Source of the DNA: Diphasiastrum complanatum
Taxonomy: Eukaryota > Streptophyta > Lycopodiopsida > Lycopodiales > Lycopodiaceae
Reading direction: 5' to 3'
DNA length: 64,000 nucleotides
Assembly: GCA_029204225.1 (NCBI GenBank)
Contig: CM055096.1
Coordinates: 38,745,866-38,809,865, forward strand
The notes beneath the pieces were generated by a model. It made no database searches and was not told where the DNA came from. It saw nothing but the letters and a program-made list of their open reading frames with translations. Below are positions 1 through 64,000 of the stretch, one piece after another (within the stretch, counting starts at the first letter, position 1; every line of letters begins with the position of its first letter). A program made the translations under genes and the position numbers.

Positions 1-1890
1 CGCGCTATTCGAAAGGTCTTCAATGGTGGTCCGGACAATGAGTTGGTGGGCAGAGAACGATCATGTCTATTTCATTGGGCACAAAGTCTAGAGATCCACA
101 CAACCAAGTATGTGCATAAAGAGCACCAACAAAAACACAAGGAACTGTGTGAGCAGTGGCGAGTTTCAAGGACCAAAGAAGAGGCAACGCTACAATACAG
201 AGTCATTCGACAATGGTGGAGGACATGTAAGGTTAGCGACCATGACCTGGCGTACATGGACAGTTGGATGGGCTGGTGGAACATCATGATAGCTCACTGG
301 GGTGAATGCATGACACAGGTAAGACACGAGAACACGACGCATGACTTGTTATAACTTTTTTGTATGCCTACACGTATGTATAGATCATTTAGTACATGTT
401 TGTGGTGTGTAGGTGGTTGATGCGATTGAGGATGCGAACACGCCAAGAACTAACTTGTCCGAATCCAAGCATGGCAGTTGGCTTGCGAATGAAGGTGGAC
501 GCACAAAGATATCGTTGTATGATGCGTGCGTCTCTGATCTTGCAAATGCTCTTTTGCAAAGTGCCAAGCAACAAGCCTATTTATAGGGAAGACATCTGGG
601 TGAAGGTCCTAGCTTGCAAAGCTTGATAAACCGTAGTGCACTAAGGGCCACACAAGCGCCAAGAACTGTAGCAACGACTATGAACAATGTGGTCACAGGC
701 ATGCCCATGCACTTCCTTAAGACATTGTTATCAGGAGACCGCGAAACAGTGCAACGCAAGCGTGGGCCTGTTGAGGTGGTCAACATCGAAGACAATGCTA
801 CTCATAGACCTGAATACATTCATGTAAACATGGATCGAACTGCACGTGGGAGACGCAAGAATTGGATTTCCAAAATGCTAATGTTAATGAAACAATAGGG
901 GAAGTGTGTCTGGTTGTGGAATGTGAAATTCACGATACCCAATGGGCTATACGCTGCACAAAAGTTGGCAACAATGTGAAATGTCTGGGTTGGATCTCAA
1001 AAAAGGGCATGTGTAGTCGAATTGTTTCCAACGCACAGGGCAACCCTACTCCATGTTTCTTTAAAAGCAGGAAACACCCAGGTGGAGATTGTCGCCAGTT
1101 CATGTGGTTTTAACCTGATGAATGCAGACACACGTGGGATCCCAGTAGATGTATATAGAAAAGACCTTCAAAAATTCTAAGCATTTGGCCTGTGGCAACT
1201 GGAACCAACCTCTCTCTATCAAAAAAAGAGGCCCTAAACCGTGTAGGTGAGAATTATAAAAATTATACATGTTGGAGCATTATGTTTGTCTTGGCAAAAT
1301 GGTCTTCAACGCTGATTTTTGTTGAGCTTTTAATAATTACTCTTGATATTTGTTTACAGGTTTCACACTAGAAACAAGAGGAGCATCACTCCCAGCAAGA
1401 TTCCTTGCCGAATAAACATCGCCAGAAGGAAGGGGTGTCGATCAATGGCAACCTAGAATGCAGCACGCCACTGTCAACCTCGGGGTATCATGGACAACAC
1501 AACAAACCAAGCTACTCCGATAACTGCGAACCCGAGCAATGATCACCGCCGATACAAATACCACCCAAGAATTTCAAAAAAGGCGCTTGAGAGGATTGAA
1601 AGTCACTGGCTTTGAATGCGCGAGTAGTAAACACACATGTTTAAACCATGAGATTTTTCATATCGTTAGTTTTGGAGATAATGGCCAGTCAGAGTATGTG
1701 GTCGAAATTAGAAAAAATCCAATTTGCTCATGTCCAAATTTTTAGTCGCGAGCAGTGGAGGAAAAATCATATCTCGCATGCAAGCACATATATTTCATAT
1801 TCTTAACAGTTTTAGGGCTCGATCAGAATTGTAACATGTTCGTACACCAGCCACAATTGTCTGAAGCAAAATTGTCTCATGCTCTGAGCA
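1..1890 (+). pseudogene. Mutator-like transposase / SWIM zinc-finger protein, 3' part, decayed
   Basis: The frame is open from the window edge and includes RSCLFHWAQSL, HKELCEQWR and a WW pair, a pattern I associate with the C-terminal half of Mutator-like transposases. A clean phase-0 intron lies at 319-412 (CAG|GTAAG..GTGTAG|GTG). The next exon starts VVDAIEDANTPRTN and is broken by TAG at 584-586. Coding then continues from about 614 to 898 and shifts frame into 862-1113. After a probable intron, 1539-1790 carries a SWIM zinc finger: CSCPNF, then LACKHIYFI (Cys-X-Cys...Cys-X-His). An in-frame TAG at 1743-1745 sits between the two metal-binding halves. A possible further exon near 2095-2200 reads VPHGQGLDSSNNAYPFGKYD, but I cannot link it firmly. 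SWIM domains of this kind accompany MULE/FAR1-type transposases and bind DNA or protein. At least two stops and one frameshift make it a pseudogene. The catalytic DDE region would lie left of the window. Confidence 0.6.
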
Positions 1891-3059
1891 GAGAACGTGT
1901 GTAGTTGTACCAAAATAAACTTGTAGGCCAAGATTTTGAAAAATCGAGACCATGACTGATTGAACTCTTAAGCTGGAAAACTACTATCCATCAATATTTT
2001 CAGGTGTTTTTTTTTTTTATATATATCAAATCGTGGTTAATCTGAACATGTTTGTTTGAAAATTGTCCTCTTGTTGTTTGTGTCAATGTAAATCATAGTT
2101 CCACATGGTCAAGGTCTTGATTCATCAAATAATGCCTATCCTTTTGGCAAGTACGACAGCACATGGCGGCATGACCCAAATACAGTAGTGTGCTCAGTTG
2201 GCAACTAGTAGTTATTTATTCACTAGATGTGCTCCGCTAATATCTAATAGCTTGTAGCCTGTTCGTTATGTCATACTAGGAGCCGTAGTTGACACAACTG
2301 TAATGGGACAAAGTTTAATATATCCAGGCATGGTTTGATGCAACTGTTCCTTTCCTCTTTTTGCCTAAGTGGATGTGTCATGAAAGGTTAGCAAACTCTT
2401 TTTTATTAACTAAAATTATGCTTTTTTTTTCATTTGAGTTGTAGGAGCTTGTCTTCCATGTGACCTTGGATGCATCTGCATCTTTTAATGTAGATGTTGT
2501 CCCAAATGTGTCGAACCTTGGCAATATTATTTGTAATGTTTACTAATTTATTGGAAATTTATTGACACATCACTTCTTCACTTTGACCCCATTCAAGTTG
2601 CAATTTTGTGTTGTGGGCTATCTGATGTGATCTTCCAGCAGGTGATTTACCAGCTTACTATGCGGTTGTTTCCAAAGCTGTCCAATGTAGCATGTTTTAT
2701 ATCCTTGGCATAAAGACAACAATAAATTCTACTGGTGATATTAAGAGTTGTCTATTGGTAAACATAGAAGCATCAACAATTTGGCTACTTTGATGATTGG
2801 GTTCTACATGTATTTGTATGATAAAAGCAATGAGACAATCTTAAAAAACCCTTGTCAAACAACTCGTGGCACAAACTCAATGATAAACCAGATGTCCACG
2901 TACAAAAATGGTGCAATACAAAAATAAGATCTGCCTATAGAAGGCTCGCCAAAAAGTAATTGCTCAGAAAAGCTCACTTTGAATAGCTCGCCAAAAGATT
3001 AACCCACCTGTCTGTCATAGCTGCATCCTTGGAAAGTAGACTAGGATTCAGTTTAAATC
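1891..3059. other. Non-coding stretch without recognised gene
   Basis: AT-rich sequence with no sustained reading frame apart from the possible exon near 2095-2200 mentioned under the SWIM pseudogene. No repeat structure is visible, except two related short phrases, 'gctcgccaaaa', around 2946 and 2988. Confidence 0.4.
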
Positions 3060-5036
3060 GAGTCATAGGCATGCAACAAAAGATTTGTTAGACATTTTTC
3101 ATTCAGATATATGTGGTCCAATGCAAACTCCATCGTTGCTAGATGCAAAGAATTTTATTACTTTTATTGACAAATTTTCAAGAAGAACAATTGTTTATTT
3201 TATGAAGTAGAAATCGGAGGCTTCCAACAAGTTTCGACAATTCAAAGAGCATGCAGAAAACCAAATTGGTAAAATAATTAAAGCACTGAGGTCTAACAAC
3301 GGGAGAAAATATATCTCTACCAAATTCAAGGAGTAGTGCGTTAACAACGACATTGAGCAACCATACATACCTCCTATTCGCCTCAGTCAAATGGTCTTGC
3401 TGAGACAAAGAACAAAACCTTAGTCGAATCGACAAAGTGCATATTATCACATGCGACACTTCCAAAGTCCTTCTGGGCTAAAGCAATTTCAACTGCAGCT
3501 TATATTCAGAACAAATGTCATACAAAAGGTCTCTCAGACAAAATACCATACGAATTTTGAACAGGTTCCAAACCTTCTCTATCAAACTTACGAGTTTTTG
3601 GATGTATCACTTATGTACAGATTTCGCATGATCTCAAGAAAAAGCTTGACTTCCAGAGTATCAAGTCTATTTTCATCAGCTACACTACTTCATATCAAGC
3701 TCATAAGTTGCATGATCTTGTCGAGTCGAAGATATTCACTAGCCGGGATGTCATCTTCATCGAAGATCAATTTATTGACCTCAAAGGTAAAGGGCAAAGC
3801 CCATATAGTCGAACTTCCGGACTTTTTGGAACATCAAACTTTCAAGTTCCAAATTTGACTATTCCTATTGAAGGTCCAAGCTTGTCTACTCCCAACAAAC
3901 AACTTATCAACGAGGAAGTTGAAGATGACGATGTTGTAGGTTCAACAACTACAACATGATGAAGATCAACTTTGATCATCACCCAGAAGATCGACAAGAG
4001 TTAGCAGACCACCTAACAGATATATCGACGAGCCTGAATCTTACCTTGTTCAAGAGCCGAAGATTGTCAAGGCACTCAGTCAGCCCGATTTTGATCTCTA
4101 GAAAGAAGCTATGGATAAGAGTATTCATCTCTTATCAAGAACCAGACTTGGACAGTCATCAAATTATCTGCCGATAGAAATGTAGTTGATTGCAAATGGT
4201 TATTCAAAATCAAGTACAAGGTAGATGGAAGTATTGATCGAAGAAAGGCTCGATTGTAGCCAGAGGATTCTCTCAAGTACAGAACATTGACTACACTGAG
4301 TCCTTCAGTCCAGTAGTTAAACATTCTTCTATCAGACTTCTATTGTCATTTGTTGCTATAGTAAATTTGGAAACACATCAAATGGATGTATAAACAACAT
4401 ATCTTAATGAAGTTATCGAAGAGGACATTTACATGGTACACCTTGAAGGTTACAATATCAAAGGTAAATACAATCACGTGTGTAAAGTCCATAAAACACT
4501 TTATGGCTTGAAGTAATTTGCTCGAACATGGTTTCAAATGATCAGTACTTTCCTTATTGATCACGACTACACACAAATTCAAATATCTACTTCAAGTTAG
4601 TGCAACACTTCTTTATCATTATCACTTTGTATATTGTGGACGACACATTGCTTTTCAGCAACAGTATCGATCTAGTAAAGGAAGTAAAGACAATGCTATC
4701 TTTTGAATTTGACATGACCGATCTGGGCGAAGCTCATTACTGTCTAGATATTTAAATCCAAAGAGACAGAAAACAAAAGTTGATCTATATTTCTCAGAAA
4801 AGATACATTCACAATGTTTTAATCAGATATAATCTGATGAATTACAAATTAGCTCTCTCACCAATGGATCCAAGACTCAAGATTCAAAGGACCAGTGTCC
4901 CCAAGAATCAAAGAGAAGGACCAGATGCGTGAGTATTGTTATCATTTGATAATAGGATCTCTTATGTACGCGATGATCTGTACCAAACCAGACATAGCTT
5001 TTGTAGTGAGTTCTTTGATTCAGTAGCTTGATCTGG
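3060..5036 (+). pseudogene. Ty1/copia pol remnant (integrase to reverse transcriptase)
   Basis: Frame-shifted but continuous similarity to a copia polyprotein. The integrase core starts with FHSDICGPM (catalytic Asp). The second Asp motif reads ALRSNNGRKY instead of ALRSDNGGEY, so the Asp is now Asn. The third motif keeps its Glu (SNGLAETKN, about 3389-3415). The post-integrase linker has SRDVIFIEDQFIDLKGK at 3740-3790. Reverse transcriptase follows in pieces: CKWLFKIKYKVDGS near 4190, then DYTESFSPVVK near 4290. The YVDD box reads YIVDD near 4630, and REYCYHLIIGSLMYA comes at 4928-4970. There are many stops and shifts. It belongs to the same family as the copia at 9790-12520 (compare REYLYRLILGSLMYA there). 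The coding trace stops just before the inverted arm at 5078, and a related RNase H tail resumes at 6310, so the element may have been split and deleted there. Confidence 0.8.
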
Positions 5037-5077
5037 ATAACTGTCATGGCCAATACTTGTGGAGTCGGCTATGATTG

Positions 5078-5524
5078 ATGGGTGTGCAGTGGAATAGAGG
5101 TAGTCGTCCCACCAAAGAAAGCCAATAATGAAGAAGGATCTTGGATTACTTAGAGATTAAGAATGTAGAGTAGTTTTGATTTGTTTAGATGTCAAAGTAG
5201 GTGTCGTAGACAATCATGGAGAATGCGAACAATTTAGACGTTTGAGACAACCGTGCTCTTCTTTGTTTATGACATATAGGTTCTAGTAAGAAAGTAAAGA
5301 GAGAGGGATTCAAGCACTCAACAAGAATACTACTGTTATGAAAAATAGCACTTTTGTATAGAAGAGTGTTGTAGTAACAACAATAATCAGATCATAGAAC
5401 AATCGTGTGTGATCCTACTTATAGAAGCTAATTAATGCTATCTTTCAGAATACTTTCTAGTCTCTTTAAAAGCTCACTAACTTTGAAGAATCAGCTACTA
5501 GAAGACCGCTTTTGGTCATTTGAT
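5078..5524 (-). repeat. Left arm of an inverted LTR-like pair
   Basis: This segment is the reverse complement, with mismatches and small indels, of 5820-6297. Matching landmarks include 'cttggattacttagagatta' near 5142 against its complement near 6200, and 'gaccgcttttggtcatttga' at the inner end. The arms are about 450-480 bp and the spacer between them about 295 bp. The other arm shares its 3' portion with the LTR at 6554-7442, so both arms are best read as copia LTRs in opposite orientation. They could form a hairpin transcript. Confidence 0.75.
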
Positions 5525-5819
5525 CTCTCTTGCACTTTGCACTCTGTTTTCTTCTTCAAATCGTTTCAGATGTTTATATAGTTGTTATAAGACCTTTAAT
5601 TATTCTAATTACAGTTCAAAAGATCATTAACAGCCCTTGTACTTGATTCGTAGATTAGTTATTGGTGCATCGTGAAGATGAAGAAGTATAGTAAAAGGAT
5701 CTCCTTCGTATGCGTCATAAGCATGAGAATGTGGCATCGTTGCAACCGTAGCCTGACCGCATGAGTGTGAAGATAAAATCGTATGTCAACCACAATCATT
5801 GACTTGGTGGTTTCCTTCA
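5525..5819. other. Spacer between the inverted arms
   Basis: Unique spacer with no open frame of note. A phrase near 5690, 'gaagatgaagaagtatag', recurs near 9185 in the probable 5' LTR of the copia at 9790. This suggests the spacer is also LTR-derived. Confidence 0.4.
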
Positions 5820-6297
5820 GTCAAACGACCAAAAGTGGTCTTCTAGTATCTGATTCCTCAAAGTTAGTGATCTTTTAGAGAGAGTAAAGAGTACTATGAA
5901 AGATAGCATTCATTAGCTTCTGTAAGTAGGATCACGTGCTTGGCGTGATTGTTTTGTGATCTGATTATTGTTGTTACTACAACACCCTTTTATGCAGAAG
6001 TGCTATTTTTCATAACAGTTGTATTCTTGTTGAATGCTTGAATGCCTCTCACTCTTTACTTTCTTATCAGAACTTGTCTGTTAGAAACAGAGAATAGCAC
6101 GGTTGTCTCAGACGCCGAAATTGTTCGCATTCTCCATGTCTACGACACCTACTCTAACATCCAAACCAATTAGAACTACTCTACATTCTTAATCTCTAAG
6201 TAATCCAAGATCATTCTTCATTATTGTCTTGTCTTTGGTGGGATGACGACCTCGATTCTACTGTGCCCTGTGAACATCCATCCAAGTCCCATCGTAG
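5820..6297 (+). repeat. Right arm of the inverted pair: LTR end followed by a primer-binding site
   Basis: Inverted copy of 5078-5524. Its last few hundred bases resemble the end of the LTR at 6554-7442: both contain 'ctaagtaatccaa', a 'ggttgtct.aga' phrase and a final GTGGTATnAGA-type motif. TGGTATCAGAAC follows at 6298, close to the initiator-Met primer-binding site TGGTATCAGAGC. This arm is therefore a plus-oriented LTR end. Its TG start is not evident. Confidence 0.65.
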
Positions 6298-6553
6298 TGG
6301 TATCAGAACACACGGTTTTGGGATGCACAAGAGTCTTGAGATAAAGATGCTAGAACCAAACACATAGAGGTTCAGTTTCATTCTCTTAGAGAGAAAGTTC
6401 AGAACAAAGTTGTTGCACTAAGTTATTATCACACAGACAATATGTTGGCTAATATTTTGACAAAATCATTTTCAAGGGAAAAACATTCTACTATCGTAAT
6501 ATTGTTAAGTCTCAATTTGAATTCATATTCGTAGTAGTAAGCCTAAGGGGGAG
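6298..6553 (+). pseudogene. Collapsed copia interior: primer-binding site, RNase H tail, polypurine tract
   Basis: Directly after the primer-binding-like site, a frame with one stop reads DARTKHIEVQFHSLREKV and then YYHTDNMLANILTKSF, the C-terminal signature of copia RNase H. A polypurine tract, AAGGGGGAG, at 6545-6553 abuts the TG start of the next LTR. Almost the whole internal region of the element is missing between primer-binding site and polypurine tract. This looks like a recombination or deletion derivative. Confidence 0.75.
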
Positions 6554-7442
6554 TGTTGGAGTTTAATCTTACTCCTACTCATCCTTTTCACCCCCTTCAT
6601 CTCTTAAGGAAATCACTCTCTAAAGCATATGTAGAAATGGTCTACCTTTTTTATAGTCTGCAAAAATACATGAAAGACTTTAACAGACAAGACGCCGCAA
6701 GGAACCACCAAGAACCGTAAGCATCTTGCCTACAGTCACTTACGAAAGAGACCGAAGTAAACTACAAAGTCTTGCTTATGGTGACATGTGAAGACTCACC
6801 GCCAGAAACCGTAAGTGTCTTGCCTATGGTCATTTACGAAAGAGACCGAAGTAAACCATAAAGTCTTGCTTACGGTCACATGCGAAGACTCACTGCTAGA
6901 AACCGTAAGTGTCTAGCCTACGGTCACTTATGAAAGAAACCAAAGTAAACCGTAGAGTCTCGCCTATGGCTACATACTAAATAAATGAACTGCAAGACAC
7001 CACAAAGTCTTGCTTACGGTCAACAAAGCAAAGACTACAGCTCACCACTAAAGGCACCACAAGACACCGTAAATTACCACTTACAATCAACTACGAAGTT
7101 AACAAATTTGCTCTTTGTGTTTAACTCTCACTTTCTTTTCCGCAAGTATCATAAACGAAGAAATGTATGGCTGTCTTTGATGCCTAATTGTTTAAGCATT
7201 TCTTTATATCAGAATATCAGTATCAGAGAATTGCATGGTTGTCTTAGATGCCTAATTGTTTATGCAATCTCTCTCTATGGTTGTGTAAAACACCTACACT
7301 GATACTCCTTAATCAACACAATCAGAACTGTTCTATCACTCCGTTCTCTAAGTAATCCAAAGATCCTATTATCTCAATAATTGTCATCGTTCTTTATCGT
7401 AGTTGGTCTATCTCAATGGGCCTGCACTTAGACGCACCAACA
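6554..7442 (+). repeat. Copia LTR, 889 bp, with ~94-bp internal subrepeats
   Basis: Starts TGTTGGAGTT right after a polypurine tract and ends CCAACA. Three bases later comes TGGTATAAGAGCT, a degenerate initiator-Met primer-binding site. The LTR thus shows 3'-LTR context on its left and 5'-LTR context on its right. From about 6711 to 7080 it holds about 3.5 degenerate copies of a ~94-bp unit beginning with AGAA(A)CCGTAAG (starts at 6711, 6804, 6898). The subrepeats carry alternating 'cttgcctaygg' and 'gaaagagaccgaagtaaac' phrases and lie in the U3 part, where LTR enhancers usually sit. Confidence 0.7.
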
Positions 7443-7542
7443 GAGTGGTATAAGAGCTGATAAACATACATTCACATTCCATCAAAAATGTCTCTCTCTA
7501 AGTCTAAAATGTAAATAGGTCTCAATTGACAAATACAAAAGA

Positions 7543-7790
7543 TCAAACTAGCTGACAATTTCTCACAATGTTACCTATCGACACATGATTAAGATGACCA
7601 AGTCTATAATGCCAAATCAATTCTTTATTGATAGATGCTGAACTATTTAAAGCACAATAAGTCGTAGAGTTACTATAAGGGAAGCTCCTTAGATCATGCT
7701 TATGAATCACAAACACAATGGATATCACATTATGGAGAAACCACCCAACCAAGTAGAAGCATCCAATCAAACTCTAGAAGCTTCACCCCC
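7543..7790 (-). pseudogene. Copia fragment with GAG-pre-integrase motif
   Basis: On the minus strand the frame contains ELIWHYRLGHLNHVSIGNIV, the zinc-binding HHCC start of a copia integrase (GAG_pre-integrs family). The upstream part, reading FDWMLLLGWV and so on at nucleotide level, recurs on the plus strand at about 13040-13145 and partly near 8556-8600. That makes it a dispersed repeat. No further pol sequence can be traced. Confidence 0.55.
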
Positions 7791-7929
7791 AAGCCATGAA
7801 CAAGAAGCATGGATATAGAGTGAGAGCATGGCAATGAATCCACAACCATAATGAGGAGTAGGGCGAGTTTGGACCCAATATATAGAGCCAAAAGCATTAT
7901 GGGCACATAGCCATGCATAGCCCTAAGTT

Positions 7930-8195
7930 CCATATACATAGATTCATCAAGAATAGAGTCCTAAGCATGGACCAATTATTCATAGAATTGTTATTGATAA
8001 CTCTACACATGCATACACTGTCTCATACCTTGTCTAAACTCCATTTAGTGTGTTTTGGGCCTCACAAGGATATTAGTTACTTTCAGGTCACGTCCAATAT
8101 GACGTGGCATAACTAACAGCTTGTTTCACTAGAGTGCCGTGTATCCAAGACTAGGCCCATATACTATATCCTATGTACTGGTCATGGACGTAACA
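7930..8195 (-). repeat. Probable gypsy 3' LTR start (minus strand)
   Basis: Immediately after the chromodomain tail, the minus strand reads TAAGGAGGGAAGAA and then TGTTACGTCC. This is the typical polypurine tract plus TGTTACG LTR start of plant chromoviruses. The LTR runs towards lower coordinates; I could not find its far end, so the lower limit is arbitrary. Confidence 0.5.
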
Positions 8196-8560
8196 TTCTT
8201 CCCTCCTTAAACTGCTTCTATCCTTAGAAGCTAAACTTCGAGAAATTCTTCTTTATGCTATCAACTCTCTCCCATGAATCATCATCCTCAGTACGACCCT
8301 TCCACCGAATTAAGCACTCAGAGATAGAACGATTTCTCAATTGTTTATCTATGGTTCTGAGCACTTTCTCAGGTTCCAAAGGTACAGTAAGCGCCAAATC
8401 TTACAAATGGAGTAAATTCCGATCCAACTGTATCACCATCATGTAAACTTAGTTTCAAATGACTTACATGAAACACTGGGTGTGCAGCCAATTTTTTCTA
8501 AAGATCGAGTTCATACGCCAAAGAACCAATTCTACGTACAATCTTGATTAAGTGTGTTAT
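8196..8560 (-). pseudogene. Ty3/gypsy chromovirus tail: integrase C-terminus and chromodomain
   Basis: Minus-strand translation gives FKIVRRIGSLAYELDL, then HPVFHVSHLKL, the conserved C-terminus of Ty3/gypsy integrase. A chromodomain follows: LRNRSISECLIRWKGR, then DDDSWERVDSIKKNF (compare the usual 'eyLVkWkg...atWEp'). Chromodomains direct insertion into marked chromatin. At least one stop interrupts the linker, and everything upstream of the integrase C-terminus is gone. Confidence 0.75.
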
Positions 8561-9789
8561 CCATTGTGTTTGTGATTTGTAAACAGGATCCATTGTGTTA
8601 TCCTACTCCTTTAATTTTGCACTCTTGATCACTTTGCAATATATATGGAATTCTTGATTCTTTCATAAGGCATAATTGATGAAAAGGAATTAATCTCCAA
8701 TACAAGCAAGCTCCCTATGTGTTGGATTTACTCCTTCCACTCTCCTAAATTCCAATTTTAATCTGCCTCCATTAATGCTGTATATTTTCTAGCATTGTCA
8801 CGTAGTCTGTATTTTTACATGCAAATTCGCACAGACGAATAAAAGGCGAATGAATCGCAACACTGTGTCTTACACAGGTCATGGTGACAAGCGAAAGGAG
8901 GACACTACCTCACAGAATAGCAAAGTGTCCTAAAATCTAAGGCACCCTGTAGATCTTATCCTAAGGCCATTCATAAGAGTGACACACTCTTGCATCATCA
9001 CGAACGTTCCCCTGACGTCACACCTTTTTCCACGCTCATCCTTTGTAGCTGCGCTAACAGATTGAACAATGACTGTAGCCACCCACGATCTCCTACAGAC
9101 AGCACATCCACTCTGTACTTTCATATCTGCACACCTGTAATATCTTGTATATAGTAGATACCATCTGTGTATTTAAGATGACGATGAAGAAGTATAGGCT
9201 AGAAGAGCAAGATAAGTCTAGAACAAGCAAAGGAGGTTATATTCCTCATTATAGACAAAAATAAGCTTTGTAGGGCACGCGATTTTGTCCGCTACTGTCT
9301 TGTGCTCTATCGCATTATTGCTCTGTATACTTGCTATACTTAATTCGACACAGTTCATTTATTCTAAGTTTAAGATCTGTCAATATTGTTATGCTTATTC
9401 TTCTTTCTATCTAATTGTTCCAGTTGCTCTTTCCGATAATAAACGATTAATTTTTATTTTTGTCTTTCGCGAATAATTCGCGACTAATTATCAGTCGAGC
9501 ACTGTCTAGCTCTTCGCGAATCATTCACGACAAATAATTTGTCTTGCAATTCGCGACAAATTATTCTTCTAGTGCTTCGTCCATTCAAAGGTTTGGCTGC
9601 ATAATCTAGAATGACCGTGATTTCAATCGCTATCTGTTCTGTTCATTCTGATAGGCGTAGTCATGCTTAGGGAGAAATTCATTTAACTCATTCCACTGTG
9701 CACGAACATTTTTCTGTTCGTTTCTTATTCGAGTTCGTTTCTCGTTCTCATCTTGTTCGTCATTTAATCATTCTCTCTCTCTCCCAACA
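8561..9789 (+). repeat. Probable 5' LTR region of the copia at 9790 (left end undefined)
   Basis: The right edge is firm: sequence ends CCCAACA at 9789, directly followed by the primer-binding site. The left end is not visible. From 9467 to 9570 the short motif TTCGCGA recurs several times ('cgcgaataattcgcgac', 'ttcgcgaatcattcacgac', 'attcgcgacaaatt'), a small cluster of related inverted motifs in the likely U3/R part. No matching 3' LTR lies downstream of 12520. Confidence 0.45.
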
Positions 9790-9802
9790 TGGTATCAGAG
9801 CC
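9790..9802 (+). other. Primer-binding site, initiator-Met tRNA type
   Basis: TGGTATCAGAGCC, complementary to the 3' end of plant initiator-Met tRNA, immediately downstream of a CA-ending LTR. This defines the element's orientation and its 5' end. Confidence 0.9.
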
Positions 9803-9947
9803 ATGTTCATAGCTTGATTAGCTTCCACAGTACAATACTCTACTAGCCGATAGAGTAATTGTCTTCTTGTTCTGTATTTTTCCAGTATCAGATTTTCATA
9901 CTTAAGTCAGTGATAGTTTCGCCTATCACTTAGGCTAATTCTTCCAC

Positions 9948-11195
9948 ATGGATTCCGAAGGAAAATCCAGTCCTCTCATGGACAAGCTTGATGGAGCCAA
10001 TTACCAACTGTGGAAATTTAAGATAAAAACTGTATTAATGGCAAAGGAATTGTATGACGTTGTCACAGGTGCCGAAGGGAAACTCAAAGTAGACGACACA
10101 ACAATTGCCAGATGGAAGCTAAAGGATGGAAAGGCTTTCGCACTGATCATTCTCAACATTACAGATACACAGATCGGCCATGTATATGAGGCTCAGACAT
10201 CGAAAGAAGTCTGGGATATCTTGAGCACGCTGTACGAAGTGCAAGATATAGCTTCTAAGCTACATCTCAGGAAGAAATTCTACTCCCTCAAGATGACAAA
10301 TCGTGATTCTCTGGAGAATCACATTAATCAATTCAAGAACGTGCTAAGACAAATGGCCGCTATCGGATCTATCATAGATGATCAAGATGCAGTGATACAA
10401 CTACTTACAAGCTTTCCAAGTTCTTACGACAGTTGGGTGATGATCATCACAACTCATCAAGAATTGACTCTTTCGAGAGTCACCACTATGTTGTTGCAGG
10501 AAGACACGCGAAGGAACGAAGCCTCAAGTTCCTCAGCTAATTCTCACGCCTTGTACACCAACAAGGGCACGACAAAGCATAAAAAGAAGAAAGGCCCGAA
10601 GCCATCAAAGCCAGACCAGAAACCAGCTCATCACAAGGAACAGTAGAATCCGCAGACAAAGAAGAAGCTGTTCTGCAGATATTGCAAATAAAACAACCAC
10701 AAAATTCAAGACTACCGAATACTTCAAGCGAAGAACAACAACAAAGGACAGTCGAATCAAGTGGAAAATGCAGCTGCAGAAGCTCCACAACCAATTCAAG
10801 AAGCGGATCATGATGCCTTCATGACCAACCATCAAGGAGCATCTGGTGACAGTTCCTGGTTCCTGGACTCCGGAGCCACTCAGCACATGACTAGCCTAAT
10901 AAGTTGTTTCGAGTCCTATACACCTTTCAGTACCCAAAAATTTGTCCACCTTGGCGACAATAGCACACAAGCTATTAAAGGTGAAGGCACTATAAGATTA
11001 TGCTTTGCAAATGATCAATCTAAGCTACTCTCCAAAGTTCTGTATGTACCTAAGTTATCCACGAATTCGCTCTCTGTAAGCAGAATCACAGATCTAGGAC
11101 ACAGAGTAGAATTCGAATGTGATCAATGTAAAGTGGTTGATAGGACAGGCAAGATCCTAGCACTCGGAAAGAGCATGGATAATTGTATAAATTAA
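9948..11195 (+). pseudogene. Copia gag and protease
   Basis: The first ORF (9948-10646, 232 aa) starts MDSEGKSSPLMDKLDGANYQ and has the copia gag (UBN2-type) pattern LDGANYQLWKFKIK with VWDILSTLYE. After a stop at 10644-10646 the same frame continues with a ruined zinc knuckle (FCRYCK, stop, NNHKIQDYR: the knuckle carries a stop, and the last Cys is Tyr). The frame reopens at 10761 with the aspartic protease motif WFLDSGATQHM, and ends VLYVPKLSTNSLSVSRI. Gag coats the RNA in virus-like particles; the protease would process the polyprotein. The stops make it inactive. Confidence 0.85.
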
Positions 11196-12238
11196 GTCAT
11201 TGTTTTTCTGCCTCTAGTCAGGCTCTTAGTACTTCAACTCAATCAAATAAAGGTTTACTTTGGCATTATAGACTTGGTCATTTAAATTATGCTGCTGTAC
11301 AACGAATGTCTAGACAATCTATTGTTCTTGATCTTGACTATCCTCGCGAAACAGTTGAGCTACCTGTCTGTCAAGACTGTCTAATTGGTAAACAGACCAG
11401 GAAGCCATTTAAATCAAGCCATCAGCATGTTGTTAGAGGATTGCTAGATGTTGTACATTCAGATATCTGTGGCCCGATGAAAAACCCTTTGTTGAAGGAT
11501 GCCAAGTATTTTATAACCTTTATTGACGAATTTTCAAGAAGAACGATGGTGTATTTCATAAAGAGGAAATCAGAAGCCTTCAACTGCTTCAGAATCTTCA
11601 AGGAGCGTGTAGAAAAGGAGACTAGAAGGATGATTAAGGCCCTGAGGTCAGACAACGGTGGAGAATATATCTCTGTCGAGTTCAAGGAGTACTGCCAAAG
11701 CCAAGGCATTGAGCAGCAGTTCATTACTCCTTATAGACCTCAGTCTAATGGCTTAGTTGAGAGGAAGAACCGAACTCTGGTCGAATCTGCTAAGTGTATG
11801 CTAGCGCATGCATCTTTGCCCAAGAAGTTTTGGGCTGAAGCTGTTTCCACTACAGCTTACATCCAGAATAGATGTTCGACCAAAGCTCTCTCATACAAGA
11901 CACCCCACGAGGTGTGGACAGGCCTTAAGCCTTCTTTGAAGAACCTAAAAGTGTTTGGGTGCATTGCCTATGTGCAGATCCCAAAAGACACAAGGAAGAA
12001 ATTGGACTTCCAAGGTCTCAAGACCATCTTGATTAGATATACCTTGTTTGATAACACCTACAAGCTGTACGATCCTGATACCCAGCAGATTTTGTATAGC
12101 CGGGATACAGTCTTTATCGAGGATCAGTTCGTCGACCTCAAAGGCAAGGAAGTTACTCAAGAAGAATCTTCATCGCCTACCATTGACACGATAGTTCGAG
12201 CCTCTAGCTCAAGCATGTCTATCGTCGACCCACTTTGA
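11183..12238 (+). pseudogene. Copia integrase
   Basis: 351-aa ORF in a different frame from the protease, overlapping its end. The zinc-binding HHCC domain shows HYRLGHLNY with CQDC. The catalytic triad is intact by eye: HSDICGP (Asp), ALRSDNGGEYIS (Asp) and SNGLVERKNR (Glu). After that come the WAEAVSTTAYIQNR region and SRDTVFIEDQFVDLKGK. The ORF ends at a stop in the linker. A shift of frame relative to gag-protease, which family members encode as one polyprotein, marks a lesion. Confidence 0.88.
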
Positions 12239-12525
12239 GACAACGAATCAGACGAAGATGTTGCTACCCAGCAACAAGTCCCAGGAGTGGTTCATCAGTC
12301 AAATCTTCCCAGAAGAGGAGCAGATGAGAGAATACCTGTATCGATTGATACTCGGATCTCTCATGTACGCAATGGTCTGTACAAGACTAGACATCTCTTT
12401 TGCTGTCAACTCACTCAGCCAATACATGGCTAATCTTGGAACTACCCATTGGAAGGCTCTTATTCGAGTCATGAGATACATTCGAGCTACCAGGGACCAG
12501 GCCAAATTGACTCAAAAACTCATAG
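12239..12525 (+). pseudogene. Copia reverse-transcriptase remnant; element truncated
   Basis: Coding jumps from the post-integrase linker straight to the end of the RT domain (REYLYRLILGSLMYAMVCTR, then DISFAVNSLSQYMAN, and HWKALIRVMRYIRAT). The catalytic half of RT, including the YVDD box, is deleted between about 12250 and 12315. Similarity ends near 12525; RNase H, polypurine tract and 3' LTR are absent. Confidence 0.8.
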
Positions 12526-14411
12526 ATCTCTCATACATTAATGAAGAGAATGAAAGTACATATAGAAACTCGTGGAGATCCATGATTCATTCTTATTTGC
12601 TTAAACATAGCCTCTCTAATCCTATTGGATGTGTGATGCAACATCCCGCACTTTTGATTGGACCCTTCCAACACATCTCTCTCTTATGATTGGACCCTTT
12701 GACTTTTGCCACCACATAGGGTGCATCACTCATCAAACCTTAAATTGATATGTGTAGGCAACCTAACTAGCTTGAGTTACATCACAAATGAATTTTGGCC
12801 TAATCATGACAAAACATGTGTACTTGACCATTTGACCTCTAAAGCCAAAATTGGCCCTAATCACCTAGTGACCGCAGGATGCTTGACTAGCAATCTTTAT
12901 GATACCCCTAAATCAAAATAATAAACTATTTCTAACAATTTTACACATGTGGGAACATGCTCCACACATGTGAAATGTACTCACAAACATAAAATCATAA
13001 AATAACCAAGATAGATTTTTGACAAATTTTCACAGCTTCTAGAATTGACTGGTTGCTTCTACTTGGTTGGGTGGTTTATCCATGTGTGTTTTCCATTGTG
13101 TTTGTCTTGTAAGCAGGATCTTGAGGAGCTTTCCCTTATAAACACTCTCTTTTCTACTTTTTCAAATAAAACAATACATCAAATCTAAGAAGTAATTATA
13201 AGCTTCTCACCGCTCTCTTCCCCCTCAACTTTAAGTCGAATCTTGTCCTGCCTTCGTCTCCTTCATCTTCATCCCCTTCTTCTTCTTGATTTCCTCCTGT
13301 ACTTTCTTTATGCATGATTTTTAGTGCTCTTGACTTAGATTTATGGAATAGATCTTGGGTTTCAATCTATGTGTGATCTATGTGCAATCACCTTTTCGAT
13401 TCGCTATTTTGAATTTCCTGATGGACATGTTATAAATATCCACCAAAAATTAAACATCAACAGTAGATTATAGCTAACAAAGCTTTCCTTCCCATTGCCC
13501 AAATGTACATTTTTCGGAAAGACGAGTTGCATAATCACATGTATTGGGGTCTACATATATCTTAGTTCTGTGACCTGTCCACCGCTTGCCAACTACCTAT
13601 AATGGTTCATTTTTCGACGACACAATAGCCACAATCAGGCCAAATATGTAGAACTTTTTCTACGATAGCAAAGTTGGCTAGAGAGACGACATTGCTTGGA
13701 TCCAGTGGAAAGCTCTTCTGTTGCAAGGTGATACTTATCATAATCGTTGTGAATCATAAAAAGAGAATGCAAAGCATTGTCATGATCAGTACCAGGATGT
13801 CACCCAAGGCAGAAGCATATGTGATTTTTTTATCCTTTATTTTCTCATTTATTAGTTAGAAATTCCTCCAACAAACCACTTAATGGAGGACAAAAGTGTG
13901 AATCGTGACAGAGAACCTCTGAACGAAAGCAAACAAATGCATAGACTCTAAGCAAAAAAATAAAGGTGTGATATTTCTTTACGTGTGTGTAACTTTACTT
14001 CCATGTCCTAACTAACAAATTTTTTGCTTCACCCTTTTGCAGTTTCACACCTTAACTTAAACTGAGATCATAGTCTTACAAAAGTATATGTAAATGGTAT
14101 AGCAGCTTGTTATTATGGGTGTGGTCAGAAATAAACTATTGTTGCAAATTGTGGCATCATGTAAATGCTTCAAAATATTAGAGTATTTGAAAATAGCAAT
14201 GACTCCATCTAATCACATCGTCCTGAATATTCGAGCTCATTTTTCTCGTGAATTTGAGATTCATGTCTAGATTTCAATGTAATTCTGAGTTTAGAGATTG
14301 CTGTAGCTAAGAGTTCCGCTAATATCTATGTCCAAATCATTTTTGGATTTATTTTGGTGAAGGTAGATAGTATTTTTTTTTACTGTAATTCAAGGTTGTT
14401 TATTTGATCAG
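12526..14411. other. Intergenic stretch left of the subtilase exons
   Basis: No convincing gene. About 13040-13145 repeats, in inverse orientation, the segment at 7680-7790. A small direct repeat 'attggaccctt' lies at about 12657 and 12691. The missing first exon(s) of the subtilase (signal peptide and start of the I9 prodomain) should lie here or have been lost; I looked for them and did not find them. Confidence 0.4.
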
Positions 14412-14923
14412 CTTACCCTTGGCCAAAGAGCGTCTCCTATATAGCTACACAAGCCGCATCAACGGATTTGCTACGTTTCTTACGGACGAGGAGGCCTCTG
14501 AGCTAACCAGTGCGTCAACATCTCTATGTCTTTTTGTCACTTTTTTATGCTACCTCATGGGTAAAAACTTGCTTGATACTCAAATCTAAGTAGCTCAGCC
14601 AAGGAAAGTCAAGATCAAATCGATTGACCTATGAACAACAATATCTTTTTGGACATGTTGAATTCTCAGTAACTAAACTGCTAATAATGAATCTTATTTT
14701 TGTAAACATCTTCATTAAGTTAATACTGTGTAGCTGGTTTTGTATGGCTGTGTAGAAAATCCGGCGGTGGTTAGCGTCTTTGAAAACAAAGGACATTCTT
14801 TACTAACAACAGAATCTTGGGAGTTTCTGGCCATGGAGGATATTGATGGCCATGGTGCACCTGGATCACTATGGGAGGAGTCTAAGCTAGGTGTAGATAT
14901 TATTATTGGATCCATAGATACAG
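14412..14923 (+). pseudogene. Subtilase exons: I9 prodomain end and catalytic Asp
   Basis: Exon 14412-14509 encodes KERLLYSYTSRINGFATFL, the inhibitor I9 prodomain strand. The intron at 14510-14755 is phase 1 (A|AA gives Lys). Exon 14756-14923 continues with NPAVVSVFENKGHSLLTTES and ends IIIGSIDTG, the catalytic Asp motif. The donor CAG|GTGATT also leaves phase 1. The I9 prodomain normally chaperones folding and is cleaved off. Confidence 0.88.
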
Positions 14924-15288
14924 GTGATTTCTGATTAGCTCGTCCCATTGAGTAAGAGAGATGTTCAGCAATATATTCTAGCTGAGATGTTCAGCACTAA
15001 ACTTGTAAAGTTCGAAGACCTTGATAAGCCAAGGCATCAGAGTCCAGGCCTCAGTTTGCACCTTTTTCTAAGAAAATATTATCCAATGCATGCCAGCCTC
15101 AGGAAATACATCACTGTAGAAGTCTAAGTGTGGAACAATATGATGCTATGTATCAGGTAATGTACATGGGGAGGGCCATTACCACAAATAATCCAGACTC
15201 GAGCAACAAGTGGCGAAGGTCACGAGGTACTCGAGGATTGGATAATGAGTGGTAATAGCTCGACTAATGGGCCACTAAATGACATAAT

Positions 15289-15289
<1 letters not shown>

Positions 15290-15369
<80 letters not shown>
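15290..15369. repeat. (CT)n-(AT)n compound microsatellite
   Basis: About 13 CT units directly followed by about 27 AT units. Confidence 0.97.
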
Positions 15370-15372
<3 letters not shown>

Positions 15373-15724
15373 GGGATTTGTTAAAAAAAGGGGAATTCTT
15401 TTTTGCGGCCCTATATTATGTAAACTAATATAGAGCCAAAAAAGGGCTGAATTTCGGCTAAATGACAATTATATACTAGGTATCCATCATGGAGAGGCTG
15501 CCTACCTAATATAGAATTTTGAGTCGTTGGATGAGAGATAGTTGAGGTATCAATGGGGGATGGAGAACTAAGATTACACTTGTTTGCAAGCCTTTCCTAT
15601 GGGTAAGAATCAGGTTCCTCTTGACCAACGACATGATGCCACGTTGAATTGTTTTCTCTTCCCCATCATTATAGCTCAAAATCAGGCTTTTCTTGACTAA
15701 CGACATGCTACCTGTAGGGAACTA

Positions 15725-15829
<105 letters not shown>

Positions 15830-18197
15830 ATGTTTACCATTTTGGGTAGCATCACTTAGCTTTCATATAAGTCAATGAATTTCCCAATGACAACCCACTG
15901 AGAATCCTGCATAGAAAATGTTAAGGATGTTTAGTGAAAAGGTCACTATAGAATCCATTCCCACATACGTAACCATCTTGCAAAAGATGTATCCAATACC
16001 TACACATGAAATTAGGTTGACCATGAATGTTAAAGGCACATGTGCAAGTGCAAGCTCACAACAATTGATTTGTTTGAGGAGGATCACACTTTAGAAAAGG
16101 GGGCTGCATCCAAATGGAGAGAGTGCACATGGCCCTCTTACTTTAGTAGGCAACATTGATTTTGAGTGATTAATTCCAAGACTAGAAGAGCTTGTTTGTC
16201 TAAGGCTTGTCTCTAGACTCTAGATCTATGAGTGATGAATTTCCAAGGCAAGTTGGCTTTCCTCATCTTTTTGAAAAATTTTAAATTTTTTGTATGCGCT
16301 TCTAAATCCAACATTTGTCGTTGTGGTCATTTGTTATTCAAGATACCGACAAAGGTTTAGATCACTTGTATTTGGAAGATTTGGAGGGAGTCCAAATCAT
16401 TTTGGTAGAGTATGTAATTTATGCAAGTTGACTTGCAAATGTGTATATATAGATATCACTTATGTATATCTATATGTACGTATGTGTGTGAAATTCTTTT
16501 AGGTGTTTTAGGATCATCATTATGTAAAATCACTACACTATACATTCACATTGATATGCCGAGTCAACTTTTTCTCCCCAAAATTTAACTCAATCCAACT
16601 TTAATTCTTATAGCTTGTACATGTCCCTATTCCACATACATACTAAGATTCAAGCTTGGGTTTTCGTTGTCACAATTAACATTATTATCCAACTCAACTA
16701 TGGCAGGAAACACTTTTACATGTTTCATTGAAAAAAGCATGATGTGATGGAAGGACACTTTAGATTCCATAAAGGATTGGTGTGGCACTATTCTTTAGTT
16801 TTGAAGAACATTAATTTTTGTAGCCAGCTATAAAAATTCTGAAGTAATTGTCGGGCAATAGAAAAAAAATAGCTTTGAAGTATAATCGTGTGCCATATTC
16901 CTTCACACTACGGAAAGGATCATTTGATCTTTACATTTAATTCAACAATAGTTCAATTAGGGCTCAATCTAAAGATCTCACAATATTTTTAAAGCGTCAC
17001 TAAAATAATCGGTTCTCGAGTACATTGAGAGCTATTGTGCATTCATGTAATCTTTTCACTGTGTGAATATTAGAATACTTATCATTCCAAAGCTCTTGAA
17101 CCATTCCAATGGACTTAGAAACTTAAATATGGAGGTTGTATGCCCATGAGGTAAGTCTCACCATATCTCTACAAGTTGAATTGGAGGCCTTTCTCTACGA
17201 AGTTGAATTGGAAGCCTTTGGATCATCTTTTTTAATTGTTCTTGCTTGGATCAATAGAAATTGTCAAGTAGAAGCTAGAATCTTATTTGTGTTTAGCCTA
17301 TTATCTTACTATGGCCTTTAACTGCTCAATATTAAAGCATCTTCTGTTGTGATGCAATATTGATCTATTGGGATTGAGAACAGTGTTTTTTATTTCAAAA
17401 TATAAAATAGCAAAATTATCGTAGAGTTGGCAATTTATTTTTTGTTGAAATTTATAAGTATAGCAAAGTCAAGCAAAAAATAGTTTCATGTATTGAATAT
17501 TTCTTCTACATAAAGGTAAATAGTCAAAATTTAAGGCTAAATATTTTCAAATCTATCATAATCATATCAAAGTTGGGCTATAAATTTTTTGGTTTTGATG
17601 GTCAAATTTAAAAAAATTTGAATAAGAAAATAAAAATATAGCCAAATTACAAAAAATAGCCCAAATAAAAAACTCTGGGATTGAAAATCAATAGATACAT
17701 TTTAGCAAAATGCCTAGCTATGTAAAACCAAAGCAATTCCAGCTCTTCATGGCTAATCTAACTAAATATTAGAAGAAAAAATTGTCCCAGACATATTTGT
17801 ACATGTGTACGTTGCTAAGTCTCACCGTATTTCAAAGGAAGTTCAATAGAAGGAAAGGCTCCATTGTAACTGTATATCGACCTCTTGATTCATGTATAGG
17901 TTGCTCGTCTACTAAACTTCTCAAGATTACGACACCTTTCTAATGTGATAATTGATCTACTGGGGTGACATGAATAGATACTTTTAAAAACCACAATGCC
18001 TTAGTTGCATAAAGCCGAAGTGAGTCCATTTTTTCATGGCTATTCTGACTAAAGACCAAAACAAGCTTCATTTCAAGCAAATTTTTCATGTGTAGATTCC
18101 CAATAGTTAGCATTGTCTAAGTCAATACTACTATATCTATTGATACAATCTAAAAAGGGCTCCCTTACAACGACATAATGTATTTGATTTTATGTAG

Positions 18198-18309
18198 GAG
18201 TTTGGCCGGAGCCGTTGAGCTACAATGACCATGGCATCGGTCCCATACCAGCTAAATGGAAAGGTGTTTGTGTTCGCGGTACTGCTTTCAATGCATCAAA
18301 TTGCAATAG
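18198..18309 (+). pseudogene. Subtilase exon between catalytic Asp and His
   Basis: Encodes [20 protein letters not shown], then [13 protein letters not shown]. The acceptor TATGTAG|GA and donor AATAG|GTAGAA fit the phases on both sides (AG|G gives Arg before KLIGARFFIKGY at 28474). No lesions seen. Confidence 0.9.
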
Positions 18310-18710
18310 GTAGAATATCCCCTTTTGAAAGGTGCAAAATTTGTGTTGCTCTTCTTTATTCAACGTCATCGCAACATACCCATTCCCATTTTTTGTAGTT
18401 ATTAGTTGACAATGTTTAGTTTTGATTCTTGTTAGGCTATACTAAATTGCCTTTTGAGTTGGTTTTATGACTTGAGCATTGCCAAGAAAAAATAAACTAC
18501 CAAGTAACAATGCATCAAGTCGATCTATCTTCCACCAAAAGCATAACAAATTCATGCATATTGATAGCAGCATTCAGTACATGATAAAGATCACAATCAT
18601 GATAGGAGATACACTTCCTTCATGTACTAGAACTGAGCTATAGACATAGAGAGCACAATACTAGCTAAATAGAGAAAATAAACCATCTAGACAATGTGTA
18701 GCCACTTTTT

Positions 18711-18830
<120 letters not shown>

Positions 18831-19513
18831 AGTGTAGACCATCTATGATTCCATATGGAGACCACCTCTCTTTTATGGCACATTTTGTGATTCATATTAA
18901 GACTTTATATATGAACACTATTGTGGGAGCCTTTCAATATCTTTATGACCTCGAACCATAATGGTTGCTTTCCAAAATGAATGCACTTCAAAAGTACAAG
19001 AGCACACCTCGAAGGAATGCTTTACTAATAGTGGAATAAGGAGTGGCGAATTGGCAAGAGCTATGGGAGTCATTGAACCCCACCTATTTCCTTTACACAT
19101 GAAGTCTAAAAGTTTTGATGTTCCACATCAATCTCATGTTATGCCTTTTGCTAATGATGATGTCTTAGCCTTTAGCTAATGATGATGTGGCACTTTCTTG
19201 TTGAAAAGAGGAAGGAGCCAAAAAATAATAATTTAGAATGCTATTTCTAAGTGACCATTTTTCAAGCATTGAGCATCCCAAGGTGGACAGTGGACGAGGT
19301 GTCAATATCAGGCTTAGTTTATGACATGCATGCCCTAACTTTCAAACTGAAAAGCATTTCTTTAGTTCTAATTTCATGTAACATGTAGAATTGCAGGATA
19401 CTTTTTAGAATTTAAAAATTGAAAATGTTTACCTTTCACAATTCTAGGCATTTTTAAGAGGAACGCTATGAACTTTTGACAAAGTATGACATTTAACTTT
19501 TAGAATTCAACTT

Positions 19514-22350
19514 TCAAGCATAAAAGTAATTTTTTAGTTTGTCTTTATGTTGACACCTCTCCAAATCTTTGGCTTTTGTGGGGAAGAAAAAATATAGTAC
19601 TTTTGTTTGATTGCTATTTTGAGTAAAACCAAGTACTTTGGCAATCCAAAATGGATGTCCTTCATTGTTTTCTGAAGCTAGAAGTGCAACAAGGCTTCCA
19701 ATTTGGATTTCATTCAAATCACCACGCCATTTCATTTTTGCAGCTTTTACACTTTGCCTATTCTTCCTTGAGCCCACATAAATTTTGCGTTCCTCACCTT
19801 GCACAAGCTGCAAGAAATCATTATCTCGAGGAAGATCTGAAGGTTCGACAGTTGTAGTTGATGTTCCTAACTTATGAGGCCAATGAAATTCTTCAGTTGC
19901 TGATGTATGTTCGAGATTGAGCAAACTGATTTTTTGTTCCTCGAAAAAGTCCATCCACCAATGCTGATCAAACTCATCAAGAAAATGATAAGCTACTTGA
20001 ATACTTGATTCCAAAAAATTTAATGAGACAAATGGATCAATCTCACGATGTTCTTTTTGCGCCTTTTGTTCTTCTAGCAAGGACTTTAAGGGAGACAACA
20101 CAGATTTGAGTTGATGGAATGGTAAGCAAAAATCGAACTCCTTCAAGAGGTAGCCATGAAACTGAATTTTGAAAATAGTTTGCCCCATAATAATATAATG
20201 CCTGATTTGTTACATTTGATTTTAAACTGGTGCTGAAAGCTAATATCATTAACATTAGCTACACATCGCTCTATTTTGTTGGACGCCTTAACATAATCAC
20301 GAAAATCATATGTGTGTCTGATTAATGACACGTTTGGCTTTGGCACATACGATTCCTCAACAATGCTTTGAAGCACTGGTAAAGAAAATGCTTTCTTGCA
20401 TCTCAACCTCTTAGAAAAGCAACTAAACATTTGATCAATTTGATCGTAGGTATATCTACCAATAAAAATCCTATTTTTACTTTTTTGAAAAAAATTTTCT
20501 CCACTAGCATGGACAAGTATGCCAAAACAATCTGGTTTTTATTTTCCCTAATAGTGTTGTCAAGCTGCAAATAAAGTATTTCTGGAAGATTTTCACCAAA
20601 TTCTCAAATTATCTTATGTACAATGGTAATCGTCAAATTTGGATCATTTCGAACATTGGGATAGTTAAAAAAGACCTTGGACATTAAAGTGCCATTAAAC
20701 ACAAGTGCTCCAATGAGATGAACCTGAATAAAATCTGTCTCGTTCAAATTTTTGAGCACTCTAACAAAAAGAGGCAACATTGTTTTTTTCTGATCCATGC
20801 CATGAATAACAAGGCCCAAATATTTTTGTGGACATTCCAAATATTTCTTTCGATGCTTGGCCAACTTTTGTCTTTCAACTGTTTGTTGATGATCTATGTG
20901 CAGTTGAAGAGCTTTTGCAGCATCCACTGAAAATACAATGATTCACATATTTGATAGAATAAAAATCATACCATAATGATATTAAAAAAGATTGCAACTT
21001 AAATTTTTCCAAAACAAAAAGTATTAAAACGAATGACAAATTTGATTAATTTTTACCTTTCTCATTGTTGGTCTTTGCAAGTTGTTTTGCAGACTTTAAC
21101 AACTCGCAAGTGGAGCATACTATCATTCGTGATTTTTTGGAAATCTTTACCATTTCAAAATCTCTTTTCCAAATTCTAAGAAAATACGAGTAGCTCAAAT
21201 AGGGAGCATTTTGTTTTGGCAAACTCTTTGTACATCAAAAATATTTTTAATTTTGTAAATTCTCCGGCAAGTGAAAATATAATAAATCAAAAAATTTCTC
21301 TCCATGCACATCTATGAAATGCTTTAGCCAAGCACTTGCATATAAAGCATCTGGAGAACCAATTTGACCCTATAAGGATCCCCGTAATGTTGGGTCTTTC
21401 TGAAGTCGTGCATGCATTCGTTGAAGCCGTGAGTTTTTGATTGCGTGAACTGCTTTGTAAGCTTTGTGACAAACCTCCAAAGCATTTAAAAAATATGAAA
21501 ATGAGTTTTTGTCAGGCCTCACTGTTGCACACAAATAGTAATTTCTCTCATCCTCACTTTGTAAAAAGAAGTTTGATCTTAATTTTTTAATTTCTCTGAT
21601 ACTCAGCTTTTGCAAACAACAGGATGAGCAGCAAATGATATTTCGTACCTTTCGAATCTCAGATTTTGTAATCAATTGTTTTTGACGATTTGTTAAATCA
21701 GGTGAAGATCTCAAGTCTCTCTTGTATTTTTCTTTTTGTTTGGAGTCTGATCTATAAATTGAACCTGTGACACAAGTAGGTGCTTGAACTGGTTGAGAAG
21801 GTGTTAAAATTTCATGATTCGAAATTCTGGCTCCAAACTCAGGATATTTTGGACACTTAGAAGGCTCTAAATTTTCAACGAATATAGCTCTCTTAAATTT
21901 AACATGACGAACGTCACTTTGAGAAGGTCTCCTACGAACATGAGAAAAGCTTGAACGTCGCAGATCAATAGAGTTATGTGGATTTGTTGATTTACTAGAA
22001 TCGGTAACTGAGTGAATCGAGGCTTTGACTCATCACTCAATGATTTAACTTGTTCAAAAAAATAATGTTCTAATTGTGTAGAGCCTGTATCTGAAGTGGA
22101 GGACAAGGTTGAAAGATTTGACACAAGTTGAGTTATAGACGTCCTTTATTGAAAAGTACTTGCGTGAGGAATTTCAGAAGATGAGCGGGTAAATGATGAT
22201 GATGCCACATCATTTATGAAAACATGTAGAGAATCAAAAGTGGCTTTATAAAAAAACCTTTCATTGGGAATATTAGATGAAGATGATGCACTTGTTGCAA
22301 CGTATTGAGTTACAACTATTGAATAGAAGAGGTAGAACTACTTGACATCG
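19514..22350 (-). pseudogene. DDE/RNase-H-like transposase-family protein, decayed
   Basis: Minus strand. Pieces in order: a Ser-rich N-terminus (from ATG about 22348, with early stops); a block with KVRNIICCSSCCLQKLS, then AVHAIKNSRLQRMHARLQ (21714-21370); a part with SRMIVCSTCELLKSAKQLA, then a probable intron near 21055-20930; then 20927-20604 with YLGLVIHGMDQKKTMLPLFV. Next come ILYLQLDNTIRENKNQIVL (about 20570) and RYTYDQIDQMFSCFSKRL (about 20430, expected form GHTHDQID). The C-terminal ORF 20188-19514 ends in a small barrel-like region (IQIGSLVALLASENN, PFWIAKVLGF). I recall this as a widespread eukaryotic family (InterPro DUF7869 or close; from memory) whose invariant Asp/Asn/His-Asp motifs suggest an RNase-H fold. 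Stops at several places and His-to-Tyr changes in the GHTHD motif mark it dead. It is divergent from the ParB-methyltransferase gene. Confidence 0.65.
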
Positions 22351-22599
22351 TAACCTTAAAAAAATTCTAACTATGTACTTATGCTAAGCATAGACCCGTT
22401 AAAATAGTTAACACATAAAACTAAATGTGCTCCACAAACTTAACTGCAACCTATGCTGGTCATAGAACAAATAAAAAGCTATGCAAACCTCAATAGACGT
22501 AAAGAAGAAAAACAACTAAATGCAAATGAGCAACAAGCCTAGAAAGTAATTGGTTAGTTGAAATTTCCAGCAGCTACCACGCCTTAAATACGTTTGGCA

Positions 22600-22660
22600 G
22601 CATCCTTAGGATTAGGGTTGACCCAAGAGTAGGTTTAGGGTTAGGTTTAGGTTTGGACGG
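22600..22660. promoter_or_regulatory. Telo-box-like / TTTAGGG cluster in the intergenic region
   Basis: 'ggattagggttgac' followed at 22631-22656 by AGGTTTAGGGTTAGGTTTAG. These are plant telomere-type TTTAGGG units, read on the minus strand as AAACCCTAA telo-boxes, which occur in plant promoters. It lies upstream of both divergent genes in a GC-richer segment (22560-22850). Confidence 0.35.
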
Positions 22661-23085
22661 TGGGCTCGAGGTCGGCATGAGGTGAGGTGAGTCGCAACAA
22701 CTCGGTCCCGACGCAAGCTCGAGGTTGGCGAGAAGTGAGTTGAGTCTCATGCTCCAAATCGGCGTGAGGTGGGGATCTCGAAAAAAAATTTGTTTAAGGA
22801 TCATAGTCCAAGCATAACTCACCTCATCTGCGAATTCATTAGCACACATGATGTTAGAGCTCTCATTGCGACAAAGTCACAGATTTCTATAGTATATTGC
22901 ATATGTTCATGCTCACACATTTCTTGACGGTAAGATTATTGTCATTTTTTAACTTTGTTCTATGCTTAGCATGGGTACTAATATTCAGGTTTTAGCTAGT
23001 GTTCATCTTCTTAAAACTTGGGTGACCTATGCTCAGCATAGGTGGCTGCACGAGTCCTCTCCTCTAACCTATGTTGAGCATAGGT

Positions 23086-23421
23086 TGTGTTCGGGTCCTA
23101 AGTAACAACCTATGCTCAGCATAGGAAGCCGGCGAGATGTTTCTATTCTTATCACGTTTCGACCTATGCTGAGCATAGGTTGCATCTCTGGTCCTCTTCT
23201 AACCTATGCTCAGGATAGGTCATCACTCGCGTACTCTAGTCCCACCTATGCTCAACATAGGATGTCTTCGCATGCTGCTTGCTAACCTATGCTTAGCATA
23301 GGTTAGAAGAGGACTAGAGATGCAACCTATGATTAGCATATGTCGATAGGTGATAAGAATAGAAACATCACGCCGACATCCTATGCTGAGCATAGGTTGT
23401 TACTCAGGACCCGAACACAAT
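23086..23421. repeat. Large imperfect inverted repeat, ~135-bp arms
   Basis: 23086-23220 ('gtgttcgggtcctaagtaac' onward) is the reverse complement, with mismatches, of 23283-23421 (ending 'caggacccgaacacaa'). A 62-bp central loop remains. Each arm contains several of the 19-bp palindromes plus conserved spacers such as 'tctattcttatcac' against 'gataagaatagaa'. This is palindrome nested in palindrome, and it could extrude as a cruciform. Confidence 0.9.
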
Positions 23422-23695
23422 CCATGCTCAGCATAGGTCGTTATTCGTATTTTTTCCATTTTACAAGGCTTAGTCTGAGAAAAGTGAAACTTTTGAGATG
23501 TTTTAGTAAGAAAATGTGTTGAATTGTTAGTTATGATTTTTAGAGATTTTTCATAAAAACTGCTTGTCTATTTAAAGTTTTATGTATTTTTATTAAGGTA
23601 ATGTTTGAAATTTTTCTAAAGAATTTTTTTCTCTGCAGATTCTCAATTGTCTCTGATAATCTTCGAAATGTTGAGGAATTTTTTTTCAATTTCAG

Positions 23696-26600
23696 GTAAA
23701 CCTCAAGATATTCCACTGAAAGATAAGAAAAAATTCATGTATTACTTCACTAGAGGGGTCAACAACACAAAGCTGTTTGAGCTTTTTATTTATTTAGCTG
23801 AGAAGCCTGGCAGGGGAGACTCACTGTTCAAAATTCAAGGAAGATTGCTTGCTGATCAACCAGATGAGGATGAGGAAGAAGGTTTTGTGAACTTGCTTGT
23901 AAAGGTGATGGATAAGTCTTGTTCTATTTTCATTCTAAGCGAGACTATGATAAATATTTGACTTTGCTAGGACGAGGCCATCAAAGCCTATTTTGATAAA
24001 GCTCTAGTTACTTTGGTGTGTAATTATAAAACATATTCATGTATGTTTACATTTGTTCCATGCTTAGCATAGTGGTTATTAAATATAAAATTCTATGAAC
24101 TTTTAAGTAAAAAACTTTTTTGTAAATTGAGTTGTCATGTGTTGTGAGCATAGCCCGTAAAAATGCCTTTACTCATTATATTTTAATCTTGTTTTTTGTT
24201 TCTGTCCAGAGCATGAAGCAATGCTTGAAAATGGTTCTAGCTGTTATTGTTGAGGGGAAAGATCCAGTCTACTCATTACAGAGTTCAAAAGGTGTAACTA
24301 TTGGACCTTGCAAGCCTACTTCTAGCACTACTCAGGTCACAAAGCCAGCCTCTAAAAATGTTGAGGATGATACTGTAGCTGTCCCTCATCTCAAAAAAAA
24401 AGATCTCATAATATCTTTGAGTCCTCTTCCACTAGACCCAAGTCACGCCCAAAGACCATGGGTACACATCGCCACAAGTCCATTCCATCTGCTAAAAGCA
24501 AGAAAGCCGTGACCGAACCGTTGACGTCTTTACCTGGTGCCTCCATCTATCCCTTACAAGATAGCTCTGAGCTTGCTAAATTAAGGAAGATATTCATAAA
24601 ACAAAAAAAAATTAAAGAAACAACTTTGATTTTAGATATAAATTAGTGTGATAGGCCACCTGTAGATCCAATAACAGGAGACAAGCCAGTGGAAGTAAGA
24701 GAATAAAATGAAACACATGTACATAACTTAAAAGTAAAATTTAAAGATCATACACAGGCCATAGTTACTCCTTTTATTGTTTTGGTTGATCCCAATGAAT
24801 GCAACGATGTTGCAAATTTTGATTTTTCTTTATTAGATTCATATAATTTTTTTGTTCTTGGGGGCAAACACAGTTTACAAGCCCGAAAACAATTATCTCA
24901 AGAGTATTCCCATATTCCATCCTTTCGAAATGTGAGTGCAATTGCATTTGCTGGCCTGACAGTGGAAGAAGCCAAATTATTGGCTTGGGATCATAACATT
25001 GATCAAGATTATTGGATGAAAATGACCGTCATACAAAGAATCCGATTCTTTCTCAAAGAATACACGAGAGTCTCCAAAGCAGGAGATGTGAATCAACTAG
25101 AGCTAAAAGCACTTTGTGCTCAAGAGACATGCTTGTCTTTTGATTCAAAAAATCCTACGCAGAGCCTTACAAAATATGATAATTTTTTTCAGCTTGCTTT
25201 TCGCAGTGACTAGGTAACTTTTCTTGCTATGCTCATCATGGAATGCTCTGGTCATAATATATGTTATAATTCTTTTAAATTGTTTTTATCAGACTAAAAT
25301 TTTGAACTCAATTTTAATACTCCCTAAATTTCTTATCAAATAATTTTTTTTTATTTTATTTTAGGTGTGGGCCCTTGTTGATAATTTTTTTGACAAATGG
25401 AAAACTTTTCAAATAAAAGGCCAATCTGCTTAGGGTGCCTCAAAGTCAAAGAAAAAAGTTGTCAACACTCAAACTCTAAAGCCAATCCCTACAGAAATGG
25501 GAATATCAGAGTGGAAGAGCATGCAAGGGATTAGCTTTCCAGACTAATAATAAGTGTTCTTTCTAGAGTTGCCGATGGTCAACTTTCTTTGGTAGAAATG
25601 AGAAAAGAATTTAAAAGGTAATAGTTATAATCTAAATATTTATTTTCATGTTACTTTTTGTAATAAAGTGATTTTCATGATTTTGTTGGATTTTTAACAA
25701 TTATACTTTTTAAATGCAGGCATAAATTATTTATGAAAGTTCAAGAAGCCCTTGTGACAAGGTTAAATTGTCAAGATTTCGAAGAGTGTCAGAGGCTTTA
25801 TCCTCTGAGCAGCCGAAATAAATCTTTGAGTCCATTTCTGATTTTGTTTAGAGACATGGTATTTATTTCACCCATGTTTAGCATAGGTGCTTATTAATTG
25901 TTTCTTTTTTATATTTTATGTCCCCTATGCTAAACATAGCTTTTTCTTTATTTAATTATTTCTTTTTGATACTTTAAGTCTCTTTTTATTTTGTATTTTA
26001 TGTCTCCCATGCTAAGCATAGCTTCTTTTTTTTCAGTCTCCCGAAGATAAGAAAAACAAAGTCCTTTCAGAGCAATTCAAGAGACATATTCTGAAGGCAA
26101 AAGTAGAAAAAAGGGACAGAGAGAGATTAGCACGGGGTGACCATTGCGGAGGAGGATCCATTAGAGACCTAGTTTCCCAAAAGTGTCGATGATCAACCAT
26201 GCTTTTACTCAGTTGAGGAGGGCGATTGCAGAGAAATTTCAAAACTTAAAAAAAAAAAAAGGCCTTATACACTTTGCATTGCCGATATACCATATGGATT
26301 TCAGATGAAGGAATCATTGAATGACGATTCCCCCTTCAAATTCACTGAAATCCATAGTTTCATGCAGGGTTTTCTCGAAGTCACAACTTCTCCAATTTGG
26401 AGAGTTGTTATTTTTCATTCTTCTTGACAGTCAGCTTCAATACAGAAAGCTCTACTAATTTTTTGTAATGCGAGAATAGAAAGTGTTGTGTGGTAAGTTT
26501 TTAAGTTCCTGAATTATTAATTTGTATTTTAATTCATAATTATATTTTAAATTTTTTATTTTAATGTTAAATTTTTTTATTTATTTTACTTGTAATGTTC

Positions 26601-27213
26601 CATGTCAGGTACAAGCCCAATGTCAGGAACTGGGGAGGAGCACGACTTTGCAATAAAATAGAATACATAACCATCAGTTATTATTCATTGGATGACAAAC
26701 GCTCGATGCTTTATTACAACACTTTCAGATTGACAAGTTTTGGAAACTTGTTCCAATATCCAACCATGACCAAGAAACTAAAGAATCCAATGACAGGTTC
26801 TGTGGCTTGTCTCTACCAAAAGCCACAACAATTGATTAATCATTCAATTGATATTTTTTCTCACCTAGCTGATTGGGTGCAGACATGTTGCTGTAGTAGA
26901 TTTATATTCTAATTTAGTTGATTTTTTAAAAATGAGAATGAAATATCTTTCAGTTTTGCTAGATGAACTATCTGAGGTGGGAAAAAGTTTAGATATCGAG
27001 GATTTAGTAATTCCCTTGTCCAAGGAACCTCAGCCTCCTGCTAGCGAAAAAGTAGGCGATACAGGAGAATTTGCTGATGTCTTGGTTCAAGATTATAATG
27101 TGGTTACGGTAGTCGAGGAAACTGTAGAAGAGGTGTCACTTTAAACTACAGTGGCTACTCAAGAAAAAGAAAAAGATGTAAATGACCTCGATGATATTTG
27201 GGAATAAAAAATT
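23696..27213 (+). pseudogene. ParB-like domain + beta-class DNA N6/N4 methyltransferase protein, multi-exon
   Basis: Probable exons: 23696-23904 (KKFMYYFTRGVNNTKLFELF), 23971-24015 (DEAIKAYFDKALVTL), 24210-about 24646 (Ser/Lys/Pro-rich linker), about 24750-25213, about 25363-25545, 25550-25618, 25719-25859, 26036-26493 and 26609-27144. The 24782-25213 exon reads FFVLGGKHSLQARKQL, then LTVEEAKLLAWDHN, the two conserved boxes of ParB/Srx-fold domains. The 26.2-26.9 kb exons read CIADIPYGF (DPPY-type motif IV), SVVWYKPNVRNWGG, KIEYITISYYS and SVACLYQKPQQL, then DWV followed by a degraded FxGxG. This is the motif order of beta-class adenine/cytosine-N4 methyltransferases. An acidic tail ends at 27144. 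Frameshifts (24.5, 26.15 kb) and stops (for example near 26427) inactivate it. ParB-methyltransferase pairs are known from phages and plasmids; one split by introns in a plant genome is unusual. Confidence 0.6.
24056..26022. repeat. Six further copies of the palindrome inside introns of the ParB-methyltransferase gene
   Basis: Copies at 24056-24075 (CCATGCTTAGCATAG), 24136-24156 (degenerate), 25226-25243 (CTATGCTCATCATGG), 25870-25888 (CCATGTTTAGCATAGG), 25922-25941 (CCTATGCTAAACATAG) and 26005-26022 (CCATGCTAAGCATAG). All lie in predicted introns rather than exons. Confidence 0.8.
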
Positions 27214-27960
27214 CTCTTTTGTTTCAAAAGATAATTGCGTTTACATTTTTTGATGTATTGTGTTTTAAAATCTTTTTGATTGATTTAACGTTCTTAAATT
27301 TGTTTTTTAATGAAATTAAGAATTTGAAATATTTTAAAATTTTTAACATTGATAATCATTACCAAAATTAAAATTGTAACGATTTGTCAAGTTTATAGTA
27401 TTTAAATTTTGGATGTGTTTTTATAATATTTTTTGTAGAAAAAATATTGCTAAGAATTTAAAAAATTAAAAAGATTTTTTTCAGGGTGATTTAAATATTT
27501 TCACAAATCATTTAGTCTCGATTATTGTAAAGTAATTTTATTTGTGTTTATTTAGTGTTTAAATATTCAATGAACTTACATAGGTATAAGTAAAGACTTT
27601 AAAAAATTTAAAACTTTAAAAAATACTAATATTAAATTTTTACCATAATTTAAAAAAAAAATCAACTCAAAAACTGTAATTTAAAAAACTTTTAAATTTA
27701 AAAAAAAAACTATAACTTTTGTTTTAAATAAGCAAAAAATATTCTAGTTATTTTAGTGGTTGTGTATCTAATGATTTTATTTTGAATAGTATAATTATTT
27801 CATATAAGCTAATTTTAAGTTATTTATGAAAATCTATTGACCAAATTTTTGTAGCTTGAATTATTTTCTTGCAAAATACAACATTTTTTTAACATTATAA
27901 TATATTTATTTGAAGCATTTTAAATTTGGATACGTTTTAAAAAAATTGAAAAAAATGTGA
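27214..27960. other. Very AT-rich stretch, possible element end
   Basis: About 750 bp of A/T-dominated sequence with no open frame, directly after the ParB-methyltransferase gene. Composition changes abruptly near 27957 ('tgatgccatcacgagag'). I searched by eye for an inverted match near 19200-19500 and found none that is convincing. Confidence 0.4.
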
Positions 27961-28473
27961 TGCCATCACGAGAGTAGCGAGGTATTCCTTGTATCTAGGA
28001 CTATATGAACGATCCAAAGTATACTATACCTGCTAAACCGTACTCCCTTGCCAATGAAGATCAGACGTATGCCCTAAGGGAGAGTGAAGAATTTTCTAAC
28101 TACAGACCAATATAAATGATATGCTTGTTAACTAAATGATCAAATGTGATTAGAAGGATGAACTTGGCCCCTTGCTACTTTCACATGGACAACATTTTGA
28201 CTTTGATCACACATCCATTTTGGCATCCAAGTTGGCCTAAAGTTGGTATTTGCTTATTTTTCATGTTATATTCTATAGTTAACTACACTATTTTGGCTAC
28301 TAATTTGTGTGCTAGATCTTTACAAAAGCCTTGGTGCCATGATTCATAAACAAATGTGATGAGATAGCATAGTTTTCCTAGATACATGAGCTTGAGTGTG
28401 GTAAACATTAGAGGTATTTTGATTGAAGATATTTCCTTTGTTTCTTGAATGTTTTCATTATTTTCAATGGCAG

Positions 28474-29459
28474 GAAATTGATTGGGGCACGATTTTTCAT
28501 CAAAGGCTATGAAGCTGAAAACGGACCCCTAAATGAGACAGCCACTGGGGAATTCTTGTCACCAAGAGGTAGACTAGGGCATGGAACACACACTTCTTCA
28601 ACTGCAGGAGGTAGGTTCGTCAAGCATGCCAATTTGTTTGGACTTGCAAGAGGTACTGCCAAAGGAGGAGCACCTTCCTCCAGAATTGCAGCCTATAAGG
28701 TTTGTTGGCACGGAGATTCCAATGGTAGAAATTGCTATGATGCTGATGTGCTCGCTGCTTTCGATCAAGCAATTGCTGATGGAGTTGATCTTTTCACAAT
28801 CTCACTTGGTTTCGGAGAACCACTTCCTAATTATTATTTCGCAGATAGTATTGCGATAGGAGCTTTTCATGCCGTTGAAAACGGAATACCAGTAGTCTGT
28901 AGTGCTGGAAACAATGGCCCAACTCCAGGCAGTGTCATTAATGTTGCTCCTTGGATGATATCAGTTGCTGCTAGTAGCATCGACCGCACGTTCATCTCAA
29001 AGGTCACTCTAGGCAACAATGCAACATAATTTGTAAGTTCTATTATCATTTTAACATAGTCCCAAAGTCCTTAATATTTGTTCATTATGCTGATCCTTGC
29101 ACAACTCAAATATCTACAAAATGTGAGTATGTAAGTTGCTAATCCAGAACTTAAGCATGTCATGATTGTCATACAATTTACCATGTTGACAAATGCTCTT
29201 ATTCTCCAAGATTGTAACTGTAACACATTGATTCTTGTAGAGATATGACACAACCAAAATGATCTGATCGATGAGTAACTAGACCTGCAACAGCAAAATT
29301 TAGTACCGAGGATCAGACCACTTTATAATTTATATAAATACAAAAGTTTGTTCTATGCTGTCAGGGAGAAAGCTTGTCACAAGATAAGCTACCAAATAAA
29401 TTTTTTCCACTTGTTTCATCAGCTGATGTGGGAAATTCAAAATCGCCACTGCGAAAGAG
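28474..29459 (+). pseudogene. Subtilase exons: catalytic His and oxyanion Asn
   Basis: Exon 28474-29032 encodes KLIGARFFIKGYEAENG, GRLGHGTHTSSTAGG (His), GGAPSSRIAAYKVCW, DGVDLFTISLGF and PVVCSAGNNGPTPGSV (Asn), ending FISKVTLGNNAT, then a TAA stop and TTT before GTAAGT. Exon 29365-29459 reads GESLSQDKLPNKFFPLVSSA and ends AAAGAG|GT. The TAA two codons before the donor is the only lesion seen in this block. Confidence 0.92.
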
Positions 29460-29610
29460 GTTTTCATTTACCCAATCATTCTTTCTTTTAAACACTCTTG
29501 TGTTTGTAAAGCCTCTCAAATATTAGCTATGATGTAATCATGTATATAAGCTTAGCATATTGCGTCATTTTTGAAAAAAAAATTTACAAATCATTTGCTT
29601 TGTGCTGCAG

Positions 29611-29856
29611 CACACACCGTTTTCCGGGTTCACTGGACACCGTGAAAGTGGCAGGTAAAATAGTTGCTTGCCTAGGTGGTGTAATTGACGATATCTCAAA
29701 GGGGCTCACAGTGAGGCTCGCTGGTGGCACTGGCATGATTCTTTCCAATCAACCCTCCACTGCGTTTGGACTCATTGCTGAACCTCATCTTCTTCCTGCA
29801 TCTCAACTCACTGCTGAGGATGGAGCTGCTGTTTTTGCCTACATAAACTCTACTAG
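29611..29856 (+). pseudogene. Subtilase exon: protease-associated domain
   Basis: Encodes FPGSLDTVKVAGKIVACLGG, then GGTGMILSNQPSTAFG and ASQLTAEDGAAVFAYINST. This is the protease-associated insert typical of plant subtilases. Junction codons fit: AG|C gives Ser on the left, AG|A gives Arg on the right. Confidence 0.92.
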
Positions 29857-30417
29857 GTACACACAATGTAATTATGAGAACATAAGTTTTTCTATGCTGT
29901 CACATAATCTCTCTGTTTTCCAAGTTGTCAATACAAGATAGAGATTCAAGATCAAACCAGCACCTGTCATGGCAAAATTTTCGTCTCAAGGTCCAAATAA
30001 AATTACACCAGACATTTTGAAGGTAAATAACATATGTATTGAAAATGCACTTCAAGATTCTGAACATAAACTCTACTAGGTACACACAATGTAATTATGA
30101 GAACATAAGTTTCTCTATGCTGTCACATAATTCCTCTGTTTTCCAAGTTATCAATACAAGATAGAGATTCAAGATCTCAATAGTCTATTTTCACCGCATG
30201 ACTTGAATATGAATTGTAGCACTTGTTCTGATATTGTGAAGCTTATAACCATTTTTTTTTCAGATCTCCTGTTGCCCTTCTGGGTGCTGTATCAACTATT
30301 TTAAATGTCAAACCAGCACCTGTCATGGCAAAATTTTCGTCTCAAGGTCCAAATAAAATTACACCAGACATTTTGAAGGTAATAACATATGTATTGAAAA
30401 TGCACTTCAAGATTCTA
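29841..30417 (+). repeat. Local duplication of an exon edge, intron start and part of the next exon
   Basis: 29841-29953 (end of the PA exon plus intron start) recurs at 30064-30176. 29954-30061 (68 bp of the next exon, from [13 protein letters not shown], plus its donor and following intron) recurs at 30310-30417. In the first copy the 133 bp of intron and exon start found at 30177-30309 are missing, so it has a donor but no acceptor and only a partial exon. Confidence 0.88.
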
Positions 30418-30711
30418 AATAGATCATAATAACGATGATGAGGTTCGTAACATAAAAATGTCTAATTTGGTACACGGGGCTCTATTGTGTGCATGCAGCC
30501 AGATATTACAGGTCCAGGTTGAATATTTTGGCAGCATTCTCTGAGGCATCATCTCCCACGGGTCTCTCTTTTGACAACCGTGTGGTGAAATTCCATGTAT
30601 TATCAGGCACTTCGATGTCTTGCCCTCACATTGCTGGAGTTGTTGCATTACTTAAGGCTTTGCATCCAGATTGGAGCCCTGCAGCTATCAGCTCAGCAAT
30701 CATCACCACAG
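30264..30711 (+). pseudogene. Subtilase exons leading to the catalytic Ser
   Basis: Exon 30264-30378: [20 protein letters not shown], then [14 protein letters not shown]. Exon 30499-30711: PDITGPG, then a shift, then [34 protein letters not shown] (catalytic Ser) and [14 protein letters not shown]. The family sequence GPG-x-NILAAF is normally continuous; here GGTTGAAT lacks one base, giving TGA at 30520. Confidence 0.92.
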
Positions 30712-30756
30712 GTTTCTCTCTTATACGTTGTCACTAGTAGCTTTTGTTTTGCTCAG

Positions 30757-31123
30757 TGAACTGTCTTGACAACACTGGGAATCCCATTCTTGATGCATCT
30801 CTGAACATTGCCGGCCCCTTCAACTATGGTGCTGGCCACGTCAATCCGAATAAAGCTGCGGATCCCGGGCTGGTCTATGATGCATCTCCTATAGACTTTG
30901 CTTTTCCTATGCAGCTTAAACTACACTCAGACACAAAGCTTAGCAGGAACGTTTGTTTGCCCTACAATTGATCTTCCGACTCCAAGTGATCTGAATTATC
31001 CTTCCATTGCTATCTCCAATCTGACTGCTAAACGAACGATCACAAGAACAGTCACAAATGTTGGAGGTAAAAGTACATACACTGTAACCATTGCATCTGC
31101 TGTAGGTATATCTGTGTCAGTTT
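30757..31123 (+). pseudogene. Subtilase last exon, part before the retrotransposon
   Basis: Encodes [40 protein letters not shown] and, after a frameshift near 30900, [22 protein letters not shown], then TRTVTNVGGKSTYTVTI: the end of the catalytic fold and the start of the fibronectin-III-like domain. It breaks off at the LTR start at 31124, in the target sequence AGTTT. Confidence 0.92.
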
Positions 31124-31408
31124 TGTTAAAATTTCACAATTCTAACTTGACCAATTTTGGTCATATGGCTTGTGAATTGTATTATGGTCATGTTGTGGCT
31201 TGTCACCTGAGGTCCGAGAAGCTTGCTGTACTTCACTTTGGTTCACTTGATCAAATCTATGTGCCTAATGTGGAGTTGAATGCCAAAATTGCTAATTTTG
31301 GTAACTAGTCTTGATTCTAGCTCATAGTTTGGATCTAGATCTTTTATTTGTGCATCCTCCCTCACTTTTAGGATTGATTGGGATTGAATTTGCTGTAAAA
31401 TTTTGTCA
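31124..31408 (+). repeat. 5' LTR, shortened (285 bp)
   Basis: Aligns with both ends of the 3' LTR but misses a central block. The join is near 'ggcttgtcac' (about 31207). The subtilase frame runs into this LTR and stays open to 31308 by chance. Confidence 0.9.
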
Positions 31409-31649
31409 TGGTATCAGAGCCTAATTAAAAGTGAGCTTTAGATTTGATTTTCTCAAGCTTTGATTCTAGATTTGAGTAGTATTAGCTTTGCTCTTGCTAC
31501 TAGTTGCTAATCTAGTGATTGTACCTTCAAATTTGGTTTCATTTGAGTGATAATAGTTTTTCTCAACTCACATCTTATGTAGGACCTGTAAAGTCCATTT
31601 TTACAGCAAATGATCATGAATGTAAAGTTGAAGGTGTGAGATCCATTCT

Positions 31650-33342
31650 CTGATGCTTAAGATCCTCCAAGAAGACTAAGATAGATGGTGTTCTCTTCAT
31701 TCCTAGCATCACTAAGAATTTGCTTAGTGTTGGCCAACTTTTAGATCATGGTTTCATTGTGGAGTTCTCTACTAATGTATGCAACATCAAGAAGAATGGG
31801 AAGATCATAGCAAGAGGAAGAAAGTTTGGGAGGTTGTTTAAGTTTGATTCTTTTGTTGATCCTAACCAATTTGTGATAGTAGCCAAGGAGGACAAGATGA
31901 CCACAAATGATTTGTGGCACAAGAGGCTTGGTCGCATCAACACCAAGTCTATGGAAGTCATGTGCAAGGAGGAACTTGCTCTAGGCCTTCCAATATCCAT
32001 GGAAAAAGAGGAAAAGGTTTGTGAAGCATGTGCTTTGGCTAAAGCACATAGGTTGCATTTCTCTAACACTATCACTAACATGACTCACCCTCTTAAGTTG
32101 ATTCATTTGGATGTACATTTTGCTAGCACAAAGAGCAATGGTAGAGCCACAATGTTTGTAATATTGAATGATGAATCCTCTAAAAATCATATTGGCAAAG
32201 ATATGGTTGAGATCAAGGAGGAGCTTGATCAAGAGGAGGAGCAAAATCTGAGAGCTTCAACTATTCCAAGGAGAGCCACAAGAGCAAAGATGGAGCTATC
32301 AATGCTCATTTTTGTGGACAAGGAAAGGAAAGTTGGAAAGGGGGGTACATTTTGTACTTCATTTGCTGAGTCTTGTAATGAAGTCCCTTTGAATTCTAAA
32401 GTATGGAATGAAAGGTGTTTGTCATATGTACTTACTCTTGAGTATGCTAGAAGTAAGCATGACATTTTCATTCATAAGTTGAAAGAATTTGACTTCATTT
32501 TCAAAGAGGCATATTGTGAAGCTTGTATGAGAATAAGTGAATCATCCTTGAAGGACACTTATATCCATACAAGAGTATTTGGCCTCATTAGTTTCAAGTT
32601 CAACAAGTATGTAATGCAAATTGCTAGTCGTAAGCAATTGTTGATTAGTCAATTGTGGACTAGTAAATTTGGTATAAATAATCTTGGTGATTGTTTTGTT
32701 GACTTGAAAGATCATATTGAGAAGCAGAACATTTAGGTTTGGAGACTTGAAAACAAAGTCCTTGAGAGTCTTGAAGAAGATCATGGTTTGGATCCATGTT
32801 TTCATCATCAACACCAAGAGGGAGTGAGCATGATGAAGAAAAAAGACATCAAGGAGGAACCCAAGAAGGAGCACTTGTCTCAAGGCAAAGGAGACCTGAA
32901 TCTACATCAATATGAAGGTTTGGGTAAAGAGCAAGGAGCAGCAAGGAATTTTATCCATATCTCCCTTTATTCATCCTATTTTGTGTTTGATAGAAAACAT
33001 GTCATGTATTTGGCAAAGTCCTTTGATGATGCTAGTATGAACATTGTTTTTCATCCTATATCTTATGATGATGAAATAGTGATCATTACTACTTTGATTA
33101 GAGTTTCAAATATGTATTCAAAGGCCTCATCTTGTGATCCATTCACTCTTGAATTTCCAAGGAATGAAGACCTTCATTGGAAGGATGCCAAGTTGGAGTT
33201 CATTGTTTTGGTGGATAAAGTTAAGATGGTGATATATCAAGCTTTGATTGTATGTGCTTCATACAAAAGTTGGATCTTATGGAAAGCTGCTGTTTTTCAT
33301 GTTTATTTGAGGAGGAGACTCACATTTTGCAGCCCAAGGTGA
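31650..33342 (+). CDS. Retroelement ORF: GAG-pre-integrase piece fused to unrecognised protein, one internal TAG
   Basis: The frame is open from about 31650 (no good ATG; first in-frame ATG at 31720). It starts FIPSITKNLLSVGQLLDHGF, then LWHKRLGRINTKSMEVM, CEACALAKAHRLHFS and HPLKLIHLDVHF, which is copia GAG-pre-integrase up to the first integrase Asp (HLDVH). It then jumps to a post-integrase linker (RASTIPRRATRAKMELS, compare RRSTRARSEPLRL in the copia at 38150-44139). After that about 140 aa match nothing I know (for example RVFGLISFKFNKYVMQIAS). TAG at 32734-32736 is followed, in the same frame, by about 200 more codons to 33342, with KKKDIKEEPKKEHLSQGK and FDRKHVMYLAKSFDD. The long open frame across about 1.7 kb in an otherwise decayed region suggests recent coding capacity. 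Function unknown. Confidence 0.6.
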
Positions 33343-33555
33343 TCATTCAACAACCTACCAAAGACAAAGCTTGGATCTTGAAGACAACCTTTATGGAGCA
33401 CTCACTACATTTGAGAACTTGGAGCTCAAATCATATTCTTATCATGATGAGTGATCATAGTCACTCAACAAAGCAAGAACCTGGAAGTTATATTGTTTTT
33501 ATCCATGTATTGATTATTGATCCAGGATAGTCTCATCAAGCTAAATTGTGAGGAG

Positions 33556-34254
33556 TGTTAAAATTTCACAATTCTAGCTTGACCAATTTTGGTCATATGG
33601 CTTGTAAATTGTATTATGGTCATGTTGTGGCTTGTCACACGTGCCAAATAGCATAGGATACTCTTTGTAAGTCTCATTCCTAACCTAGCATAGGAGTAAC
33701 ACCTTTGGAGTGAGTCCAAATAGTGCTTTGATAAGCTAGAGAGAAAATAGGAGCTAAAAATAGCATGTTTTTCATTGGTTTGGGATCTCGAGACCTTGAC
33801 CCCAAGTTAGGGTGGATCCAATGACCTATTAGGTTAGATGTTAGGGTTAGGGTATGATAAGTTCAGAGGTGCCCTAATATGCTCAGATCTGAGCTTGAAA
33901 AGTATAAATGTATGATGGGATTTCATCCAAAAATCAAGAAAAATCGAGTTTTTCCACTTTTATCATCATTGTCTTTTGGTGGTGAGTTCTAGCTATTGGA
34001 TGTGAGGGTTTTTATGCATTAATTGCTTGGATTGGAAGGTACTGACCTTGTTTATAGGTATGAGAAGCTTGTTGTACTTTACTTCGGTTCACTTGATCAA
34101 ATCTGTGTGTCTAATGTGGAGTTAAATGCCAAAATTGCTAGTTTTGGTAACTAGTCTTGATTCTAGCTCATAGTTTGGATCTAGATCTTTTATTTGTGCA
34201 TCCTCCATCACTTTTAGGATTGACTGGGATTGAATTTGCTGTAAAATTTTGTCA
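33556..34254 (+). repeat. 3' LTR (699 bp)
   Basis: Preceded by a short purine run (GTGAGGAG) and followed by the AGTTT duplication. It contains 'gttagggttagggtat' near 33839, a short telomere-like phrase. Confidence 0.92.
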
Positions 34255-34423
34255 AGTTTCTCCATCCATACTTAAATTCTCCGAAAAGGAACATAAAGAA
34301 ACATTTGAAATCACGTTTATTCCAAACTCACTTCTTTCTGGTAGATATATTTTTGGGCAACTAATCTGGCAAGATGGCCATCGACATGTTGTCAGAAGTC
34401 CCTTTGCAGTGAGCATTGTCTAA
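34255..34423 (+). pseudogene. Subtilase last exon, part after the retrotransposon
   Basis: Resumes with the duplicated AGTTT and reads SPSILKFSEKEHKETFEITF, then GRYIFGQLIWQDGHRHVVRS and PFAVSIV with a stop at 34421-34423, the normal end of the fibronectin-III-like domain. The frame matches the left part if one duplication copy and the element are disregarded. Confidence 0.92.
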
Positions 34424-36599
34424 TTTCCATGCAAAGTTGCTGAATCTTACTTGGAGACAAGCTTCAGCATCCCAAAAAGATTTCTCGAAACTGACCTACC
34501 AAAATAGATCAGATTGATTCTAGTCAAGAAACATAAAGGACTGTCAGTATTGGGGTCAGCATCATAATTAGCAAAGATAAGTTTTTTAGTACATTGAATG
34601 ATTGTAAACAAATTTGCATTGTAGTTCAGAGAAAGCATGAAGAATTGATGCTTAAGAATTACTAAAAATGTCACAACATTGAAGAGCCTAACTCAAAGTT
34701 ATTTCTTCAAAATAAGATATAAACTTCTTTATTTAGCTTGATCAACAATGGTTAGAATTGATTCAAAATGCAAAAACAAAGATATTGGAGTGCTTGACAT
34801 ACTAACATTGTAGTGCTTGACATACTAACATTGTAGGAAGAGTCCATCTCTAATAATACCATGTCAAACTATAGTTTTGAACCATGCAAGGTGCCTGTTG
34901 GGATGCCTTCCCCAACCTTCTAGACACACCTATGTATTCCTCAAAAGATAGGTGTGAGATATTGAGTGATCCTTGCATCTTTCTGGGTACTTACTAGTAG
35001 GCCCAACAAACACATACCAAAGCCAAGACAATTCCTTGAGCCATAGTTCACATAGTACAAAAACATTTTCACTAACATCTTAAAAGTGCAAATGCACACA
35101 AATGAATACACATGAACATGTATATCGTAAATATGCCACATCATCAAACTTTCTCAATTATCTTAGTACAAAAGCTACACGTATAACAAGATGCAACCGG
35201 TTTCTTCTAGTTTGTAGTTCTAGAACATGAAGTAGTCATCTTTTTTGGCTTGTAGTAACCAAGAATGTTTGGATTTTGTTGTCTAGGAGCTATAAGTCCA
35301 TCGATAAATAATATGACGAGTCTTGAAGATTGAAATTTCTTTTATAGAACAAGAAGGTGGAACAACTTACATGATTCATGTGGGTACTAAGTTGATGAGG
35401 TAGTTCACATGTTTCATGTGAGTAGAAATATCTGCCAAACTTAGTTTCGTATTACAAATTTGACTTTCGGACTCTAACTTATTTTAATTATTCCTATGGC
35501 CCATGTCCCTTTATTTGTAGGAATACAATTGTATGCTCATTCGGTTAGACTTACACATGCAGGATGCCAGTCCCCTTGCAATTAGTTAACCTAACCACAC
35601 TACATTTATATAGATGGCACACCAAGTGCTCCAAACACCAACATTGGCACTTTTTCTCTCTTATTTGTGTATATCAAACATTGTGGTGGCAAAGGCGTAA
35701 AGAGCTCATCCAAAATTTTGATTCTTTCTGCTCTAGAAAAGGTGTGATAAGGATTGGCTTGACATGTAGAACTTTGTGCTTAATTGGTTAATGATCAGCA
35801 TGAGACTTTTGTTGGATCCGTAAGATTTTTAATAATAGCAATATAGATCAAATAGCGCCTTATGTAGGTAGTTATTGTCATCATAGTAGATTGCACCTAG
35901 ATCCCAAGGTGATGTGAATTCATATGTTGCCCATTTTGTGATGTTGTCAATGGGTTGTTAATCAACCTCCCAAAGTTGATGAAATGGATACTATCTTGTT
36001 GTTAAAAATTCTTCATTCCTTCTTGGAGTATCTACCCTTGACAGTGACAACCCATGTCTTCATCAAGATTGTGGCCATTTTAAACTTACTCCCCTTAGAT
36101 TTGGTCTTTTTGAAAAGTAGTTTTGTCAGTGGACCAATTCTCTATTCTGTGGGACAATCTGACTTTGGTTGAATAATTCAAATTTTTGATGTTAAAATTG
36201 AATAACAATCATTAACTTTTCTCTTTCCCTTACCATTTTCCATTTTCATGTTGTCTTAAGGGTTGTGTGATCATGCTTGCGTAAGGATCGCACATTTGTT
36301 TGTCTCCAATAAATCTGCTTATAAAAATACCCTTTGTAATATGGCATCCATTTATTTTTGTAGATGACTTGGTAGAATTCTCTTGATTTCTTCAGTTGTC
36401 TGATGCTTAATCGATTTTATGAGATTTTCCTTATGTGATGTTGTTGTCAATTTATTCCGGAGTGACTCTGTGCACTTTGTCATTTTAGAAGAATTGTGGT
36501 GTTCCTTGGTTGTCTCATAGCCAAGTGGCATTAAGATATACTTTTTGTAAATTTGCATCTGGAGTGCATTACTCTGATAATGAGGTGCATGAAAATCCA
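34424..36599. other. Intergenic, nothing recognised
   Basis: Downstream of the subtilase. Only a perfect 23-bp tandem duplication was noticed (34791-34813 and 34814-34836, unit starting 'tgcttgacatactaac'). No gene, RNA or element could be supported. Confidence 0.4.
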
Positions 36600-37390
36600 T
36601 GTAGGGTATACCACCTTAGCTTTTTTGGGTTGCCTTAATGGACAATCAAGACATGGATGGTTGACATTGCATTGTAAACACCAAGATAAAAAAGTAGTTG
36701 GATCTCCTCAATGTGGGCATTTTGATCAATTATGTCTTCCTCCACATCCATAACAATGTACCATGTGTAAGATACCATCCCCTTTGAGGTGATCAACATA
36801 CACATGTGATAATCTTGTCTTAGTAACTTTCACATAATAGAGTGATTTGTTATTATTGTCTTCTAATGAGTTCGAGGATATGCATTATGATATGATCAAT
36901 ACTTTCACTCCACCACTTATAGGTGAAGGTATTTTCAATGTGCTTGAAGAAAAACTCATTCCATCCTTTGATTGAATCTTTTTTAGGCTTCTCATCAAGT
37001 TTGAACTTTCTTGATGTTGACTTACGACCTTATGGTCTACATTATGTCCTTGGTTTTGCAACTAAGGATTTTTAATTGGACAGTCAATGTAGTAATATCC
37101 ACACCTGGGCCATTTGAAAAAATTTCATTTTGAAAGTATTAGTCTCTAGTTGGCCTATTAATGATGGTCTTAGTCAATTTCTTGACACCTTCCACTTGGT
37201 TCTTCCTTAACACTTTGTTGTGATGCCATGTCTTCCTCAATCGCTCAATCGATTGCCATTGATGCTTCTAGCTTTTCCGATGTGCCATTCAATGATTTGG
37301 CATTCAAATAAGGAGGATCCACCATCTTTTTTTGGGTCGATGATTCTACAATATCGACATCCTTATAGAGCTATGTAAATGAAGTATTGG
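36600..37390 (-). pseudogene. Degenerate coding trace, possibly retroelement gag with zinc knuckle
   Basis: Minus-strand pieces: MVDPPYLNAKSLNGTSEKLE with EEDMASQQSVKEEPSG (about 37330-37180), then FKWPRCGYYYIDCPIKNP (about 37125-37070), which resembles a gag zinc knuckle that has lost Cys and His positions. Further down comes IDQNAHIEEIQLLFYLGVYN (about 36740-36670). Interrupted by many stops. The call rests on weak resemblance only. Confidence 0.3.
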
Positions 37391-38149
37391 ATGCAAATTA
37401 TACCATATTAGATTCGATCTTGTTGACTAGTCCAGCATAGTAGTTTTGACATTATGATTTGTGTAGGTAGGGGTGGATCACAATTAACACTGGATCAACT
37501 AATTTTGTACTTTGCAAGAATCCATTTTTAAATACGGACATGATAATTTTCAGATTTAATTATGACAAAACAATATAGAATTCACACATATTTCGAGAGG
37601 CTCGTGTTGTTTTACAAAAACATATTCAAAGAACAGCTAAACAATATGAAAATCATGAAACATACTATGGATTTATCATATATTTTGAGATTCTAACTAA
37701 CTTGCAAAATATAAAACACATATGAAAATACAAACGAAAAAGTACTACATGGTAAATATAAAAAAATTAGCACTTACAATTTGAAATTATTTACATCTCA
37801 CATATACATGCGCATCAAAGCAAAGAGGGTTTTTGCAAAAAACAACTGCAAGATATCTTTATATGTAAAATGTATTGCAAAATATATACATGGATTGGCA
37901 AATGGCCATTACAAAATATTTACATTGATTGAGTAGCAATATGCTACGTGTCTTCAATATGTAAGTCTATATCTACATCACGTATAACATGGGTATTGGA
38001 ATCATCTAATTCTTCAGAAGATTGACCATTTGAACCAGATTTCAAACATTTCATATTCTCCATATAGGCTTTAGTAAGATTTGTACTTTTTGGAGTGTCG
38101 ATCGATACAATGTTTCGGCCACCGACATTTAGCAATGGGGCTACCATAT

Positions 38150-38840
38150 TGTGAAAAGTACAGTACTAAGGACCATAAATGGATCTTTGAATGATCCACA
38201 AGGTGATTGTATGCTTGTTAAACAATCTATCAGAAACTAGTCATCAGAAAACAAGATCTAGTTTAGCAGCTTGATAGGAAACAAGTAGAGACAATCAAAG
38301 CATTGATCAAATAGTCTAATCCAACTCCACACGTGTGGAAATAAGGCTGTAGTACGGCCTGTAGACAGTGTTTACAAAGTCCTAAAGCTGGGTTTCATTG
38401 GAAAAATAGAGTAATCACCATACAATGAGAGGAAACTCGAGTTTCTCCTTGAGGCTCCAAAAAGTTTCTATCTTCTCACTATGGAGAATGGAAATACATA
38501 ATAAAACACACTTCCTTTGCAAAGTTAGGTGAAAATCCAGCATGTAATAAGGAAGTAGACTCCATTTTCTTGCCCTAATGTGAAAACCCTAGCCTAGATC
38601 CAAGAGTCATGCTTGGTAGGTGCATGGTAGGTACAAATCTCATCATAAATCATGGTCTAGATCCTACAAAGTAGGAATCACTACCAAATAGACACAACCA
38701 CTCCTCTTGACTCGTGGTAACCTACTTTAGGTGTGTATGTACAAGTGGCACTTTGGCCATTCAAGTAACCAACAAACAATATTGACAAAATGTACAATAT
38801 TCTACATGGCTAGATTTGCCAATGTAGGCAATTTTTCACA
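38150..38840 (-). repeat. Copia 3' LTR
   Basis: 691 bp; TG..CA ends; next to the CATAT duplication. The pol frame reads through the polypurine tract (as EEE) and terminates inside this LTR at 38802. Confidence 0.97.
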
Positions 38841-39926
38841 CTCCTCCTCAAATCTAGCCTTGGAGATTACAATGCTTTTATCAATAACTCCAATTGAAGA
38901 TCTAATCTTGACAAATGAATCTTTAGGTAAAGGTTTAGTAAATAAATCAGCCAAGCAACTTGATGATGACACGTGTTGGAGCTTGATCTCTTTAGCTTGC
39001 ACTTTTTCCCTCACGAAATGATGAGCAATTTCGATGTGTTTGCTCCTTGCATGGAATGTAGGATTAGTTGCAAGTGATTGGGCTGATTGGTTGTCACAAT
39101 AGATGATAGGGATCTCCTCCTCCATGACATGAAGCTCCACCAATAGCCTTTTGAGCCACAAGACCTCCTTGCATGTTGATGTCAAGGCCTTGTATCCGGA
39201 TTCTGTGGAAGATAGGGAGATGGTATCTTGCTTTTTGGAAAGCCATGATACTACTCCATCACATAGAAAGGTAGCAAAGGCACTTGTTGATCTTCTATCC
39301 ACTTTGTCACCTGCAAAATCCGAGTCACTATAGGCTCTTAAGCCAAGATTAGTTCCTCTATACAAAATACCAAAATTCTTATTGAGTGAAATGTATCTAA
39401 GAACTCTTTTGGCCATCTTCCAATGTGAAACTAGAGGACTTTGCATGAATTGGCTTAACTTTCCAACACTATAACTAAGATCAGGTCTAGTTATAGTTAA
39501 ATAGATCAAGGAGCCAATAAGCCTTCTATATAATGTGATGTCCTCAAAGGATGCTTCATCACAACCAATAGATGCTTTTACATTTTGCTCCATTGGTGTC
39601 TCAATGCCTTTACAATTCTTCATTCCAAATCTATCTAGGATGGATGTAGCATATTTAGATTGACAAATGAAGCTTAAATCACATCCTCTAATAACCTCTA
39701 TTCCAAGAATGAAGCTCAATAGGCCGAGATCTACTATCTTAAACTCTTTTTCTAAAGCAATTTTTACATCTCTAATTCCATCTAGATCATTACCACTCAA
39801 GATAATGTCATCTACATACAAAACAAGAATAATGATCATGCCATCATGAAAACTTATATACAATGATGGATCATAGGCACTCATTACAAAATTGATGGAA
39901 ATGAGAAAAGAGTTTAGCCTAGAGTA
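38802..39926 (-). pseudogene. Copia RT second half and RNase H
   Basis: Open from just after the premature stop at 39927-39929; the annotated ATG is at 39884. It contains the RT active site VLYVDDIILSGN, LSFILGIEVIRG, TPMEQNVKAS, LIGSLIYLTITRPDLSYSV, then RNase H: AYSDSDFAGDKVDRRSTSA, LSSTESGYKAL (usual form STEAEY), IYCDNQSAQSLATNP and HARSKHIEIAHHFVREKV. It ends LADLFTKPLPKDSFVKIRSS and a short tail. RT and RNase H copy the RNA into DNA inside virus-like particles. The Glu-to-Gly in the TESGY box may matter for RNase H. Confidence 0.93.
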
Positions 39927-40205
39927 TCATGCTCTAGGTGCTTGCTTGAGCCCATAAAGGCTCTTCTTCAAAAAACACACCTTTCCTTCATGCTTTGCCT
40001 TGATGAAGCCCTCGGGTTGCCTCATGTAGATCTCTTCCTCCAAATAACCATTGAGGAATGCATTTGTGAAGTCAAGTTGGAATAGCTCCCAATTGAAGGT
40101 TGTAGCAAGACTAATGATCAACCTGATAGTAACAAGCTTAGCCACAGGAGCAAAAGTCTCATCATAGTCAATGCCTTTGGTTTGTAAAAAAACTTTTGGC
40201 AACAA
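39927..40205 (-). pseudogene. Copia RT first half
   Basis: FLQTKGIDYDETFAPVAKLV, LFQLDFTNAFLNGYLEEEIY and SLYGLKQAPRA, then TGA where the family has Trp (QAPRAW). It is frameshifted relative to the upstream ORF by one extra T in a run near 40190. Confidence 0.93.
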
Positions 40206-41830
40206 GCCTAGCTTTATGCTTGCTTATTGATCCATCTTGATTATACTTCAATCTAAACACCCACTTGCACTCAAGAGGTTTCTTCCCTTGAGGAAGATCC
40301 ACAAGATCCCAAGTATGATTCTCAATAAGAGAATCATACTCTACTTGCATAGCATCCATCCAACTTTTAGACTTACAATCATCTTCATAGCATGTTGGCT
40401 CATCTAACATTGAAGTAAGAAAGGTGTAAGATGTGAAAGATGATGAGCCTTCCCTTTGATCACCTTGACCATCATAGGTGAGCCTCAATGGCTCGGATCT
40501 TGCCCTTGTAGATCTTCTTGGAGTTATTGGAGTTCTTGGAGTTCTTGCATCTTGAGGTGGATCCTCAAGTTCTTCTTCACTTGGAAGCTCCTCCTCCATC
40601 CTAGCATGATCCTTGGCATCAAGATGATTAGTAGCATTATCATCCAAATCACAGGCATGTCCTTCATCAAAAATAACATCCCTACTCACTATCACCTTGC
40701 TAGTGATGGGATTGAAGACTCTATAACCTTTGCTATTCTCACCATATCCCACAAAGATGCCTTTGATGGATGTTGCATCATCCTTCCTTCTCTTATCCAA
40801 GGATTGGTGTACATAGCAAGTGGATACAAAAACTTTGAGATCTTTGAGATTGGGCTTCTCTCCAAATAGAGCTTCAAATGGTGTGATTCCTCCAATGGCT
40901 TGGTTTGGCAATCTATTGCACAAATAGTTAGCACAAGTTATTGCTTCACCCCAAAATGGTTTGGATAGAGAAGCATCTAGCCTTAAGGCCTTAGCACACT
41001 CACAAAGAGATCTATTTCTTCTCTCACTCACTCCATTTTGTTGAGGGGTGTATGGACATGACAACTCCCTCTTTATGCCATTAGAAATACAAAAGTCAAT
41101 CAACTTATTGGAGACATATTCACCTCCATTATCACTCCTTAATACCTTAATCTTGGTACTAAGTTGATTTTCTACCAAAGTCTTGAACTTTACAAAAGAA
41201 TCAAACACCATTGATTTGCTAGACAAGAGGTACATCCAACAAAATCTAGAATAGTCATCAATGAAGATTACATAGTACTTGGCACCACCATTAGACTCAT
41301 GTGAAAAACTATGAACATCCGAATGGATGAGTTCAAGAGGAGAGTTTGATCTTGATGTAGATCTTGAGAAGGGTAGCTTGTGAGCCTTTGAGAGGTTGCA
41401 TGCTTCACATCTCTTCCCACACTTTGACAAATGCTTGGGGAGTCCAACTGCAAGCTCCTTTGTAGTCATAGATTCCATGGCTTTGTAGTTGGGGTGGCCC
41501 AACCTTTTGTGCCACAGTTCCACCTTTGATAGCTCCACCTTTGCCAAGTTAACACTCTCCACTGCAATATTAGCATCAAGCTTAAACAATCTACCTTGCT
41601 TAAAGCCTTTGGCTATACATTCATCATTTCTAAGGATGGAACAAACTCCATGCTTAAATTGTACATCTAGGCCATTATCCATTAACTGGCCAACACTAAG
41701 CAAATTCTTGGTTAACTTAGGAACATAAAGAACATTATCTAGATTCATCCTTTTGGATGATCCCACATACAAGGGAATTGTTCCTATTCCACTTATCTTA
41801 CATTCTTGACTACTTGCAGTATAGATTGAT
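40168..41830 (-). pseudogene. Copia integrase and start of RT
   Basis: The 534-aa ORF (ATG 41772) begins in the protease-integrase linker (LDNVLYVPKLTKNLLSVGQL). HHCC zinc domain: WHKRLGHPNYKAM and CEACNLSKAHK. Catalytic residues: HSDVHSF (Asp), VLRSDNGGEYVS (Asp) and QNGVSERRNRSL (Glu). Then WGEAITCANYLCNRLPN and SRDVIFDEGHACDL, an acidic linker, RRSTRARSEPLRL, and the RT start ENHTWDLVDLPQGKKPLECK, HKARLVAK. The end (SFFTNQRH) is out of frame after a homopolymer insertion. Confidence 0.95.
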
Positions 41831-42821
41831 TTATGTAAGTCATTGTAAGAAAGTAAGGTGGAGAATATGTCATGTGGGAACTTGCCCCACTATCAATCCA
41901 CCAAGAATCATTGGTGTTGCTCTTGGATGATGGTGGTTTGTTGGAAACCATCAAGGATGACTCTTCATCCTCCTCTTCCTCCTGATGTGCAATGTTGCTT
42001 TGTTTGCTCTCTTGTGCCTTCTTCTTCTTGAGACATTCTGATGCAAAATGTCCTTTCTTTCCACCAAAAAAACATTTGTACTTGGACTTGTCTTTGATCT
42101 TGCCCTTTGAGCTTGAAGCCTCATCCTCCTCCTTGGTCTCCTTGAAGTGCTTCTTCTTGCCATTGGTCTTCTTCTTGCTTTTGAATGAGAAATTAGCTTT
42201 CTCATCACCATCCTGCAGAGAAATAGCATTCATTCTTGCATTGGTATGCAACATCCTACACTCTTCAGCTACTAATACACTGTGTAGCTTTTCTATAGTA
42301 GGCAAAGTGTCTTGGATTGCAAAGCTTTGGACCAAATTTGTAAAGCCACTCCCTACACCATTTAGGACAATCTGAACAAGCTCACTATCTTGAATCTTCT
42401 CTCCAATGGAAGCTAACTCCCTATTAAGAGACTTGATTCTTAGCACATAATCTTGTGCATTCTCATCACTCCTCTTTATGCTTTGTAGAATCTGATTCCT
42501 AAGCATGAGAACCCTCGAAGTGTTACTAGACTCATAGATAGATTTTAAAGATTCCCAAGCCTCTTTAGCACTCTTACATGATGATACTTCCCTTAAAATA
42601 TCATTGCTTACATTCATCTTAATACAGTGAAGTGCAAGCCTAGACCTCTTCTTGTATCTCACTAATTCCTGTGCACCTAGAGGTTCATCTTCATCATCTA
42701 TTAGAAACTCATAAAGATCCTGGAGCACCATTAGTGACTCCATCCTCACTTTCCAAATAGCATAATTGGTAGAATTTAACCTCTCACTAGCTTCTAGAAG
42801 GTAGGCTCCCACTGATCCCAT
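41793..42821 (-). CDS. Copia gag and protease
   Basis: 342-aa ORF starting MGSVGAYLLEASERLNSTNY, with the gag (UBN2/retrotran_gag_2) pattern WKVRMESLMVLQDLYEFL and AKEAWESLKSIYE. Then a Lys-rich stretch and a zinc knuckle CFFGGKKGHFASEC, in which the second Cys of CX2CX4HX4C is Gly. Protease motif WWIDSGASSHMT. The normal frame is lost about 15 residues later, near 41840, so protease would be truncated and not joined to integrase. Confidence 0.93.
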   Translation of the reverse strand: MGSVGAYLLEASERLNSTNYAIWKVRMESLMVLQDLYEFLIDDEDEPLGAQELVRYKKRSRLALHCIKMNVSNDILREVSSCKSAKEAWESLKSIYESSNTSRVLMLRNQILQSIKRSDENAQDYVLRIKSLNRELASIGEKIQDSELVQIVLNGVGSGFTNLVQSFAIQDTLPTIEKLHSVLVAEECRMLHTNARMNAISLQDGDEKANFSFKSKKKTNGKKKHFKETKEEDEASSSKGKIKDKSKYKCFFGGKKGHFASECLKKKKAQESKQSNIAHQEEEEDEESSLMVSNKPPSSKSNTNDSWWIDSGASSHMTYSPPYFLTMTYINQSILQVVKNVR

Positions 42822-43449
42822 CTTACTAGCAAGATTCTACACACAAGATATAGATTTGTTTGGACCTGAAACTCACAAAGGTTTCTAACTTGCAGTGTTT
42901 CACTCAAATGTTGACTTCTAATCCAACAGATGGATTTGTAATCACAGTTCTATCACTCCCTCACAAGCTGGAATGAAGATAAGATGAGATGAAAACTACA
43001 CTCAAGCAAATCTTGCCAATCTTGGCTATTCTTGGACAAAAACTGACTCTATCTCTCTCATTCACTTTGATGTACTTTCAAGACCTGGTTTCCACTTTAA
43101 GAAGGTTTGAAATCAGCCTAGATTAATTAGTCATGAAACAAATTCAAAACTAATCAATGGCAAGTGATCTTGGTAGCTTATCCTAGGATTTGCGCCAAAA
43201 ATTACATCAAACTGACACCATATGAATTTTCTATGATCCAATGAATATGGGTTATTAAATGCTGGTTCAGAGATGCCCACACGTGTGAACAGTATGGATT
43301 TTGATCCTGAAAAAGTTTGGGATCAAATCCCCTCACCAGAACCTGGATACTAGCTCGCCCTTCCAATACTAGCTTTTTGCACCAAAACCTGCTAAAACTG
43401 GATTAGATTCAAACACAGATCAATGGCCTTGTACTTGGATCTGATACCA
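42822..43449 (-). other. Copia 5' untranslated leader with primer-binding site
   Basis: Lies between the 5' LTR and the gag ATG. The minus strand begins TGGTATCAGATCC at 43449. No ORF of note. Confidence 0.85.
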
Positions 43450-44139
43450 TGTGAAAAGTATAGTACTAAGGACCATAAATGGATCTTTGAATGATCCACA
43501 AGGTGATTGTATGCTTGTTAAACAATCTATCAGAAACTAGTCATCAGAAAACAAGATCTAGTTTAGCAGCTTGATAGGAAACAAGTAGAGACAATCAAAG
43601 CATTGATCAAATAGTCTAATCCAACTCCACACATGTGGAAATAAGGCTGTAGTACGGCCTGTAGACAGTGTTTACAAAGTGCCAAAGCTGGGTTTCATTG
43701 GAAAATAGAGTAATCACCATACAATGAGAGGAAACTCGAGTGTCTCCTTGAGGCTCCAAAAAGTTTCTATCTTCTCACTATGGAGAATGGAAATACATAG
43801 TAAAACACACTTCCTTTGCAAAGTTAGGTGAAAATCCAGCATGTAATAAGGAAGTAGACTCCACTTTCTTGCCCTAATGTGAAAACCCTAGCCTAGATCC
43901 AAGAGTCATGCTTAATAGGTGCATGGTAGGTACAAATCTCATCATAAATCATGGTCTAGATCCTACAAAGTAGGAATCACTACCAAATAGACACAACCAC
44001 TCCTCTTGACTCGTGGTAACCTACTTTAGGTGTGTATGTACAAGTGGCACTTTGGCCATTCAAGTAACCAACAAACAATATTGACAAAATGTACAATATT
44101 CTACATGGCTAGATTTGCCAATGTAGGCAATTTTTCACA
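43450..44139 (-). repeat. Copia 5' LTR
   Basis: 690 bp; differs from the 3' LTR by about nine substitutions and one single-base indel by eye; the outer end abuts CATAT. Confidence 0.97.
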
Positions 44140-45555
44140 CATATAAGATAGCCGATATAAACACACCGAATTGTCCGGAGCAAAGAAGGACTCAAGAATG
44201 CTGTTACGCCTTTCCAATGCAGTGCTCGTTTTTTGTGAGATGGCTTCCACATCACATAATTTTTTGAGCGTTTTCCACTATTGCCAAAAACAATTTCAGG
44301 AATTTAAATTTGTTTTGCACATAGGCACTTATACAGTTTGGATCCTCTGCATTATATAGAACAAATAGTACGGGCTACAGATTTTGAACTGAAACATTGC
44401 CCTGTCTCAAGTGTGTGTCGTTCTCGTAATACCCTTTGAAAACTTAGCACCGTACGTCGTGCATTGCCGTTAGGCTCCCTTTGACTCCATCTTTGGTGCT
44501 TTGCTCCAAGAACAGAACAATGACACATAAGTTGTGTTGTGTCATTAGTGTTGTCAAGCAATGTTGCACCATTGATGCAATATAGCTCGAACTCAAAGAT
44601 TCTATGTTGTGATCGAATATGTACAGAGTCAGACGATCCCAAAGAGACGGAGGAACATATATGAAATTTGACTCCTCTGTGGCACAACAGATGGCTTCTA
44701 CACCTTTGGAGATTTTAACTTTACAAAAAAATCTCCATCCATTGTTGTAGCTGCTTGTACTCTAGTCAATCCTTGCGCTTTCTATATGTCTTTCCTTCAC
44801 CCTATGTACAAACTGAGTCAATGATGCAGGTATACGAGCTTGCAATTTTGCTGATATGCTCCGGCCGCTACTCATTGCTGCTCTGATCCGATCATACACA
44901 AACTTTTTGTCAATGGTTTTTGACAGAAATTTGATGCTTTCTTTATTGTACTCTACATTGTTGTGTAGGTCATTATCCAATGAAACTAATAAATTTATGA
45001 CATGCACGGAGCATGTTTCTCGGACCATATTATTTACACCTTTATCAATATATCTCTCTTTATTTTTATTTTCACCGAAAAATAAATCACCATGCAACAA
45101 TTTTGTACAAATACGATCGCAGATTACATAAGGAATATATCTCACTGGTCTAAAAAATCTTATTGTCATTGGAAAGAACTTCGGCTTCTTTGCAGTGTAG
45201 TCCGGTTCTTTGTAGGACATATTACCAGAGGCGTAAGTTTTCATAACTTCCAAAAAGTTATTGAAAGTATCATCCGGACGCATTAATATTTAGGTATACT
45301 TCTCAAACTTTGCATACAAAGTTTTTTATGGCAATCTTCCTTGAGAAAGCACTCAGGCATGCAAGATTGTAAGGCTGTTGAGAGCTCTCCAAGTTTTGAG
45401 AATGTCAACCGTTTGCAAACAATAAGGCATTCTGGTACATTGCAGCAGATTGCAAAAAGCAGTTTTTTGATAAAGACTGGCAGCAATAAGCACTTGGTTT
45501 TACGTAAGCGAACGAGGATTTACGCTTTTCCAAGTGAGATCAAGGATGCCAATGC

Positions 45556-46950
45556 AGAAGCAAAGCAACATCATTCAATACGAGCTGTAGTGAGTCCTGC
45601 AACACATTAGGGGTGGGATGATGTTGGCTGATTCTAACAAATCCCCAAGATACTCGGCTAGAGCTACCCACGAGCACCTCTCACCTTAGATCGAGGAGGT
45701 CTCTGAGAAGATGAGATAAACGAAGACTGAGAGCCGAGTATGAGAGCCAAAGAATATAGTCAATACTGTCAAGTGGAAACAATGTGTAAGCCTCATGGTG
45801 AATCCCAAACGATGGAATGACCATGTAGGAACTAGTATTTCTAGGCAAAATAATAAATGCAAGTAGACCCCTCTTAAAGAAAGTAGAGTGAGCTACCTTT
45901 TGATGGTGACCTCTAGTGGAGAGCATTATTCCACTTGTAATTTGTGAAATGTGGAAATGCCACTAGGATGCCACCTAAGGAGCTCTCTTGCTTATTTAAG
46001 AGACTCTCTCTTTGTAGAAGAGAGCTTTTTGTAAATGTATCTACTCCATGCTGAAATAAGAAGATCTTCCATGAGTTTTTAATGCATTCTTGAGCTCCTT
46101 GATCATTCTTGTTTCTTGAGTAATGCATTAATGATCTTGCCCTTCCATTTCCTTTGTGTGTGGTTGTGGATCTTAGTGGTAGATTAGATTTCTTGTTTTC
46201 TTGTGGATTAATATAGAAATCAGCATTCAGGTAAACTAAATAGGCTGGATTTGTGGTGGAAATCTTGCATATTCTCTTACAATCTAGTTCTTGATGTTCT
46301 TGGGGTGTCCAAGAATCAAGAAATGTGTGTTTCTTGATTCTTGGACTTCTAAAATGTTGTCTAGTTTAATTAGTTTCTTGTTTCTTGTTTGTGGATTAAT
46401 GCAAGTGTAGAATAGTATAGTTTAGGATCTAATCCAATTTGTTTTGCAGCATTAAAGTAGGATTTCATGGCATTTCAACCACTCTACACGCTGATTTCTT
46501 GGTTGAATGCATAATCTGCATGTTTGGTTTGAAAGCATGTGATTTTAGTTCAAGAGAGACGCCCCCTGAGTTGTCATTTGATAGGCAGGACACATACTAC
46601 AATGATTATCAGTCCTCTCTGCCTAATTGGACAACAAAACAAGAATGTTAACTTCAAGAAACTGTCCAAACAAGCCTGGTAACAGGAAAAAAAAAAATCC
46701 AAAACCAGAGAAGAAGTAAAGAAGCCAGCGCACTAATTCTCTAGAGCAGGGAATTAGTAAACATTTGGTGCACGTTGCTGCTTGAAGCAACCACTTTTGT
46801 AAACCATACACCCTACAACACTACCCTTGATCAGATCCATACAAGAAACGTGAAACATTTCAAGATCTGTTCATAGATCCAGACGACCTGCAACCACCCT
46901 ACACACGACCTACAACACCTCCGACACTCCTTCTGCATCATCTTTTACCC
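45556..46950. other. Intergenic; LTR-like U3/R sequence suspected
   Basis: No gene. Around 45940-46060 the phrases 'ttatttaagagactctctct' and 'cttgagtaatgcattaatg' look like the promoter and R region of a plant LTR or TRIM, but no partner repeat, polypurine tract or primer site was found. Confidence 0.35.
46308..46345. repeat. Perfect 16-bp hairpin with 6-base loop
   Basis: TCCAAGAATCAAGAAA (46308-46323), loop TGTGTG, then the exact reverse complement (46330-46345). Could fold as a stable RNA stem on either strand. No T run follows, so it is not a Pol III-type terminator. Confidence 0.9.
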
Positions 46951-46979
46951 ATGCTATACTCATCCTCTGCACCGCCATC

Positions 46980-47425
46980 GCACTCCATCTCAGTCGAGTC
47001 CTTCTCTCTCCATATCAATCGAGTCCTTCTCTCCTGTCTCAACCGAGCCCTTCAGACGCCACCTCAACCAAGTCCTCTTGCACGAGCTCTGGACAAAGTC
47101 GAGTGTTCACTTTTCGCGAAATCTCAACCGAGTCTGTCAAATTTGAAAATCTCGACCGAAATTTTTAAAGACCATCTCGACCGAAATTTTTGGAGACGTT
47201 CTCGACCGAGTCCTTTGGAGACCATCTCGACTGACGGGTCTGCTTGACATCTCGACCAACGGGTCTGCTTGAAAACTTGACCGATGACCTCCATCAGATT
47301 TCGACCAATGACCTCCATCAATTTTCGACCGACAACCTCCATTAAAACTCGACTGACGACCCTACACCTAACTTTTGACCAAGATTTCTGATTCAAATTT
47401 CGACCGAATCATCATCTCGATCGAG
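46980..47425. repeat. Degenerate repeats built on TCTCGACCGA
   Basis: About 20 variants of 'tcgaccga(g/a)', 'tcaaccgagtcc', 'tcgactgacg' and 'tcgaccaatgacctcc' over 450 bp. Local periods are mixed: 'tcgaccgaaatttttnnagac' at 47152-47210, 'tcgacyracgggtctgctt' at 47226-47271, 'atgacctccatca' at 47283-47320. It precedes a gypsy gag and may be its leader or LTR. Confidence 0.8.
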
Positions 47426-47699
47426 TCTTAGAGCTCAAAAAAAAAAAAAAAAAGACATGAACACCAAAAAAAATCCTAAAAACACCACTTATACCAATGA
47501 AAGCCCTTTTGATACTGAGTCTCCCCCTTGACTTACCTACTAGCCCAAAAAAAAAAAAAAAAAAAGTTCCTAAAAAATCAAAAATAAAAAAACAACAACC
47601 TCATACAAACCACAAAATACATGATAGTACACAATGAAACATCATCCTGATCTCAATACCACAGCAGATTATCAGCCTGAGATAGTCTCACTTTCCACT

Positions 47700-48141
47700 G
47701 AGCAAGCTAGACACAATCGGTACCCTTGAATGAGGTTTCACAAATCCATTCGAGAGCCAAGAACTTGATAGAGCCGAGTCTTCACGAGCCCGAGCCCATT
47801 TTTATGGTGCTGACTCCTCATAGACCAAAACCCACCTTAATGGCACTTTTGTTGCCCATGGTTCTCATATTGAAAGGCGAACTCCCAAGTTGGATCTACC
47901 CAAGTTTTACGGTAGTTTGGACCCTCAACGATTTTTGCAAATCTTTAAGAATGTGTGTGACGTTTATGGCAAAACATCCAACGACGCTATGGTCCAATTG
48001 TTTTCCATGACCATGATTGCTAAAGCACGTGACTGGTTTTTTAACCTCGATCGTCAAGATATATTGGATTGGTCTAATTTGAAAGAGTCCTTTATCAAAC
48101 GTTTTAAACCATTTCGTTTGATAGAGATTTTCTACCCGTAA
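47700..48141 (+). pseudogene. Ty3/gypsy gag fragment
   Basis: The frame 47890-48141 reads LPKFYGSLDPQRFLQIFKNV, then DAMVQLFSMTMIAKARDWFF, DWSNLKESFIKRFKPF: the conserved core of the plant gypsy gag family (PF03732 type). It ends at a stop after RLIEIFYP. Upstream, in a shifted frame, comes a Pro/His-rich linker. No zinc knuckle, protease or RT follows; the next sequence belongs to another, minus-strand trace. Confidence 0.75.
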
Positions 48142-50514
48142 CTAATACATGAATATTCTATATTGTGGTTTAAACTTCCAAAATACACCGCATCCCAGAT
48201 ATACAGATTCAAGCAAGAAATGATCTTAAGCATACTAGCGAGGGCCACCCCTTGTTGATGATGGCACACCACATGATGTTATTATACTAAATATAGATTA
48301 GAAAAATATAAATATCATAGAATAGATATAGATGAAAAATGTATAACATTGATAGAAAAATATATATACATTTATATATCAAATGCAGCTCCATTTTATT
48401 GAATTTGGGAGCCCAAAATACATAAACTGATGCCCAACTTGGGCTTCCATTTATTGAATGGAAGAGTATATACACAGATTTTGCTAAATTTTATCTCATG
48501 AGTCTATTGTTCTTCCACAATGGTGATTGTTGTAGGTAGATCTTTGCAATACATTACTAGGTCCTGTCTTTTTCGCATCTGTGACAAGGCAAATATTAGT
48601 GAATGTGCCATTGAAAATTATGTCATTTTTCTTTAATTTGTACTATTTGAAAATGGCATTAAACATAGAGTACTTACGAGTTTTCCGTTGATGATGAATC
48701 TCAAATAAGTCGGTAGATTGTTATGTAATAGTATGAGCTTTGTATAGATAAAATCATGCATCCAATGATGATCCACCTCAACCATAGTCAAAAATTCTTT
48801 GTTGTGTATGATGCTTATCTCCTTTCAGTCTATGTGACCATTTAGTTCGAAGTCTTGATCTAGTGGTAGCCATGTGCCGTCAATTTTCTTATATCTTTGA
48901 TAGCTAAATGTGAGATTGAGCATTTGTTTTTCAATATGATATCAGAAGATCATTGATGACCTTTTTATCCTGCATTCTATATCATTATTTGTTTTACTAT
49001 CCTAGCCTTCATCCATGAGATCTGACAAAGTCTCATCTGATAAATTTTTGCAAACAAATAAAGTTGGTGTCCTTCGCACACTTGCACTTGAGAAAAAATC
49101 AACAAATATATGCAATGAGAGAAACCAACTTAGGTGAACAATTTTTGAACTTCATGGCATTTCTAATATCCAAGAATAGCTTGCATTTGAAGGATTCAGA
49201 ATCAATACTGTCAGGAATAGGCCACTCATCACTCTGAAAACCTGGCAATGGAATTGTTTCAAGCTTGTCGAAACCTCCATTCGTTTGTGGTATATATGAA
49301 GCTTCATAAAAATATATACCACTATCTGCAAGTTCCTTTGGACTTCTTCCTCTAAATTGCAGCTTTCCAACATCAGAATAAATCACATCCAATATTCCTA
49401 CAAGTGATTGTACTGGCTCCCATTCACTTATGTTTGATGGATATAAACCTGAAAGAAGAAAAACGTTGAAATATTCAAATCGTAATCTGAAGAGCATCAT
49501 TCAAAAAACACCTATGATTACAGTAGAGTGCATACGTTTTGATATACTTACAGTTACATTTCCGATGCTCATAAGGATTGATATCTTGTACTTTTATTTT
49601 TGAATGCATATAAACATGTTATACTAAAACTTTTGATATAGAGTGACCTCCGGGAGTTGTCTTAAGCTCCAAAATCTTTGCTTTCCAATAAGATTTGTAT
49701 GTCATCCTTGTCCTTTTCTTCTATCAAAAATTGCTCTTTGATGATGGATGCAACAACACCCATGAATTCTTCATATATTTTGTTGGCTTCCAGTTATTGG
49801 CGTCAGCTTTCTCATTGTAAAGATTCATAGACTCAATTGTAGATCTTGGTCTCCTCGCCATTGCTATTTTCAAGGCTTAGGCACAAAAACTCTCTCTGAT
49901 ATGATACTAAATTCAATTTTTCGTATCACATTTAATCTCATGAGAATGCCACAGTAGTCACAGTTAATGTGCATACTGTATTTCTAGCAACTGTGCATAC
50001 TATATTTCTATAACTGTAACTAGTCAAGTTAACAAATTTTATTATACTAACCAGCATAGTTAAATAAATTTAATTTGAGGTATTGACATTGGGCAGATTG
50101 TCGGACAGGAAGAGGGAACCAATGGGATACGTCCATGCTGCATGCAACTTTCAAAGTTTGCTATAATATATTTTTATTTTGTAGTTTATTTGAGCTACGT
50201 CACGTAGATTTCAAATTTGAGCATTTTCATTGGGCCAGCTGGAGGTCGAAACTAGAGAAAAATAAATAAAAGTATCTTTGCAAAGGGTCTTTTTTTATTT
50301 GGAACGCCTCTAACGATGTGGATGCGACCTAGGCCTATCAATATTGAGCCCAACGACATTCCAAGTAAAGCATTGTCCTTAATATTTTGAGGAGCTACTA
50401 ATGCAAATCTGCAAAAAAAACATATAGTTAGCAAAATATCACCATAGCTAAAATAAATCCATATGTCATTGATCAAGTTACAAAAATCAGAATATGCTTA
50501 CTTGAATGCACAAA

Positions 50515-51001
50515 TCCTTCTATTTCAATAACCTCCTTTTGGAAGTTTTTTTTTTTTGAAATCCTTGTAACTTTGTCACTTTCGCTTCTTATTTCCAGCC
50601 TTCTTCTTAGCCAATTCCACATCCTTCAGTAATTGTAAGTTTTTAATTCGAATAGATTGTAAGATTGATTGCATTTGCTCTAGTTCTAATTTGATATCAA
50701 TTGTTTTCTTCTGTAATAATTCATTATTTCTTTTAAGTGTTTCATTTTTCTCTAAGGTCTTTTGGAGAAGGCAATCTCTATTTTGACAATAAGAGGATAT
50801 TCGTATTAACTCACATTCTAAAAAGTGAATTTTCTTCATATAAAACTGTTTTCCATGGTTCTTCAGTCGCTCACAATATCCTAGTAATTCAGTATGCCCA
50901 TTGAATTTCCATGTAACTAGATGAGTTATTGAAGAGAATGTGTGATGAGTCAAAGTGCTTGGATATGGAGGATATAATGTTCCATCTGTCCACAAATCCA
51001 A
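50515..51001 (-). pseudogene. Coiled-coil exon of the unrecognised gene
   Basis: 141-codon ORF MDLWTDGTLYPPYPSTLTHH, then NRDCLLQKTLEKNETLKRNN and IKLELEQMQSILQSIRIKNL: heptad-like Leu/Ile spacing and charged residues, ending in a basic KKKAGNKKRK tail. Beyond the stop, KEVIEIEGFVHS leads to a donor (CAA|GTAAGC) near 50505. No domain recognised. Confidence 0.5.
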
Positions 51002-51263
51002 GTTCTTCTTTCCTTCTACCCTATAACAAAAACGATCCTCAACAAATATTTGAATTCCTTTGCCTCCCCTTCTCTACAAAGGTGCCAAATCAGTAGAGAT
51101 ATCCAAATGTAGATGATACAATGTCATCATCAGAAAAAACAATAAAGTAATCAGGTGCATCAAAGTACTCAGAACAGATTTTTCAAAACAAAACAAAATA
51201 CTCATCTTTTATTATATTATATACTCTGTATCATCAATCCATTCTCCATGCTTTTCTGTCTGA

Positions 51264-51465
51264 TTGAAATTTGGAGATGGCGCTCATATTTTCATTCCAG
51301 TAGGTAGTTGGCACTCATATTCGAAGATGGCGGTCACATTTTCATTCCAATGTGAAGATGGCGTTCATATTTGGAGATGGTGCTCATATTTTCATTCCAG
51401 TGGAGGGAATGCATATTCATACATTTTGCTTTTTTCCGTGATTCGAATTTGGGGATGGCGGTCAT
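51264..51465. repeat. Degenerate ~40-bp tandem repeats (GATGGCGGTCATATT)
   Basis: Five or six variants of 'ttyggagatggcgstcatattttcattcca' with variable spacing. Reads through as a low-complexity ORF that is probably not real. Confidence 0.85.
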
Positions 51466-52009
51466 ATTCTAGATCCAATGAGAAAATTGCCCTCTTCGTA
51501 ACCAATGGAGGGCATGTATTTTTGAATTTAGACAAGTCAAATTGTGAACAATTTAGAGTTCTTAATGGTGACTATAGACACTATGGTTAGATCATTGAGA
51601 GTTGGGGAGGCCTCGAGAGTGGTGGAGGCAAGCAAATAAACAATATTGTTTTTTTTATTTTGATATTTTTCTTTATCCTACATGGCATTCCTTAAAGGGT
51701 CTTTTTGATATTGAGAACTCCTCTAATGAAAGGTTCAATAAAAGAACAAGGCTTTTTACATTGTGGTAAGTATTATGTGGGGACTCCAAAGTCAAAAGTG
51801 ATGATAGTAGGCTGTTTTAATGTGCGCCATAGGGTTAAAGTAGGGTTAGTGGCTCTGGAGCCAATGTGGGTCCAAGTCAAATGTGTCATTGGCAATGGAC
51901 CTTTGAGCCCTATGTGTTGCCTTTCCATTGGATACACAAATATGATTAGAGCTAATTAAAATTTAGAAAAGAGTCCGTTTTTGAGTTTAAAAGGTTCCTA
52001 ATGGATGAA

Positions 52010-52111
52010 GTCAGGTGAGTCGATGAGTGATTTAGTCGACAAAGTCGGATGAGTCAATGAGTGATTTAGTTGACAAAGTCGGATGAGTCGATGAGTGATT
52101 CAGTCGACTAA
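52010..52111. repeat. 34-bp tandem repeat, 3 copies
   Basis: Units start at 52010, 52044 and 52078 ('gtcggatgagtcgatgagtg...'), nearly identical. Confidence 0.93.
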
Positions 52112-52249
52112 ACACTGTCACCGATTCCGTTATATTTCTGTAGAGTGTGCGACTGTACAAGTATTTACATACAACAAATGAATGGATCTAGGTTAGTGAT
52201 GAGATAAGGGGTGGAGAGGATAGAAATCCAACACAAAGGAGCATGTGCT

Positions 52250-52308
52250 TGAACTTAAGTTCGAGCATAGGTCTTTGTTCAAATTTTTGTGCTTGAACTT
52301 AAGTTCAA
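52250..52308. repeat. Two copies of the palindrome TTGAACTTAAGTTCAA
   Basis: A 16-bp perfect palindrome at 52293-52308 and a one-base variant near 52250-52265, about 43 bp apart. Confidence 0.85.
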
Positions 52309-53390
52309 TTGTGAGGCCTTGTAAAAGAGTGGGGCTTGAGACTTTCCCATGATTACGAAGACGGTGTTAGTGCAGTCTATGCACAATAGAAAGAGTTATT
52401 AGGTAATCATGATTCTAGAAAAATTTATCAACCCAGATGTAATCTAGCAGAATGGAAACTTACGCATTCTTCATCATCCGATACAACAAGTTCTCGATCA
52501 TTTATATAATGACCCCCAATAATGGAAGAGTCATCTGCAAACTGCACTATTGATGGAGCAAGCACTGTCCATTTGTGATTGGAATACAATAAATTTCTTC
52601 TCATAAGAAATACGATATATGCCTGTGCTCATGAACATTTCATATTGCTTTTTAAAGACAAGCCTCACCAACCATGAAAACCTCATCTTCGCGAAATCAA
52701 TCTCGAAATTTATTATATAAGCAAATTATGTTATTGCAGACATAAGACTTTGTATTCTCTATATTTTAAAAAAACTTATACAAATTTGTAGTAGTAATAT
52801 ATACATCATATTTAATGTAGTATGTTGGAAGATTAAAAAAAAGGAACTTATAATTTTGTACATCAGAATTCTCTTTTGATAAGGAAGAACTCACTCCAAT
52901 ATAAGTGTCTCTTATTTTATCAGTATCTACATTTCTAAAATCACTATCCCTCTCAAGTGTGTTACGACAAAAATAGTATGTAAATCTTTAAATTTAAGGT
53001 AGGACATGGATCCCTTTCAAAGTTTGAAGACGAGGCCATATTCAATCTGATATATGGGTTCTGAAGGAGAACTTGCAAAGTGATTAACTAAGTGCGCATA
53101 GAAACGATATTGCAAAAATTGAGAGATTTTTTTTTAAAATGATAGAAGTTGTGCTATATATAGTTCATCACCTGCACATGCGAGGTCAGAGACACGTGTT
53201 CATGGTTGATTTGTTCATACGGTCACAAGTGTGAGTCAATGCCATGCTTTAACACATGATTGGATCAATTTTGTTCACACATGCAAGTGTGATGATGATT
53301 GCCATGTGTTCGATTATGTGCATCCACATAGCTCCTCTGTGGGCTCAGAGCTAGATATTTTTGTCTACATCAAGGGGAGTCTTCTATAAG

Positions 53391-53846
53391 GATGGATGCC
53401 CTTGGTGATAAAACTGAACTATTAACAAAGAGGCCCAAGAAGCAGAGTGCCCCTAAGAGGAGCACCAATTCAAAGGGAGAAGCACCAAAGAAAGTCAGAC
53501 GCATGGTGCTTTTCTTTTCCTCTCTATCTATTGCAGATGAGACCAATCTAAAGATACTATTGTAGATTTTGTCACAAAAGTTTTGTATACTCCTATAAAT
53601 ATAGATACTGATAAATCTAATCTACTAATAATTATAGCTGTAATCAAGTCATTCTTAGATTCTGACCAATACCTTAAGTTTGAGAGAAATATTTCAAATG
53701 CCATAGATGATCTCATAATGTCTTTTGAGTTTAGGATAAATGAGATAAATTACAGCTTTAAATTTCAAGTTTCTTTCTGTGAAGAGCTTAAGAATAGAAC
53801 AATTTTAGTAATCGATTCTATAATAGAATCGGGTCTACGTCTATGA
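53391..53846 (+). CDS. Unrecognised short plus-strand coding trace
   Basis: A Lys/Arg-rich start (about 53391: KTELLTKRPKKQSAPKRSTN) followed, in another frame, by 53583-53846: TPINIDTDKSNLLIIIAVIK, then FERNISNAIDDLIMSFEFRI and FKFQVSFCEELKNRTILVID, with a stop at 53844-53846. No known domain. The sequence is not low-complexity, but evidence for a gene is weak. Confidence 0.25.
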
Positions 53847-54589
53847 CAATATTCAATTGCAAATGACTCCAAAAGAGACCTTTTCTTTCTCAGCTTCTCA
53901 TTTTTTGTTTCTCTTAAAAAGAATGATCATACGATTATGCAGTTGTCTTTTTGATGAGTGCTCCCCAAGTATAAAATATCTAATGATGCCATATTATACA
54001 AATTAAGTTCTCTATTATGTATTATGTTCCATTACTTATGAATACTTTTATATTGTTCCTCAATTCTGATATGTTCTTTCTTTTAATCTTGTAGTGAGCA
54101 CTAGAGTTTAAATATTATCTCAGTAAGAAAACTACAAATAATGTTCTAAACTTATTTTGTATGAAAATGAACTTAGCCAACAATACTTAGAAGGATGTTG
54201 ATAGCTTAACTCTTGCTATCATGAAATATTGTCCTTGAGAAAATATTTCTCCTGAATTGAATATTGCCAGCATTGAAGTATATCTTGATAATTTCAAATA
54301 CAAGTCTGAGTTATTTCTGAAAGTAATTATGTATCTGTTACATGCTTGACTGAATGTATTTCTAATGTTGTAGAGCCCTCAACAGAATGACTCATTAAGC
54401 TGTGGTTGGTATACCTTTACAATGCCAAACTCTTTTTTGAGTGTTATAACCTTCAGATAGAAGTTGATCTTGCAAATTTGTAATAGAACAAAATATATTT
54501 CTTGAGTATAACATTAAATATGTACTACTTTTGAGATGTTCATTTCCTCATGAATATTGATTTCTTCATGTTTATTCCCTTAAGGATTT

Positions 54590-55150
54590 TGCTTGTGACT
54601 ACACAAGCCTCGATGTGTATAGATCCAGGTAGGAAATGATTTTGAGCATCTTGGCGAGGGCCATACCTTATGTTGTGCCCCTTCTAAGGAAAATGATGTA
54701 TAGATCTATACCCGAATGAAGATGGGGAATTTGAAAATGCTTAAGTTGAATAGATAGATACACATAGATACAAAAAAACATTCTTATGACAAATTCATTT
54801 GTACGCGGAACTTCGGGCAATCTTCTATTGGAAAAAAGCCATGAGTTTATGCTATTGATTGCAAGCAATTTCATTGTTTTTCTACAATGTTGATTGTTGT
54901 AGGAAGATCCTTAAATTTGTTATCAGCTCCTGTCTTTTTCATACATGTGTATGAGAACCAAAAATGTGTTAGTGTGAATAATCGTTGCATAGATTTATAT
55001 TTCTAATGACTAACAATGAGTAGAAAATGATAAGCAATGAATTGCTATCAGTTTTCCATCTATGATGAATCTAAAATAGTCAAGTATAAGATCATTGTAC
55101 ATTAGGATAAGCTATGTTATGATATTATGTAGGCTCCAATGCATGTTACT
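54590..55150 (-). pseudogene. Second partial copy of the 3' part of the gene at 48142-53130
   Basis: Minus-strand DYFRFIIDGKL (about 55060) parallels TYLRFIINGKL at about 48690. LPTTINIVEKQ (about 54890) parallels LPTTITIVEEQ at about 48530. 'gcgagggcca' with the preceding 'agg/aag-aaatgat' phrase is shared (54650 and 48240). The pattern indicates a duplicated gene or dispersed repeat family; this copy has stops. Confidence 0.6.
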
Positions 55151-55191
55151 TCAAATGGTTATATTAACTCTTATTTACTTCATCTCTTTTA

Positions 55192-55192
<1 letters not shown>

Positions 55193-55235
<43 letters not shown>
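55193..55235. repeat. (TG)n microsatellite
   Basis: About 20 TG units in a row. Confidence 0.95.
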
Positions 55236-55238
<3 letters not shown>

Positions 55239-55643
55239 AATGTTAACTAGATCAAGAGTTTGAAATGAATGGTCACTCAAATCTAAAAGAGATGAACATT
55301 ATATGTGAGTCATGCATGTTACTTCAAATAGTTGCACCCCAGAATAAATCTCATGGACTTCTTAAAAATAAAGTACTATTGTACATTGAAAGTCATGGTG
55401 ATAAATTAAATGTCTTGTCAAGGTGATAATACACTAATAGCTAAAATGTCTTGTCAAGGTGATAAAAACAAATGTTCATGTAGCAAAAATATGCATGCTT
55501 GTAACTTGGTTTACTTCTCCAATTGGGAGGTCTAGGATTTGCAACACTTGGAAGCTCGATGTACCATAGTGTGCAATGGAACCAACCTTGTTGAGCCGAG
55601 TTATGACATATCTTGTATGGTTATGCAGATTTCAGAGCTAATA

Positions 55644-55960
55644 GGTTATGTCGTAACATGCCTCATGCCTCTTGATAAAGTCATGTTTTGAAGGAGTCTT
55701 AACTTGTGTGGTGATCATGTCATCACTAGTAGTAGGTTATGTTGTAACATGCCTCTTGATAAAGTCATCCTTGGAAGGAATCTCAAGGCTTGACTTGTGT
55801 GGTGATCATGTCATCACTAGTAGTAGGTTATGTTGTAACATGCCTATTGATAAAGTCATGCTCCGAAGGAGTCTTAACTTGTGTGGTGATCATGTCATGA
55901 CTCGTCACTAGTAGTAGTAGGTTCTGTCCTCATATGCCTCTTGCTAAAGGCATGCTCCAA
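55644..55960. repeat. ~92-bp tandem repeat, about 3.5 copies
   Basis: Units start at 55644, 55734, 55826 and 55920 with 'ggttatgtygtaacatgcct', and share 'gtgtggtgatcatgtcatcac' phrases containing the palindrome TGATCA. Units differ by small indels. Confidence 0.92.
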
Positions 55961-56826
55961 AGAGCCTTGGTTAGGTGTGTAACCAAATTCCTGATTTTGA
56001 AAAAGATAGCACAACAACCACCACCTGCTGATGAAATTCATAGCTTATTGCATGTGCTCCAAATCATCCATGCATATCTATGTGGTTGTATGTATATGTG
56101 GGAGGGATCCCCGGCTCCATCCAAATCAGCTCTCCTTATCTAGATTCTAGATGGTTCAAGTAAATGCGGTACATCGATGGTGCTAGCGTTGTAGAATACA
56201 ATACTGTAAAGTTACATAGAATCAATACGCTGGTATGAGACCTTTGTGACATTACTTTTCACGTCGCCATCGTGTGCGCTGTAGCCGTCATATCAGTTTT
56301 TATCAGTACAGCCAAATCTATATAGTAAACAAGGGATTTGCGAGGTAACGTAGCCAAGTTCACCACCACCACAGCCACAAAAAACGATTGCATATCCAAC
56401 ATAAACGCAATTTGAAAGGCGTGTAAATCTTTCATGCAATTGCTATGATAAGCGATAATCTTATATGGGTATGTTGATAGCTTTATAGTATATGTAATTG
56501 TGAGGTATTTTTTGCTCTAGGATGTTATTTTTGCGGGTCATTGGAGTTTTACTAGTCGTAACTACAATGGGAGTAGACTGAAGCATTGTAGGTGGATTGT
56601 AGTTAGGCGAGTCTTACTATCCGGATTCATGTCCATGTGTAGACAAGGTCTTGAACAAGAAATACACAATTGATCGCAAGATTGTTTTGCATGATCCTCG
56701 GAAGGTTACAATCATAGCAGATTATGTTCCTTTTTCTTGAGTGTATATTGCTGACCTATGAATAATGGGCTTTGATCTGAAGTCGTATGAGGTATTAGAT
56801 CATCAGGTGTATAGGAATGCAGAAGA
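55961..56826. other. Region upstream of the receptor kinase
   Basis: No gene. It should contain the kinase promoter and 5' UTR, but no TATA box or transcription start can be assigned with confidence. Confidence 0.4.
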
Positions 56827-59800
56827 TTGTGCACGGCGGCATTAATGGCAACTGTGGTATATTCTGCTGGGCGATTTGCTGTAGCCGCTATGTGCGCAGG
56901 CATGTTTATGGTGGCAATTGCCACAGCCACATCATCGACGCGGGCCATTTCAAGCCTCCAAGTGGATGCAGAAGTGCTGCTGGATTTCAAGAAAAATGTG
57001 AGCGGTCAGGCGTTACAGGACTGGGATGCTTCCACTGCTGCAAATCCCTGTGGCTGGACAGGAGTAAATTGTGATCTCAAGCTTCAGCATGTGGTGGGGC
57101 TAAATCTTTCCCAACGAGGAATAATGGGTACCATCTCTCCCAGGCTAGGAGATCTGCCTATGCTCCATAGTCTTGACCTTTCTAAGAATAATCTCACTGG
57201 CTCTATCCCTCCTTCTCTAGGTAGGTTCTCGAATCTCAATACTCTTGCCCTCTTTTCCAACTTCCTGATAGGCAACATCCCCAGGGAGCTATCCAATTGC
57301 TCGACTCTGTTGGAGCTCAACCTCTCTCGCAACAAGCTCAATGGAACTGTGCCTCCTGAATTGGGCGTGCTCACAGAATTGCTCGATCTAGACATTGGCT
57401 ACAACAACTTCACGGGTACTATTCCCACTTCCCTTGGTAATCTGAGCAAGCTTGTAGCTTTTGGACTGTATGGCAACTATCTGAGAGGAAGTATTCCCCC
57501 AGAGCTTGGCTCTCTCTCGCAGTTGGAAGTCTTCAACGTCCTCTATAACAACCTCACGGGCAATATTCCCCTCACTGTGATGCAGAATTGCACCAAAATG
57601 CAGTTCTTCCACGTTGAATTCAACAACCTTTCTGGTTCAATTCCTCCCCAGTTAGAACAATTCAGTCAGCTGAAGGAGCTATGGATAAATGGAAACAACT
57701 TCACCGGTAGCGTGCCCCCTGAACTAGGAAACTTTTCTCAGTTGACGCTGTTTGATCTCGGATCAAACAGCTTGACAGGTACCATTCATGCCTCTCTTGG
57801 GCGGCTCACAACGTTGAAAAGGTTATTTAGCATAGCTGATAATGCTCTCACTGGGAGCATTCCTGCAGAGCTAGCAGCAAACTACACCAATTTGGAGGTA
57901 TTCAAACTCAAGGGAAATCTGCTCAGTGGTAGCATTGGTCAAGAGTTTGGTGAGATGAAAGCGCTCAGTGCATTGATACTCAACAACAATTTGCTGTCTG
58001 GTAAAATTCCTACCCAGCTTGGCAACTGCTCCTTGCTAGTTGAGGCGCAATTGCACTATAATCAGTTCACCGGACCTATACCTCCGGAGGTAGGCCGCCT
58101 CAGCAGTTTAAGCATGCTTTACCTGCACCATAATCGATTGACTGGAGAAATACCGGACGTATTTGTCAATTTCAAAATGCTAGAAGATCTAGCTCTGGGC
58201 TACAATATGCTGAGTGGGAGCATTCCTCGTAGTGTGGCTGGGCTGGGCTCTTTGGTAAAGAATTTCTCTCTGACACACAATCAGCTGTCCGGGGTGATAC
58301 CTGCAGAAATTGGACAGATGATTTTAGTCACTACTATTGATTTGTCCAACAACAATTTTTCTGGCAGTATTCCAGGAGGTATAGGGACTTGCGTGGGGTT
58401 GCAGCAGTTGAACTTCTCCGGAAACGCTTTGGTGGGAGATATTCCATCACAACTACAGACTTTGAAGAATCTGAACCAGCTTGATCTCTCTGCTAACAAT
58501 TTTTCAGGCACTATCCCTTCCGTCCTCACGCTTTTGCCATCGCTAACTTTTCTCAATCTCTCCTACAATCACCTTGTTGGTCCAATTCCCTCAACAGGAG
58601 TGTTTCGCAATCTCACTGCTAGCTCTTTCCAGGGAAACACTGAGGTTTGTGGAACAATTCTGCAGATTGAATGCCCCCTCAGCCCATCAAGCTCACCGCC
58701 TGCAAAGTCGTCTCAAAACGGCGTCAGACGGAGCACCGTCATCGTTGTCGCCTGTGTTGTCGGCCTCTTCATAGGTTTACTTCTTTTTTGCCTGCTGTCT
58801 CGCCTCAAAAGGAAAATTATTAGAAATATTTCTCCACCTTCTGATACACCACTGGAAGTGTTTGTCAAAGTACCTAAGCTGAAGCAGCTCACAGCGCAAG
58901 ATCTCTGGACTGCCACAGATGGTTTCAGCGATGGCAACATAGTTGGTACGGGAGCTTTCAGCGTTGTGTACAAAGGCACGTTACCTGGTGGGCTGCTGGT
59001 TGCGATCAAGAAGTTCAAAATTGAGAGCCACAATGTTGCTGCAAACCACCCCAGCTTCCTGGCAGAGCTGCAGATACTGAGGATGGCAAAGCACCGCAAT
59101 CTGGTGAGGATTTGGGGCTACTGCAAAAGCACGGAGCTCAAGGCCTTGATCGTGGATCTCATGCCCTACGGCAGCCTTGAGAAGCAGCTTTACAAGGGGA
59201 AGGGTGAAATCACAAATTGGTTTGTGTGCTATAAGATCATCACAGGCGTGGCGCAGGGGATGCTTTACCTTCACCACGAGTGCGCGGAACCAATTCTTCA
59301 TTGCGATTTGAAGCCAAGCAACATCCTCCTAGATGCAGAACTGGAACCTCATGTTGCTGATTTTGGAGTTGCAAGAATTCTCCGATATTCTGACATGAGT
59401 GGCGGTATATCCACCTCTGCCTTCCAAGGAACATTCGGATACATGGCTCCAGGTATGATCGCGAGTATTTCCCTTTCTTTACTGTGACGCCCACATCTAG
59501 GTCTTGATCTGCTAGCAGCTGTTGTTGATGACTGCTTTCGCGATTTCAGAAAATGCATCCCTAGGAAAAATCACATCCAAAGGGGATGTTTACAGCTATG
59601 GCATCGTTCTTCTGGAAATGATGACAAGGCGAAAACCTACAAGCGATCTGTTCACTTTACATGGATCGACGATGTCAACATGGGTTCAGACTGCCTTTGA
59701 TGACGATGCACTGAAAAAGGTGGATGCAGAGCTGCTAAACAATGCATCTGCTGCAGACAAAGAGGACTTTATTCGAGTCATGCAACTAGGATTGGCTTGT

Positions 59801-59893
59801 TGCAAGAAATATCCCGACGATCGTCCCACAATGAGAGAAATCGTTGAGATCCTTCAGCGGATGAACATTGCAAGGAATCTTATGATCAAGTAG
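56827..59893 (+). CDS. LRR receptor-like kinase, non-RD type, two exons
   Basis: Exons 56827-59452 and 59550-59893 (97-bp phase-1 intron, CCAG|GTATGA..TTTCAG|AA) give 989 aa. Start: the ATG at 56827 or, perhaps better, MATVVYSAGRF at 56845, followed by a hydrophobic signal peptide. Then an LRR N-cap (EVLLDFKKNV, NPCGWTGVNC), about 21 plant-type LRRs of 24 residues (LxLSxNxLxGxIPxxLG), a transmembrane helix (VIVVACVVGLFIGLLLFCLL) and a Ser/Thr kinase: GTGAFSVVYKG, VAIKKF, LHCDLKPSN (Cys before Asp, so non-RD), ADFGVARIL and, across the intron, YMAPE. It ends MREIVEILQRMN. Non-RD LRR kinases of this form (FLS2/EFR-like subfamily XII) mostly sense microbial or endogenous peptides at the plasma membrane. 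No lesion seen. The ligand cannot be told. Confidence 0.93.
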
Positions 59894-61780
59894 CAGATGG
59901 AAGCCGTGTGGACTGGAAATGTATGGCATTCTGACAGTTACACCTCTCTAGAATCTTTTGACTTGCAAGACTTACAGACCCAAAAACCCAAGTCAATTTC
60001 AAGGATGCTGCTTACAATCTCTATAATACAGCAGTTCCAGAGATGGTTGGGATCATAATCACTTATTAAATTAGCTGAAAGTGATTCTAGTGGAACAGCT
60101 GCAATTGTTGAGGCATTGTGATTCTTTATCATGCAATCTTTAATGAGACAGATGGGCATAAGGGGGATTGGAAAAAGGATGTAGTCACAAAACTTGAGGT
60201 AACTACGGTTGTTGAGCTTATTGATTCTACAGCGAACTTCCAGGTTCCTGCCAGCAATTTCACCTAGGAATCCAATTTTGTACTGAGGTTCCGTTAAGGG
60301 TCTTGTCATAAAAAGCCATTCCCCAATCCCACTCAATCTGAATGACTGATTTTTATAGGATTGCTCATTTGACTGCATATCACAGCGTGCAACACAATGT
60401 CAACACACGAGCTGCTTGACCCATATGCATGAATCACAGATCCCTATTCATTGATGCTGAAGATTGTCATCATATAAGCATGGGGCCTCCAATTCACCTG
60501 AATTTCTCATGTTTATGATTGTCCTTCGAAGTTCATGCATCACTGACGTGGCATTCAATCCCCGTTGAACATGATGGTCGTTGGCCAATTATAGTTACTA
60601 AATTTATAGTATTAGGAAATTTATTGTCTAATTGTAGCAAGTATCTAGGAAGGAGATCTTATTTAGGTGGATGAAATAAATGGAGTGCTTACATTTAGTT
60701 ATGCTTTAGGCATAATGATTATAATAATAAGCCATTTTTAGTTATGCAATAATTACTATAATTACAAGTCATTTTTAGTTATGAATATGATTGGGTGTAA
60801 TTTTCAGCTAGTCAACTCTAGTGGGGTGGGAGGGGGGGGTTCATTATTTTAAAGATTTAATACTTGAGAGCTCACCACACCATATGGAATCTCCAATTGC
60901 GATCATCTCTAGTCATTTGTGGGCCAATGATACCCCTCTTGGAGCCCACACCTATTTTAAAAGTGATACCCTTCTTGGAGTCCTACCTTGTTTTGGGCAT
61001 GCTAAGAGTAGACTACAACACAATGGTGAGTTTTAGATGCACATTTAGGGAGATAGTCTAAATTTGGCCCACGATGTTATGGACATCAACACAACCATCA
61101 ATAACTATGGTTGCCATTAACGTCACAATAAACTTCGGTATTCACAACAATGGTTGGCAAAAATGCCAATATGTGTGTTCAAAACACGAAAGGAGAGTGA
61201 CTTAAAACATGAGTAGCCACAAGACATCAAATCAAGGTCTCACCTTGTTGATGGTCAAGATTTGGCCATCTTCATTCGAAACTAAAGGCTAAATTTCGTT
61301 GGGCCCCTTGGTTTCAATTTTGAAGAAGGAATAAACATTCTTAAAAAAAGTTCAATAAAATGTCTCACGTGTGTTGAAAGGGTGACAAGCGAATCTTGTT
61401 TTCAAGGCAAGTACACGATAAAGTAAAGTTGGAGTAGCTAAATGCACTTTGGAGAGGAATAACTTTAGCTACAAGAGGCCTTTTTGGAACATGTAAAACC
61501 CTACATGGGTCTTGTAAATAGAGAGTAAGCTTTTGTGAGAGAGAGAAATGTCTTGGAGATATTTTCTCACCATTCTAGTGAGTGAAACATGGGCAACTTG
61601 GCAAGCTATCATGTTACCCATTTAATGGAGATATGACCATCTTTGAATAGATTCTTGGCTTTACTTTTTTTTTTTTTGTCGGAGGTTTTAATAGTGTTGC
61701 CTATTCGTTGCTACAACTCTCAATAGTTTCTTATCAAATGGTTCCACACAAAAATCGAGTGATATTTGAGAAAAAAAAAC
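59894..61780. other. Downstream of the receptor kinase, nothing recognised
   Basis: 3' UTR followed by AT-rich sequence. An open frame at 60378-59938 on the minus strand (146 codons) has no recognisable features and lies antisense to the likely 3' UTR. 'aagccatttttagttatg' phrases recur at about 60731 and 60767. Confidence 0.4.
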
Positions 61781-62340
61781 GGTGAATGGAGGAGGTAAAT
61801 TATTCACACAGAATAGTAAGCTAGAATGCACTTCAAATGATAGCATTTGGTGGTTCAAAATGAAGAGCATTTTTATGGAATGCAAACTTTTGGACGTTGT
61901 TATTAGTATTGAGACAAAGACTAAATACAATGTTAGTGCATCAAAGGGCTTCCGATTGACATGCGCAAAAGGTGAGGTAGATTGTCAACTTGTCAATAAA
62001 GGATCCATTGTGCCTCACATTAGTAATACATAGATGACTAGGGGTGCATGGGATGCTAAACGTGCAAATTCAAGAATCCTCATGCTTCTTACACAATAAG
62101 TTGAAGACTGTCAAAAGGTGTTTTTGTGGAATGCAAACTTTTGGACAGTGGATCAAAGGGCTTTTGATTGACATGCACAAACGATGAGGTCGATGATCAA
62201 CTTGTCAATCAAGGATCACATTGTGCCTCATATTAGTGATGCACAGATGACTAGGGTGCATGGGATGCTCAACATGCAAATTCAAGCAATGAAATCCTCA
62301 TGCTTCTTACACAATAAGTTGAATAATGTCAAAAGGTGAA
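61781..62340 (+). pseudogene. Copia gag fragment with internal direct repeat
   Basis: SNDSIWWFKMKSIFMECKLL, then HISNT and AWDAKRANSRILMLLTQ fit the copia gag (UBN2) pattern with stops. The stretch 61862-62104 is followed by a shortened, diverged copy at 62125-62327 (shared 'tggaatgcaaacttttggac', 'atgactagg', 'cttcttacacaataagttga'). Confidence 0.55.
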
Positions 62341-62499
62341 GACATGGAGGCCTATCTTACTCACAAAAGGAGATAAGTGACAAGAATTGATAAAGCTATG
62401 AGGGACATAGAACTCATTCACATAATGATAAATGGATTTGTTCAGACATTTGTTTATTAGTCAAATAATGGCAAGAAAGCTATATCCCATTTTTGAAAC

Positions 62500-62640
62500 C
62501 TACTTGGCAACTAGCCTTGCCTTATGTTTGCTTACATTTCCATCCATCTTTAGTTTCAGATTAAAAACCCATTTACATCCAATCACATTCTTAAGAGGTC
62601 TATCAGCAAGGATCCATGTGCCATTTTCCATGTAGTGGGT
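62500..62640 (-). pseudogene. Copia reverse-transcriptase start, fragment
   Basis: The minus strand reads ENGTWILADRPLKNVIGCKW, then VFNLKLKMDGNVSKHKARLV: the conserved opening of copia RT (compare ENHTWDLVDLP...CKWVFRLKYNQDGS at about 40250). It ends at the KARLVAK box. Confidence 0.8.
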
Positions 62641-62780
62641 TTCTTTCCTTGCCTATCCAACCCAAGATCTAATCAATCTAGCATCAAGGAGATGAAGCTA
62701 GTTGTCACGCGTAGATTCGTTCCCATGAGAGCGATAGCATAATTCAAATTTCAGCATGAATGGAAGATCCATATCTAACT

Positions 62781-63420
62781 CTAACATCCATGAACCCTAA
62801 GCATTAACACTACATCCATTAATTCACAATTTTCAAAAGCGATTTTCCCGGTGCCCCAATTATGAATTACTTGCGCAACTCGTAACCATAGGCGTCCCAA
62901 TAGGACTCGGTAGACATTTGGTGCTTCTTGTAAGTCCATTACTACGAAAGTAATGACAAACTGTACTCTGACAATTCTGACAGGTATATCTTCAACCATT
63001 CCTCGCAGACGAATCAGCCAACTTAATGGCAAAAGTCGCAGGTTTTATCTTTGTAAGACCCTATTTTGCACATAGGTTTGTAGAAATCAAGTTAACGGTT
63101 GTTTCATTAGGAAATTGTCTATGCTATATCGGCAGGGTGATATTTTTTTTCTCACTTTTCCAAGCTGCTCCGACATAGAGTACTTCATTAGATTCTTCAA
63201 ATCCGACACAAAAAAGTGGCTCTTGATAGACTTCTGATTCAGCTTGAGTTAACTTTTGTGCTAATACTTCTTTTGCTTTTGGCACCAGCTTCAGAAACTC
63301 TCCCAACAAAATATTGATCTTACTAGACGAAATATTCATGAGCAATTCTGTTTGCGATGCTTCTAGTTCAGTCATCTTGAAGTGTTCTTCATGATCATGC
63401 AACTTTGCCTTCAATAGAGC
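62781..63420 (-). pseudogene. Gypsy-type gag/protease linker and retropepsin remnant
   Basis: ORF 63414-63124: SSKINILLGEFLKLVPKAKE, then SNEVLYVGAAW. Continuing with stops: TTVNLISTNLCAK and GLTKIKPATFAIKLAD. After a shift, ORF 63032-62781: VRIVRVQFVITFVVMDLQEA, then YRVLLGRLWLRVAQVIHNWG and GKIAFEN. The latter matches the 'LLGRPWL..a.aivdwg' C-terminal half of a retropepsin-like protease seen in plant Ty3/gypsy elements. The catalytic DTG/DSG is not preserved. Confidence 0.6.
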
Positions 63421-63510
63421 TACATGGAATCCTATTCATCAAATGGTTAGCACAAGTGAGAGCTTCTCCCCAATCAGGGTATACTCATTTTCTTATATCA
63501 CGATTTATAT
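63400..63510 (-). pseudogene. Copia integrase fragment
   Basis: The minus strand reads PDWGEALTCANHLMNRIP and IEGKVA, as in WGEAITCANYLCNRLPN of the copia at 40168-41830. It abuts the gypsy fragment, so two elements are joined here. Confidence 0.6.
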
Positions 63511-64000
63511 TGTTGCCAATCCTAAATAATGCTTTATAAACATCCTTGGCTTATGTGATCCTTCTTATGGCCGTACCAAGCCTTTTTGACAACTCTAATG
63601 TGCTCTAGGTGACAAAGATATGTATTGACAATCTAGATATGGGATTGCAAATTGGTTTGGTAGACATTGTGCGAGTGCAATAAAGTGACTCAATTTAACT
63701 TTTGATTGGAAAAATATCATTTGGATGCAAATTGTTGCATGTTGCCTCATGATTTCTTTATTTTGCTTGAGAAATAGTATTTGTCCCTCACACAATGAAT
63801 TGGATGATGTTAGAAAAAATGCCTTTTCTTTGTTTGAGAAATTATTTATATCCTCCAATAAGTTGGATGTTGGTCAAGAGTTACTTTCCTTTGCTTTGCT
63901 TGGGGTTAAGTGTTATAGTGTAAAATAAGCCTGCATAAATGAAAACTTTAGGTAGGGAGTCATATTCTATAATGAGCTTATGTAAATGATGAGGACATGG
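63511..64000. other. Right end of window, nothing recognised
   Basis: AT-rich. Minus-strand phrases such as LAQCLPNQFAIPYLDCQYIS (about 63690-63630) could be decayed coding sequence, but I cannot assign them. Confidence 0.3.

Follow-up and report, generated by a model that had tools for sequence, protein, structure and literature searches.

The window, that is, the whole 64,000-nucleotide stretch of Diphasiastrum complanatum DNA analyzed here, contains the remnant of a DNA transposon with two genes that are transcribed away from each other (Table 1). Gene 1, on the minus strand, encodes a protein with a DUF7869 region, while gene 2, on the plus strand, is predicted to encode a single protein that starts with a PH-like domain, continues with a ParB-like domain and a helical (HTH-like) region, and also carries a beta-class DNA methyltransferase. 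The region between the two genes is occupied by an array of short palindromes.

Table 1. Features of the transposon copy in the window (positions are those of the window; a dot denotes no strand)
Feature	Position	Strand	Remarks
Two-gene DNA transposon remnant	19595..27957	.	Extent based on copies that extend past both edges
Gene 1, C-terminal region	19517..20209	-	Open frame; counterpart in copy L051 aligned with fern gene 1
Gene 1, DUF7869 (PF25273) region, two frames	20146..20942	-	Profile match
Gene 1, N-terminal piece	21373..22029	-	Open frame; 27% identical to the N-terminal part of its fern counterpart
Three more palindromes, gene 1 side (22378, 22450, 22959)	22377..22976	.	
Ten palindromes of 17-19 nt, (A)CCTATGCTNAGCATAGG(T)	23025..23438	.	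Candidate binding sites in the region that separates the divergent genes
Inverted repeat, 159-nt arms (23067-23225 / 23280-23438), 89% complementary	23067..23438	.	Holds most of the array
Gene 2, exons 1 and 2	23695-23904, 23971-24015	+	N-terminal domain, by-eye alignment with the fern-type N-terminal domain
Lone palindrome	24057..24073	.	Within a gene 2 intron
Gene 2, large exon: linker and ParB-like domain	24213..25210	+	Frame change near 24395; stops at ~24644 and ~24704
Gene 2, ParB-like domain piece, FFVLGGKHSLQARKQL ... LTVEEAKLLAWDHN	24707..25213	+	38-46% identity to fern-type proteins P0001-P0024
Gene 2, middle exons	25365-25618 (with frame change), 25721-25858	+	The second has a counterpart in fern contigs
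Three palindromes (25870, 25923, 26005)	25870..26023	.	Intron before the methyltransferase exons
Gene 2, motif IV exon (ADIPYGF at 26281-26301)	26040..26492	+	Frame change near 26173; stop at 26425
Gene 2, exon YKPN..EYITISYYS..YQKPQQL..ADWV	26610..26880	+	Motif I, expected to follow, is lost in the window copy
Gene 2, last part GCRHVAVVDLYSNLVDFLKMRM, acidic tail	26872..27204	+	Different frame

A preliminary description of this DNA had proposed that a selfish element carries an intron-containing ParB-methyltransferase gene, and suggested profile searches, a structure prediction, and a search for homologues. It covered only the plus-strand half of the larger element. The DUF7869 partner on the opposite strand, the array of palindromes, and the abundance of copies all escaped it, as did the fact that the window copy is dead.

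The window feature belongs to a DNA transposon with terminal inverted repeats that is abundant in this genome, and the window holds one decayed copy, a pseudogene that has acquired stops and frame changes and no longer has motif I. The feature is recognized as a transposon because it has many copies that end in the same termini and mostly differ in their flanks, one of them inside a Copia-like element. When the genome (1.74 Gb, 5176 contigs) was searched, the ParB-like exon gave 2341 candidate places, and all of those scored (150/150) match at 74-100% amino-acid identity; the DNA of the left side gave 1496 candidates and that of the right side 1159, with 40 scored in each set. With thousands of candidate copies and common termini, the carriage by a selfish element in a plant genome is borne out.

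Followed outward, other copies extend beyond 19594 on the left and 27957 on the right, where they end in common termini, AACACGATGAC and GTCATCATGTT, respectively. The window copy, instead, has about 750 bp missing or replaced at its left end beyond 19594 and has lost its right terminus after about 27957. The divergence at 19594 is sharp, and the last part of gene 1 below it is unlike the other copies compared, save for a near-identical copy on the same contig. In the copies, the termini read AACACGATGACATTTG.. on the left and ..GGTCATCATGTT on the right, with mostly unrelated flanks, and the terminal inverted repeats of this genome are AACACGATGAC / AACATGATGAC. The few loci with common flanks are duplicates of one another. 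Insertions lie within sequences read as Copia and as Ty3/Gypsy: copy L045, with 8.8 kb between its flanks, sits inside a sequence read as a Copia element, and its occupied site is 3 nt longer than five related empty sites, with imperfect repeats.

Relatives of the element occur in ferns. A profile search with gene 2, in which the 7991 candidates with most words in common were scored, retrieved at least 24 proteins from ENA and JGI sources, with the ParB-like part 38-46% identical. In a scan of prokaryote genomes, gene 2 gave nine loci that are confined to a single bin, labeled uncultured Trichormus sp.; the fern Azolla has Trichormus azollae as its cyanobiont. The contigs in question contain genes split by introns and pieces resembling Ty3/Gypsy elements, from which we infer that they are Azolla nuclear DNA. 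Wherever a fern contig extends over both genes, gene 1 and gene 2 have the same divergent layout. The methyltransferase exons are open in contigs L076, L077, and L079, while in L083 the frame of gene 2 is broken ahead of its motif IV exon; further relatives are found in the fern Ceratopteris richardii, the best of the named ones being 72% identical in the methyltransferase part. The fern termini also start with AACAC, and their inverted repeats agree at 26 of 33 positions in L077 and over 37 nt (81%) in L083. The copy in L077 has TGTT at both sides, and taking one out restores a continuous Ty3/Gypsy-like frame; no target-site duplication was found in L043, L082, or L083, and no fixed duplication could be established from the copies examined.

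The peptides quoted in the preliminary description (ADIPYGF, VWYKPN, EYITISYYS, YQKPQQL, and others) are present where it placed them, and its reading of several exons with GT..AG introns holds as well: the splice sites can be read in the window, with YKPN beginning at 26610, and three exon breaks, one preceding HKLFMKV.., one following ..FRDM, and one separating ..VVW from YKPN, fall at matching places in the fern contigs, which also share ADIPYGF. For this comparison the exon boundaries were set by reading, and only comparable breaks were counted. The counterpart of the large exon is open in copy L031 (8475-9521).

Regarding the methyltransferase, the window pieces alone gave no significant Pfam or PHROG match because of their decay, namely stops, frame changes, and loss of the AdoMet-binding motif I. 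The profile search, fruitless for the window itself, succeeded with the corresponding pieces of relatives: PF01555 (curated cut-off 26.7 bits) matches copy L057, read with X at one stop (E 1.3e-12, 48.6 bits), copy L060 (E 1.9e-11, 44.8 bits), and the fern methyltransferase (E 1.1e-16, 61.9 bits). The motif I region is seen in 8 of 10 other copies examined, as exact LDLFSGSGTT in two (L057, SHPIDWVLDLFSGSGTTSACAVQKGKHVAAIDLDSNLVDFVKMRM, and copy B) and varied in six. Motif IV (xPPY-like) comes before motif I (FxGxG), in the order ADIPYGF, QKP, DLFSGSGTT in the copies, with DLFSGTG+TT in the fern contigs. By profile and motif order, the enzyme is a predicted member of the N6_N4_Mtase family (PF01555), beta class, in agreement with the preliminary description. 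The nearest PDB sequence matches are 5hek, listed as DpnA (1.9e-7), CcrM (2.2e-7), MboIIA (3.1e-6), and RsrI (8.2e-4), of which CcrM and RsrI are adenine enzymes; the N4-cytosine enzyme PvuII follows behind the N6-adenine enzymes at E 0.2. As unrelated antibody chains appear in the PDB listing from E 0.015 (with two scFv chains at 0.0026 and 0.0057), the weaker rows carry no meaning. Because N6-adenine enzymes lead these matches, the type is probably N6-adenine. In the phage collection, 356 records match the methyltransferase part, eight being listed at 25-28% identity.

The ParB-like part was approached both by sequence and by predicted structure. By sequence, nothing significant emerged with Pfam, PHROGs, NCBIfam, the PDB profile, or hhalign: the window piece had no PDB match, the ParB_N profile had 0 matches in the window's genome and none in six fern-type relatives (best weak match DUF6551, at 0.033), and against two single ParB sequences from cyanobacteria the outcome was also negative, albeit weak with a profile Neff of 1.7. 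Likewise, IMG/VR returned 57 pattern matches of which 0 were confirmed, and the ParB-like part of a fern-type relative had no match in the phage collection. By structure, the model of the fern-type protein P0002, which has a confidence of ~50-75 in the ParB-like region, ranks ParB, Noc, or PadC at positions 1-8 among the 990 chains compared (with a middling Z of 5.2-6.4, and rmsd >10 in three of the eight), and three of these top eight align over 183-204 residues, including the helical region. The ParB-like boxes of the preliminary description therefore survive as a predicted fold that matches ParB structures, and not as a significant sequence profile; in these terms gene 2 is assigned a ParB-N fold. 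From rank 9 down, PH-like and RanBD-like folds take most positions, over residues 15-128 of the same model, which suggests a PH-like fold for the N-terminal domain. The ParB nucleotide (P) motif, placed by eye, reads GGSHS or GGKHS in the gene 2 relatives vs AGERRYRA in the true ParB L090, and because the GERR motif is so altered, nucleotide-driven clamping may be lost.

On the opposite strand, the DUF7869 profile (PF25273, curated cut-off 26 bits) matches the window at 20146-20538 (E 3.6e-16, 59.8 bits) and, under the cut-off, at 20607-20942 (E 7.8e-4); the corresponding region of copy L051 scores far better (E 2.9e-43, 148.1 bits), as does gene 1 of the fern contig L083 (E 1.8e-52, 178.2 bits), which is a single stop-to-stop frame of 888 codons. 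The protein has long stretches outside the DUF7869 match. Its named relatives come from Ceratopteris, Adiantum, and the liverwort Riccia, with the lancelet Branchiostoma far weaker. Judging from the context of the element, gene 1 is presumed to be the transposase, with DUF7869 as its catalytic region.

The palindromes of the array follow each other at spacings of 42, 41, 54, 40, 42, 41, 40, 54, and 41 nt, and all 17 palindromes of the 64 kb (at ≤3 mismatches) fall inside 18850-27990, within the element. The whole genome has 5717 sites at ≤1 mismatch vs 0 for a reversed control pattern. Among 30 loci with the ParB exon, near-duplicates included, 22 have at least three sites within the 1.5 kb upstream, and one has just one; the remaining seven lack upstream sites, and in them the collinear similarity to the window ends before the array. 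The trio in the methyltransferase-side intron is found in copy B (C13:24589571) too.

A search allowing up to 4 mismatches did not find the window's own palindrome in any of the nine fern contigs, where a palindrome unlike it in sequence and alike in place and style, GTCGATGCNNNGCATCGAC (≤3 mismatches), occurs instead. Upstream sites, from 2 to 15, occur in six of the nine: 15 in L078 and 10 in L080, mostly in 50-52 bp steps; 4 in L076 at 41 bp; 8 in L081 (40-43, 54, and one 84 bp step); 5 in L077 (31 and 50 bp); and 2 in L083. The other three, L079, L082, and L084, have no core site; the contigs of L079 and L084 begin 318 and 630 bp before the match, respectively, and the genes abut in L082. 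On a common dyad axis, the half-sites of window and fern share 5 of 7 positions (p ~0.013 for that register and 0.044 when three registers are considered), an agreement that alone could be chance. The core ATRC-N3-GYAT exceeds mononucleotide shuffles in L078 (16 vs 0.8 expected), L080 (11 vs 0.55), and the window element (10 vs 0.9), an excess that is partly circular because these very sites served to define the core. Steps of ~31, 41, and 51 bp may correspond to whole turns of the helix, and those of 54-55, 63, 67, and 72 bp fit badly; the phasing figure was made without a control, and its resultant mainly mirrors the near-constant spacing.

Comparison of the copies points to past constraint on gene 2. 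Median dN/dS is 0.26 for the ParB exon (419 of 435 pairs), a value biased low because its loci were picked by protein similarity to the window, 0.45 for the methyltransferase exon (89 of 91 pairs), and 0.72 for the DUF7869 exon (151 of 171 pairs), where constraint is weak. The fern values are ~0.03, with dS saturated and few usable pairs (4 of 36, 3 of 15, and 4 of 15). The pairs are non-independent, and identical pairs and those with undefined or low dS were dropped. As dN/dS among copies is below 1, the data suggest that gene 2 was retained as a protein during the spread of the family.

The genes, their domains (the ParB-like one through its predicted fold), their layout, and the array are thus features of both this genome and the fern DNA. 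As the best explanation, with a probability of about one half, we propose that gene 2 is an accessory gene of the two-gene transposon, and that its protein docks on the array, methylates the element, and controls its genes and/or shields it. We infer from this arrangement a sequence of events, along with the identity of the modified base and the transposase role of gene 1: the ParB-like and helical parts would dock on the palindromes in the common promoter region; the methyltransferase would then methylate the DNA of the element at the array or nearby; and this methylation would repress or license both divergent genes and/or shield the element from host silencing. In favor of this explanation, the array stands in a matching place here and in the fern contigs, despite the differing palindrome sequence. 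Self-marking of the element by gene 2, raised in the preliminary description, is a possibility.

Four other explanations have to be weighed against the accessory role. In the first and main rival, which we regard as unlikely but worth keeping in sight, the array belongs to the transposase: the palindromes would be recognized by the gene 1 protein and would play no part in the methylation of the element by gene 2. Transposases of other transposons bind repeated sites, the array adjoins gene 1 as much as gene 2, and the stretches of gene 1 outside the DUF7869 match could bind DNA. However, the array is central and not subterminal, being placed like an operator between divergent promoters, and it is gene 2 that has a predicted ParB-like and helical region of the palindrome-binding kind. 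The second, about one chance in five by our estimate, sees gene 2 as chiefly an anti-silencing factor, whose adenine (or N4-cytosine) methylation along the element would exclude 5mC or repressive chromatin, leaving the array for transcription only. Epigenetic modifiers borne by transposable elements are known, with TET/JBP genes in fungal transposons and SET genes in oomycete ones, according to the relevant passages of a recent report (PMC12730594), and the very high copy number of the element would agree with such a function; on the other side, the copies read here are decayed, so that element activity was lost at those places.

It is improbable that gene 2 rides along as a passenger and does nothing for the element. 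Function is indeed unassigned for most accessory genes of the giant Ectocarpus transposons, as stated in the passages on them (PMC12477816), but gene 2 lies beside the same kind of partner in the same orientation here and in the fern DNA, dN/dS among its copies is below 1 (within the limits given above for each value), and the array recurs in a matching position. Hardly credible, lastly, is a host gene, i.e., a ParB-methyltransferase domesticated by the plant: its introns and the long open frame of some copies would suit this origin, but the candidate copies number in the thousands, end in common termini, and mostly have different flanks, and on these grounds, together with the insertions within Copia-like and Ty3/Gypsy-like sequences, we reject it.

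Several known systems resemble this element in part. As in bacterial ParB-parS, a predicted ParB-like fold with a helical region goes together with palindromic sites near the gene; unlike it, no ParA partner is found among the genes read, the GERR motif is not kept, the sites form a many-site array, and the methyltransferase is in the same protein. We take the window palindrome to be unrelated to parS. The same domain pair, enriched in mobile elements, is known from fusions of the ParB-CTPase fold with N6_N4_Mtase (PF01555) in phages and prophages, which the passages on them describe as commoner in phages than in bacteria (PMC12704722), and which are prokaryotic, unlike the plant gene 2. A close case is a brown algal transposon, described in a recent paper (PMC12477816), in which an accessory gene on the strand opposite the transposase likewise joins a ParB-like domain to an N4C/N6A DNA methyltransferase; its authors propose that the protein binds and modifies its own transposon, and cite green and red algal cases. 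That element has a transposase of the Sola1 superfamily and measures 21.5 kb, whereas the window element has a land-plant host and a DUF7869 partner, and its palindrome array finds no mention in the passages on the algal one. Fungal DNA transposons with TET/JBP genes also bring their own DNA-modifying enzyme, but, in the passages concerned (PMC12730594), they have other transposases and act by oxidation of 5mC, while methyl addition is predicted for gene 2. Among the matches listed in our literature search, there was no such transposon with a land-plant host, a DUF7869 partner, or a palindrome array, and DUF7869 itself gave no match. Hence a transposon-borne ParB-methyltransferase is of a kind already known, and what is new to the literature searched is its land-plant host, together with the DUF7869 partner and the array of palindromes.

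What this element adds is a concrete candidate binding site, with a matching place, similar spacing, and a common core in this genome and in the fern DNA. More speculatively, and with odds we put clearly below even, ferns and the plant of the window may harbor a transposon with a ParB-parS-like identity system of its own, in which the ParB-methyltransferase would load on the regularly spaced palindromes and methylate adenine on the element, the resulting mark would be separate from the host 5mC, and protein and site would have changed together between hosts with the core and the dyad register kept. The candidate site and the long open fern copies make the idea of self-marking directly testable, and the element bears on whether 6mA or 4mC is a targeted mark in land plants.

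The palindromes, candidate binding sites that form an array between the two genes of the element, also occur inside the ParB-like + methyltransferase gene, where three of the array type, with spacings of 53 and 82–84, lie within the intron preceding the methyltransferase exons. The same trio, with the same spacings and in the corresponding intron, is present in another copy of the element in this genome (copy B, C13:24589571), and at least three palindromes are found 3' of the ParB exon in 22 of 30 loci with this exon.

The tail of the DUF7869 gene, the presumed transposase gene, is sharply unlike that of the other compared copies in the window copy and keeps an open frame (VLYFFFPTKAKDLERCQHKDKLKNYFYA). 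The element and its flanks are repeated in the same genome (G000:C5:38590765-38600265), ∼170 kb away, in inverted orientation and with 99.8–100% identity; either the segment was recently duplicated in inverted form, or the repeat is an artefact of the assembly. The features in question, together with those identified outside the element, are collected in the table.

Features of the window and their positions
Feature	Position	Basis
Copia-like retrotransposon frames, some long and open	9939-12689 and 38802-42836	read by eye
Duplicated segment (element and flanks)	18700-28200	
Divergent tail of the DUF7869 gene	19517-19594	
Intronic palindrome trio	25870-26023	
Subtilisin-type protease-like gene pieces, directly right of the element	28427-31308	read by eye
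LRR receptor kinase-like frames, one of 890 residues	56815-59893	read by eye

Regarding the related fern-type element, its contigs (L076-L084) are eukaryotic transposon contigs lying within a cyanobacterial MAG, uncultured Trichormus sp. ERR2144891_bin.1, and they probably derive from the fern Azolla. Motif I of the fern gene is interrupted by an intron in the glycine loop (DLFSGTG | TTLACAL; L083:7600-7710), and L076, L077, and L079 have their motif I intron at the same place. Two other methyltransferases, P0052 and P0054, share 38–39% identity with the fern enzyme and carry ADIPYGF and DLCCGTG; these may be relatives carried by other transposons.
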